A stretch of 64,000 nucleotides of DNA from Selaginella tamariscina (Eukaryota > Streptophyta > Lycopodiopsida > Selaginellales > Selaginellaceae): the NCBI GenBank assembly GCA_003024785.1, contig PUQB01000762.1:39685-103684 (forward strand), in the 5' to 3' direction. Shown here in pieces: positions 1 to 64,000 of the stretch (within the stretch, counting starts at the first letter, position 1; the number at the start of each line of letters is the position of its first letter). Under the pieces are notes generated by a model, which searched no databases, had not been told where the DNA came from, and worked only from the letters and a program-made list of their open reading frames with translations. The position numbers and the translations under genes were made by a program.

Positions 1-722
1 CATCTGACAACACTTCTTCTTGCAACAGTCAATCGTGGAAATGCTCGTAACACTTTCGGAAGATGTAGGATCCATCTTTACCCTCTTGCTGAAACTTGCA
101 GGGGAAGATCTACAACCCATGAATCGCCTTTTTCTTACAATAGGACCAATGCAAGGAACCTCTTCAAATATGAGTTGTTCTTCCGGGTTGTTATTATTGA
201 AATCCAACCCAGAATATGTTGAACCATCTTGCCGTCTTAATTCAGATGTTCGCCACCTCACGAGGGATCCAGGATACAATGTGCCATTAGGTGAAACCTC
301 TGTCACAACTACACCCACGAAGTCGGACCCTAGTTTCTCTTCTGACACTGCTTCCATTGGATTTATAGCTGTGATGATGCCTCTTCCGACTTCAATCTCA
401 CGAAGAAAGAGAATCACCTCATCCATACAGCAGGCAAGCCATCATCTGGTAAACTCGTGCTACTATTTGTTTGTGACTCTGCATATTTTGTGTCAGCCTT
501 GACTTCATCCAAATTCCACAATACAGGAGAACCCTCCTCAAATTCCATTCCCAGAACCTCAACATGCTTGTAAATGGTGTTCACCCATACGTACACACAA
601 GATCCTTGGGAAATATTGTGACATGATGCATTATTATCTCGAACTTCCACAGTTCCAGTGCCAACTATCTCGTTGTTCCGAAGAAGACATACTTTATCTC
701 CAGTATTAAACATATTGTCCTG
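1..722 (-). pseudogene. DUF7869-like transposase, 5' portion (copy 1, truncated by window)
   Basis: The minus strand reads the same N-terminal protein as 46433-47158, starting near MFNTGDKVCLL. It covers an SH3-like stretch (IVGTGTVEVRDNN) that resembles the small N-terminal domains of plant transposases. Compared with copy 2, one base is missing near 425 (CATCCATACAGC against CATCCATCACAGC), which breaks the frame about 100 codons in. The catalytic-core region lies outside the window. The minus-strand sequence TTTATGTGCAG just before the first codons looks like a 3' splice site, so the true start may lie in an upstream exon nearer the palindrome array. It is a broken or mis-assembled copy. 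The family assignment rests on copy 2. Confidence 0.65.
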
Positions 723-864
723 CACATAAATAATTGTATTATTTATGATATCTGTTTATGCAATATTTTTAAGAAATCTGAATTACGGTTACTTAATAAT
801 ATGCATATGCAATAATACATAATTATGTTTAGAGATAATATCTCATGTTTGATTAATACAACTG
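723..864. other. AT-rich leader between transposase-like gene and palindrome array
   Basis: AT-rich sequence conserved at 47156-47295. It probably holds 5' untranslated or intron sequence of the minus-strand transposase-like gene. No clear promoter element can be assigned. Confidence 0.4.
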
Positions 865-1785
865 ATGGGCGGGATTAATCCCGCCCACGAATCCCTCCGA
901 CGAGGAACGGTCGGCGGGATTAATCCCGCCGCCGACTCAACCCCTTCGGAGAGAGTCGGCGGGATTAATCCCGCCTTGGACTCCCTCCGACAAGGAAGAG
1001 CCGGCGGGATTAATCCCGCCGCCTCTTCCTCCTCGGGGGAGTCCGGCGGGATTAATCCCGCCGACTCTCTCCGACGAGGAAGGGAGTCCGGCGGGATTAA
1101 TCCCGCCGCCGACTCAACCCCTTCGGAGAGAGTCGGCGGGATTAATCCCGCCTTGGACTCCCTCCGACAAGGAAGAGCCGGCGGGATTAATCCCGCCGCC
1201 TCTTCCTCCTCGGGGGGAGTCCGGCGGGATTAATCCCGCCGACTCTCTCCGACGAGGAAGGGAGTCCGGCGGGATTAATCCCGCCGACTCATCCTCGCCG
1301 GAGAGAGTCGGCGGGATTAATCCCGCCGGACTCCCTTCCTCGTCGGAGGAAGAGGCGGCGGGATTAATCCCGCCGGCTCTTCCTTGTCGGAGGGAGTCCA
1401 AGGCGGGATTAATCCCGCCCACAATTCTTACGACGGGGAATGGGTGGCGGGATTAAACCCGCACATAACTCTCTCCAAAACTATGATTTCAAAGAGATCT
1501 CGGGATAAATCCTGTCCCCAAATCTTTAAAACAGGGAAGTGGTGGCGAGATTAATCCCGCCACCCCTTCCCTGCCTCCTAAAATGGTTGGCGGGATTAAT
1601 CCCGCCGACAACTCTTTCTAATAAATTCTGGTAACTCTTCATCAGTTGAGAAGGTTATCGACGGGATTAATCCCGCCACTCTTTTTCAGTGGCGGAGAAG
1701 CATTGCCCGGGAGATGGTGGCGGGATTAATCCCGCCACTTCTTCAAAGAGGCGAAAAAGAAATGGCCGGATTAATCCCGCCGCCC
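865..1785. repeat. Array 1 of 18-bp palindrome GGCGGGATTAATCCCGCC
   Basis: About nineteen copies of the perfect 18-bp palindrome GGCGGGATTAATCCCGCC or close variants. The core (about 865-1420) is regular, with one palindrome every 45 bp or so. The outer part (1440-1785) is looser and has variants such as GGCGAGATTAATCCCGCC. The spacers are themselves partly self-complementary (GACTCTCTCC...GGAGAGAGTC). Four-unit blocks of about 180 bp repeat (roughly 949-1128 and 1129-1307). The array lies between the divergent transposase-like and ParB-like genes and recurs at 47296-48075. Because the motif is its own reverse complement, both strands give false open frames reading GGINPA or AGLIPP. Possible roles are a protein-binding array, a replication or segregation site, or a transposase-binding region. 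None is proven. Confidence 0.95.
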
Positions 1786-2240
1786 CGGTTAACCTAGAAT
1801 ATTAAGTTAAAAGGATATTTAAACGTGATAAATCCCTAACGGAATATATTATAATCCTAATGCATTTCTAAACCCCTAAATTGTAATTTTAAGAGAGAAT
1901 GTAAGAGAGTGAATCTTAATAAGTATTTTTAAATTTGTTTATAATACTTACTTGTAAACAGCACTGAAGGCGCCGTGCTTTCCTATAAAGAATAGCACCC
2001 CAATTTTTTTAAATTCGCTCCTGAGATGATCACTATGAAGAAAAAAGAAGATCTAAAGAGTGAAAAATACAGAAATGAAGAAACCCTTGCCGGAGAAAGA
2101 ACCAGATCTGAATTTGAGTGGGAAATTAAATGCATTTTCAAATTTACATGTCAGACCGACAATACATATGTCAGAAATTCAAATTTTTTAAAAAGAACAG
2201 AAAATAAAATTTAAGATGAGTTGACACAAATATCCGACAC
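1786..2240. other. Transposon-internal non-coding stretch
   Basis: AT-rich sequence including AACAGCACTGAAGGCGCCGTG. It is conserved at 48076-48500 with small indels. A 62-codon open frame here is not conserved in copy 2, so no gene is called. Confidence 0.5.
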
Positions 2241-3170
2241 TCTGACATATATACTCTCCAGTTCCAATGAGTATTTTAAAATTGCATTTAATGTTATTCA
2301 AGTGATTCAAGCTGTTTAATATTACGAAATTTTAGACTATATTCTACATTCTTAGTATTCAAGTATATTTATATTATATATATATATATAAATATATACT
2401 TATACAATAAATAAATTGATATATTATTATGTATCATTTAAAATATATTCATAGTCTGTTTATTATTATTATTTTCTTAATTACTCGAGTATTTAGTTTT
2501 CATTTCCTAGTATCAATGGGATATTCTTTAATATTTTATTAATATTTGAAGAATATTCTAATATTAAACCTGATTATCATAATTAAATTAGTCTTGTTCT
2601 TAATTATTGCAGTAATTATTCTACATTTGTATATATTAATGGGATTTTCTCAATTAATTTGTTATTATTTCAAGAATATTCATGTGTTAAACCTTATTAT
2701 CAATATTAAATTAATACACACTATGAACATATTTTAAATTATACATAATAATACATCATTTTATCTAATATATAGTCATATATAGTTTTAATAAATATAT
2801 ATTAATATCATTTCCTTAATTACTTGAGTAATTAATCTTCTTTATATTAATGGGATATTCTTTATTATTTTCTTATTATTCCAAGAATATTCCAATATTA
2901 AACATGATTATGATAATTAATTTAGTTAATTATTTGAGTACTTAATTTACATTTGTATATATTAATGGGATTTTCTCAATTAATTTCTTATTATTTCAAG
3001 AATATTTCAATGTTAAACCTTTTTATCAATATTAAATTAATATATATTATTAAAACTATATATGGCTATATATTAGATAAAATCATATATTATTATGTAT
3101 AATTTAAAATATGTTCCTAGTGTGTTTATTAATTTTATTTTCTTAATTATTCGATGTTTGTTTTGCACAC
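2240..3170. repeat. AT-rich direct repeats
   Basis: Imperfect direct repeats of a few hundred bases built on ATTAATGGGATATTCTTTA and TTATTTCAAGAATATT modules, several times over. The same block is at 48600-49440 in copy 2. There is no credible coding frame. Confidence 0.7.
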
Positions 3171-3390
3171 ATATATAAACACAATCATAAATTTACACAC
3201 GCATTACAAGAACTTACAAAAACACATATGCACACACATGCACAACCCTAAACCAAACTGAAGAAATAGGTTGCTTCTTTATTGAAAACATCATGTTCAA
3301 CGCATGTATGATATATGTACTCAATCTGTGTGACTGTATGTAACACATTGAATTTACATGTGTAATATTTATATTAAGCTTGTTGGGAGC

Positions 3391-3420
3391 AAACCCTAAA
3401 CCCTAAACCCTAAACCCTAA
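3391..3420. repeat. Interstitial telomere-type repeat (AAACCCT)n
   Basis: Four uninterrupted copies of the plant telomere heptamer. Copy 2 keeps only about two at 50023-50037, so the tract varies between copies. Confidence 0.9.
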
Positions 3421-3857
3421 TATGTAACACAATGAATTTACTCATGTAATATGTATGTATGTCTGTGTGTATACACGTGTGCATGTATATATGTGTACTC
3501 TGTATGTATATATGTGTACTTTCTGTCTTCTCTCATACATACACACCATGCATGATCCATGTTAATATGTACTGTCTCTCTTCTCTCAAACATACACACC
3601 ATGCATGATCTATAATATGTACTCGGTCTCTCTAATATTATGTACTAATATGTATGTATGTCTGTGTGTATAATACACACCATGCATGATCCATTAATAT
3701 GTACTGTCTCTCTTCTCTCATATACTATGTATGTATATCTGTGTATAATATGTGTAAGTATATATGTGTACTAATATATGCAATGTGTACAAAAATAATT
3801 TTTCAACACTCTCTCTTCTCTCATACATACACACCATGCATGATCCATCCTAAATCC

Positions 3858-3885
3858 AAAACCCTAAACCCTAAACCCTAAACCC
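3858..3885. repeat. Second interstitial telomere-type tract
   Basis: About four copies of AAACCCT, ending in ACCCATGTAATATG. More TTTAGGG-like words follow at 4125-4215. Confidence 0.85.
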
Positions 3886-4099
3886 ATGTAATATGTGTGT
3901 ATGTCTGTGTGTATACACGTGTGTATGTATATATTATGTGTATTAATATATGCAATGTGTATGTATGTGTACACATGAAACTTTAACACTCTCATGGACA
4001 CACACATGTTAAATCCCTGCATGATTTATATTTTTGAGGTGTATGTGATACACCCACGCACACGCACGCGCTAATAATATAATGAAAGAATATTCGTTT

Positions 4100-4538
4100 A
4101 GGGCGAATCTATATTTTATTCTTTTTAGGGTTTAAGTATATTCTCAGAAGGAATATTCTATTAGGGTTGATATATATATTTAATTCCTTTAGGGTTTAGG
4201 TATATTCTTAGGGTTTCAAGAGGCGGCGGCTGTGAAATCGGCGGCGGCGGCTGTGCACACAGGTGAGATCTGTGTGTGTGTGTGTGTGTATGTATGTATA
4301 TATGTATAGGAGTGTGCGTATAATTTTATTTATTAGTTTTATCTCTCGCACACACACGCACACTCCTGTGTATGTATATGTGTGTGGGTGTGTGTTGTTT
4401 ATCTGTATTTTATTTGTTTCGCTCACACACGCATACACACGATATACATATACACATATATATATATATACCTATATACATATATACATACATATATTAT
4501 GTGTACCAGTATCTGTAAATTTTTTTTATTGATCTTGC

Positions 4539-4622
<84 letters not shown>

Positions 4623-4684
4623 GTGTACCAGTATCTGTAAATTTTTTTTTATTGATCTATCTCTCCCACACACACGCGCACTGC

Positions 4685-4730
<46 letters not shown>

Positions 4731-5405
4731 CAACACTAGTTTATATATATGCTTATATATTCATATGGGTTATATATCTATATACACACATATATATATG
4801 TGTGTGTTTTTCTGTATAATTTTATTTATTTATTAGTTTTATCTCTCGCACACACACGCACACTCCTGTGTATGTATATGTGTGTGTGTGTGTGTTTGTT
4901 TATCTGTATGATTTTATTTGTTTCGCTCACACACGCATACACACAATATACATATACACATATATATATACCTATATACATATATACATACATACAACAC
5001 TAGTTTATATATATGCTTATATATTCACAGACTCTCTCTCTTTCTCTATAGATTATATATCTATATACACACATATATATGTGTGTGTTTATCTGTATAA
5101 TTTTATTTATTTATTAGTTTTATCTTTCGCACACACACGCACACTCCTGTGTATATATATATGTGTGTGTGTGTGTTTGTTTATCTGTATGATTTTATTT
5201 GTTTCGCTCACACGCATACACACGATATACATATACACACATATATATACCTATGTACACACATATATTAGGTGTACCAGTACTGTATAATTTTATTTAT
5301 TTATCTATCTCTTGCACACACACGTACACTCCTATACATACATACATACATACATATATATACACACACACATATATATATGTGTGTGTTTTTATCTCGC
5401 TAAGC
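4100..5405. repeat. CA/TG and TA microsatellites in a larger tandem repeat
   Basis: Long CA, TG and TA runs (for example 4540-4620 and 4688-4730) are embedded in a larger unit. That unit contains TTTTATTTATTAGTTTTATC followed by TCGCACACACACGCACACTC, and it is present about four times between 4310 and 5330. Two GGCGGCGGCTGTG blocks at 4220-4255 precede it. Open frames here are low-complexity and not genes. Copy 2 has a shorter version (50640-51085). Confidence 0.85.
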
Positions 5406-5411
5406 CCCTCG

Positions 5412-6628
5412 AGCGGCGGGATTAATCCCGCCGCGCCGCAGGCATGGGTGGCGGCGGGATTAATCCCGCCGCCGAGGCCCTTCACGCAGGCATGGCGGCG
5501 GGATTAATCCCGCCGCTCACCATGCCCTGCGCGATGCGGCGGGATTATCTCGCCGGCAATGGCCGAAGCTAATGGGCGGGATTAATCCCGCCGATTCCGC
5601 GCAGGCTTAGAGGGAATGGCGGCGGGATTAATCCCGCCGCCAGGGAATTCACGTAGGACATGAACGCCGGGATTAATCCGGCCCCACGCTCATGCCCTTC
5701 GCGGAGGGCGGCGGGATTAATCCCGCCGTTCATGTCCTGCGTGAATTCCCTGGCAGCGGGATTAATCCCGCCCCCACCCATCCTGTCCAAAAATGCCGCA
5801 GCCAATATATATGTGTGAGCGCATGATTTACGAGAGGGCGGCGGGATTAGCCGCCGAACCTTCATTACCGGTGGCGAGATTAATCTCCAAACTTTCATTA
5901 TCCCATTGGTATGTTGAATCAATCCCGCCTAACTCTGTCTGAGACGGAGAAGGTTTACAAAATACCAATGGAGGGAACCGAGAAGGGTGGTGGATTAATT
6001 TCACCATCCCTTACATGGTGGGCGGGAATAATCCCGCCGTGTACGCATGCCCTGCGCAGAATCGGGCGGGATTTATCCCGCCGCCATTGGCCTGCCTGAA
6101 GGGCCTAGGCGGCGAGATTAATCCCGCAAGATTTCGCACAGGGCCTGGGAGGCGGGATTCATCCCGCCGAACGCCAATGCCCTGTGCGAAATCGGGCGGG
6201 ATTTATCCCGCCCATTGGGATCGAGTGAAGGCCCTGGGCGGCGGGATTAATCCCGCCGAGTCTTCAATGCCTGTTGGAGAAATGAATCTCGCCACCCTTC
6301 CCTTTTTCCTCCATTGGTGAGTTGGACCAATCCCAAACGTTTCTGTCTAAGACGTAGAAGGTTTACAACATACCAATGGAGGGGACTGGGAAGGGTGGCG
6401 AGATTCATTTAACCATCCCTTACATGGTGGGCGAGATTAATCCCGCCTCCTTTCTGGAGTCACTGAAGGGGTGTGAGAAATAAATCCTGCCCAGTTCTCT
6501 CTGAGACCGAGAAGGGTGGCAAGATTAATTCCGCACTCCCGTTCAAGGCCTCCAGAAAGGTGGCGAGATTAATCCCGCCCACTCTTTCAGGAGGCATTGA
6601 AGGGGTGGCGAGATTAATCCCGCCGCAC
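5412..6628. repeat. Array 2 of the 18-bp palindrome
   Basis: About twenty copies of GGCGGGATTAATCCCGCC and degenerate forms (GGCGAGATTAATCCCGCC, GGCGGGATTTATCCCGCC), 40-60 bp apart. The spacers differ from array 1 and carry words such as CATGCCCTGCG and ACCAATGGAGGG. The array ends about 340 bp upstream of the first codon of the ParB-like gene, so it is placed to act on that gene's promoter. The corresponding part of copy 2 is missing. Confidence 0.92.
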
Positions 6629-6738
6629 CTTCCATGTGAATATATATGTGTATTAGTATATATAAGTTGCATATCTCATTTTATTTACTTTTATCATCTT
6701 ATCATAATATTTCGAGTAAAAGCTAGGAATCTATGTAA

Positions 6739-6825
6739 AACTGTCCAGAGCTCACATTTGTGGTGGTTCTAAAACGAAATGTTATCTTTCTTTTGCACTA
6801 ACACAAATGTGAGCTTCGGACAGTT
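6739..6825. repeat. 24-bp inverted repeat (hairpin or small MITE)
   Basis: AACTGTCCAGAGCTCACATTTG at 6739 pairs with CAAATGTGAGCTTCGGACAGTT ending at 6825. The arms are 24 bases with two mismatches, around a 39-base loop. It lies between array 2 and the ParB-like gene. It could be a tiny fold-back element, a transcribed hairpin or a regulatory site. Confidence 0.7.
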
Positions 6826-6967
6826 AATTACGTCTACTTCTCTCTGTGTATTATTTTTGTATATTCGGGTTTATACAAGTGTGTGTGCGTTTTTATATAA
6901 TTTATATTTATAGTGTATTATTTTGCAGAAGGACGATTTGATCAAACAAGGAGATCGAGTCATTAGT

Positions 6968-9900
6968 ATGGAGTCGTCGTCAAATTCTGGGTAAGAATTA
7001 AAATAAAATCTGTTATACTCGGATACTTGAACTAATCATTTTTGTATTCAGATGTGGAATTGAAGTGACATTAAAGACAAGAGCAGGAGAAGAGATGGGC
7101 AGGGGGATTTGGAATCAACTTGGCCATATTTTAAGATAAATGGGAAGCGCATTGGAGCAACCATGGTTGCTGTCAAATTAACCTCTGTCACATCTCATGG
7201 ACAAGCAAAACAATGGAAAGTAGATTCGCTAGTCAAGCACCCGAAAGCAGGCTGCGAACCCAGATTGGACGATGCTCGACAGATATGCCTTGTTCCATCC
7301 AATGTCACGTTCTCGGATCCAGAGGTCGTCAGTTACAACATTAATCTCGGGTGGTTTTGTCGACTTGTGGATAATGATGTTCACGTGTTCACTAATGATG
7401 TTGACCTTGGAGTTCTTCTTCAACTCAACGAAAGCCCATCTATGGAGGGGATCCATCTGGATGTCTACTTCGAAGATCTTCAGACTCATCGAGTAGGTGT
7501 ATTGTCAGGAGATATTGCTTCACAATACAGAAAATCAGCAAGTGGAGCAATCGTCCCTCTTCACATTGAAGAAGAACACAGCGACATCATAAGGGAGATT
7601 GAGAAGGTGGCTCGGTCTCAGGTTCTCTACAGATCACGTTCAATTTGCTTAGGAAGCTTCGGGAGCTGGGGAGTGTGCCGAGAACACTAGAACAGCTGCA
7701 GTCGGGGATCACACATGTTGATTCGGATCGCAAAAGAAAATCATCAATCGTTTTGTCAGCTGCACCTGTGGCATCTCATGCTGCAATAAGTCACAAGGAA
7801 ATGATGTTGGATGATAAGATTTATCCTTGTAGGGTTAAATATTGCAGCGTCAACCCAAACTTCAATTACAGGCCACTCAACCAGGAACGTGTAGCTGAGC
7901 TCATGGAGAAGATGAAGGACGACAATTCTTATACCGTTCCACATAATGCTGTTTTGTGTCCATACTATGAAAGAAGGAAGGGTGCTGACAAAGTCTGGAT
8001 CACAACACCAGAACAACTCATGAAGATTCAGACGGAGAATAAAAGATCTATCAAGTACTACATCATTAGTGGCCAGCACACAATAACGGCAGCCCAACGA
8101 CTTCTCGATGAACACAACAAAGGAACGATGGCAACAAAACTTTCCGAGCATACCCGTGAGAAGCTGACAAAAAGATCGGCGTTTTTAGCTAAGCCGAATC
8201 TCACAATCGAGCAGTACCATAAGTTATCGGCGGAATGGGACGCTGCCGACACCAACCACTACAACAGCAAAATATGGGAGAAGTTTAAACACACGCGAGC
8301 CGTGTGGGAATCTCTTCAGCGACCACAAAGAGCTACCGCAGGGAATACACAATCTGCGGAATACCGGGTAAGCAAATTGTTTGGGCGGGATTTATCTCGC
8401 CGGTATATTAATCTGTCTTTTTCCTCAGAGAGTTGAAGAAATTGCAGCAGTTGATTTTGCCCAGTGGGCGGGAAGGAAACATCATTTCTGATGATGTTGA
8501 TTTCTTGCCCCGAAGATAGGATCTTTGCCAAATGGTTGGGGATTATGGAATCCTTTTCAAAAGGAACACTGAAGAAGAAGCAGACAAGTGAAGGGGAGCC
8601 CTCAGAAAAGTCTGCAAAGAAACCCAGTAAGACGCCGAAGGCTAAGTCTGTTCAATCTACAAAGGATGTAGACAACGATTTCAAGCTCACATGGTTGAAG
8701 CCTTTAAATGGAACAACGATGGAGGAGATGGAAGTCTTGGCTGATTTGGTGATCGATGGCAAACTACAAATTAATAACAGCAGCCCAACCTCTCCTTTTC
8801 ATCTCAAGGCAATGGAGTTGAAGACGGTCAGGCATTTCAAGGAGTGGTTGGGAATACACTGCCACAAACTGGGTTGGACCTCGACTTCAACATATGAAGA
8901 GGTTAGCAAATATTTGCATGTGACGAACGATGATATGCTTGTCGAATGGGTGAACCAATCGGAAGATCTAGGCAAGAATCTATTGCACGCCAACGCCAAA
9001 AAGGAGAACATTGGGATGACGCCTTCTCTTATGGCAGTCCTTCAGCAGCGGAGAACCGAATTGAACCTTATAAAGGAGGATGCTACGAATCACGACAAGC
9101 CCTACAGATGTTTGTTGTTAGATTCGGAGACTTATGGGGGTAACATCACTGCTTGTAGGAAACCGTTTCAATTGTTCGTGATGGATCGGCGGGTGTTAAA
9201 AAATCTTTCGACAGATAGGGCACTAGAGGATCTGGTGGAGAAACTTAGCCGTGCAAGCATATACATAGAAGGTATTTATTATTGAATTCATGCTTGCGCT
9301 CTTCACTGATACCTACTTTTTCAGGTATTTATTTCTTGATTCTTGCTCATGTCACCGATACTTTTGCCTTCGCCTTCGCCAAGAAGAATAGACATCGTTG
9401 GACAGGATTTTATATGAACGATGCTAATCCCAAGTGCATTGATACTGTTGTTCACTTGGTTGTTAGGAATGCGCCAAACAATTTCAAGCTTCCAAATGAC
9501 TGGCCAGGCATCTGTTTGCACTCCAACGGCCCTGAACCTCCATCCGATACACCGATAGGTATGAGTGACGTATTCGGCAATGTACGTTATCCAAACATTA
9601 CAAGTCAAGCGGCACGGAGCATCGTCAACTTGATCAGGGGTCCTCACAGTGATGCGTGGGTTTTTGACTACTGCACTAGGGGGTCCGTCTTGAAGGAGTG
9701 TTACCTTCGGCATACATGTGTGTTTGCCGTTGAGAAGGATAAGACCATGGTTGAGGACCTGAACAAGTGGATAGATTGGGTCTCAACTGAGTACCCCAAC
9801 GATTCCATAAAGGCGTATTTGAGAAAGTTCCCTCCAGATAAGTGCGATAGCTCTGAAGGTGAATCTGGTTCAATCTCGGAGTCTGAGAACGAACATCAAT

Positions 9901-10070
9901 CAGATATTAGACCGGAAGTTATCTCGAGGAGTACAGAACATTCGCACACTCCAGGACCCATGGAAACATCAATAGAAGATGCAGAAGATCTTGAACCATC
10001 TCACAAGCGGCTTAGACCTTCTTCGCCTCATTCAGAAGGTAATAGCGAAGAAGAATTGATAATGAATTGA
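6968..10070 (+). pseudogene. ParB-like domain joined to a methyltransferase-like domain (frame-disrupted)
   Basis: A first exon MESSSNSG (6968-6990) is followed by an intron at 6991-7051, and the protein continues CGIEVTLKTR. The N-terminal third is unrecognised. The middle (about 7820-8110) looks like a ParB/Srx-type domain: RPLNQERVAELMEKM, then YYIISGQHTITAAQRLL, matching the G-x-H-R-x-x-A box. A lysine/serine-rich linker follows. The C-terminal part (about 9060-9780) has the order of a beta-class DNA methyltransferase: LLLDSETY where DPPY would be, YPNITSQAARSIVNLI, then DYCTRGSVLKEC and FAVEKD. The usual catalytic and SAM residues are mostly changed, so activity is doubtful. Introns at 8368-8428 and 9272-9324 restore the frame on splicing, the first if the acceptor is the AG at 8431-8432. 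Single-base breaks near 7105, 7630 and 8510 do not splice away. The acidic C-tail ends at 10070. The domain calls are mine from motifs only. Confidence 0.6.
8368..8428 (+). other. Intron of ParB-like gene carrying a palindrome variant
   Basis: GTAAGC donor and TTTTTCCTCAG acceptor. Splicing at the slightly later AG (8432) would keep the frame (EYR then LKKLQQL). Inside lies GGGCGGGATTTATCTCGCC, a degenerate form of the array palindrome. It is the only copy seen away from the arrays within the element. Confidence 0.6.
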
Positions 10071-10342
10071 TAGAGTGATGAATAGTTGTAAATGAGTGTA
10101 ACATAAGGCATTTTTGTATATTTCTTTTATATTTGTACAGAAAATAAATTCTCAAGGATTAATGAAGCTTTTAGTTCAAACATGGGTCACACATTAACAA
10201 GGTAAATAATATACCTTGATAATTTTAAGGTCAGCTAATTATCATTTTGCAGATGTAATGAAATAATTGAGAACATGGATTTTCAGCATTGCCATGAGGT
10301 AAGAGAGGGGTTTGGCGACAATTTCTTGTGCCACATGTCAGA
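10071..10342 (+). other. 3' end of ParB-like gene and leader of HAD gene
   Basis: AATAAA near 10142 suits a polyadenylation signal for the upstream gene. The sequence GGTAAATAATATACC...TTATCATTTTGCAG (about 10200-10253) could be an intron in the leader of the HAD gene. No separate gene is seen. Confidence 0.4.
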
Positions 10343-11509
10343 ATGACAGAGTTCATGCAGGAAATGGATAATAATGCAGCTCAAAACATCGTTACCATGG
10401 GGGCCACTTCATCATCATTTTTATTGGCTTCAGTTCCGAAATCAATTTCTTCAGCGCATGCAATATCTGAATCTTGTAAGGATGATGTACAATTAAATGA
10501 TGAAGGGATAGGCAACGAAATAGTGGCAACGGATAAATGTGAAAGGGAGCAAACAAGTGATTTGCAAAGTATTCAAGAGGCAACGCTATCTCATGTTACT
10601 CATGGCCATATTGTGTTGTTGGATGTCAATGGTGTTCTGCTTCATCGACAAAGGCCCGAGGATAGAAAAACAGAAATCAAACAAGGAGATTTCATTCCTT
10701 GTCATGGTAAATTTCGATATGATATTATTTTTCGTCCAGGGTTGGATCGTCTCTTTCAAAAGCTTAAGGAGATGGGTGCGCTTGTGGGGATTTGGTCATG
10801 CATGCAGATTCATAACTTAACACCGCTGTTGAGTTTACTTAAGAAACATTGTAGTGTTGCAGAAGAGGTGATTCGTAAAGATTGGATTTTTGACCAGCGA
10901 ATGTGTTATAAACCTCTCGAATTTCACAATATAAGAAAGGAAAGCAAGCCATACTTCTTCAAGAATGAAAGAATAATTGGGACTCATGGGGAGATCAGTC
11001 GCTTAAGGATAACGAAGAATGCACATATCTTAGTAGTAGACGACTCTCCTCAGAAGGCTATGCTCAACCAAAACATTGCTTGTATTCATCCAATCACTTT
11101 CGATCCATATTCTGATATCGATATCATGGATGAGCTAGTGAACTACTTGGATACGTGCCTCAGAAAGAAGAATCTCGAAAATTTTTGTGAGCAGTATCCA
11201 CCGTATCATACATTTCCTGAAGCTTTTCTTTCTCGTGATATTGAATTTTATAAAATGAAGGATAGCAACCGGGCGCTTTATAATATTATTCTTAAGGAAC
11301 GTCAGTTTTTAGATGAGCCTTTATGCAGACCTTCTCTTATCACATCTTATGTATTAACAAGGATGGCAACTCCCAATTGCATTCGTGAGAGTGTTAAGTG
11401 GTGGCAACAACATCAAGATATTGACCAAAATGATTTGATTAATCCGGAGAGTGATGATTTAGACAAAATGAAAAGATTTCTTTGTATGATAGAAAGAAAG
11501 TATTTATAA
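10343..11509 (+). CDS. FCP1/NLI-interacting-factor-like HAD phosphatase
   Basis: An uninterrupted frame of 388 codons from the first ATG (MTEFMQEMDNN). Residues 1-85 are low-complexity. The HAD core starts with LLDVNGVLLHR, the nucleophile motif in the DxN form often seen in plant FCP1-like proteins. It continues with FRPGLDRLFQKLKEMG, GIWSCMQ (motif II) and ILVVDDSPQKA (the acidic motif III). These are the marks of the NLI-interacting-factor group, whose known members remove phosphate from proteins such as the RNA polymerase II C-terminal repeat. The substrate here is unknown. It is the only intact gene of the composite transposon and sits about 260 bp from the right terminal repeat. A decayed copy lies at 63172-64000 and a fragment at 52796-52864. 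It may be captured cargo that is still under selection. Confidence 0.85.
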   Translation: MTEFMQEMDNNAAQNIVTMGATSSSFLLASVPKSISSAHAISESCKDDVQLNDEGIGNEIVATDKCEREQTSDLQSIQEATLSHVTHGHIVLLDVNGVLLHRQRPEDRKTEIKQGDFIPCHGKFRYDIIFRPGLDRLFQKLKEMGALVGIWSCMQIHNLTPLLSLLKKHCSVAEEVIRKDWIFDQRMCYKPLEFHNIRKESKPYFFKNERIIGTHGEISRLRITKNAHILVVDDSPQKAMLNQNIACIHPITFDPYSDIDIMDELVNYLDTCLRKKNLENFCEQYPPYHTFPEAFLSRDIEFYKMKDSNRALYNIILKERQFLDEPLCRPSLITSYVLTRMATPNCIRESVKWWQQHQDIDQNDLINPESDDLDKMKRFLCMIERKYL

Positions 11510-11799
11510 AAAAATTAACATGTTGATAAGAAAATGATTTCATTTGTAATTATGTTTGATAGTATTTCTTCATTATTGTAAACTATTTTTAGAATAATAT
11601 GAATATTCTAAGATATTTTAGGAATATTCCTTACTAAGTAAGGTTATTGAAGGATTAATTAATTAATTAATTAATATTTAAGGCTTAATTACATATTAAT
11701 TAAATGATTAATTAATAATTAAAACTTAAGTATTAATTAGTAATTTATTTTATATTCCCATTTTCACGTATCATGCCCACTTTAGTTACAACGTGCATA
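11510..11799 (+). repeat. Right terminal region and terminal inverted repeat, copy 1
   Basis: AT-rich tail with TTAATTAATTAATTAATT and an AGGAATATTCCT palindrome. The terminal repeat is at 11772-11799 (CATGCCCACTTTAGTTACAA followed by CGTGCATA). It is the reverse complement of 62883 onward and near-identical to the left end at 43526-43553, with two mismatches. Confidence 0.85.
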
Positions 11800-12770
11800 T
11801 GCTGTTTGTTAGAGTATCCAACCCCATGACACAACCCCAAAGGGCATGCCTTGAACATTGTATCATGTGACATTTAGCCCAGTATCACATTTCCATGTGA
11901 CACTGCCTTCCCCGATATGGGCTATCATGCCATAGCCCTTAGATTCAAGAGTTGCACCAAGTGCCACAAACGTGGCTCTTAAATGCCAACTTTAGAACCC
12001 TTTAGTGAACCCTCAAGAACTGGTAATGTGAACCCATCAAACAAGATCCCACGCCCATGGTTGGACAAGGACATAAATTTGGCCATGAGTGTTACACCTA
12101 GCTTGACGTGGAGGAGGAGGCTGGAGACAAGCCTCAACCTCTGCCTCTTGAAACGTGCATTTCGACAAGACCTTTCAGGCATGAATTCACCAACGTTAAG
12201 AGTGAGCTACCCCGAAGGTGGGACGTACCCCTATCATCTGGAAGTTAGGGCGGCACAATAGAGGGTTGTGCCTTAATGACACAAGCTAGAACTTGCACCA
12301 GGAAGAAGAGTAACGAGCTCAGTCATGAACCCATGAACCCTCACTTCTACATATTCTACCTTATTTATGTGACAGAGGCCCCCTCCCTATTTTCCTGTTT
12401 ACATAAGTGGGCTGGCATGGAATCTCATTCCCAGAGGGAATATATTTGGTGAGTTATCCATCGACTCCTAACCCTAACTTGACAAATCTAGGGGTATTTC
12501 TAAACATATTCGACATGCTGAACTCACCGGAACTAACCATTAACTCAATCGGGACATAGAAAACCTAGGTAAGAGTTTTCTAGATGGAAGTGCTAGCTTC
12601 GCCTAGAGTTTCTTGCAAATACCTAATGACACTTGGCTGGACCATCACTAGATATCCAAGTGCACTAAGCGGGCCTATTGTTTCTACACCTAGGGCTTAT
12701 TAACATAGTACAATAGGTAACAACAATCAACATCCAAAGTAAAAAAGGAGTCATAGTAGAAACTATGACA
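11800..12770 (-). repeat. LTR fragment of Ty3 family A, cut by transposon copy 1
   Basis: It matches 22806-23778 (start GCTGTTTGTTAGAG, end ACTATGACA), with the canonical TGACA end at 12770. The outer part is missing exactly where the composite transposon's terminal repeat ends, so the transposon inserted into this LTR or the LTR was broken there. Confidence 0.75.
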
Positions 12771-13430
12771 TACATGCTCAAGTTCATCTTTTATTCTCTC
12801 ATTCTGTTGTTACAGTTATTGTCTTTATTTGTGCTACACGGTAGAGCCATGCCACAAAGGACAACCATCTAGGAGCCCGAGACTCACACTCCTTAGCATG
12901 CAAGGCATCCACCAAGAACCACAAGCACCCCATCCTCCAACAATATAAAATATGGTAAGGCTGACCATGCTAACTTGGATGCCCCTTGATCTACCTAAGT
13001 CTTTTATGATAACAAACACACTCATGCTTGTTCATGGAATGAGACTGGTAAACCGTTCGGGTGGACGATCATGAACTTGAGGTCAATCTTTATGGGTGGT
13101 GCCAAGTTAAGCTTTTGACCTTGTTTTTGGTGTGAATTAGTTGACCTGCAATCATGCTAAGTGTGACTTTGGAAAGTCTTCCCCTTGTTTGACTTTTCAT
13201 CATTTTCTTTCTTTCATCTTATTTTTTATTTCACTTCGTTTGTCGCTTCTACCTTTACTTTAATCACTTTATCTTACCCTTATTTCATATCATCTTTTCT
13301 TCATGCTCTTATATTCCCTTTTTAGATCCCTCAAATAATTGTTGTAATGCAACAATTGATTAGTTCATGCAATACAATCCGAAAGACGATCGACAAAACG
13401 GCCAAGATATTATACCTTATTAAGAAAGTG
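12771..13430. other. No gene seen
   Basis: Degenerate sequence next to the LTR. Probably remnants of a Ty3 internal region, but no domain can be read with confidence. Confidence 0.4.
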
Positions 13431-14000
13431 TTGTACATCATTGACACATTTTGACTTAGAACCATGACAAGTTTGTCAAGATTGATTTGCAAACCTTCAT
13501 GGGAAATGTGATAGCCAAGATAAGTGGTGTCCTTGGATCCAACTATACACTTAGATCACTTCACCTTAAAACCAGCTTCTCACAACTAATTCAAAACTTT
13601 GCGTACATCACATATATGTTTTCCCCTCTAAGTTGATCAAAACATCATAAATAAAGTCAACAATCACCTCCAGCATATCACAAAGAACCTCGTCCATTAT
13701 ACGTTGGAAAGTCGCAAGAGCAATGTTTAAATTGAAAGGCAACACCAAAAACTCATATAATTCATCTGGTGTTCAAAAAGCAGTCTTAAGAATGTATATG
13801 TTGATTATTAGAACTTGTCAATATCTAGAGGCAAGATCTAGCTTGGTGAATCAATGGCTCTACTTTAGTCGATTCAAAAGTTTTGTAGTATAAAGAAATG
13901 GGTAAACATTCAAAATAATTACATCATTTAATGGGCAATAATTGATGTAAAATTAAATGCTTCTATTTGGCTTCATCATAAGATGAGGTTCACATGTCCA
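13431..14000 (-). pseudogene. Decayed Ty3 reverse transcriptase fragment
   Basis: The minus strand reads ALATFQRIMDEVL followed by FIYDVLI, equivalent to the PFGL-NAPATFQR and YLDDVLI boxes of Ty3 reverse transcriptases. The YLDD aspartates are altered and stops interrupt the frame. Confidence 0.6.
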
Positions 14001-14199
14001 AAGACTTTGAGACTTCTGGATAATAGCCTTCTTCAACATTTTCTTAACATTTACCTGCAAGATCTTGAGCTCCTTCAGTGACTAACGCCAAATAGATACC
14101 TTAATTGGCCAACATCCCTAGTTGAAATATGGTGACGTGTTGCAATCTTAGTTCCAGACAAGGAGAGATTAGTATACTCCTTTGTTGCGGATGTTGTTA

Positions 14200-15490
14200 A
14201 AGTTGTCAACATCATCTTTTGTTGGTTTAAGGATTGTGAGTAGGCATTTATAAATCTTAAGGAATTATTGACGACTCCAATTTTGGCATATCCTAATTAC
14301 ACTTGTCCCTTTATTTTGTGTGTGGATGCTTATAACATCATTCTTAGGGCTGTGCTGATAGAAAAGAATACGAGTGTGCCTAGTCAGTGTCATTCCATTG
14401 CGTACAGCAACCATACAAAGAGGTGAACTACTCCACGACAGAGAAGGAGTGTATAGTAGCGGTTAGGGTTTTAAGAAGCTCCATGCCTACTTACATGGTT
14501 CTTAGATGCCACTCGAAAGTGATCATATTGCAGTCACTTTATTGTTAAAGTAGAAAAAACTTGGTTGGTCGTACTATTTAGTGAGTCTTGAAGCTTTATA
14601 TTTACGACATCGAGGTTGTTCATTGTCCATGGAGTTTCATGGATGATGCTAACATTCTTTCTTGAGCTCCTTTTCCACCTTCTCTCTCTTCTTTTATTCC
14701 TGAGGAGCAAGTTTTCCCGCATCAATGGATTTTTGAACATAGATTTGGTGCTGTAACAATTGAGTTCAGTGTCTACAAGGTGTAGCTTTGGTTTTGTCTT
14801 CTTTGGATTAGGTTTGTCATGTTGGACATCTTGGTTGGGGATATGTCATACTTTCACGAGTATTATCGTCCTCAGACAGATGGTTTCGTGGAACGACTTG
14901 TTAGGACTTTTAAGAGGATGATTGTGAAGTATGTAAACTTTTAACATTTGAATTGGGATGATTATTTGTCGTCTCTTTAATATGCTTATGTCACTAGAGT
15001 ACAAAGTTCTGTTGGTACTTCACCATATAAGCACTTATATAATTGTGACCCGGTGTTACCAACAGAGTTTGGTTTACCTTCACGCTTGCCATGAGCTATT
15101 GATGCTAAGTCAGGGATTGGTATTTGACGAGCATTCTTCCATTGGTTTAAGTGGAGTCTATAAAAACATTTGAGCCATGTATAAGTTCTGTGCTACAGCT
15201 TATCATTTTTCACATGCAAAGTACAAAATGAATGAGTTGGTGTTTGGTTCATTTTCTCAAACTTATGATACGTGGTTTGGCCAAGAATCTCCTTGCTTAG
15301 TGGAAGGATGTTGTGGCAAGTAAGGACACAAGTTTATAAGGTTTGGCATGACATTCAACCCAATCGTGTATATACATCGCCTAAAGCATTTCGTGCAACA
15401 TGTCAAAAATAAGTTCTGCCACTTACAAATCCACTGATGCCTCCTCTTGATGGGCCCCTACCAAAGAACCTTTATAATCTTCCATCCTTT
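14200..15490 (+). pseudogene. Decayed Ty3 RNase H and integrase fragment
   Basis: The plus strand shows an RNase H start (PFILCVDAYN...AVLIEKN, about 14290-14380). It then shows integrase words FHEYYRPQTDGFVERLVRTF and KRMIVKYVN (about 14850-14940) and degenerate integrase C-terminal sequence to about 15490. Its orientation is opposite to the reverse transcriptase fragment just upstream, so the element has been rearranged. There are many stops and frameshifts. Confidence 0.65.
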
Positions 15491-17815
15491 CGAGATGAGG
15501 GGATGATGTAAGGTCCATGTGTACTACTACAATGTCATATACTATTATTGGTGTTAGTGGGATTTTAATAATAGTCGAATTGGTTTCAATCTAGACCATT
15601 TGTTCATGTATATAAAATAGAGTTTTGGGCTCATATATGCATATTCTATATTCCAAGCTCTCACAAACTTAAATAAATCAATGCCAGTCAACTTTAATAA
15701 GTAAGCTAATTAAATAATGATTGATGTACAAGAATGGTCAAGATGCAGGCATTAAAACTTAGCAAAAGAAGCAAATTGAATGACCAACTCGACCCTTCGG
15801 AATGGAGGATTATGATTGGCATTACGATGATTTGAATACAGGAAAGGAAAAATTGTTATTCAATAGCAACTCAGAACTGGTGGAGATTGTGTAAATGTCA
15901 AATTAACATTCGTCGATGGTAGATTGATATTCCTTTCCAAAATTAAGCATTTATATGCCAAATTGAAATGGCACCAAGATGTCAATCATGGTTCACGGTT
16001 GGAAAACGGTTTCTCTAATGTCAACACAATAATTTTGGTCATTGGGTGGGACCATCTATTAGCCTAGCTATTAGTAGAAAAAAGAGTGCTTCTTATGGAA
16101 TGTATAATATAATATTTTATTTTTCAACCTTAATTTTCTAATTCCTTCTTATAATGTCTTTGTTCAAAATTAAAAGAAACAAAAAAGTATAAGAAAGCAT
16201 GGAGAAAAGGAAAATTTAATAAAGATAAGGGAAAATTGGAAAAAAATGAGTAAAGAAAATAATAAAGAATGATATGAAAGATGGAATATAATGAAAAACA
16301 TATAATAATTATGAAAATTATCTTTAAAAAAAGAAAAAAGATTAAAAATAATAATATGAAAAACTAGTGCTAGACTAAAATTATGTTTCCATTAAAATAA
16401 TTAACATTACTAAAGACTATGTTAAGAATATACCTTTTCAAATCTTTTAGAGTGAAATATATTAAGGATATGTTAAAAACTTTAACATAGTTAGGAGAAT
16501 GGTGAAGTACTGGCTGCTTATGTGATATATAACACATTATTACTGTTATAAAAATCAACTTTTGAACAAATTATATTGTACCCAAACAAAATTTATTTTA
16601 AAAATCCTCTTTTAATAAACTTAAATATTTATTCAATATAGACTTGTACAATACAAGTATACCTTTATATGCAAAACTAATTCAAAACAGTTTTTCATGA
16701 ATAATACTAAAATGAGTATAGTTTAGTGTCATTAAAGTTTGTTATGTTAAATGTTAATATTTTAATTATACATTTGCTTGAGATTATAAACCTTAAACGA
16801 TTAAATGGATTGTCTTATGAACCTTATTTAACCATTCTAGAATTTGTTTAGCACATTGCACTTACTTTTGCCCTTGATTATCACCTTTATAATTGAAGTG
16901 TGATGGTATTGAATACTTTGGATTAATTACATATTCCCTAATCAATACATTTTAAAAAGTTCGATTTGCACATCCTCACCATTATTTTTAATATTTTGGA
17001 AACCTTTTTGGCACCTCATTCTTAAAAATTATAACTTAGTTTTTAAATTGTATTCAACCTATTATTTAATATGCAATCTTTAAAACTTTGTTAATCCTTT
17101 TTATCTTGTTTCTTAATGGTTTGGTTTGATTCCTAATTATGAACATAAATTCATCAAAATGATATGGAAAGCAAAACTTCTCACATATATAAAACTTGAA
17201 TTTTAAAATAAAAATTGATGATGTGCTGCTTAAAAGTGATAATATGTCACCCAAAAATAGAGTCACAAATTTTAAATCACACTAAGTCTGAACATCATTA
17301 ATTGTACCATAATATATAGCATTGTCATGACATGGTTATCACATAATATATAGCATTGCCATGACATGATTATTATATGTGTCATTACCATTAGATTAAA
17401 CATTTAGTAAAATATCTAATGGCTGTCATTTAACATGTTATGTGATTTACAAAGTGAGACTTATTATTAATGAAGTGAGCTATATGTGGATTAGACGTGT
17501 TCATTTGAAAGTTTATTTTTAACAATTTGACTATCATAATACATTTAAGACGTCCACATTTTCTTATGCATATCTTTACTAGTTGAGCTCATGAGTCCTA
17601 ATGTCTTTTTAAAAGTCAAACTTGGGGTAAAATAAGTGTTTCTGATGCATAAAAAACCCTTTGATTGTTAGATTTAAACGATCGAATAAACTATATCTTA
17701 ATGAATGAAATTGTTCAATTGCCATGTCAATCATTGAATTTAATTAGTTTGAACAATGTAGATTGTCAGATTCAAAGTTCACTTCGTGAATACATCACTC
17801 ACTTAATGTAATTAA
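15491..17815. other. No gene seen; AT-rich non-coding
   Basis: A long AT-rich stretch without a supported frame. A short local duplication (ACATAATATATAGCATTG...CATGACATG, twice at 17308-17370) is the only structure noticed. Confidence 0.5.
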
Positions 17816-17819
17816 TATA

Positions 17820-18180
17820 TAAGAACACAAATATATTAAGTTTATCCTAAACTAAACCCTTAACCTAGTTGTTATCTTTAACATAGTGAATTTGTTTCTA
17901 AGTTGGATCCTTAACCAATTATGGTGAGTTTATGTTTAATTATTTAATAACCCTTAACTTAGTTGTTATTATTAACTTAATTATTTTATTCCTAAGTTGG
18001 ACCCTTAATTAAGTTGTTATTTGTAATCTGGTGAATTTATTCTTAAGTTGGCCCTTAACTCATGTGTTATTCTTAACCTAGTGAAATTATCCCTAAGATG
18101 GACCTAGGTTTACCCATAATTATTTAATGACCCTTAATCATGTTGTTATCCTTAACTTGGTAAGTTTATCCTTCTATCTC
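17820..18180. repeat. Degenerate tandem repeat (CCTTAACTTAGTTGTTAT type)
   Basis: About five imperfect units of 60-75 bp with the core CCCTTAAC..GTTGTTAT..TTAAC..GTGAATTTAT. Non-coding. Confidence 0.65.
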
Positions 18181-18949
18181 AAGCACTTCATTTGTGAGTA
18201 CAAAAGTTGGATGTGATGCAATTGGTTGGGGGGGACACAATTGTATATTCAAATGTAATGGATTGGCCTCCATGGAAATGTGTGTGTTAGTTGTGACTCT
18301 CCATCGGATATCACTTCAACACTTAATTAGTCGAGAACATGTGATGGGAATTTGTGTTAGCACAAGACTTAGTTATTAAATAAAGATTGTCCAATATGCC
18401 TTGAGGATTCACATAAATGAGCAATTACCAGCTTGATATGGACACTCCATAGCATGTTGCATGCTTGGTCCCTTTATTGTTTAAGCAACAACAAATGTGC
18501 CACATGCAGGTATGTAATACATTATTATACATGGTTGCAATCTTGGCCTTGTAGCAACCAGAAATTATGTTATTTCGAGACTATTCGGCAGCTCGATGGA
18601 ACCATGCTTAATTATAGAGGAGTGTTTTAACGGGCAAGAGATGAGAGGAGGATTGTAAGTATCGTAGTGCTCAGGATTGAGAGTGGATCTACCAATATCG
18701 AGAGATAGCTTATCACTCAGAACATGGTAAAACCCAATATTTTAGCTGATACAAAAAGCTCAAGGAACCTAGTAACCAATTCAGATTGATCACTTGATTT
18801 TAATGAATAATTTCTCTTTTGATTGCATATATGTTAAAAAATATTGTGTTCAGTTGATTTCAAAATGGAATACAGAAATGTAACTTGTGATCATCATGAA
18901 CAATATTTCCACAATTTGCAAGAAGATTTTCCCACGAATTGAGACTCAA
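18181..18949. other. No gene seen
   Basis: Low-information sequence between two tandem repeats. Short open frames here show no domain and no codon pattern worth calling. Confidence 0.4.
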
Positions 18950-19375
18950 GCTCCACAAAGCAACTATATAAAGTGAGATTCTAAGCCCACAAAGTGAGAA
19001 TTTTGCATATGAAGTTAGACTCTATCCTTACAAAGTAAGATTCCAAGTCCACAAAGTGAGAGTCATGCCTCATAAATAAGATTCCAAGCCCATGAAGTGA
19101 GATTTCATGCCCACAAATGTGAGAGTCATACCATATGAAATGAGACTCCAAACCCACAAAGTGAGACTTTCACATTACAAAATAAGACCCTCACCTTACA
19201 AAACATATGAAGTGAGACTCTAAACTCACAAAGTGGACTTTTGCCCTACAAAATGAGACCTAGCATTATGAAGTGAGACCCTTACTTTACAAAATGAGAC
19301 TTTAGCACTATGAAGTGAGAATCCAAGCCCACGAAGTGAAGCTTATGCCTTATGAAGTGAGACTCCAACATTATT
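18950..19375. repeat. Minisatellite based on CACAAAGTGAGACTCCAAGCC
   Basis: About 20 degenerate units of roughly 20 bp (CCCACAAAGTGAGA, TATGAAGTGAGACTCC). Related units recur at 26000-26240 and 27481-27884. Confidence 0.75.
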
Positions 19376-19880
19376 ATGGTAGCTCTTGTCATGAAATTTA
19401 TTCTTTAACGTTGACAACACACATAACTACTTGCAATTTGTTCAGAAAACAACTGCTTATAACTTGTCCAAACTCCTGAGTCCAATACATGTAAGCATGT
19501 CTGGTGGTCAGTACGAAGAAGACTTCCTTGATGCAATGAAAAGAAAGAAACTAAATAAAGCACATAATATTGAAAAAAAATTCATTACAACAGCTATTAA
19601 TACCTCTGCTAGAATCTATAATATTTGTAAGTGTTATGATGATTTGCAATGTCTCCCTACATTCACTAAATCTACATTTGTAGAAACAAAACAAGGACAT
19701 TGTGGTTAATGTCGTAAGCTGGGTATAGCCCAAGCAATTAAAGATAATGCACCACAAATAATGGGTTGGAAGGTGTTGCAATACCTATGGTAATTATCAA
19801 TGTCCTACCTTAACAAGGTATAATGAGCATTAGAGGTTTGATTTAGCATCAACCATATGCCACTTTATTTTAACAACCAC
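19376..19880. other. No gene seen
   Basis: Short open frames on both strands lack any recognisable motif. Probably retroelement or intergenic debris. Confidence 0.35.
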
Positions 19881-21900
19881 TAATTTTTATTCATTCTATC
19901 AACAAAATCCCAATTATGAACTCATCTAGATAGTCTTTAAACATATTATCCATCATTGTGCAAAAAATTGTTGGAGCATTGCACAATTCGAATAGCAAGA
20001 CTATAAATTCAAATGATTCATAACGCATTCAAAAAATGGTCTTTTCAAGTGTCATTCTTTGCTACCTGAATCTGATGGTACCTAGTATATTCTTGAAAAA
20101 TACTTAACTTTTGATAGCCTATCAAATAAGTCATCCATCGTAAAAGAGGGTACTTATGTTTGATGGTTATCACATTCAAACGCTTGATAATCCACACACA
20201 TTCGCATTGTACCATCTTTTTTAATTACAAACAAGATTGATGCACCATACAATGATCGACTATGTCAAATATGTTTTCAACCAATCAATTCCATTAGTTG
20301 TCTGTTCAATTCCATTTAGCTCGGGTGGTAATTCTTCTGGCAACACGTCCTTAAATATATTTAAGACTTTCAAAATGGACCAGGAATAAATTCTTGACCA
20401 TCTCTTATCTTGACTTCATTGGTACTTAAAACCATCATAAGAAATACACGTTTCCGATGTCTAATTGCCTTACACAACTAAGTTAAGGTAAGGACATGGG
20501 ATTATAATCTTTATCAATTAGCATTTCCATCATGAGTGTCATTTTTCTAACAGCCTCTTTGTCTGCTGCTAATGTGATTCAATTATCCCTGAATCCGTTT
20601 ATTTCGATTACATGTTTATGAAACCATTCCATACCTAACACAAAGTAAAACCCCATTATATTCAAGACAAATAAATCTAGCTTAGCCTTTCAACTTTTGA
20701 TTTAAACAGAAATTGCCCTTGCTATGTTATTAGTATTTTGAAAACCTTTGCAAAATTGAAAACCTTTCACTCATTTTTGTTACATCCAAATTCAATGAAT
20801 GAGTTAAACTAGTCGATATGAAATTGTATATTACTTTAATATCGATCATCGTTCGGACTCAGTCCCCTCGTATCCTTCCTGTCAAATAGCAAAGGGTTAG
20901 TTTTGTCTTGAATCAAATAAGGCAGGTTGTGTCTGGCATAATATCACTTCTTCTGACTCATTTTTTTTATTTTTAAGCATTACAGTTCAACAACTTCCTC
21001 TTTACCATTGCCAGGAAATGTCCCGATTGTTATGACGATGCCCGACAATCTTTAACAAAATGACCATATTATTGCATTATAACACTTTGGGACTCCACTT
21101 GCAGATTGCGGAGGAGTAGACTTCGGAGTCGGCCCTTGGCCTATTGAGGTGGTGATAACACTAACGATTTCCTGAAATTTGGTGGGTCTTAATGTGTCTG
21201 AAAACTTGGAACTGCCGACAAAGGGGCTTGCACTTTGATTTGATGGCAACTGAGTTGGTCTTTTATAGAGTCCTCTCCACCCAGACTTTGAAGGATAACT
21301 TTGTAATTTAGGTTTTGGTTCATCATCTTTATTGTACAAGTCTCTAACAACATGCCATAAGTAGTTTTTTTATGCTGCCTCTTGACATTTCCAATAACTT
21401 ATTGACTTGTACCTTAGGGATCTCTCTTTTCAGTCTTTTCATTCAAGCTATTCATGAAGCAACTTCAAGCTTCATCATCACTCATATTTGGGACCAAACG
21501 CCGTACACTTTTGAACCGATAAACATAGTCCATCGGGCTTCCCTAAATTCCTTATTTACAAAGTGCTAAGTTAGCACACAATCACAATCAAAGGTCATTC
21601 GGCCTATACTGCTTTTTGATTTTCTTTTTTATGTGTTTCCAGTTATTTTGGTATCCACGTTCACCTTCAACAATCCGCCACCAAGTCTTAGCTTCTCCTT
21701 AAATAAACGCTTGACACATGCAACCTTTTCTGTCTTTCTCACGAAAGTGGCTTCGAAATAACTTTCCATATCATACAACCAATCATCCAGAACCTTGTAA
21801 TCCTTTGAAACCATAAAATTTGAAGGCTTGACCGCTTGAACTTACTAGGACCTCCACCATCTACTTATGTTGAAGAATCTTATTAAGAGGAACCTAACAC
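19880..21900 (-). pseudogene. Decayed Ty3 gag-pol (family A), reverse orientation
   Basis: Reading right to left there is a gag-like stretch (VLDDWLYDMESYFEATF, about 21629-21814). Next comes a zinc-knuckle remnant (KCYNAIIWSFC, near 21060-21090), then protease-region debris. Reverse transcriptase words follow (YGASILFVIKKDGTMRMCVDY, about 20160-20260, and MDDLFDRLSKVKYFS, just left of it). Stops and shifts are frequent. The LTR at 22141-23778, on its 5' side, is in the matching orientation. Confidence 0.65.
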
Positions 21901-22140
21901 TAAATTATGCTTCTTCTTCTTTTCCTTTTTCCGTTTCTGGCTGCGGAACATTTGGTATTGCAACAGTTGCTGAAATTCAAACAACAACGTTATTATTCGA
22001 TCGTTCAACCCCAAAACATCCTCTTAAAGTTCATTCAGAACATCCATCATTATTTCTTGCCAACTAGGCCGTTGTCTAACTCTAGGGGGTCAACCCGGGT
22101 CAACTTCATCAATCTTCTCATTTTGAGCCTCTGCGACAAT

Positions 22141-23778
22141 TGTCACAGTTTTAACCCAAAGGGTCAACACGTGGCTGCCAAGTGGCCATTCGGTGTCATC
22201 ACCCTATGTGAGCAATGTTAAGTCTTCCAAGATAACCCTAAGAGTCTGACTCAGAGGCCCAATTAGGCAGAAGACTTAGAGTCCTACCCTAAGTCCCCTA
22301 GAATGACCATCCCTTAAACCCTAGAGGATAACCCGAGTAAACTTTAGGATCCTGTCCTAGTAGACCTAGACAGGCTCATGCCCTAACCCCACAAAGGAGA
22401 TGTGTCTCACACATACCCCTTGCAGAATCACCCTCATTCGGGAGTACAACCCCTTTAGGGCGACAAGGGTACCCTAAACCACAACTAACCCTTAAGGGTT
22501 TGACTGGCCGAGTCATACCCTAGACCTAGGGCTAATACTTAGTGAGGACACAAGTGTGCACCTTAGGCGAACACGAGTGTTCTGCTAAGTAAACTCCCTA
22601 AGGCTAGGTTTGGATAACCCTAAGTACATAACCTTGTGAGTGCTTCACGAAAAGGCTCATGCTAACAAGCTTAAGTTGTTCAACCCCTGGATTACAAGGA
22701 GAACACTCCCCTAGCCAAGTGTGCCTAAGCACACCTAGTTCGATATCTAACCTCTCTTGAGCAAATGCCCAAGGCTTAGCATCCTAGTGCGAGCACAAGC
22801 ATGTCTGTTTGCTAGACCCCCTTAACAAGCCCACGACACAACCCCAAAGGGCGTGCCTCAGGTATTGTATCGTGTGATTTCTAGCCCAGTGTCACATCTC
22901 CATGTGACACTACCTTCCCCATTGTGGGCTATCATGCCATAGCCCTTAGATTCAAGAGTTGCACTAAGTGCCACAAATGTGGCTCCTAAATACCAACTCT
23001 AGAACCCCTTAGTGAACCCTCAGAAACTAGGTAATGTGAACCCATCAAACAAGATCCCATGCCCACGGTTGGACAAGGACACGAATGTGCCTTGCTTGGC
23101 CATGAGTGTTACACCTAGCTTGATGTGGAAGAGGCTGGAGACAAGCATCAACCTTTGCATCGTAAAATGTGCATTCCGATAAGACCTCCCAAGCGTGGAT
23201 TTGCCAACATTAAGGGTAAGCTACCCTGAAGGTGGGACGTACCCTTGTCATTTGGAAGTTAAGATGGCACAACAAAGGGTTGTGCCTTAACGACACAAGC
23301 TAGAGCTTGTACCGAGAGAAGAGTAACGAGCTCAGTCATGAACCCAGGAACCCTCACTCCTATATACTACCTTATTTATGTGATAGAGGCCCCCCCCTAT
23401 TTTCAAATTTACATAAGTGGCTGGCACGGAATCTCATTTCCAGAGAGAATATACTTAGTGAGTTATCAATCGACCCCTAAACCCTAACCTGTCAAACCTA
23501 GGGTATTTCTAAACATATCCGACATGTCGAACTCACCGGAACTATCCATTAACCCAACCGGACACGAAAAACCAAGGTAAGAGTTTTCTAAACGGAAGTG
23601 CTAACTTCGCCTAGAGTTTCTTGCAAATACTTAATGACACTCGGCCGGACCATCACTAAATATCCAAGTGCACTAAGCGGGCCTGTTTCTTCTATATCTA
23701 GGGCTTATCAATATACTACAGTAGGTAACAACAATCAACATCCAAAGTAAAAGAGGAGTTATAGTAAAAACTATGACA
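22141..23778 (-). repeat. Full-length LTR of Ty3 family A
   Basis: Begins TGTCACAG and ends CTATGACA, so the ends are TGTCA...TGACA. At 1638 bp it is the longest copy. Parts match 11800-12770, 24147-25076, 30810-31718 (opposite strand) and 62011-62196. It flanks the gag-pol remains to its left as their 5' LTR. Confidence 0.75.
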
Positions 23779-24146
23779 ACAACCCTCTCTACCTTAGGCT
23801 CTAGTTGCTTTCTCTTGCTCATCATATTGAGCCCTAGTTTCAACACTAGGAGAATATGCTTGGAATATTCCCAATACAAAGTTGAAAACACCCTGCACAA
23901 GTTGTACACCCACACACATCAGCTTGAACTAGCATAAGACTTTAGACTTACCTAAAATCTCACACTGACCGCTGAGCAAGTGTTCTCCAAAGATTAATAA
24001 CTCACAGGATCAAACTCTCTGCGTAGAATATAGACATGTCAACTAAAAGTGATAGAGTAATCAAGAATTTAAAGTTATCTAAACACTGAAACACCTATGA
24101 CTTTAGGCAGTCCTACTGACCGTAGAGAACTTGTTCCGATACCAAT
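23779..24146 (-). other. Short retroelement leader with primer-binding site
   Basis: 368 bp between two same-orientation LTRs. On the minus strand the LTR end is followed by ATTGGTATCGGAAC, resembling the tRNA-iMet primer-binding site TGGTATCAGAGC. Similar sequence sits at 61791-62010. With only this leader between LTRs, the unit is either a deletion derivative or a partial tandem copy. Confidence 0.65.
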
Positions 24147-25076
24147 TGTCAGAAGCCACAAAGGTGGCTTGCTAGATGCTAACCCTAGAATCCTTCTCTA
24201 GAAACCTCCATGATATCTAGTAAAGTGCCCGTGTTAGGAACCCATCTCTTAGGAACTCACAAACCTAGTTGGCCAAGTCCACAGTCAAGGCTCACCTTGT
24301 GAGTCTGAATTTGTGGGCTAACCGAGCTGCAAGTATTGTTCCTAGCTTGCGTGGATGAGGCGGCCGAAGCAAGGCCTCTTCCATTAGTCTTGTAGAACAT
24401 GAACTCGAGTAATCCTTTTAGGCTTATGAGCAGGTTAACAAACCAAAGAATTGACTAACTTCTTGGATGTGATGTACTTGGTCACAAGGGTGAAATTTTG
24501 CAAATGATATGGGTAGGCTAACTAAAGGTGGGCCATACCCCTGTTGTATGGAAGTTAGGGCGGCACAATAGAGGGTTGTGCCTTGACGACACAAGCCTAA
24601 CTTGCACTAGAAGGAGAATAACGAGCTCTCTTTTGAATTCAGAAACTCTCACTACATATACTCTACCTTATTTATATGACGAAGCCCCCTGGTTTCCTAA
24701 ATGAGTAAGTGGTTGGCACAGAATGCTAGCCCTTAATGAAATGAGATTATCTAAACCTATTAACCCTAAACCTAACCCTAAGAAACACTAGGGCTAGGTC
24801 AACCCTAGGGGTGTCCTTAACCCTTTTGACAAGCTATACTCTTTTGAGGAAACCTAACTAGAACATCAAACCAAGGGAGAGTTTTTTAGAAAGGTAAGGG
24901 CTACTTTTGCTTAGAGTTTCTCGAGATATCTAATAACAACCGTCCGGACTACCCCTAAACATCTAAGTGCACTAAGCAGGCTATTTTTTACTACATCTAG
25001 GGTTCGTCATATAATCCAGTAGGTAACAATAATCAACTTTCAAAGTAAAGGGTTGAGTTTAGTAAAAACTATGACA
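24147..25076 (-). repeat. Shorter LTR of Ty3 family A
   Basis: TGTCAGAAGCC...AACTATGACA, 930 bp. It lacks about 700 bp present in the 22141-23778 copy, but the ends and the middle match. The primer-binding site lies immediately to the left. Confidence 0.75.
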
Positions 25077-25999
25077 ATTGCATTCTTTATGTGATCATCC
25101 TTGCTACTATAATGTAACTTGTCTCACCATCTATATATGATCATATGTGTATATATGTCATAACGCTTCAACTTGTAATGACCTGAAAACAAATTAAAAA
25201 AACATTATTAACTATCATTGAGACATAACATGTCACATAGTGGTCCATTTACTGTGTGATTAGTTCATGCAATAAATGCTCCACAAACCAACAATACACA
25301 TGACACTTATTATCAATATGTGCTACACCATTGATGAACATTGAGAATAATTCCTTCCTCTGAATACTTTTTCTCCTTTAAAATCTCCATGGCCTATGGA
25401 TCAAAAATCTTAAAAACCTCATGCATAACAACAGAATTCACCTTGAGTCATGCTCTATAAAAACATGCTGTGTCCATAACAAAATCCCATCTTTATTTAC
25501 TTTCTTGTATTGCATACACATCTAACATTTTGCTGCATGATCATACATTCTTCCACAACAAAAGTAATTGTTAAATAGAGATCACACTTATACAACCTCC
25601 AAACAACTTTAATATACCTCATAAAAGATTAAAATAAACACAATTGGCATTATTAGTTACTTAATGTTGTTACATGATTTTTAAGTTATTCAAGATATGA
25701 CGTTTGAGATGTATGGTATGCATGTTTTTGAAGTTAATAAGAGATACAAGATTATCTTAGATTGTAAATTGAAGCGTACACTAGCTCAATGTTTAAGAAG
25801 ATTGTTACATTGCACATGTAATGCAAGAAGATGAGAAGGACTAATTAATTGTTTGCAAGAGGTTTTAGATAGCTGCATATTTGAACTTGCATTATATAAA
25901 TGTGAATTAAATTTGAATTTTTTATAACAGTTTTATCACAAAAAGAACCCTAATAATGAATTGCACAATCTTGTTGATTTTATAAAGTGAACTCTAATT
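25077..25999. other. No gene seen
   Basis: AT-rich sequence without supported frames or clear repeats. Confidence 0.4.
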
Positions 26000-26240
26000 A
26001 TATAAAGTGAATTATAATTTGGCATAATGAACACTAATCTACAAAACTATTGTATTTAACTATTAATCTCATGAAGTGAACATTAATCTCATGCAGTGGA
26101 TACTAATCTTGTGAAGTGGACGCTAATCTCATGAAGTGGACAATAAACTCGCAAAGTGAATTTAATCTCACGAAGTGGACACTAATCTCACAAAGTATAT
26201 ATTAATTTCACACAAATGAAAGCTAATGTCACTGAATTCA
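26000..26240. repeat. Minisatellite (AATCTCATGAAGTGGACACT units)
   Basis: About ten degenerate units of 20 bp. The array continues on the far side of the Harbinger remnant at 27481, so that element inserted into it. Confidence 0.7.
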
Positions 26241-26300
26241 TAAATTCTCATGTGGCAAAGATTTCACGTAGTAAAACCCTAATTTTAAAAATGTACGTTA

Positions 26301-27480
26301 GGGCCGATTCACACCACACATTAACTTGTGAACATTAGCTAAATTTAATGTAATTATCTTCACACCGGCCTGAACATTACATTAAATTTTTAAAAGATAA
26401 TGTAATGTCATTTGTTAATGCAAATCTATTTACACCAGTCAAAAATTAAATTAAAAGATAATGTCCAGCTAATGTTTTTTTGTAAAATTTGGCATTAACT
26501 TAATGCCAAGGCCTTAGGGTTTACATTAGGGATGAGATAGCTCAGTATATAGATGCATTCCGTTTTTAGAGGAATAGCTGGGGGAACTACTGCCAGCAAA
26601 CGAGCTTGCAATCACCACTGCAAAGGAGTGCATTTAGCTTCTCAACTTGGCCTGAACATCAACTCTTCGGCTTCTCAATTGGGTCTCAGAGTAGCTGGCA
26701 AAAACGCTCGAGACAGGTAGGCCAACTGAAGCCATGACGAGGTTATGGCTTTGATTAGAGCGAAAGCTACAGCTTGAAGCCATATCTTCTCGGAGACAAA
26801 GGCTACCCTTGCAGCCCAGCGATTATGGTGCCTTTTTAACGGTCAGCAAACCTTTCAGTCCTCAAAAAGTTCTTCGACAACGAGCTTTCGAAAGCTCGTT
26901 AGATCGTGGAGTGTAGTTTTGGACTTCTAAAAGGTATGAAAAAGCATTTGAACATGAATGCTGACTGGTTTTGTGCAGGAAAGTTCCAATACTTGGCTTA
27001 AAGATCCGAATGCAACTTGATGTTGTTCTTGATATTGTCTATGCCTACTGTGTTGCATAACTATCTCATTGATATTGCGATGTAGATGTTGATGAAGAAC
27101 TGCGCGAGTTAGATTTGCCGGAAGTTAAACCCGTTGAAGAAGACGAGGATAGAATACAATAGAATGAACAAAGGAGAGATTGTATGTGAAAAACTCCTCG
27201 AATACCTTGTAACTGCAGTGTAAACAGAATACAAAATTTGAGCTTTTAATATAAAGTTAATGTAAAACATATGTGAAAACACATATATGTTAATAATTCT
27301 AATGTAATATAGTGAAGTCATTTACATTACATTAAATTAAGTTAGGTTACATTAACTAAAATTCTCTAATGTTGTGATTAAACTAATGCTGGTGTGAAGA
27401 TCAATGACATTAACTAATAACATTAAGTTAATAACAACTAATGTAATGTTCACAAGTTAATGTGTGGTGTGAATCAGCCC
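26301..27480 (+). mobile_element. PIF/Harbinger element, decayed
   Basis: Terminal inverted repeats start GGGCCGATTCACACCACACA and end with its near-complement TGTGTGGTGTGAATCAGCCC. They are flanked by TTA at 26298-26300 and 27481-27483, the 3-bp target duplication of this superfamily. Subterminal TTAATGTAATG-type words repeat at both ends. Inside, about 26985-27115 on the plus strand reads KIRMQLDVVLDIVYAYCV followed by VDVDEELRELDLP. This resembles the C-terminal end of Harbinger DDE transposases (usually ...IVKACCVLHNFL), with a stop and a frame slip. An intron-like GTATGAAAAAG...TTTTGTGCAG precedes it. The rest of the transposase is lost, so it is non-autonomous. Confidence 0.8.
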
Positions 27481-27884
27481 TTAATCTTATGTAGTGAATG
27501 TTAATTATAAGCAATGGACTTCAATCTCACGTAGTGGGCTTTAATATCACAAAATGAATATTAATCTCACACAATGGATTTAATTTGATAAAATGGACTT
27601 CAATCTCACACAATTGATTTATTTTGATCTAAACATATAATTCTTAAGATTAAAGTCAACTACTTGACACTAGCATCCATTGTGTGAAATTAGCATCCAC
27701 AATGCAAGAGTAAAGTATACTTTGTGAGATTACATTTCATTGGGTGAGATTAATGTACATTTTGTGGTTGGACTTTAATCTCACGGAAGGAGCAATAATC
27801 TCACTCACGAACACTAGTCTCATGAAATCACACAATAAACTTTAATCTTGATGCTGAACTTAGTCTCTCAAGGGCCAAGAAAGG
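27481..27884. repeat. Minisatellite, right part
   Basis: Degenerate units such as AATCTCACACAATGGA and CACTTTGTGAGATTA, partly in inverted order. Continues the array at 26000-26240. Confidence 0.6.
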
Positions 27885-30360
27885 CATAGTTACCGCGAAC
27901 TTTCCGACCTACAAACCCGACCTAGCCGACCTAGGTTGCGACAGTTTAAAAAAATTCCCGACCTAGGTTGGAGGTTTCAAAAGATAAAAGATAAAGAAAT
28001 GTAAAAGAAAATAAATTAACATAATTCCAAATACAAAAAAAAATTAACTTACATCATAAAAAAATAAAAAACTAATAATCTAACTCGGGCTCAGCCACTT
28101 CTTCTTCCATGGTTTCTTCATCATCCTCCTCTTCATGTTCTTCTCCTTCTATTGGAGCTTGAGGAGTAGTCACTACTTCAGGATTCATTTCCATATTTTC
28201 AAGATAATCTTGTAAATCAACAAGTCTCTGCCACTGAGGTTCAAGTTCAAGTGCTTCTAAATCAATCTCAGTATATGTGCAACCATCTCGTTCAACACGT
28301 TCTAACAAACGTGTGTTTGCATGAATAAAAACCAACATTTTCAAGTTGGATGGTAGCAATCGATTACGTCGTTTTGTTTGTATCAAGTTCCAACTACTCC
28401 AATTTCTTTCACAAGGAGAAGCACACACTCCTTGGCTCAATAAACGAAGAGCACACTTTTGTAGCTCTGGCATAGCATTCCCATATCTTTCCCACCAGCT
28501 CACACCTGTTCTCATCATCTTTGAACGCCTAGCAGCTTCATCACTCATACTAACATTCTCACGTCTTCGAAATTTCCCCCATTGGTTATCAATTTTGTCA
28601 TAAAGTTCCATATCCCCTTGACAATATCTACGTAAGTATTGAAGCCAATTTTCAGATGCCATCCCATTCAATGGTGTGATATCCATATATGCAGGATGCA
28701 CTGCATAAGCTGCTCCATGCAAAATAGAATGCATCATATCCCAACGTGCAGGTCGTCCACCATGACGTTCCTTCATAATGGCCTTGATGCTTGCTATTTT
28801 GTTAGCACACAGTATATGTTCATTAGCAACATTATCTAGTCCTTCCATCATACGTTCCATCGCCTCATAAATTAAGCCACTAGTAGCACCCTCTCGATCA
28901 GCAAGCCTCAACACCTTCAAGATTGGAGCAGTTAAAACAAGAATCTCTTGACAACTATCAAGAAATGCATCATCTAAAATTCGTCGTCGGATGCGCAATC
29001 CAGTAGCTGTTTTTGACCATTGTGAAGAGTTCCACTCATCACTAACAACCATCTTCCGTAAACCATTCAAAATCTCTGGGTGCATCAGTTGTGAAATCAC
29101 TATAAACATATATGCAAATCGTGTTTCTGCAGGTTTCAAAAGCTCCCTTGAGCTGAATTTCCGGAATAAGGCAAGCAACCGTGGCTTTTTTGTAATGTAC
29201 GAAACAATCTCTGTACAACTTTCTATGATCGGAGTTGCCCAATCCAATCTTCCAATATCCTCCAATGCCAAATCCAACACATGGCATACACATCGGCCAT
29301 GTAAGATATGAGGGAATTCTTGTTGCATTAAATTCCCCATAGCCACACAATTTGATGCATTATCCGTCACAACTTGCACCACATTTTCCACACCAACTTC
29401 CATGATCACTTCTCTCATTTGTTCCCAAAGCCAAGCTCCTGTTTTCTCGACACCACCACTATCAATAGCTTTCCAAAAGACGCTACCTTGAATAGATGTC
29501 ACCATGAAGTTGATTATAGCACGCCTCCGAATATCAGACCATCCATCTGTGACAATGGTGCAGCCATACTTTGTCCATCCCTCTCGAAATTGACCAAGTT
29601 TACGATGAACTTCTTCATATTCTTCCTTAAGATGTCTTGTTCTTAAGGATTCGTAACCAAGTACTCGTGCAGAAGCTCCTGGGCCAGCTTCAGAAATTGC
29701 TTGCACCATTTTATTCATGCTTCTACTCTTAATGACATTGAATGGAATTGCATTGGCATAAAAGAACCTCCGAATTGCATTATTCATCAATTTATACTTT
29801 TGATCGTTGAGCATACTAGGGACAGTTCCCTCCCCAAAGCTTCTTTTTCTAGATCCAGAAGGGTTGCTTGTTGTTGAAGGCCCAACTCTATCAGATCCCA
29901 TGCTTGATGCAGATGCCTCTTGCATATGCCCACTCTGGGCATCTGCTGTTAACTGTGGAAAAGTAGATCTTGCTGCATTCTTCACATTTTCTGGCACATT
30001 TGGTGAATGACAACAATCAATACTATAGCCAGGAACTCCTCCAAGGTGCGCTTTGATCCTTTGTGGCCCTCCTCCATACTCATTTCCACAAAAATTACAT
30101 GTCCATCTAGATACACCTTTACCTTTGGCAAATTGCCTTACTTTTTTTACATATTCCCATGCCCAATCATCCTTCATGATGGTTTGAATGCACAAAAGTC
30201 CCTAAATCCTGCTCAAATTGCTAATTTTTTCCTTGCTCCGTTGATTTCTTTAGGGCTTTTTTTTAGGGCATTTTTTAATTTCCAAACAATTCCGACCTAG
30301 GTCACGACCTAGGTCGGAAAAGTTTAAAAAAACCACCGACCTAGGTCGGTGGTAACTATG
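27885..30360 (-). mobile_element. Structurally complete hAT transposon
   Basis: It opens CATAGTTACC and closes GGTAACTATG, a perfect 10-bp terminal inverted repeat. The 8-bp duplication AAGAAAGG lies on both sides (27877-27884 and 30361-30368), the expected size for hAT. Both ends carry several copies of CCGACCTAGGTCGG-type words, probable transposase-binding sites. The element is 2476 bp with a single long gene on the minus strand. Intact ends, duplication and gene suggest a recent, possibly autonomous insertion. It sits at the edge of the minisatellite. Confidence 0.95.
28072..30177 (-). CDS. hAT-superfamily transposase (BED finger, DUF659, hAT dimerisation)
   Basis: An open frame of 701 codons from MKDDWAWEYVKK with no interruption. 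Residues about 12-60 form a BED-type zinc finger (WTCNFCGNEYGGGPQRIKAHL). The DUF659-like core holds CTIVTDGWSDIRRRAIINFM and QVVTDNASNCVAMG, which carry the first two catalytic aspartates expected in hAT RNase H folds. HGRCVCHVLDLALEDIG follows. The C-terminal hATC dimerisation region reads CASPCERNWSSWNLIQTKRR, and an acidic tail ends EPELDY. The length fits plant hAT transposases. It should bind the element ends and catalyse cut-and-paste transposition in the nucleus. I start at the first ATG. The few codons upstream begin with TTG and are not needed. Confidence 0.95.
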   Translation of the reverse strand: MKDDWAWEYVKKVRQFAKGKGVSRWTCNFCGNEYGGGPQRIKAHLGGVPGYSIDCCHSPNVPENVKNAARSTFPQLTADAQSGHMQEASASSMGSDRVGPSTTSNPSGSRKRSFGEGTVPSMLNDQKYKLMNNAIRRFFYANAIPFNVIKSRSMNKMVQAISEAGPGASARVLGYESLRTRHLKEEYEEVHRKLGQFREGWTKYGCTIVTDGWSDIRRRAIINFMVTSIQGSVFWKAIDSGGVEKTGAWLWEQMREVIMEVGVENVVQVVTDNASNCVAMGNLMQQEFPHILHGRCVCHVLDLALEDIGRLDWATPIIESCTEIVSYITKKPRLLALFRKFSSRELLKPAETRFAYMFIVISQLMHPEILNGLRKMVVSDEWNSSQWSKTATGLRIRRRILDDAFLDSCQEILVLTAPILKVLRLADREGATSGLIYEAMERMMEGLDNVANEHILCANKIASIKAIMKERHGGRPARWDMMHSILHGAAYAVHPAYMDITPLNGMASENWLQYLRRYCQGDMELYDKIDNQWGKFRRRENVSMSDEAARRSKMMRTGVSWWERYGNAMPELQKCALRLLSQGVCASPCERNWSSWNLIQTKRRNRLLPSNLKMLVFIHANTRLLERVERDGCTYTEIDLEALELEPQWQRLVDLQDYLENMEMNPEVVTTPQAPIEGEEHEEEDDEETMEEEVAEPELDY

Positions 30361-30368
30361 AAGAAAGG

Positions 30369-30809
30369 TAAAGTTTGTCTGTTGTTGTTATTAAACCCTT
30401 TAATGTTATTAAATTCTTTTAATGAATGCTTAAAAATACTCAATTATGCATATTAAATTCTTATTGGATCTCCAAATTTTTTTTGTCTAGGGTTTGGGTC
30501 TCAATGAGAGGTTGCTTTATCGTGAGAATACTATGTGATAAGATTTTAATCATTTGTTTGCTTCAAATCTAAATTTGTACCCAACCATTGCACTTATTTT
30601 TGAGGCCTAGAATGGTGGATGTGGAAATGATATATGTGAATGCGTGATCATCAATTGTTGTTATTCGAGCAACAATTATAAATTGCGTAGAGAGTTCCAA
30701 TACAAAAATTATTGCAAAAGGATAGAGAGGGGTTGCATGTTTGAGCAAATTGATTATTATGAGGATTTGGCCTTTAAGTATGATAAGTGGATGAAGATGA
30801 TGGCTACAA
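30369..30809. other. No gene seen
   Basis: AT-rich stretch between the hAT element and an LTR. The words TGAGGCCTAGAATGG and GTTGTTATTCGAGC give no recognisable product. Confidence 0.4.
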
Positions 30810-31718
30810 CGTCATAGTTTTTACTATGACTCCTCTTTACTTTGGACATTAACTCTTGTTACCTACCGAATTATGTTGACAAGCCCTAGATGTAGTGAAA
30901 AACAACCCTACTTAGTGCATTTAGGTGTTAGGGGTAGTCCGGCTGACTGTCCTAGATATCGCAAGAAACTATAAGTGATTATAGCACTTATTTTTTAAAA
31001 AATCTCACCCTTATTTTCTGTGTTCCAATAAGGTTTTTAGTTGAGTTCAACATGTTTGAATATGGGTAGAAACACCCTAGGGTTGCCCTAAACCCTTAAG
31101 TTAGGGTCTAGGGGTTGATGGGCTTTTTAATTAAACTCATCAAGTATATTCCAATGAAATTTCGTGCAAACCCACTTACATAAACAAGAAAAACAGGGAG
31201 GGGGGGCCTTTATCACATATATTAGTAGTGCATGTAAGAGAGTTCCTAGGTTCATGATAAAGCTTGTTATTCTTCTACCGGTGCAAGTTGTAACTTGTGT
31301 CGTCAAGGCACAACCTCTGTTGTGCCACCTCAACTTCTAAATATTAGGGGTACGTCCCACCTTTGGGTAGTCTACCCTTAATGTTGGCAAATAAATGCCT
31401 GGGAGGTCTTATTGGACTGCATGTTCCAAGGGTCAGAGGTTGAGGCTTGTCTCCAACCTCCTCATCCACGTCAAGCTAAACACTCACAACTAAGCAGGGC
31501 ATATTTGCGTCCTTGTCTAACTGTGGGCATGGATCTGGCTTATAGGTTTTTCCTTACCAAGTTCTTGAGGGAACACAAAGGGGTTCTAGAGTTGGCATTG
31601 GAGAGCCACATTCATGGCACTTGGTGTAACTCTTGAATCTAAGAGGATATGATAGGATAGCCCACATTTGGGAACAGTGTCACATGAAAGATGTGACACT
31701 AGGCTAGATGACACATAT
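30810..31718 (+). repeat. LTR fragment of Ty3 family A, opposite orientation
   Basis: Starts GTCATAGTTTTTACTATGACTCC, close to the reverse complement of the 22141-23778 right end, and runs through the same blocks to CACATGAAAGATGTGACAC. It is broken where the family B LTR begins (31721). Confidence 0.7.
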
Positions 31719-31720
31719 TA

Positions 31721-32319
31721 TGGTTGATGGTGGTTTGACCACTGTCAAGCCGTTAGTCGGTGCACAAGCGATGGGACAGAGCGGCCAAGCAGTAAGGGTG
31801 CAACAGGTGCTGTCAAGTGGTGCTTAAACCCAGGTGTAGATCCGATCATCCGAATCAACTACCAAGGTACTCGAGACAACATGCGTGAGGGAGACACATA
31901 AATGTTACAGGCAAGATGCTGGCACAGGGCGGCAGACCAATGGGAGTGTGCCACCTGTACCTAGGGTCTAGCACTAGCCGACCACTATATAAGCAAGAGG
32001 GCTTGTAGTGTGTGGGGTCCTTCTAGTCCGTCTTCTTCTTTTGTATCTTGCTCCACCTTCACTAGGGTAGCTTTGTATTTGGGCAGGTAATATATATATC
32101 TATTTAGTCCTTCTGTCCACCACCTTCTCCCAGTCATTCTTCTCTGCCTTGCTCCTAGTCCAACAAACATATAGTCAGAGCGGTAAAAACCCCCCTAGGG
32201 AACTTTCCTCACTTGTACACAAACCCTTGCGGCGTCCAGGTAGAGGCCATCTTACACTTTCAGTGCTCCCCTAGGTAAGTTTGGCTCACTAAGGCGGACC
32301 CTCGAGACTAGACGTTACA
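31721..32319 (+). repeat. 5' LTR of Ty3 family B, copy 1
   Basis: About 599 bp. It starts TGGTTGATGGTGGTTTGACC and ends near GAGACTAGACGTTACA. It matches 36568-37162 directly and 59776-60334 on the opposite strand. It holds TATATAAGCAAGAGG, a possible promoter. Confidence 0.8.
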
Positions 32320-35300
32320 CAACGTCTTGTCAACCATGGAGACTTCATAGAACCACCACACTTGGCCTGTGAGTCCTTGACGACCATTTGTAGCAATCAC
32401 GGAGGGATAATAAGTACACATGAAGGAGCTCACCTAGCAAGTAGGGTTGCAACCCGAAGGAAAAATCGGAGAGCCGGGATTAACTTGTTTGAACTTTGGA
32501 GATCAGCGAGTACTAGTGGCCAAGAGGATGTGCTGGGCTGGTCAAGAAAGGTTAATGGAAGGCAGAAAGGTACACTGGTTGCCACAATCGACCCTGCCTC
32601 ACCTACCCAAGAAAACGACGCAAGCACCACATGGCCAAGCCTAAGAGAACGGTAAACTGGCAGAGCTGTAGCAAAGGTGATCACAAGCACAGAGATGAAG
32701 AAATGTATGAAGAACCCACAACACGTTCGGATGTCATTCCAGGTGTAGGAGCGTGCAGGAATGAACAGCATCTGAACGGGCGACACCGCTCGACAATGAC
32801 TACGACGTAGAGTGGAGATGATAGAATGATGAAAGCCCTCCACCCCCTCTTTGACATAGGCAAAAAGTGATGACTACGATGAGCCCCCACACCAAAGAGC
32901 CGAATTTGTGTTTGACGCATACCCTAAGGGAGGAGATCTAGCGCACAAGAACGCCAAAAGGGAAGGCCTGTTGGAGACAGGAATCTTGAGGCAACAAAAT
33001 CATCACAGATAGCGATGGGGGATGAGAGTCAGAGGTCGGCATGGCCAACGCTACGCAGGACGTAAGGTAAGAGACCTAGGGCTCCATCACCCACCAGGGT
33101 AAGGCAGGAGGACCATGGATGCTCAAAAAGAGGGAGGAAGAGCCTCATCTGAAAGGCCCCCACAGGGAGGTGTGGGTAATAAACAAACTGACATACTAGC
33201 CATTACAAGACCAACAAAGCCTGACCAGGGCCGAGGATCGAGGAGAGCATCAAAAGACAGAAACGTCCGCCTTCAACAGGGAGAGGCCTCAACAGGACAG
33301 AAGCACCACTCAATCTAGCCACGCTATACGAGGCTCGACCACGAGGATCATCCCAGCCTCGGCCCAGAGGCACCATAGTAGACTTCCTGGATGATGTGCC
33401 AACCATTCCAGGTCAGATGGCGGGCCGGACAATTGACGATGTAATTATAAACGGTGAGTCGATAGTGAACATCATGTTAAGAAAATTCATCATGAGCTGA
33501 ATATGCCACCCTAGAGTCGACTCCCTTCTAAGTATGGATGGCGAATCAAGCCAAGGTAACACCCAAGGGTATCCTAAGGTCAATAGAAATCAAGATCCAA
33601 AAGGTCAAGTTTTGGGTAAACGTCGTCATCCTAGATATGCACACAAGAGGGGATTCGATCTGCTTCTTGGTTGCCCTAGCTTAGGGAGTGAAGGTACAAC
33701 ATGACTGGGAGCACTAGCAATAAGATTTCACACCAGGAGGGGACTAAGGTCTGTGGCTGTAAGACAAGTCCGGGCACATGCATAGCAATTCAGAGCGCTA
33801 GGACACTTTGCGCCAAGTAGGCACAAAGGATTGGATGATGGCAAAATGGCAATCCCCTCACACAACCATCAGGCTCGAGCCGTGTAGGCAAAAGCACCCC
33901 CACCAGGACATGAGCACAAGGACCAAGGGTCGCATGGGGAGCACCCGAAGCCCAAAAAAATATGAACCCAAGGCAGGAGCACAAGGACCGGTCCACCGAC
34001 TGCCTTGCAACTCCAGAGGAGCCACATGGATGCACCACGCCGAACAACATGCCATCTGAGGGCCCGATTTAAGCCCAATAGTAGACCCGACCACAGCCCC
34101 ATTTTAGCCCTGACTTTAACCAGGTATACCCACAGCCACAACTGATTGAAGATCATCTACGGAAGCGGGGAGGGAAAGCCCCGGCGGAGACACTCTTGAT
34201 AGAAGTGAGCACGAAGTCCTAGGGTGGGATGCGAGGGACTAGTAACGGGAGCCCCTGGTGGGGAGGAGCAAATTGGAAAGGCCCTACAGTTAAGACTAGG
34301 GTGGGCTTTACCCGACATTATCAGGGTCACAACGACGGGCAATGATGGACAAGCACAACAGACAGCCGACAGTAACCACGTGGGCTAAATATCCACCCAA
34401 ACAGAGTTTAGACCAAGACACCCTAGGGAAAAGTAGCCACCGTGCAGGGAAAGCCAAGGAAGCATAGCAGGAAGGATGGTGCAGCTGAGAGGTGACTTTT
34501 AGACACACATGTGGACAACTCACAGGGTCACATGGTCCATGAGGAGGACCACATGCGTGAGGCATGTATTACAAAGGCAATGATGGTTGGGCATGTTATC
34601 ATTGTGTTCTAGGCGCAGGATAGTCATGCCAATCACCTCAGAGGACATCATGAGGATCATCAAGTCAGTAGTACCTGGAAGGAGATATATAGTGCAATAC
34701 TTCAACCCCATGACGACAGATTGGACAGAGTGGAATAGGCCAGTGGTCATCCACAAGGTTCGCATGTCCATGAAGTTCAGAGAACAGTGGAATTGGTGTC
34801 ACCCATGTATTCCCTATTCAAGAAGTTGATCGTCTGACCTGACATTCGAAGGGTCATGAGACAATTGCGGCTAGATGAATTCTTTGACCTTCCATGGGGA
34901 GAAGTGGAGAAGTTGGGATTCACCGAGAAAGTGAGGCAGTTCATTCAGTCGGCAGAATTGGTAATTAGCCAAACCAGGCGGAAAGGGATCCAAATCGGTT
35001 TAGAAGGAAGCACAACCTCCCACATAATGTTTAACGAGCTAGCAATGGTATTTCGACTACTGGAGGACACCCTCGCAGTAGGAGAATTATCAGAAACGAA
35101 GCCCTAGAGGTCGCCACCACATGGAATGGGGCATACATGAGAGAGAGGAAGCGGTAGAGTTTGTAGCATTGGTAGCCTTCTTGTTCATAGGAAGTATGAG
35201 GAGACAAATCACTAGGCGGTTGGTGAATGGCCTCTACAGAGCTTGGGAAGGAGTCATGGTGAACTGGGTAGATTGCCTCAAGTAGTACGTGGTTCCGGCA

Positions 35301-36567
35301 GAAGCTTTCCACGCCAATCATATTGGTATGACTACCGGTGTGATTGGCCAAACTACGACTTCAATACCGGTACAACCCCAACATGGGAGGGAGAGCGGAG
35401 CAAAATAAGTCATGGCAACCTAAGGAAACAACCAGAACCCCTGAAGTCATTAGAGAAGCGGGCAAGGGATAACCCCTCTCTTGACTAGGAATCACCTAGG
35501 CACCGAGTGATAGAACCCATACAAGCGATACTTTTGGCAGTGGGACCCCGTTACAGCTGGAATGTCCATCAGAGGTACTCGAATGACCTGCCAAGCCAGA
35601 CAATAAGGAAATGGAGGGCAACTTTGAAAGAGAGTCAAAGGATACCTACCAGCATTTCCATGCGGACAGTGGGCCTCGTCGGCTTACCTCAAGATCGCAG
35701 AGGCCTTCAACCAGCTAAAGGAAGCAATGGTAGTGTATAACGACCTCGATCTCTTAGTTGTGGCAAAGGAACATGATGCCATAATAACTAAGCTTACAGA
35801 ATGATGGGAGGCTTCACATGAGGAAACCAAGAAAGCTATGGAACTGCTCTGCCAAGGGCCCTGCTGTGTAAGGTAGCTATAAAGAGAAGGAAGGACGCCG
35901 GGAGCTCTGGGACAAGTAGCAACAAAAATTGATTGGTTACAGGGGGATTATGATGCCCTCCAGAAGCTCTTGGACCAACACTAGCATAACTGCAGCCAAG
36001 TCATAGTAGACAAAGACTGGCAAACTCACGAACTCAGGACTGAGATTGAGCAAAGAAGTAGGGAGTTTGAGGAAGCCTGAGCAGAATTGGTGGTGGTTAG
36101 GGTGGAGTTGCACCAGCACACCACTCAAAACATAACTGCAACTGCAACTACCAGAGGAACCCCCACTCAGAGAGCTAGGAGCGAACGTCACATTACGACC
36201 GGGATAGGAAGGGAGCACAACCCACCCAAGGATCAGAAATCACCTCGGACCATTACCACCGAGTTAGTAAAATACACTCACCGACAAGCCCAACTACTCG
36301 TAGCAAGTAAGCAAGAGATACAGCGCTCATATGAGCGAATTTGAGAGCTCGAGGCGCAAGTGAAACACACTCAGGAGCAGCAGGAGGTAAGGTTCCAGGT
36401 GGAGCTATGAAAGGCTACCGAGCACTATAGGATGCGACGATCGCCGCTTTGAAACAAAAGCTAGCCGTAATGGAGAGCGAAGCCACCACATACTGTGACC
36501 ATCCTAGCATGTCCTAGGGTAAGGAGCGCATGGCCTGAGGACGTGCGAACGAACAAGTTTGGGCATT
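32320..36567 (+). pseudogene. Internal region of deleted family B Ty3 element (LARD-like)
   Basis: A gag-like region (about 32400-33330) is full of stops. Protease-region words remain at 33540-33650 (MANQAKVTPKGILRSIEIKI and NVVILDMHTRG), matching 56173-56598 of copy 2. No reverse transcriptase, RNase H or integrase is found, so about 3 kb of pol is missing. From about 34590 to 36500 there is a degenerate version of the extra 3' gene also present in copy 2 (DLPWGEVEKLGFTEKVRQFI; WEGVMVNWVDCLK; KEHDAIITKLTE). The element can only have moved with help from another. Confidence 0.65.
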
Positions 36568-37162
36568 TGGTTGACAATGGTTTGACCACCATCAAACTGC
36601 TAACAGGCGCGAACAAGCAACGGGATGGAGCGGCTGAGCAATGAGGATGCAGCAAGTACGAACTTACAACGACAGTTGTCAAGTGGCACTTAACCCAGGG
36701 ATCCAATCGTCTGGACCAACTACCAAGGTACTCGGGACAGCACACATGAGTAGCGCATAAATGCTACATGCAGGATGCTAGCAAGGTGGCAAACCAATGG
36801 GAGTGTGCCACATATACCTAGGGTCTAGCACTAGCCGACCCACTATATTAGCAAGAGGGCTTGTAGGTCGGGGTCCTTCTAGTCCATCTTCTTCTTTGTA
36901 TCTTGCTCCATTTTCTCTGGGGTGTTGTTTTGGGCAGGCAATATATATGTATTAGTCCTTCTATCCACCACCTTCTCCAGTCATTCTTCTCTACCCTGGT
37001 CCTAGTCCGACAACATATAGTCAGCGGGTAAAACACTCCACTTAGGAAACTCCTCCTCACTTGTACATGGACCCTCATAGTGTCCAGGTAAAGGCCATCT
37101 CACACCTTCCAGTGCTCCCAGGGTAAGTCTGGCTCACCGAGGCAAACCCTGGGACTGGACGC
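36568..37162 (+). repeat. 3' LTR of Ty3 family B, copy 1
   Basis: Direct repeat of 31721-32319 with small indels. It ends against the chromovirus LTR start TGTCACGACCC at 37163. Confidence 0.8.
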
Positions 37163-37828
37163 TGTCACGACCCAATAAGGATACATGATGCAGGATACCA
37201 AATACAGGATACGGGATACAAGATACAAAATACATGATACAGATACAGGATACGGGATACAGCCCATAGGATATGCCTATAGGATATGCCTATAAGATAT
37301 ACCTACAAGATATGCTTATAGGATATGCCTACAGGATATGCCTATAGGATATACCTACAGGATATGCCTACAGGATATGGGACATTCATTAGCTCATGAC
37401 TAAATTAGCCCTTGGAGTATATTTTTAGCTCATGCTTAGGTTAGCTCTTGGAGTTGTGAACATAAAAGTTCCAACCTAATTGCTGTACAATCAATTACTA
37501 TCATCACCAGTCTTTCTATGATCATTCTTGTCTTGTTCTTGTCTTGCTCCTTGCTTCTTGTTCTCATCTGTTCTTAGTTCCTGTCTACTCTTGTCTGTTC
37601 CTAATTCTTGTCCTGTTTCTAAGCCAAGCCTCCTTGTTCTTGGATGTCGCTTGGTTCTTGTTCCTATCCTGCTCTTATCTTGTTCATAATCCTTGTTCTG
37701 CTCCTGAGCCAAGCCTCTTTATTTTTGGATCGTCGCTTGGTTCTTAGTTATTGTCCTGCTCTTGTCTTTTCCTAATCCTTGTCATGCTCTTGAGTTAAGC
37801 CTCCTTGCTCTTGGATCGTGCCTTGACA
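37163..37828 (+). repeat. 5' LTR of chromovirus
   Basis: Starts TGTCACGACCC and ends CCTTGACA, 666 bp. The first 220 bp hold short tandem repeats: GATACAGGATACGG units at 37180-37260, then about nine units of TAGGATATGCCTA at 37265-37380. The 3' half repeats a unit of about 100 bp (AAGCCTCCTTGCTCTTGGATCG) three times. Its 3' half matches 60341-60675. Confidence 0.75.
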
Positions 37829-37921
37829 GTTTGATAGTAATCCTTTTATAGCTCTTTAATTTTCAGTTACTTTTTTTCTTGGTTCTTCTCCTTTGTTTTT
37901 CTCCCTTTTTTTTAATAGATC

Positions 37922-38870
37922 ATGGCGATTTTGAGCAATTCAACGCAGCACCAAATGTTGCTTCATGAGCTGGCCACTTTGCGCCAAGTGGCCATAGATA
38001 TAAAGGTTCCACCAATGCAGCGCATGCAGTTGCTAATGCATCCTCCAAGGCTGCTGCACAAGCTTCTCTCAAGCATCTGTGGTTTCCTCTCCATCAAACT
38101 CTTCTTCGGAGCCAAAGATCAGCATGCTGGAAAGTTCAGTGACAATGCACCAATTTCTAAGGTTTTCTGAATCAGATCAGGCTCTTGATCCGCATACAAT
38201 CACGTCCTACTCAACTGATGCACAAAAGGCTGGCCTTTTCACATCCTTACTAATTGGATCCCCACTGGCTTGGGTTGCCCTTTACTGGAGCGTGATGACC
38301 CATTGATGGAAGATTTTGAAGGATTTGTGGACTGCCTTTGAAGCCTGTTTTGGAGATCCTGATAAGTATTGTTCTGCATGCACGAAGTTAAGGAAGCTCA
38401 CACAAGGATTCCAACCAGCTTATGTTTACATCCGAATTTCAGCAACTTTGCACGAACATTCATGGGACGAGACTGCATTGATCGAACACTTTTGTTTTGG
38501 GTTGAGGGATGACATGAAGGACCTTCGCCTTACGTTACGAATGCCCAAACCTTAACGAAGATCGTGCAACAAGCCGTTCGCTGCAACAACCGTTTATTAG
38601 AGCGTCATCAAGAAAAATCCCGTCAGCAATTCTTACAAGCCAATCCTGTAGCTGTAGCATATGTTCCTATGACCCTTCGCAGTAGTTCCTATGAAGGTTG
38701 AGAAATATAAATGTGGCCCACTTTTCAACTGCTAAGAAGCAACGTCGTCGTGGTGAGAACTTATACTTGTATTGTGGTGAAGCAGGACACAAGGTGGCAG
38801 AATGTCTAGTTAAGCCAAGAAGTTCAAGACGCGTGAAGTTAAAGTTGAAGTTCAATGTCCACTCCATCTA
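37922..38870 (+). pseudogene. Chromovirus gag, broken
   Basis: Fragments in three frames read MAILSNSTQHQMLLHELATL, then LDPHTITSYSTDAQKAGLFT, then FEACFGDPDKYCSACTKLRK with WDETALIEHFCFGL. This is the Retrotrans_gag pattern. A zinc knuckle follows near 38760 (LYCGEAGHKVAEC) whose first cysteine is replaced by tyrosine. Frameshifts near 38100 and 38300 and a stop at 38555 make it inactive. Confidence 0.75.
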
Positions 38871-38949
38871 GGAACTGCATAGTTGGACGTAGGTGCAGGC
38901 TCTATTGGTGCTACTCATACCATCTCATCACTCAAGTTTCCTGTACACA

Positions 38950-39245
38950 TTCACCTCAATGATCGAGAGCTCAAGGAGTTTGCCCTGTTAGTACACTGGT
39001 GCAAATGCATGCTTTTGATGACACTTTTGCAACTCAGCATGGCATTCCGGTGGTGAAGTTGAAACGTGTAGTTTTTGTAGAGGTTGTAGATGGTCATTTG
39101 ATTACTTTTGGCGCAGTTACCCATGCTACCACACCTCTCTCTTGCACTCATGACACATTCAATTGTTTAATTTCCTTCAACTTGATTAAGACTCGGACGA
39201 CTCCCACCGTTTTGGGCATGCCATGGTTCGTGGTTGTAAATCTTT
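38950..39245 (+). pseudogene. Chromovirus aspartic protease, inactive
   Basis: The active-site box reads LVHTGANA, where the usual D(T/S)GA has lost its aspartate to histidine. DDTFATQHGIPVVKLKRVVF and TVLGMPWF follow, the typical end of the Ty3 protease region. A frame slip lies between the two parts. Confidence 0.6.
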
Positions 39246-39299
39246 AGATCGACTAGAGGTATAGGACGCTCACATTTTCCTCTCCGATAGCCAGGATTA

Positions 39300-40290
39300 A
39301 TTATATACCCTCTTGCCTGCAAGATATGACCTTAGTGTTTGAGGCAGTACAAGCTACATGATTGATCGTGCCTATCCTATATCAGTGTTGAAGATTCCTC
39401 TTCGACAAGATTCACCTCATGTCAGTTTGTCAGCACATCCGCAGGCTCTCTCCATTCCTGGATTTCTGTACAGGGTTCTTCCAATCTTGATTAGTGTCGA
39501 AGGTTCTTCCTCAATAAGATTCACCTCTTGTCAGTTCATAGGCTCTCCTCACTTGTGCCAAGTCGTCTGTAGCCAACTACAAATAAATGTCATGTAGAAG
39601 TATTGAATCTACTAGAGCCTGATGAACCTGTAGTGCTGCAAGCCAAAGTCGATTAGGACCCAACAACACTTTCTTTTGACAGTCATATGCAGGATCGCCC
39701 GGGGTCGATGCAAGGTAAGAGTGCCTAGACAAGCATCTGCTTTGCTATTCCAAAAATCAGGCCTGTAGACAATGACAAAATCAAAACGTGATAAGAATTC
39801 CGCCCACCTAGCCTGTCATCGACTGAGAACTCGAGCCGTTTTAAAAAAAACTCTAGCTTCTTGTGATCTGTAAGAACTTGTACAGGATGCGCACACTTTC
39901 AGGAAGTGCCGCCACTCCTCGAACGAATCCACAATGGCCTTGAGTTCCTTGTCATGAATCTTATAATTGATCTTCGCCGAAAGGAATTTACGAGAGTGAA
40001 AGGTTACAAGATGAAGTAACTTGTCTTTCCAACTTGTGATAGGATAAAACCTACAAATGTGCTCATGAACTGACAAGAGGTGAATCTTATTGAGGAAAAC
40101 CTTTGACACTAAACAAGATTGGAAGAACCCTGTACAGAAATCCAAGAATGGAGAGAGCCTGCGGATGTACTGACAAACTGACATGAAGTGAATCTTGTCG
40201 AAGAGGAATCTTCAACACTGATATAGGAATAGGCACGATCAATCATGTAGCTTGTACTGCCTCAACACTAAGGTCATATCTTGCAGGCAA
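39300..40290. repeat. Fold-back insert inside the chromovirus
   Basis: Arms at about 39300-39545 and 40068-40290 are inverted copies of each other (TTCTGTACAGGGTTCTTCC and its reverse complement). Between them, 39560-40050 is the reverse complement of 41745-42245, the RNase H region of the same element. It includes a minus-strand read of KINYKIHDKELKAIVDSFEE. Part of the pol gene was copied in reverse into the protease-RT spacer. Confidence 0.8.
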
Positions 40291-40299
40291 GATGAATGC

Positions 40300-40740
40300 A
40301 CATGCACCTCCTGTCAGTTCATAGGCTCTCCTCACTTCTGTAAGGGTTCTTCCAATCTTGTATTAGTGTTGAAGTTCTTCCTCAATAAGATTCACCTCCT
40401 GTCAGTCCATAGGCTCTCCTCACTTCTGTGCATTCACAGACTTCTGTACATGATTCTTTCAATCCTATACATTCGTCAACATCCACACAGTTTTCCTCAA
40501 TCCTACCTCTTTTCATTACTCTTCTTTTATTCCATCCCCAAAATCCTTCCTCTTTTCATTCACAGCTCCCTCTTTCTCCTCTCCGAGTTCTTACCATTAC
40601 TATGCGTGAACTTGCACTGATTCTACTCCTTTTCATCTCTTTGCTTTCAACTCCTATGTCCTCTTCTACCTCTCCTGTAATCTGACTCTCCTGTTTTTCA
40701 ATCCCCTTCTCCTCTTTACTCTCTTCCTTGCCATCTAAAT
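40300..40740 (+). other. C/T-rich spacer upstream of reverse transcriptase
   Basis: Contains more repeats of CCTCCTGTCAGTTCATAGGC seen in the fold-back arms, then pyrimidine-rich sequence. No gene is seen. Confidence 0.4.
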
Positions 40741-41520
40741 ATCACTCCTTTCAGGACATTTTGATAAGCACAAGGCTGTAGTTCTTCCTATTCACATGTC
40801 ATACACTGTCCTATCGATCTTGTGGAAGGGAAGACACCACCGTTCGGACCGATTTATGCACTATCACTTATTGAATTAGAGGTCTTCGCTAGTACATCGA
40901 GGACAACTTTGACATTTGGCTTCATTCATCTCTCAAAGTCCCCAGGAGCAACCTATCTTCTTTGTTAAGAAAAAAGATAGGAGTTTGCGTTTGGTTGTGG
41001 ACTATAGGGTTTGAATTAAGTCACCATCCGGAACCGGTACCCATTGCCATTGATCCGGAACTTCTTGATCGGCTACAAGGAGCAAAGGTGTTCACAAATC
41101 AACTTATGAGGGGCTTACAATCTTGTACGGATTCGCTAGGCGATGAGTGGAAGATTGCCTTTCAGACAAGGTATGGACATTCTGATACACGGTGATGCCT
41201 TTCGGACTTACTAATGCCCCAGTCGTGTTCAACACATGGTGAACGATCCGTGACGTTTTGGACAAGTTTGTGGTGATCTACCTCAATGACATTTTGATTT
41301 TCTCTAAGGACCAGGCGGCACATGACAAGCATGTACGACTAGTTCTACAAAGGCTTCGCGAGCATGGCCTGTATGCAAAATTGAAAAAATGTTTTTTTGA
41401 CAAGGATACTGTGGAGTTCTTGGGCTACATCGTCTCTCATGCTAATGTTTCCATGGACATGCACAAGGTGAAGACTATCATGGAGTGGGAGAGGCCCAAG
41501 TCTGTACAAGAAGTATAATG
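40741..41520 (+). pseudogene. Chromovirus reverse transcriptase, inactive
   Basis: N-terminal words are fragmentary (RKKIGVCVWLWTIGF for the usual KKKDGSLRLCVDYR). PIAIDPELLDRLQGAKVFT follows in another frame. The catalytic box is VVIYLNDILIFS, where the YLDD motif has asparagine for the first aspartate. LREHGLYAKLKKCFF and FLGYIVSH follow as in Ty3 elements. Confidence 0.75.
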
Positions 41521-41995
41521 ATTCCTTAGCTTTGCAAACTTCTACAGGTGATTCGTACAGGACTTCTCCAAGCGTGTACTTCCACTCACGGAACTCACCA
41601 AGTGCACAGGAGATTTCTCTTGATCTGATAAGGCGAAATATGGATTCATAGCACTCAAGGACACCTTCATGATAGCTCCAATTTTAGCACATCCTAATCC
41701 TTCTCGTCCCTTCTTTGTTGAAGTAAATGCTTCAGACTTTACAGTAGGTTTTATCCTATCACAAGTTGGAAAAGACAAGTTACTTCATCTTGTAACCTTT
41801 CACTCTTGTAAATTCCTTTTGGCGAAGATCAATTATAAGATTCATGACAAGGAACTCAAGGCCATTGTGGATTCGTTCGAGGAGTGGCGGTACTTCCTGA
41901 AAGGTGATGCGCATCCTGTACAAGTTCTTACAGATCACAAGAACCTAGAGTTTTTTCAAAACGGCTCGAGTTCTCAGTCGATGACAGGCTAGGTG
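41521..41995 (+). pseudogene. Chromovirus RNase H
   Basis: Reads APILAHPNPSRPFFVEVNAS, then INYKIHDKELKAIVDSFEEW and VQVLTDHKNLEFF, the standard Ty3 RNase H order. Stops flank it. It is the source of the inverted copy at 39560-40050. Confidence 0.75.
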
Positions 41996-42379
41996 GGCGG
42001 AATTCTTATCACGTTTGATTTTGTCATTGTCTACAGGCCTGATTTTTGGAATAGCAAAGCAGATGCATTGTCTAGGCACTCTTACCTTGCATCGACCCCG
42101 GGCGATCCTGTATATGACTGTCAAAGAGAAAGTGTTGTTGGGTCCTAATCGACTTCGGCTTGCAGCACTACAGGTTCATCAGGCTCTAGTAGATTCAATA
42201 CTTCTACATGACATTTATTTGTAGTTGGTTACAAACGACTTGGCAAAGAATGTGTTCTCACACATTAGTCCTGACATCACAAGTTCTTCTTCCTCCAGTT
42301 CTCGTACAGACTACAAGTTGTTTGCCATATAGGACGGACTCCTATTCATGTTGGTGTTTACATGACTCATGTGGTATAG

Positions 42380-42960
42380 GATTATCATGATACCCTAGCT
42401 ACAGGACATTTTGATGTGGCCAAGACAGTGGAGTTGGTGACTTGCAACTATTGGTGGCTTGGGTTGCGAGGTTTTGTGGAAAAGTTTGTACAAAGTTGTG
42501 ACACCTGCAACAAGTTGAAGATGCCTCGTCACGCTCCCTCTGGTCTTTCGTCCTTTCCTGTTCCCTCTACTCCTTAGAGGTCCATTTCAAAATGTTCCGA
42601 CATCATGGTCTTTCTGAGAGCATTGTTTCTGATCGAGGCCCACAATTCATGTCCAGATTTTGGCGAGAGCTTCTTTGAAGTCTACAAGTTAAAGCGGGTC
42701 TTTCTTCAGGATATCATCCGCAAATTGATGGTAGTCAGAACGCACAATTTAAACCTTGGAGCAATATCTTTGCTGCTTCATCAGTTACCAACAGGACAAC
42801 TGGTTGGACCTTCTTCTAATGGTGGAGTTTGCCTACAACAACTCCGTTCACGCATTTACAGGCCAGACACCTTTCTTCGCTCTTACAGGCTACCATCCAT
42901 GTTTTGACTTTGCTTCTCTTGCTTCTCCTTCTTCCGCTCCTACAGTACAGGATCGTTTCC
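42380..42960 (+). pseudogene. Chromovirus integrase, broken
   Basis: The zinc-binding end shows FDVAKTVELVTCNYWWLGLR and SCDTCNKLKMPRHAP. The core keeps SESIVSDRGPQF (second aspartate) and later HPQIDGSQ, but the segment with the first aspartate is missing between about 42575 and 42600. Frames shift several times. Confidence 0.7.
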
Positions 42961-43299
42961 AGTATCTTCGTCAGGTATAGGATGATCTCCGGGTTCATCT
43001 TCAGCAGGCACATGAATAGTACAAGCGTCATGCTGATGCTCATCATCAACCGGCACTTGCATACAAGATTCATGATCTCGTGTGGCTTCTTCGTCGACAT
43101 ATTCACACCAACAGGTCTTCTTCTAAGTTGGATTTTCAACGATTGGGCCCTTACAGGATTGCGGTTGAGGTCAATCCTGTAACTTTCTGATTCGAGTTAC
43201 CATCTACGGTGAAACTTCATTATGTGTTTCACACTTCTTTGTTGGAGCCGTATCATCCTTCTTCTCTTCCTGGTCGTGCTTCTTCTCTCCCCTCCTGTG

Positions 43300-43525
43300 G
43301 TTATTGACGATGAACCTAAGTACGAAGTGGCAACCATCCTTGATTCTCGTCTTCATCGCCGCCAATTTCAATACTTGTTGGATTGGAAAGGTTATTTGCC
43401 TACCGATCGCACTTGGGAACCTGCATCTAACTTACTCCATACTTCTTCCAAGATTGCTACTTTCCATCAGCATTATCTTGCTAAACCAGGTCCCAAGACT
43501 CGTGGAACTCGTGTTAAGAAGGAAG
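43300..43525 (+). pseudogene. Chromodomain at the integrase C-terminus
   Basis: YEVATILDSRLHRRQFQYLL, DWKGY and DRTWEPASNL form a recognisable chromodomain, the mark of chromoviruses that target modified histones. The frame runs straight into the terminal repeat of composite transposon copy 2 and takes its stop codon (TAA) from it. The native C-terminus and 3' LTR are displaced. Confidence 0.85.
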
Positions 43526-44032
43526 TATGCATGTTGTAACTAAAATGGGCATGGCTATAGTCCCATTTCCTAATAATTAGCAATTTTAGCTATTTAATTA
43601 GCATTTTCTAATATTAAAGGAATATTCTTTAGAATATATGTTTGAAAAAGAATATTCTTTAGAATATTCTATTTTGTATTCTACCCTTTAATAAATTATA
43701 GCATTCATTGAACAAAAATTAATAACATTATAAAAGTAGAAGTATTAAATTATATAATATATTGCCTAATATAACAATTAAGGAAGAGCATAAGAGGTAC
43801 ATTATATAAATATTGATGTTGTTATTAAAATATTAATATTTAAATATAACATTATTAATTAAAAATTTGTAGTAGTAATAATATATATATAAAAATCCTA
43901 TAATAATATAGTCAATCTTCCATATCATTTTTTAAATTTATATAGTTAAGTAAACAATTTGGTACTATTATTAAAGAGTTTATAATAATTATGAATATTA
44001 AATATATGATATTTTATAATTTTGTAATTGCT
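43526..44032 (+). repeat. Left terminal inverted repeat and AT-rich end
   Basis: TATGCATGTTGTAACTAAAA, then TGGGCATG, make the left inverted repeat. The next 480 bp are AT-rich, with AGGAATATTCTTTAGAATAT palindromes that echo the AGGAATATTCCT near the right end. Confidence 0.85.
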
Positions 44033-47000
44033 TTAAGCTTCAGAAAACATACATTCCCTTGCAGTTTTGTTAATCGTGACTTTATCAACGCTTCTTGACA
44101 TCCACCCATATCGAATGGATTTAACATTTATAAAACATGCTGGGTCTTTTTGATTGGGAGACCATGTTTTCTCTAGGCATCCATTATATCTTTCGCTCTC
44201 CTTCTCGTGTCGCCTTTTTTGTGGTTTGAACCATGCAACCTTAACAATACTATTTTTTGTGATTACTTCAGGTGTGTCGATAATTTGACCCATCCAAATA
44301 GGCTGATTATATGACGCATCTGGAGTAATGAGAACCATCATTAGTTTTTGAAGATCCTTGCAGCAATCAAAGTATGCTTTAGGTTTTTGGTTCCTTTGTC
44401 CAACAAAGTGTGGGGTTTGCACTTCCACATCACTACTGGCTTCTATGTCGTCTGTGCTCAGTGATGTCATTTCAATCTCCTCTCGCCACCTTGTTTTAGG
44501 CCAAAAAGGGTGTTGCAATTCTGTACTTGTGACAGTAGGCCCTTCCAACTCTCGAACAACAGTCTCCCAATAGTCGAACCATGCTTATATAGTTCTGAGT
44601 AACCAGTTGCCTTATCAGAATTCTTTGGCATCGATTTTTGAACCCATGCCACATATTTTTTGATGCCATCAATAATAACCTCTTGTTCCTTGAGCTGGGC
44701 ACTCAATGGAATAGGGTCTGGTTGTCCTTCTGGGAGAAGTGGCTTTCCATTCTCCACTTTTGAAGAGCATTAAGCCCTCTTTCGGTAACCACTCCTGCTC
44801 TGATGGCCGTAACTTGTACTGCATAATAGGTATACCATCTCGTATGGAGAAAAAGAATTGTAGCGGCACAAGGTGACCAACTAAAGAATCACTCCCCTTT
44901 TTATATACTCCTTGAGAAATTTTTTGAAGTCTGGCACCTCAGTCACAAGCAAAGCACAACTTTTTTTGGAGATGCAATTTTCAAAAAGATTCATCATATG
45001 CGGTAAGGTAAGTGCACTTGTCCTTTTTGTAGAGTTGGAGACCTTGCTGAAGAACGCATCAATATCTTCATGAGTGTGACCAACCATAAGGAAACTGAGC
45101 GTGATTGTTTCAAACACACCTTTGGCAACAAGCATTGACAAGTATGCTAGCACATATCTAGAAAATAAAAGTAAGTATGAGCTTGAGAAACCCTTAAGTA
45201 AAATGATTTACCTATTTTTGTTCTCGCCTGCACAATTATCCATCTGTAAAAGCAAATGACGAGGAAGCTTATTTGATGTTGAGGACACATGTACACTATT
45301 TGAGCTAGATCCCTCCACTGAACCTGAACTCTCAACAGGGCCATCTGTTTTTTGTGCAGGTTGCTGACAATGCCTCTCATATTCCCAAGTAGCCTCAAGT
45401 GCAGACGTGTTCATGAGAGCATTATGTAAAGGTTGAAGGTGTTGTTTCTTCACTTTGAGATCACTGATAGGACTTGTCTGTGAGTGGGCTTCAAGGTTTC
45501 TGAAACACATGGCTAACGACCCAATAGTGAAATTGGAGTCGCTAGACCAATGTGGAAGTGAAAAGTGTCCATATGACTCACAACCGTGTCCATGTGTTAG
45601 CACACCTGTCAATGAAATCGGAAGTTTCATGACATTTCCAAGGCACTTTGGTGTTGCAAAGAGCTTTGGAATGCTGGTCTTTGAATGATCCATCTTGTCA
45701 TGGATCAAGCACAGGTACTCTGATGGGCGTGACACAGAAAGCATGCGGTGTGCATAGTACTGAGACCGGCAAGTTTGTTGTGCAATCATGTGGGCCTCCA
45801 TCTTCTTTTGAATGGTAGTGATCTCCACCAAGGTTTTTGCACAAGCCTCTGCAGCCTTCAATGATGTACAAGTGTCACACTTGAAAAGCTAGAGTGTTTT
45901 GCAATCTCCACATCCTTAAAATGAGTATTCCATATGTTGTTGAAGGTACCAGTGCAGATTGCTTGGAGCCCCATCAAACTGAGGCACTTGTTCACATGTT
46001 CACACAGTTCAATTGAGTGTAGATTGAAGGCAAAACCTTGAGATTTTCCCTGACCCCTGCATTTGTGGTTCGGCATTTGTGAGGCATCCTGTCTGCATTT
46101 GCTTCCACAAAAGCCTTGAGTATCTCTATGGCTGCCATGATGTGAGAGCGGGTTTTGACCAAGCGAGTGTTCCCATGTACTGAGGTTCGCGCTCCATCTA
46201 GCCACTCATCCCTCCGACGGTAGAACGTGGTCTTTGGGATCCCGTATATACTGTACCAAGCTTTGAAGCAGATGGCCACCTTATTAAATACCATGGATGT
46301 ACTCTGATAACCTGTGTCCGAGGCCATTCCATCAATACACCCAGTTAGTGCAGCATATACAAACTCATGCCTTTGCTTTTGGGTGAGCATACGAAAGACA
46401 TGTCTACATTGGGTAATTTCATTCCGGTCTGCCATCTGACAACACTTCTTCTTGCAACAGTCAATCGTGGAAATGCTCGTAACACTTTCGGAAGATGTAG
46501 GATCCATCTTTACCCTCTTGCTGAAACCTTGAGGGGAAGATCTGCAACCCATGAATCGCCTTTTTCTTACAATAGGACCAATGCAAGGAACCTCTTCAAA
46601 TATGAGTTGTTCTTCCGGGTTGTTATTATTGAAATCCAACCCAGAATATGTTGAACCATCTTGCCGTCTTAATTCAGATGTTCGCCACCTCACGAGGGAT
46701 CCAGGATGCAAAGTGCCATTAGGTGAAACCTCTGTCACAACTACACCCACGAAGTCGGACCCTAGTTTCTCTTCTGACACTGCTTCCATTGGATTTATAG
46801 CTGTGATGATGCCTCTCCCAACCTCAATCTCATGAAGAAAGAGAATCACCTCATCCATCACAGCAGGCAAGCCATCATCTGGAAAACTCGTGCTACTGTT
46901 TGTTTGTGACTCTGTATATTCTGTGTCAGCCTTGACTTCATCCAAATTCCACAATACAGGAGAACCCTCCTCAAATTCCATTCCCGGAACCTCAACATGC

Positions 47001-47146
47001 TTGAAAATGGTGTTCACCCATACGTACACACAAGATCCTTGGGCAATATTGTGACATGATGCATTATCATCTCGAACTTCCACAGTTCCAGTGCCAACTA
47101 TCTCGTTGTTCCGAAGAAGACATACTTTATCTCCAGTATTATACAT
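44033..47146 (-). pseudogene. DUF7869-like putative transposase (frame-disrupted)
   Basis: Reading right to left, an SH3-like N-terminal stretch (GDKVCLLRNNEIVGTGTVEV) is followed by a cysteine-rich domain (CCKKKCCQMADRNEI). Then comes YSIYGIPKTTFYRRRDEWLD with VHGNTRL and ADRMPHKCR. A CDTC pair follows near 45870. The core holds IHDKMDHSKT, LLLQMDNCAGENKNR and LMVGHTHEDIDAFF, the three acidic blocks shared by DUF7869 proteins and consistent with an RNase H-like triad. A 54-nt intron (45158-45211) splits the core, and splicing gives AGENKNRYVLAYLSML. A C-terminal SH3/BAH-like stretch (PIWMGQIIDTPEVI) ends at 44033. Frame slips near 46060, 45880, 44900, 44760 and 44545 disable the gene as read, unless they are assembly errors. 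A splice acceptor precedes residue 1, so an upstream exon is likely. Its place at the left end supports a transposase role, which is inferred. Confidence 0.65.
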
Positions 47147-47295
47147 ATTGTCCTGCACATAAATAATTGTGTTATTTATGATATCTGTTTATGCAATATT
47201 TTAAGAAATCAAACTGCGGTTGCTTAATAATATGCATGTGCAATAATACATAATTATATATAAGATAATATCTCATGCTTTATTAATACAACTGA

Positions 47296-48075
47296 TGGGC
47301 GGGATTAATCCCGCCCACAATCCCTCCGACGAGGAACGTGGGGGATTAATCCCGCCGCCGACTCTACCCCTTCGGAGTGAGCGGGGATTAATCCCGCCGA
47401 TGACTACCCCTCGGAGAGATCGGCGGGATTAATCCCGCCGCGACTCTACCCCTCGGAGAAGGGCGGGATTAATCCCCGCCGACTCCCTCCGGAGGAAGAA
47501 TCGGCGGGATTAATCCCCCGCCGGCTCCTCGGGAGAGAGGCGCGGATTAATCCCGCCCGGCTCCTCGAGGAAGAGCCGGCGGGATTAATCCCGCCGGGAT
47601 CCCTCGCGAGGAAGTCGGCGGGATTAATCCCGCCGCAAATCTCCTCGACGAGGAAGAGGCGGGATTAATCCCGCCCAAACCTTGAAGAAGAGGGGCGGGA
47701 TTAATCCCGCCCACAACTCTGACGACGGGGAATAAGGCGGGATTAATCCCGCCCACAACTCTTCCGCTATGATTTCAAAGAGATTCGGGATGAATCCTGC
47801 CCACAAATATTTAAAACAGGGAAGGTGGCGAGATTAATCCCGCCACCCCTTCTCTGCCTCCTAAAATGGTTGGCGAGATTAATCCCGAATAACTTTCTAA
47901 TAAATTCAAGTAAATTTATCAGTTGAGAGTTATCGCGGGATTAATCCGCCGCTCTTTTTAAAGCGGAGAAGCATTGCCCGACTAATTCTGCCATAGCTAT
48001 AAAGAGATGGTGCGGGATTAATCCCGCCACCTCTTCAAAGAGGCGAAAAAAAATGGCCGGATTAATCCCGCCGCC
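47296..48075. repeat. Array 3 of the 18-bp palindrome (copy 2 equivalent of array 1)
   Basis: About eighteen copies, more eroded than array 1 (for example GGGGATTAATCCCGCC and GGCGGGATTAATCCCCGCC). Spacing is about 40-45 bp. The palindrome core is better preserved than the spacers. Confidence 0.92.
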
Positions 48076-51000
48076 CCGGCTAACCGAGAATATTAAGTTA
48101 AAGTATATTTAAACGGGATAAATCCCTAACAGAATATATTGTAATCCTAATGCATTCCTAAATCCCTAAATTCTAAAATTTAAGAGAGAATGTAAGAGAG
48201 TGAATCTTTATAAATATATCTAAATTTGTTTATAATACTTACTTGTAAACAGCACTGAAGGCGCCGTGCTTTCCTATAAACAATAGCGCACCCAATTTAA
48301 TGTCGCTCCTGAGCTGATCACTAAGAAGAAAAAAGAAAATCTGAAGAGTGAAAATGAAATGAAAAACCCTTGCCGGAGAAAGAACCAGATCTGAATTTGA
48401 GTGGGAAATTAAATGCATTTTTCAAATTTACATGTCAGACGACAATACTTATGTCAGAAATTCGAAATTTTTGAAATAACAAAAAGAAAATTTAAGATGA
48501 GTTGAAACAAATAACCGACAGTCTATATATACTCTCCAATTCCAATGAGTGTTTTAAAATTGCATTTAATGTCATTCAAGTGCTTCAAGCTGTTTAATAT
48601 TACGAAATTTTTGTAATTATTCTACATTCTTAATATTCAAGTATATATTATTAAGTTTATATTATATATATATATACACTAATACAATAAATAAATTGAT
48701 ATATTATTATGTATCATTTAAAATATATTCATAGTCTGTTTATTATTATTATTTTCTTAATTACTCGAGTAATTAATTTACATTTCCTACTATTAATGGG
48801 ATATTCTTTATTATTTTCTTAATATTCAAAGAATATTCCAATATTAAACCTGATTATCATAATTAAATTAGTCTTATTCTTAATTATCTCAGTAATTATT
48901 CTACATTTGTATATATTAATGGGATTTTCTCAATTAATTTGTTATTATTTCAAGAATATTCTATGTTAAACCTTATTATCAATATTAAATTAATATATAT
49001 TATTAAAACTATATATGCTATATATTAGATAAAATATATTATTATGTATAATTTAAAATATGTTCATAGTGTGTATATTAATATATTTTCTTAATACTTG
49101 AGTAATTAATCTTCTTTATATTAATGGGATATTCTTTATTATTTTCTTATTATTCCAAGAATATTCCAATATTAAACATGATTATCATAATTAATTTAGT
49201 TAATTATTTCAGTACTTGATCTACATTTGTATATATTAATGGGATTTTCTCAATTAATTTCTTATTATTTCAAGAATATTCAATGTTAAACCTTTTTATC
49301 AATATTAAATTAATATATATTATTAAAACTATATATGGCTATATATTAGATAAAATCATATATTATTATGTATAATTTAAAATATTTCATAGTGTGTTTA
49401 TTAATATTATTTTCTTAATTATTCGATGTTTGTTTTGCACACATATATAAACACAATAATAAATTTATATTACACGTGCACACGCATTAGAAGCACTTAC
49501 AGAGACACATATGCACACACATGCACATTGCCCTAAACCAAACTTGAGAAATTATATGTTGCTTCTTTATTGAAAAACATCATGTTCAATGCATGTATGA
49601 TCTATATGTACTCAGTATGTGTGTATGTAACACATTAAATTTACACATATAATATATATATATGTCTGTGTGTATACACGTGTGTATATATATGTGTACT
49701 AATATATGCAATGTGTACGATTTTCATTTGTTAACACTCTCTCTCTTTTCTCATACATACACAGTGTCACCATGCATAATCCCTTCTCTCATACATACAC
49801 CATGCATGATTATGATCCATAAAATGTAGCATGTCTCTTCTCTCGTACATACACACTATGCATGATCCATAATATGTACTAATGTTACAATATTATGTAC
49901 TATGTATGTATATTTGTGTATAATATGTGTATGTATATATGTGTACTAATATATGCAATGCGTATAAAATTAATTTTTTAACACTCACTCCTCTCATACA
50001 TACACACCATGCATGATCCATCCTAACCCTAAACCCTATGTAACACATTGAATTTACACATGTAATATGTATGTATGTTATATACACGTGTGTATGTATA
50101 TGTGTGTATTAATATATGCAATGTGTATGAATTTAATTTGTTAACACTCTTCTCTCATACATACACCACCATGCACGATCCATGTTAATATGTACTGTCT
50201 CTCTTTTCTCAAACATACACATGCATGATCCATAATATGTATTGTCTCACTTCTCTCATACGTACCACCATGCATGATCCATAATATGTACTCTGTCTCT
50301 CTAATATTAATATGTACTAATATGTATGTATGTCTATGTGTAAAATACTATGTGTGTATATATGTATCGCTGCACGTGAAACTTTAACACTCTCATGGAC
50401 ACACACATGTTAAACCCCTGCATGATTTTTATTCTTGGGGTGTATGTGATAACACTCACGCACATGCACACATTGATAATATAATAAAAGAATATTCATT
50501 TAGGGCGAATCTATAATTTATTCTTTTTAGGGTTTAAGTATATTCTTAGAAGGAATATTCAATTAGGATTAATATATATCTATTCCTTTTAGGGTTTAAG
50601 TATATTCCTAGGGTTTCAAGAAGCAAGGCGGCAGAGGCGGAGGCGGCGGCTGTCAGATCTCTCTTTCTCACACAAAGGTGAGATCTCTCTCTCTCTCTCA
50701 CGCACACTCCTGAGTTTATTTATTTATTTTTATTCACATATACATTTATATGTGTGTGTATCTAATAATGTAATTTATTTATCTATCTCTCGCACACACA
50801 TGCACACTCGTATACATATACACACACATATATATATATATATATCTGTGTGTGTTTTGTGTTTGTGTATCTGTATAATTTTATTAATTTATTAATTTTA
50901 TCTCTTGCACACGCACGCACACTCCTGTTTATCTGTATGATTTTATTTGTTTCGCTCACACACGCATACTCACGATATACATATACACACACACACATAT

Positions 51001-51085
51001 ATATATAATTACCTATATACCTATATACATACATATATGTGTACCAGTATCTATATAATTTTATTTATTTATCTATCTCTCACTG
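48076..51085. repeat. AT-rich and microsatellite block of copy 2
   Basis: Collinear with 1786-5310: AT-rich direct repeats (48600-49440), CATGCATGATCCAT repeats (49560-50350), TTTAGGG-like words (50490-50620), a GGCGGCGGCTGTC block and CA/TA microsatellites (50740-51010). No gene. Confidence 0.8.
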
Positions 51086-51089
51086 GTGA

Positions 51090-52620
51090 ACTCGGCTGAG
51101 CTCTGCTTCACGCCGCTCAAGTGTGGATCCTAGCTCGAAAACCTGTCGCTCCTTCTCAACCGTGGCCTGCTCAAAATCCGCCCTAGTTGATCGTGGAGCT
51201 TTTGGATGTGGTCATACTTGGTTTGTAGCTGATCCAAACTGTCGATTAACTGTTGACATGTCTCCTCTGCTTGCTTCCTCCCAGCCTCCGCAATGTCCCA
51301 AAGTTGGGTTCCCTTGATGAGCTGGTCCGAGTACTCTCGGGCCTCCTTTTGAGCAGCGCGGTAGTTGTCCGTGAGCTCCTATATTATTGCGTCGTGCTCC
51401 ACGGTGACCCCCTTGAGATCTAACCCATTGTACACCGCTATGGACTTCCAAACTTGGCCGAAGGCTTAGACATATCCATATGCACTGTAGAGGCCATAGC
51501 CCCTTCGCATTGAAGTGTTTGTACGTCCCCCTCAGCACGTTGCTTGTGTCTTCCTCACTGTTCACTTCGTTGGCTTGTGAGGGGCCCGCGGGGCCCTCCC
51601 CGTGTTCCACAAGCCGTGGGCTGGTGGGCCCTACTCCTAGATCTGCCGGTGGGATACCGTGGTGGAGGCCCTCCGATCCTTTCCCCGCGGTCCTCTTCCC
51701 CTGGCTTGCTCTGCAGGGGAGTCTTCTCTCGCCTGTTTTCGCGAAGATTCTGGAGTGTCCGGCTGTTTCCCTTCTTCGGTTTGACTAGGGCCGCCTGTTC
51801 TCCTGCCCCCGATTCCCCGATGGTGCCTGAGTGGAACCGGTCCGGTAGGAGAATTGGGGTTCGGTTGACTATCCAGGCGATCATCACACTGATGTGGGCC
51901 GCCGTTGTGAGCCTTTGTCCGGTTCCCTTCCGGATCCCGTTGATGCCGCGGGTCAGGGCTAGTATCATGTAGTGCCTGAGGTAGTCCGCCCAATCCACTG
52001 CAACTCCTTCCCAGGTGCTACAAAGGGCGCTCGCCAGTCGCGTGGCAACCCGCCTCTCTGTCCTTTCGGTGAACATAAACACCGCGAGCACCAGAAACTC
52101 ATCCACTTCGTCCCCTTCCTGTATGGAGAATCGGGACATCGCGATTTCATCTCGGTTGGTGGGGAACCACTGGCATTTGGGTTCCCCCAAGTCGTCCAAG
52201 AGTATGCCACTCTCCGGTAGGAAGAACATCGCGACTAGCTCTTTGAGATCGATACAAAAGCTTACAGAGTTGCCCAACCTGAATCGCAGCTCCTCTCGCT
52301 TGGTTTTCCTTGTCTCCAGCTATACGGTCTGGATGAATTGGATAGCCCGTGCTGCGAATCCGGGCTTCTCTACTTCTCCCAATGGGCATCGAAAAGTCTG
52401 AGCAGTCGCATCTGCTTTCTCACCCTCCACACGTTGGGTCTGCTGATCAGCTCCTGAAATCTGGAGAACCTGGGGGCTACGAGTGCCACGCTTCTATCCT
52501 AGCCTCGTACCACACAGGACGTGCTGGATGGTCACCGGCTTGTTTCCGCGTGGTGCACTCCATCATCTTCGCTGCTGAGAATTGGTCAATCTTCCTGTAA
52601 CAAAAATGGCGCGCCCCGGC
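51090..52620 (-). pseudogene. Extra 3' gene of Ty3 family B (unknown function)
   Basis: Lies downstream of integrase. Recognisable blocks are WGEVEKPGFAARAIQFIQ, LGNSVSFCIDLKELVAMFFL, EDGDE-type acidic text near IQEGDEVDEFLVLAVFMF, WEGVAVDWADYLRHYMILAL and a heptad-like C-terminus (QTKYDHIQKLHDQ; ERREAELSRVHQ). Similar blocks occur in family B copy 1 at 34590-36400, so this is a shared gene, not chance. No known family is recognised. Plant Ty3 elements with an additional open frame after pol exist, some called env-like. No signal or membrane segment is obvious here. Several frame breaks. Confidence 0.55.
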
Positions 52621-52795
52621 TCAGCCTTGTTGTCTTTTCTGAAGATGGTGCCTAAAACGGGGCAATAATGGCAGGTGGCACCATGAATGCCCTGATTATG
52701 GCGCATAGAAGGACGCCTCGGCCGTATCCAGTATCCATTCTTGTATATCTATGATGAGTAGGCGATGGTTAAGTGACCTAGTATAGAATTGGTGA

Positions 52796-52942
52796 AACCA
52801 TTGCTTGTATTCATCTAATCACTTTCGACCCATATTCTGATACCGATATCATGGATGAGCTAGTGGACAAGCATATCATCGTTCGTCACATGCAAATATT
52901 GCTGACCTCTTCATATGTTGAGGTCGAGGTCCAACCCAGTTT
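52796..52942. other. Scrambled fragments of the composite transposon inside the Ty3 element
   Basis: 52796-52864 matches the HAD gene (11070-11144) on the plus strand. The next bases, 52864-52942, match the methyltransferase-like gene (8870-8948) in inverted orientation. The two pieces are fused at GAGCTAGTG/GACAAGC. They sit between integrase and the extra 3' gene. Confidence 0.9.
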
Positions 52943-53229
52943 GCTCACGCGTGTAGTCCACCCTCGTGAACCATGTGACCTTGTGGGCTGGCCACTCGTG
53001 TGGGACTGGAGTCCTTGCTCCCCCGTTGGTGCCTCCTCCCCGGTCCTTAACGCCGCTACTCGGCCGAGCCTTCACCCGAAGGCCCGTGGGGGTTACCTCT
53101 CTCTCTTGTTCCCTCCAAGCCAGTTTCTTGTTGGTGAACGTACGGCTTGAGATGGTTGTCGTTAACCTTCTGTTGCCATGGCTTGTCCATTGGCTCTAGG
53201 AGAAATCGTGCCATTGTCGAAGGTTTTTA

Positions 53230-54250
53230 GCACCTCATATGGTCCCTTCCACCCTGGTCGGAATTTGCCTTTTCCGGAATGCCTGTGGTTTCTTGAACCA
53301 CCATAACCCATGCCCTGGTTTGTATTCTCGGAGGTGTTCTTTTTCTGTCTCTAGCTTGTTTGGTTGCTGTTGTCGATTTTCTCTCGTCAGCTGTGCTAGA
53401 AATCGTACTTCGTCCAGTTGCTCCAACTGTTCCAGTCTTTTCGCGCGCTGTTCGTCCGTGATCCTGTGGTCCAGGCTCGTCCGTAAGCTGGTATGGTGAA
53501 CTCCCATGGCATGATGGCCTCCAGACCATAAGCTAGTGGAAGGGTGTTGTTCCTGTTGCGGTTTTGAACGTTGTCCGGTACGCCCATAGCACTGATGGTA
53601 GCATTTCTTCCCAACGCCTGGGTTCCCTGTGGCAGAGCTTCCTCAAGATGGTGATCAGCACCTTGTTTGTGGACTCAGCCTGTCCATTCCCCTGTGGATA
53701 GTAGGCTGTTGACGTGCGATGCTTGATGACAAATGCCTTGACCAATTCTCGGACTGTCTCGTTGATGAAGTGGCTCCCTTGGTCGGACACTAGCTCCAGC
53801 GGGCATCCGAACCGTGTCAGGATGTTTGTATAGATGAACCTTGCTGTCTCCTGCCGTTGCGTCCTTGAGTGCCTTCGCCTCTACCCATTTTGTGGCGTAG
53901 TCCGTTGCCACTACTATGTACCTAGAGTGTGTTGTGTGGGCCTTTGGGTTGCCTACAAAGTCCAGGCCCCACTTCTCAAATGCCGCCATTCCTGCCGAGG
54001 GGTGGTACTCCATGCCTTGGCCTGCCGTGGGTTTGCCTATTCGCTGACAATCGGTACAGCTCCTTGCTACCTTGGTGGCATCCCGGAAGATGGTTGGCCA
54101 CCAGAGTCCAGTCTGTAGGATCTTCCTGGCCGTTTTGTCTCCCCCGAAGTGTCTGCCCCGGTCCTCGTGAGCTGCCTCGACAATCTCGGGGATTTCCCAG
54201 GCCAGTGGGCATCTCCGAGTATGTCATCCCTCCCTCGCTTGTAGAGTGAT
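53230..54250 (-). pseudogene. Ty3 family B integrase
   Basis: Zinc-binding CTDCQRIGKP, then WGLDFVGNPKAHTTHSRYIV with the first catalytic aspartate. SDQGSHFINE carries the second, and the AYYPQGNGQAESTNKVLITI stretch carries the glutamate. WAYRTTFKTATGTTPFHLAY follows. Frames change near 53900 and 53600, so it is not intact. Confidence 0.85.
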
Positions 54251-54279
54251 CCCCGATCAGCTGGAACGGTAAACACCTC

Positions 54280-55140
54280 CGAGCCAGGCTCTGTCGATGT
54301 GTCGCCGATGTGCCGGAGAGGCTGTGTAACCGCTAATGAGGTAGTGCCGTATTGGTCGTTGCCACTCTGGGACGTCCGAGCCGGTTCTTGGTTCGGTGGT
54401 TTGTTGTACTGTGCCCTGATCAACGGTTGTCCCAAAAGGCCAGCGTCTGGTATGTCGAGCAGATCGGCGTTTCCGCTGGTTTGCCTCGTTATTCGGGAGA
54501 GGAGGTCTGGTGATATGTGCAGTTTACCTGCCTTATGGATTACAGTAAACTCGAACTCCTGCAAGAGGAGTATCCACCGCGCCGGCCTCTCGGTGAGCTG
54601 TGGTTTGTTTACGAGGTACAACAGGGCGTGGTGATCTACGATCAATATGAAGTGGTTGCCCAGAAGGTAGTGGCGAAACTTGGATACCCCGTAGATGACT
54701 GCCAGCATTCTTTGTGGTCGCCGAGTAGTTGCGTTCGCTGGCGTCATGAGTCGACTCCCGTATGCTATGGGTCGGAGCATGCTCTCGTCATCCTCCTGCG
54801 ATAGGACCGCGCCTGCCGCTATGCTTGAGCCATCCGTCTGCAGGTGGAACTGGCGGTTCCAATCCGGTGGGATGAGGATGGGCGCTTCTACCAGTTGGCG
54901 CTTTATGTCTTCGAAGGCTGCCTGCCGGTGGGTGGTCCATTCGTACGGAACTCCCTTGGTGAGTAATTCCGTCATTGGTTGGGCCCTATCCACATATTTC
55001 CGGATAAACTTACGATAGAACCCTGCTTTCCCCAGGAACCTTCGGAGTTCCGTGACGTTCTGTGGAGGGGGCATTTCGGCCAGTGCTCGTACTGAACCTG
55101 GGTCCACCGTGATGCCTTCCTTGGAAATGATGTGCCCTAG
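54280..55140 (-). pseudogene. Ty3 family B RNase H and RT connection
   Basis: LLGHIISKEGITVDPGSVRA, LRRFLGKAGFYRKFIRKYVD, then an RNase H domain with FHLQTDGSSIAAGAVLSQ and LIVDHHALLYLVNKPQ, ending HISPDLLSRI. This central block is one long frame and well preserved. Confidence 0.9.
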
Positions 55141-55717
55141 CAACTTCCCCGCATGCCAAATACGCACTTTGAGGGGTTGAGAGATATCCCATATTCCTTG
55201 CAGCGCCGGAATACCCATTCCAAGCGCGTCACATGGTCTTCCGCTGGTCCGTAAGCTGTGAAGTCGTCCAGAAATGCCCGGACAAAATCTGTGAGGTTGT
55301 CCGGGAATACCCGCTGGACCAACCTTTGAAACGTGGCTGGAGCGTTGCAGAGCCCGAACGGCATAACTCTGAAGGCGTAAGCTCCCCAATCCGTGATAAA
55401 GGCAGTTTTGGCCTGGTCGTCCGTGCGATCTTCACCTGATTGTATCCACTGAAGCCGTCCATGAACGAGTACATCTCATGGCCTGCTACGTCTTCTAGGA
55501 TGGCCTCTGTGAATGGAATAGGGAACGGGTCCTTCTCCGTGGCGGCATTCAGCCTTCGGTAATCTACGCAGATTCTCAGCCGGCCGTCTTTCTTCGGCAC
55601 GATCACAATTGGTGACAGCCATTCCGGGTTTTCGATGGGGTAGACAAAGTCCGCTTCGAGCCACTTGTCGATCTCTTGTTTGGCCTTTCGGGCGTAGTTC
55701 GGTTGATGCGGTAGCAT
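55137..55717 (-). pseudogene. Ty3 family B reverse transcriptase
   Basis: WLSPIVIVPKKDGRLRICVD, YRRLNAATEKD and MDGFSGYNQVKIA are followed, after a frame slip near 55400, by MPFGLCNAPATFQRLVQRVF and AFLDDF. The catalytic box reads FLDD, which keeps both aspartates. Confidence 0.9.
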
Positions 55718-56172
55718 TGTTGCCGGTGGGTCGAGTGTCGGGTTTCAATTTAATTCGGCACAATTCCGGCGGTACCCCCCTTAGGTCGTGATAGGTCCAA
55801 GCGAATATTTCTCTGTATCTTCAGACAGTCGGTGATCTGTTCTTCCAGCTGTGCTCCGATGTGAGCGTTAATATTTACTAGTCGGGGTTTTCGTCGGAGC
55901 TTATGTTGACCTGCTTGACCGCTGCTTTGGGCGTTATGTTCCACCCATACATTGGTCTGCTACGGTACTCTTCCTGGGCCGAGGGGGCTAGACTCGTTAT
56001 TTCCTTCCACAGAACAGGCCACTTCGGGATTTGAGCTTCCGGAGTGTCTGCATCGGTTTCTAACCGAGTCATTAGGTATGTAGCGACCGACTCTCGTACT
56101 TCCTGTCGAGGGTCCACCTCTCCTAGGACGAATAGCTCTGGCAAGCACGCTAGGATGGCCGCTTCCTCCTCA

Positions 56173-56600
56173 TCATCCAGCCCCTCCCCCAGTCCGGGAG
56201 ATGGTATTCCTGGGGTCGGGACTCCGAGGGTGGCGCCGGGACTTGTCTTGCAGCGACGGATACGACTCCCTCCTTGACGGGAAACCGAATCCGCTGCTTC
56301 TCCCAATCGTGTTGTACCCTTGCGCCCGGAGCCACGGCCGGCCCAGGAGTAAGTCGAACCCCCCTTTGGCGTGCATGTCGAGGACGACCACGTTTATCAG
56401 GAACTTAATGCTCTGGATCCTGATGCTTACCTTCCTCATGATTCCCTTGGGAACCACCTTGGTTTGGTTTGCCATGCGTATGAGGAAGGGTGAGGGCTCC
56501 GGAGGTGGCATTCCCAGTTGTTGATGGAGTTCTGTGGACATGATGTTCACGCCTGATCCCCCATCTATGATTACGTTGTGGTGATACATCGTCCACAAAG
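56173..56600 (-). pseudogene. Ty3 family B aspartic protease region
   Basis: NVIIDGGSGVNIMSTELHQQ has DGGS at the usual D(S/T)G site. MANQTKVVPKGIMRKVSIRI and GGFDLLLGRPWL close the domain. A matching, more eroded copy is at 33540-33700. Confidence 0.75.
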
Positions 56601-56869
56601 TCTACCGCTATTTTGTGACCCTTGGGGCCGTGACTGCGGCTTGTGCAGTTCTCTGGTGAGGACTTCATACAGCCCTGGGGATAACCGTAGTAGTTCCCCT
56701 AAGGTTACCGACACGTGGGTTTCTCGCATCTTCCCAGCGAGGGCCTCGTGCATCCCCGTTGCGCCCTGGCCTCTGCGCCTTGTGCCAGTCTTACCTGTTC
56801 TGCAGCCGCCTCCACTTCAACACGTTTTTGCTCCCACTGGCCTGGTTTCCCAGGTTCGGCTGCCACTTC

Positions 56870-59640
56870 CTCTTCACTGGACTCCCCGTTGTCTCTCCTC
56901 CAAGTTGACTGGTCGTCTGGTCTGTTGGGCTTGGGATCTCGTGATTGCCCCGCATTGCAGCTCGGGGGTCGACGTTTCTACATGGTGGGTCTGCGGTGTG
57001 GAACCTAGTGCTGTTGTGGCCGGGGCTGGTCCCTCGGCCACCCCTGTGGCTTTTGGTACATGTGCTTCCAGCATGGGTTTGAGCATCGCGATCCAGGGGC
57101 ATCGATACAGTGGATGGTGTTCGCTGCACAGCGTGCATATCAACTCTCGTTCCGACCGTCTATCTCTGTCGTCGTATCTGGGTCGGTTTTGTTGTCGTTC
57201 CCAGGAACGCGACCTCTGGTCGCGGTCTCCTGACCGCGATCTACGGCGGAATTGGCCCCCTACGGCTCTCATACCGTCGGTCCCCCAGGTGATCCGCCTC
57301 CTGTCGCTCAACGGCCCAGGCGCCGGCCTGGGTGGCATGCTGCTTAGGAGCTTGGTTAGCTGGTAACAGTCGTTGTGTTGTGGGATCCATGGACATTACA
57401 CACTTTGCAATACCTGTCCCTGCGCGCTGTGTATCCTAACTGAGCAAGGGTCGCCGCCAGGTCTTCCTGCTTTGTGACCGCTCTGTAAGTCCCCCTTCGT
57501 TGGGATTGCGCGTGCTCCCTGGTCCCCTCCTGTCTTTCCCTCCAGGTCGGATTGGGGACATCCGAGAGGTCGTCCTCGTCTGTGGTGGTGCCGTTGGTCC
57601 CTTCTGTGTCCGGTTTGTCCTGCGCCTTCCTTTCTTGGCGTCTTTCAGCTTCCCGCTTTTCGGCCTTCCTGGCGTATCGGAGCAACTTGTCGAACGTCCG
57701 ATCATCATTAGGCCGATCCACTTGCGGATCTCCGGCCGCAGTCCCTTTCGGTACCACATTTTCTTGGTCAGGTCAACTGGGCGTCTCCAGCCGGCGATAT
57801 ACCCCAGCATGCGGACCGTGTATATCGTCAACCGACTCTCCTGCTTTCTGTTTCAAGCTCGTTAGCTTGTGGATCACCTCCTCTTCACTCTTTTCTTCCC
57901 GAAGGTATCCAGAAACGCCCTTCGTGCGTTTCCAGCGGGCTCCTTCGTTCGCCTCGTGGAATCGCATCCACCAGGCGTGTGCCTTCTTGTCCAGAGTGCA
58001 TGCAAAGGCACTAAACTTCTTGTGATTGTCGCTCACGCTCTGAAGTTCGCATGCATCTTCCCCCTTCGCTCCATGGAACGCGGGTAAGGGCACCGTTACG
58101 GTGCTCTCTTGCATCCGATTGAGCGCTTGGGCTATTAAGGTGACTGGGTCGGTTCCCATGGCGTCCCGTTGTGCCTAAGAGTTGTTCCGATCCAGACCGT
58201 CCGCTTCGGATGTGGTGTAGTCCACGTCCTGGTATTTTGTGGGCACCTTTCTCCTTCCTCGCGGCCTTGTCCTCCCGTTGAGGGTGGGTGACGACGGGCT
58301 CCTCCCGACTGTCCCTCGGGGCCCCCGCCACGGTACCAACCTGACGGCTGGTGGCGCGGCTTACCTTGGCTGGACGATTTTCCCTCCTCCAGCGAGTAGT
58401 TTTGTATGACCATGCGCGGATTCCCCCTCGACGTCTAGATGGTCATGATCGATGAGGCGATTCCTCCTCGCCCCATGTAAAGGATCAATTGGTGTTTGGT
58501 TATGATGACCCAGTTAGGTTTGAGTCTTTCCCAATATCCCACAAAGATTCAATTAATTTAATATGTCTTTAACTATTTTCTTCTTTTTTAACATTTTAAA
58601 ACATTTAAATTTGAAAAAGATGGTATCCCCCCATCTGGTAATGGTTGCGGCTCTGCCGTGTGCCCTGGCGGATTTCCCTCGCAGGATGGTGTAATACTAG
58701 TCGCTCTGGCAAATCTCTCCTGCCCTTGGATGAATTCCTCTTGTCCCTTCTCCAAGGTAGCCACTGTGCGGCCCTCTTTCTGGTGCCTCCTCCCAGTCTG
58801 TCAGCTCGTCAACGTCCAGTCGCCTCCGTGCAGGCGGTCACCCCGGTGTACCCCAGCCTTCCAAAGCCTTGGGTTCAACCACCCTGACCTATTGCATTGT
58901 CCGATCGGCTAAACTCCTAGTGCAGAGGTTGCCTTGTTGGCAATCGATGCCCTCCCTACGGGGGCTTCCCGAATGAGGCTCTTCCTCCCCTCTTTCCACC
59001 CTGATGGGTGATGATGGCCCTGGGTTTCCTATCTTATCTCCATCGTGGCATTAGTCACGCTGGGCTTCTGGCTCACGTCCTCCATCACTATCCGTGTTGC
59101 TTTCGCCCCCTCGAGATTCTGCCTTCGTCGTAGGCTTGCAGGGTTGTCCTGGCCGAGGTTTCCTCCTTCGGGGGTACTTGTCAATCACTGGTTCTGCTTG
59201 TTGGTATGGGGCTCTTCGTGGCCGTCACTTTCACCTACGTCGAGGGGCGAGGGCTTTCGTCGTCTTACCATCCATCCCACTCTGCATCATAGGTTACTGT
59301 CAGGCGAAGTCGCCCGTCCGGGTGCTGTTCATACCCGCATGCTGTCGTGCATGGATTGTCGTCCGACGTGTTGCGGTTCCTTCATATCCTTCTTCGTTGT
59401 CAGTAGTGTACGACGCCTTTGCCGCCGGTGTGTCGAGTTTACCGCTGCTCGGAGATTCGGGCCATGCGGCATTACCGTCGTTCCCTCGGATAGGTGAGGC
59501 AGGGGCTGATTGCGGCAACAGAGGTGCTTTGCCGCTGTCCATCACTCTTTCTCGATCGGCCCGCCGCATTCTCCTGGTCAACTATTGCTTGTCAATCTCA
59601 TATTTGTTTGAATGAGTTAATCCCGGCTCTTCGTCAGGCT
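56870..59640 (-). pseudogene. Ty3 family B gag
   Basis: Reading leftward from about 59600 there is a charged N-terminal part (MTRRMRRADRERVMDSGKAP). The capsid-like region follows (MGTDPVTLIAQALNRMQEST; HAWWMRFHEANEGARWKRTK). Zinc-binding words come last (CKVCNVHGSHNT; CTLCSEHHPLYRCPWI). The frame is broken many times. An AT-rich insert of about 170 bp lies at 58470-58640. Confidence 0.7.
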
Positions 59641-59775
59641 GCCACTCTACTTGCTACAATGAACTCCATATGTGTGTACTATCTATCCCTCCATGGTCAC
59701 CACAAATGTCGTCAGGGACTTCGCAGGCCAGATGTGGTGCTTCTCAGGAAGCTGCAGTGGTCGCCAGGACGCTAT

Positions 59776-60334
59776 TGAGGGCGTCCCAACCCCGGGGGTT
59801 TGGCCGGCACGCTGGCCTTACCTCAGGAGTAATGGAAGGTATTGGATGGCCTCTACCCGAACTCGCGAGGGTCAGTGTACAGGTAAGGGGGAGTTCTACT
59901 GAGATGACTGGGCAGAGATGTTGCAGGGCCCAGGAGTCGGGCAAGCGAGGAGTGCTCGCTTGTGGAGTGAATAGAAGGGAAATGGATATATTAGCCTTTC
60001 TGAGTACAAACTATCTCCGACAGGGAGCAAGATATAAGACGCAGACTTGACTCCAAAAGACCCCCGACCCACTACCCGCCTTCCAGCTTATTTAGTGGGT
60101 ATCTACTGCTAGATCCTAGCTATAGGTGGCATTCTCCCACCCTCCCCACACGTGCTGTCCTTCATACCCTGGGTAGTTGGTCCAGACGATTGGATCTTTG
60201 CCCGGTTATGCCGCCGCCTGACACCGATTACCATCAATTCGTACCTGAAGTACCTCCCCTTATTCAGTGCTATCCCTTGTCCGCGCCGGTGGGAGTCCTG
60301 CCGACTGGCCGCGATGACGGGCCACCGTCAACCA
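59776..60334 (-). repeat. 5' LTR of Ty3 family B, copy 2
   Basis: On the minus strand it starts TGGTTGACGGTGG and ends GGGACGCCCTCA, 559 bp. It shares blocks (CCAATCGTCTGGACCAACTA; ATCTTGCTCC) with the LTRs at 31721 and 36568 but is clearly diverged. Confidence 0.75.
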
Positions 60335-60340
60335 TAAAGG

Positions 60341-60675
60341 TCACCATTTTTAACTCATGACTAAATTAGGCTCATGACCAAATTAGCTCTTAGAGTTGTG
60401 AGCATAAAAGCTCCGACCTAATTGTTGTACAATCAGTTACTATTAACACTAGTCTTTTTACGATCAATCTTGTCTTGTCTTGCTCCTTGCTTCCTATTCT
60501 CTCCTTGTCTTGTTCCTAGTTTCTATCTGCTCTTGTCTTGTTCCTAGTCCTTGTCCTGTTCCTAAGTCAAGCCTCCTTACTCTTGGATCGCAACTTGGTT
60601 CCTAATTCCTGTCCTGCTCCTAATCCTTGTCCTGCTCCTGAGTCAAACTTCCTTATTCTTGGATCGTGGCTTGGC
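60341..60675 (+). repeat. 3' LTR fragment of the chromovirus
   Basis: AACTCATGACTAAATTAG...CTTGGATCGTGGCTTGGCA matches 37390-37828 in the same orientation. With the 5' LTR at 37163 and pol ending at 43525, this is best read as the chromovirus 3' LTR, displaced 17 kb by nested insertions. Confidence 0.75.
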
Positions 60676-61790
60676 AAAATCGATACAAAAAATCAATACC
60701 AACTTTTAAATCCCATTAGATATTGACTTCTCTAAAGAGACACATGCATCAACACCTCCTTATACTCTGAATGTTCCTAGTGTGTGATAAAATGGACTTA
60801 ATGCCCCTATTAACCAAGGAATCACCCTTGTTCAAGAGATTAAATTAATTGATCCCTACATTACAAACAATGTTATAGATTTCAAGTTCAAAGAATTAAT
60901 AATAAAAATGCACAAGTGTGCGTCAAACACTTTTGCTATGCACATCCCATATTACTCAATAAACGAAAAATGTAATTCAACACTTCTGTTTTTGATAGAT
61001 CACACCATCTACCCTAAAACTATATCGATAAGAATGCAAAATTTACAAGTTATTATCCTAAGTCTCCTTTATAATCTCATATGAGATACAACTATAATCG
61101 AATTAGCCAAGTTAATTAACTTGAACACAGAGTGCATGCTTACAATTAACTAAGATTTTAAGTTATACTTGTCTAAATTATGTGACTTGAACTTAATAAA
61201 CTATTCTACCTAATGTTATTTGTGGATAACGTTATCAAAATATTGTTAACAATATTTTGATTACTTTAGATCTTGAACCAACTGCTTAAGATATTTACCA
61301 TATGTTAATATCCGACTTTCTATTATATTATAAGTTCATCACTATAGTTTGCTTTTTGAGTTAAAGTCTCGAAAACATGCACTATAATAAGAACTCATTT
61401 TACACTTTTTATCAAATGTAATGTTCAATCTTATGTTTGAATATGCTCCTTTTTTTGAAGTCAAAGACACACATTTGAACATAAGCCTTTCCCCATTTAA
61501 ACACCATTGTCAAAAATAACATTGAATCTTGACCTAAGCCAAAATTTAATGGACAATTTTCTGCTCTGAAATAATGTGTTATCCCAATTTTATATACTTT
61601 AAAAAAAAAGAAATTTTTCAATAATATACAAACTTTAACATATCACATAATCCACTTCACAAGACTTAGTTTGTAAGTCAAAACAAATTAACCTATCATG
61701 TCTTGTGAAAATGTTTGATAAACTAACCTGGACCCCCATGAGGTAAAACAACCTCAGCAAACTTAAGTAATGTAAATTATGCAATTTGGA
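60676..61790. other. No gene seen
   Basis: AT-rich sequence. Short open frames lack motifs. Confidence 0.4.
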
Positions 61791-62010
61791 AGTTACCTTC
61801 TGAGTGCTATCTTTAACATTAAAGTCCATAACTCACACCCACTTACTAAGTAGGTGCTCTCTAAAAAGTTATAGATCTCAAGACTAGCTCTCCACGCAAA
61901 ATTCAGACTGTTAGCCGAAAGTGATAGAGTGCTTCAAGAATTTAAAACTAATTAAACCCTAAACACACTACATTTTAAATAATCGCAGATAACCTAGTTC
62001 TGATACCAAT
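61791..62010 (-). other. Family A leader with primer-binding site
   Basis: Matches 23930-24146 (AAGTGATAGAGTGCTTCAAG; TGATACCAAT). On the minus strand ATTGGTATCAGAAC follows the LTR end. Confidence 0.6.
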
Positions 62011-62196
62011 TGTCAGATTTTAACTTAAAGGGTTAACATGTGGTAACACATGGCTACCAAGTGGCTATTCGGTGTCAATACCTTGTGTGAGCAACGCCAA
62101 GTCTTTCAAGACACTAAAGCCTAACTCAAATGCCTAAATAGGCACAATACTAAGGGTCCTACCCTATGTCCTCTAGAATGACTATCCCTCGAACCT
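62011..62196 (-). repeat. LTR fragment of Ty3 family A
   Basis: TGTCAGATTTTAAC to CTATCCCTCGAACC, matching 22141-22315. Truncated on the right. Confidence 0.7.
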
Positions 62197-62882
62197 AAGA
62201 AAAATAGTTGAGCTGGAGATTCCAAACAATGTCCATATTTCCATTCTTCTCGATGAAAGAATATAAATCAAGTGCTCATAGATTGAATTCTTAACGGTCA
62301 AGTGAGAGTTCTTTAAGAAGAATAAAGATTTGGTATTGATAATAGGAAAAGACAATGAGGCTCGATCATTCAAGTTAGGGAAAAAATTTGAAGTGACATA
62401 AATGCTAAGATAATTGCAAATGTGAATTGCTTCTTAAGCTACAAAGAAGTTCATCGGAATTGAATTCAACTCTAGGATACAAAAAGAGTGGGAGTTTGAT
62501 GATTTGTCAAAGATAGATAATCAACTGCAATCATACAAGAAATGCCAAAGAAATTGTCTAGTGTAAAGAGAAAACACGAAGTGTTGAGCAAATGATGATC
62601 ATTTGGTAAAGAACAAGAAACTATGGCAATTGTATTATCATGTCAATCACATAATATCTTATATATTCCAATCTACAAATGCACAACAAACTAGCATTAC
62701 AACCACATGCAAATCAATAAGCTCAAGTTAACAAGGCTCACAAAGACAATTCATATATAGTGATCCACTGGTTCTAGAGGTCACAAACGTGACACTTTTC
62801 CTTGATTTGCAAGTTGTACGTGGAGATGATCCTGTAGACATATTTCCTAAAAAAGAGGATGTGTCAAAAGAAAAAGAAGATA
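62197..62882. other. Unassigned degenerate sequence
   Basis: Possibly retroelement coding debris: the last part reads VVRGDDPVDIFPKKEDVSKE on the plus strand before the transposon end. No domain is recognised. Confidence 0.35.
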
Positions 62883-64000
62883 TATGCACGTTGTAACTAA
62901 AGTGGGCATGATACGTGAAAATGGGAATATAAAATAAATTACTAATTAATACTTAAGTTTTAATTATTAATTAATCATTTAATTAATATGTAATTAAGCC
63001 TTAAATATTAATTAATTAATTAATTAATCCTTCAATAACCTTACTTAGTAAGGAATATTCCTAAAATATCTTAGAATATTCATATTATTCTAAAAATAGT
63101 TTACAATAATGAAGAAATACTATCAAACATAATTACAAATGAAATCATTTTCTTATCAACATATTAATTTTTTATAAATACTTTCTTTTTATCATACAAA
63201 GAAATCTTTTCATTTTGTCTAAATCATCACTCTCCGGATTAATCAAATCATTTTGGTCAATACTTGATGTTGTTGCCACCACTTAACACTCTCACGAATG
63301 CAATTGGGAGTTGCCATCCTTGTTAATACATAAGATGTGATAAGAGAAGGTCTGCATAAGGCTCATCTAAAAACTGACGTTCCTTTAAGAATAATATTAT
63401 AAAGCGCCCGGTTGCTATCCTTCATTTTATAAAATTCAATATCACGAGAAAGAAAAGCTTCAGGAAATGTATGATACGGTGGATACTGCTCACAAAAATT
63501 TTCGAGATTCTTCTTTCTGAGGCACGTATCCAAGTAGTTCACTAGCTCATCCATGATATCAGTATCAGATATGGATCGAAAGTGATTGGATGATACAAGC
63601 AATGTTTTGGTTGAGCATAGCCTTCTGAGGAGAGTCGTCTACTACTAAGATATGTGCATTCTTCGTTATCCTTAAGCGACTGATCTCCCCATGAGTCCCA
63701 ATTATTCTTTCTTCTTGAAGAAGTATGGCTTGCTTTCCTTTCTTATATTGTGAAATTCGAGAGGTTTATAACATATTCGCTGGTCAAAAATCCAATCTTT
63801 ACGAATCACCTCTTCTGCAACACTACAATGTTTCTTAAGCAAATTCACAGCGGTGTTAAGTTATGAATCTGCATGCATGACCAAATCCCCACAAGCGCAC
63901 CCATCTCCTTAAGCTTTTGAAAGAGACGATCCAACCCTGGACGAAAAATAATATCATATCGAAATTTACCATGACAAGGAATGAAATCTCCTTGTTTGAT
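62883..64000 (-). mobile_element. Composite DNA transposon, copy 3 (inverted, cut by window end)
   Basis: Starts with the terminal repeat at 62883-62910, identical to the reverse complement of 11772-11799. It then follows the right end of copy 1 in reverse, including the AT-rich tail and the HAD gene back to about copy 1 position 10675. Only the right end is in the window. Confidence 0.9.
63172..64000 (-). pseudogene. HAD phosphatase gene, decayed copy
   Basis: Highly similar to 10680-11509 on the opposite strand. Single-base deletions relative to the intact gene are visible near 63572, 63590, 63713 and 63850, so the frame is broken repeatedly. Words such as DIMDELVNYLDTCLRKKNLE remain. The 5' third lies beyond the window. 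Confidence 0.85.

Follow-up and report, generated by a model that had tools for sequence, protein, structure and literature searches.

A very abundant mobile element of Selaginella tamariscina represents a family of cut-and-paste DNA transposons (class II), which carries three genes in a fixed order and, as its most distinctive feature, arrays of a conserved palindrome. We propose, as the probable reading, that the element is moved by its DUF7869-type protein, that its arrays are bound by a regulator encoded by the element itself (most likely ORF2, the middle gene), and that its HAD phosphatase is an accessory protein. The window, i.e., the whole stretch of 64,000 nucleotides that was analysed, comprises sequences of three copies (A, B and C) with the following features.

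1..750, minus strand: DUF7869-type transposase gene of copy A, 5' part (remainder left of the window on the same contig; one frame break near the start)
868..1781, unstranded: palindrome array 1 of copy A, in which GGCGGGATTAATCCCGCC recurs at 19 sites (at most 3 mismatches), directly upstream of the transposase reading frame
1886..5336, unstranded: AT-rich satellite-like block of copy A, 27.9% GC, which separates the two arrays
5415..6624, unstranded: palindrome array 2 of copy A, in which the palindrome recurs at 17 sites (at most 3 mismatches), directly upstream of the ORF2 reading frame
6970..10070, plus strand: ORF2 gene of copy A, encoding a protein of about 974 residues in several exons (exon model by eye), with frame breaks
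8384..8401, plus strand: lone diverged palindrome of copy A, 2 mismatches, within a putative ORF2 intron
10298..11509, plus strand: HAD/NLI-interacting-factor-like phosphatase gene of copy A (PF03031, E 7.9e-12), an open frame of 403 codons (stop to stop)
11772..11799, minus strand: right terminal inverted repeat of copy A, the boundary TGCAT ending at 11798
43526..43553, plus strand: left terminal inverted repeat of copy C, a match to the 28-bp repeat
44033..47188, minus strand: DUF7869 transposase gene of copy C, with frame breaks
47298..48071, unstranded: palindrome array 1 of copy C (end approximate)
62883..62910, plus strand: terminal inverted repeat of the right type, in copy B (an inverted copy), a match to the 28-bp repeat
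62884..64000, minus strand: right end of copy B with the 3' portion of its HAD gene, truncated by the contig end

The sequence-only reading had postulated, from three partial copies sharing a 28-bp terminal inverted repeat, a single element, about 14.7 kb long, with genes and arrays in this order, and both points were borne out. The repeat occurs at three sites of the 64,000-nt window, with 0-2 mismatches from the query, and no other site was found there within 6 mismatches. Reading the contig leftward past the window placed the left end of copy A 2,913 bp to the left of it (3 mismatches to the 28-bp repeat), and copy A is complete, with 14,713 bp between the outer bases of its 28-mers. Copy C extends from 43526 to about 51,080, with two additional scraps at about 52.80-52.94 kb; it comprises the left end, the transposase gene, palindrome array 1 and the AT-rich block, where it ends. 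The term "composite" had also been used for the element, and it does not apply in the strict sense, for there is one pair of inverted repeats with the transposase inside, not two complete transposons flanking a cargo.

The following observations characterise the family beyond the window. First, terminal inverted repeats are present at both ends of the repeated copies, and the target duplications support a transposon boundary that lies one base within the 28-mer on either side, the termini being ATGCA...TGCAT. Second, the expected target duplication of constant length was found outside both ends, as an exact 4-bp repeat in 15 of the 26 copies, against a mean of 1.2 and a maximum of 7 in permutations. 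Third, the genome contains 3,605 terminal repeats (at most 2 mismatches), 970 exact left ends and 27,128 exact 18-bp palindromes, numbers that exceed chance (reversed-pattern controls 0). Fourth, the three genes travel with the repeat, as predicted: all of them are present at 95% of their length or more in six of the seven both-ended copies on one contig, a sample that was found via its palindrome arrays and is not unbiased. In the DNA read, a both-ended copy of about 14.7 kb does occur and the genes are not mostly apart from each other and from the repeat. The length of the element is variable, namely 11.9-14.9 kb in the long copies with both ends read, plus one 4.0-kb derivative. This 4-kb transposase-carrying form was considered as an independent mobile family and rejected: the four sites with the deletion junction look like one insertion copied within a larger repeat, because they share the same target duplication and their 16-base flanks are identical except for one base. 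Also rejected, as a single element, was the pair at positions 103401-120983 of contig C213, both ends of which are of the right type.

Regarding the DUF7869-type protein, the proposal that it is a transposase was strengthened. Its sole Pfam match is PF25273, and its acidic motifs, placed on the structure model of a relative, are invariant and in the order expected of DDE/D motifs on an RNase H fold. Comparison with Mos1 gave a middling Z score, and Foldseek returned no transposase match at E 0.001, so that the argument from fold depends on VIA-align together with the motif order. The transposase evolved under purifying selection. It is very likely a DDE/D transposase, as predicted from the model and the motifs, and would very likely act on the ends of the element. 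This gives Pfam's DUF7869 a transposon context in which the ends and the 4-bp target duplication are known.

CACTA/EnSpm elements have ends beginning CACTA and generate 3-bp target duplications; membership of this group was rejected, for the ends here are ATGCA and the duplication is 4 bp. Mutator-type elements have target duplications of about 9 bp, and membership of VANDAL/Mutator was rejected on the duplication length and on PF25273 being the only Pfam match of the transposase. According to excerpts of the published account, Sola2 elements of Dictyostelium and Polysphondylium share 4-bp target duplications and inverted repeats with the Selaginella element, and one Sola2 family has an 888-residue transposase (PMC3627910). 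The AWWT duplications given there for Dictyostelium Sola2 fit only one of our 15 exact duplications (ATAT), and the likeness to Sola2 is one of ends and duplication length. In the brown alga Ectocarpus, the giant 21.5-kb Sola1-1_Ec32 likewise combines large size with a large accessory protein (ParB-like plus methyltransferase) whose gene and that of the transposase lie on opposite strands, as described in excerpts of PMC12477816. The palindrome arrays and the HAD gene of the Selaginella element are unmentioned in the excerpts of both Sola accounts (PMC3627910, PMC12477816). The claim that no plant transposon with this combination had been described agrees with a search of open-licence papers, where none was found, and is tempered by this close brown-alga precedent (excerpts of PMC12477816).

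Both arrays consist of one 18-bp palindrome repeated at 43-46 bp spacing, and in the 64,000-nt window no palindrome lies outside the element copies at 3 mismatches or fewer. Each array, located directly upstream of one of the two divergent genes (transposase and ORF2), would be a binding-site array for a regulator. We infer that a DNA-binding protein encoded by the element itself, most probably ORF2, binds there, and that it may keep the element's promoters expressed or un-silenced, by analogy with VANC on the motif arrays of VANDALs. Alternatively, the arrays could be neutral tandem repeats, which slippage and unequal exchange keep uniform and to which no protein binds, while ORF2 acts elsewhere, for instance as a transposition co-factor. 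Array size does vary between full copies (27-43 sites), as it does in neutral repeats, and the array-less 4-kb derivative has an exact target duplication; its deletion may post-date the insertion. However, the palindrome is conserved up to its 18-bp edges while the equally repeated spacers have diverged, and a lone diverged palindrome lies within the putative ORF2 intron, two features that make the neutral explanation unlikely. The position of the arrays upstream of both divergent genes would also suit host E2F sites coupling the transposon promoters to S phase, each palindrome half, GGCGGGA, being imperfectly similar to an E2F site. Yet, this half differs from the plant E2F consensus at one position, and large arrays of a perfect 18-bp palindrome are better suited to a dedicated dimeric protein, which leaves the E2F explanation improbable. 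The high CpG content of the arrays was rejected as a sign of methylation escape, the spacers not being CpG-rich.

Returning to binding by an element-encoded regulator, the closest parallel is offered by the VANDALs of Arabidopsis with their VANC proteins, which, in excerpts of the accounts, are multi-gene DNA transposons in which a short motif forms arrays in noncoding DNA, upstream of genes and in introns, and with arrays that change between copies (PMC5735166, PMC10398659). In contrast, the VANDAL transposase belongs to another family (Mutator), the VANC21 motif is a 9-mer in one orientation versus an 18-bp palindrome here, and VANC binding to its motif was shown in Arabidopsis (excerpts of PMC5735166 and PMC10398659), whereas the Selaginella arrays are candidate binding sites.

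ORF2 evolved under purifying selection between subfamilies. It had been supposed that ORF2 and the HAD gene are cargo or helpers; "cargo" is too weak for ORF2, because of this selection, and ORF2 is more likely a working helper than mere cargo. The ParB/methyltransferase-like character ascribed to ORF2 found no support in any of the tools used. By eye, the stretch IISGQHTITAA looks ParB-like, and VFDYCTRGS and LLLDSETYG look methyltransferase-like. ORF2 had no Pfam match up to E 10, including the ParB_N domain (PF02195), no family match to an N4/N6 DNA methyltransferase domain and no match in phages, and three pieces of it had none in NCBIfam. A single PHROGs match (E 0.059) and two weak matches to solved structures, the only ones and both dTor repeat proteins, were taken as chance. 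No relative was detectable beyond this genome, and 5.8 billion proteins contained no match; none of the 7,995 candidates scored reached E 1e-3, and a search with one exon gave 326 candidates, none at E 1. An AlphaFold model of one ORF2 exon computed without alignment had a mean pLDDT of 38 and was left unused.

ORF2 could be a true ParB relative in a parS-like system, which would load on the palindromes and spread, serving to replicate, loop or mark the element. This agrees with the stretches seen by eye and with the ParB-like plus methyltransferase protein of the Ectocarpus transposon, similar proteins being cited for green and red algae in excerpts of PMC12477816. Against it stand the database searches above and an hhalign probability of 0.3% to four ParB sequences, though this short alignment lies at the very place where one would look for ParB similarity, and we give this possibility little credence. 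In contrast to the algal proteins, no relationship of ORF2 to either domain could be detected from sequence, the likeness being by eye. A broader and somewhat less doubtful, still speculative, idea is that ORF2 is a new eukaryotic sequence-specific anti-silencing protein or parS-like loader, which reads the 18-bp arrays and whose ParB/methyltransferase ancestry has diverged too far for sequence tools. If so, ORF2 would have let one transposon family place more than 27,000 copies of its binding site in one genome. With a candidate regulator (ORF2) and its candidate target (the arrays) on the same DNA, the idea of a private anti-silencing code becomes testable beyond the Arabidopsis VANDALs. Similarly, fungal DNA transposons with TET/JBP genes bear an accessory gene which may act on silencing, although it encodes another enzyme (excerpts of PMC12730594).

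As for the third gene, its identification as a HAD phosphatase was confirmed by the PF03031 match, which covers residues 105-289 of the protein, and matches to solved structures occurred only at E 0.44 and above. The HAD protein is a putative accessory in the life cycle of the element. Its gene has dN/dS values of 0.48-0.99, and at least 51 of the 103 copies scored (the best 103 of 7,152 first-look candidates) retain an open frame.

Within the window (bases 39,685-103,684 of the 103,684-bp contig in a genome of 300.7 Mb and 1,391 contigs), the 28-bp terminal inverted repeat has exactly three matches at up to six mismatches; a fourth end was found 2,913 bp outside the window, in 9.7 kb read further left on the same contig. 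Copy A spans 14,713 bp, which bears out the single element of about 14.7 kb that the sequence-only reading had predicted, without tools, from three partial copies. Copy B is a right end truncated by the contig end, and copy C comprises the left end, the transposase gene, array 1 and the AT-rich block, then breaks off. Retroelement remains with broken frames lie at window 51200-60700 and 37000-43200 (reverse-transcriptase RNase H domains at 54067-55428 and 41624-41989), and the former probably cut off copy C.

Features in the window; array positions are relative to reading frames, not transcription starts.
868-1781: array 1 of copy A, 19 palindromes, directly upstream of the transposase frame
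5415-6624: array 2 of copy A, 17 palindromes, directly upstream of the ORF2 frame
28072-30201, minus strand: hAT-type transposase, open 709-codon frame with DUF659 and Dimer_Tnp_hAT

Genome-wide, we counted 1,858 + 1,747 matches to the terminal repeat (up to two mismatches), 506 + 464 exact matches to a 37-base left-end word and 27,128 to the palindrome GGCGGGATTAATCCCGCC, each control (reversed for the terminal repeat) giving none. Both terminal repeats, 11,858-14,800 bp apart, are present at seven of the ten places (E1-E10) fetched from contig C1, a sample biased by being located via the arrays: E1, E4, E5, E6, E7, E8 and E10, where E6 and E7 share flanks and are one duplicated insertion. 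In six of these seven, the three genes each reach at least 95% of their length; E4 lacks 62% of ORF2. As for the others, the stretch fetched for E2 does not extend far enough on one side; E3 shows a left end, and the 4.7 kb read past its AT-rich block gave no match to ORF2; the decayed relative E9 keeps a single end. The left end stood at the expected distance for 9 of 18 right ends (1.7 kb fetched at each; two further right ends on contigs too short were dropped).

In 15 of 26 two-flank copies, each insertion being counted once (seven from the window and C1, nine via right-end fetches, nine pairs from listed ends and one 4-kb derivative), the same four bases flank ATGCA...TGCAT on both sides, as compared with 1.2 on average and at most 7 in 50,000 trials of partner reshuffling. 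These duplications are TTAT, ATAA, ATGT, CCTT, CAAT, AAGT, ACTT, TTTT, CATT, ATTA, AAGA, CGTT, TTCT, ATAT and ACAG. The 11 misses, which include copy A, E1, E5 (3/4 bases match) and E10 (end mutated), would be explained, we infer, by later mutation or recombination between copies. The ACAG duplication flanks a 4,018-bp derivative (C213:116965-120983, also on C426, C529 and C913), which joins the left 3.8 kb (transposase gene, broken frames) to the right 0.2 kb and lacks the arrays, ORF2 and the HAD gene. Since its flanks are nearly identical at all four places, it is probably a single insertion carried within a larger repeat.

The ends and the target duplication exclude membership in CACTA and Mutator as these groups are usually defined. 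The 4-bp duplication length agrees with Sola2, whereas the AWWT duplication reported for Dictyostelium Sola2 (PMC3627910) fits only 1 of our 15. In keeping with the sequence-only reading, we found no described plant transposon with this combination of genes and arrays in the open-licence papers searched.

The following lines of evidence indicate that ORF2 functioned as a protein in the history of the family. First, all 15 pairs between subfamilies (A, E5 and E10 versus E1, E6, E7, E8 and E2) gave dN/dS of 0.22-0.32 at dS 0.09-0.15, with values up to 0.38-0.48 in pairs with the partial copy E4 and exon means of 0.45, 0.22, 0.14 and 0.55. Second, the changes fixed between subfamilies are spread 21/20/42 over the codon positions of ORF2; for the transposase the split is 6/3/18. 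The transposase itself (A, E5 and E10 versus E1, E6, E7, E4 and E3) gave dN/dS of 0.12-0.25 in 12 of 15 between-group pairs, and 0.33-0.38 in the three pairs with E1. No ORF2 open across all exons was found in copy A and the examined C1 copies, and some frame breaks may be assembly errors. Comparison of A, C and E8 with E1, E6 and E7 shows the copies to be mosaic: E8 is near A in the transposase (dS 0.017) and distant in ORF2 (dS 0.10), a pattern suggestive of recombination or conversion between subfamilies.

The HAD phosphatase gene matches PF03031 (E 7.9e-12), and its residues 1-403 are covered without a stop in the first 51 of 103 scored genome copies (the best 103 of 7,152 first-look candidates). 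Many of these share 99-100% identity with copy A, an argument for recent amplification. Its dN/dS of 0.48-0.99 between the same subfamily groups, on few changes, does not demonstrate constraint.

ORF2 has no detectable relative outside this genome, within which decayed relatives of about 39-64% identity (L020 5702-7632 and L021 6363-7814, both minus strand) represent older families of the same kind. The ParB/methyltransferase identity first proposed for ORF2 was supported by no tool here; it may yet be right, because a giant Sola1 element of Ectocarpus encodes a 1,104-residue ParB-like and methyltransferase protein on the strand opposite to the transposase. That report (PMC12477816) cites earlier work for comparable proteins in green and red algae; its authors suggest that such accessory proteins bind and modify their own element.

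Across 314 palindromes from 12 copies or parts (commonest start-to-start spacings 45, 44, 46 and 43 bp), every one of the 18 positions carries 1.2-2.0 bits of information, as against less than 0.5 outside them, the mark of a repeated, predicted binding site with neutral spacer rather than of a whole satellite. One more palindrome of copy A, with two mismatches, lies inside a putative ORF2 intron. The closest functional parallel is VANC of Arabidopsis VANDAL elements: according to PMC5735166, the motif bound by VANC21 is 9 bases long and forms tandem arrays in noncoding regions, in the VANB21 and VANC21 introns and upstream of VANA21. From the site pattern and this parallel, our preferred reading is that a regulator encoded by the element itself, most likely ORF2, would act on the arrays.

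Residues 1-87 and 944-1056 of a modelled transposase relative (P0001) resemble, with middling Z, Tudor/KOW and BAH (EBS, SHL) stretches, possibly chromatin readers for target choice. Short runs of the plant-type telomere repeat AAACCCT lie inside the AT-rich block (window 3391-3420 and 3849-3885). A dispersed repeat, about 0.95 kb long, begins some 20 bp beyond the right end of copy A; its window copies lie at 11819-12774, 22826-23781 and 30811-31716, the second and third being 86% and 75% identical to the first and the third inverted.
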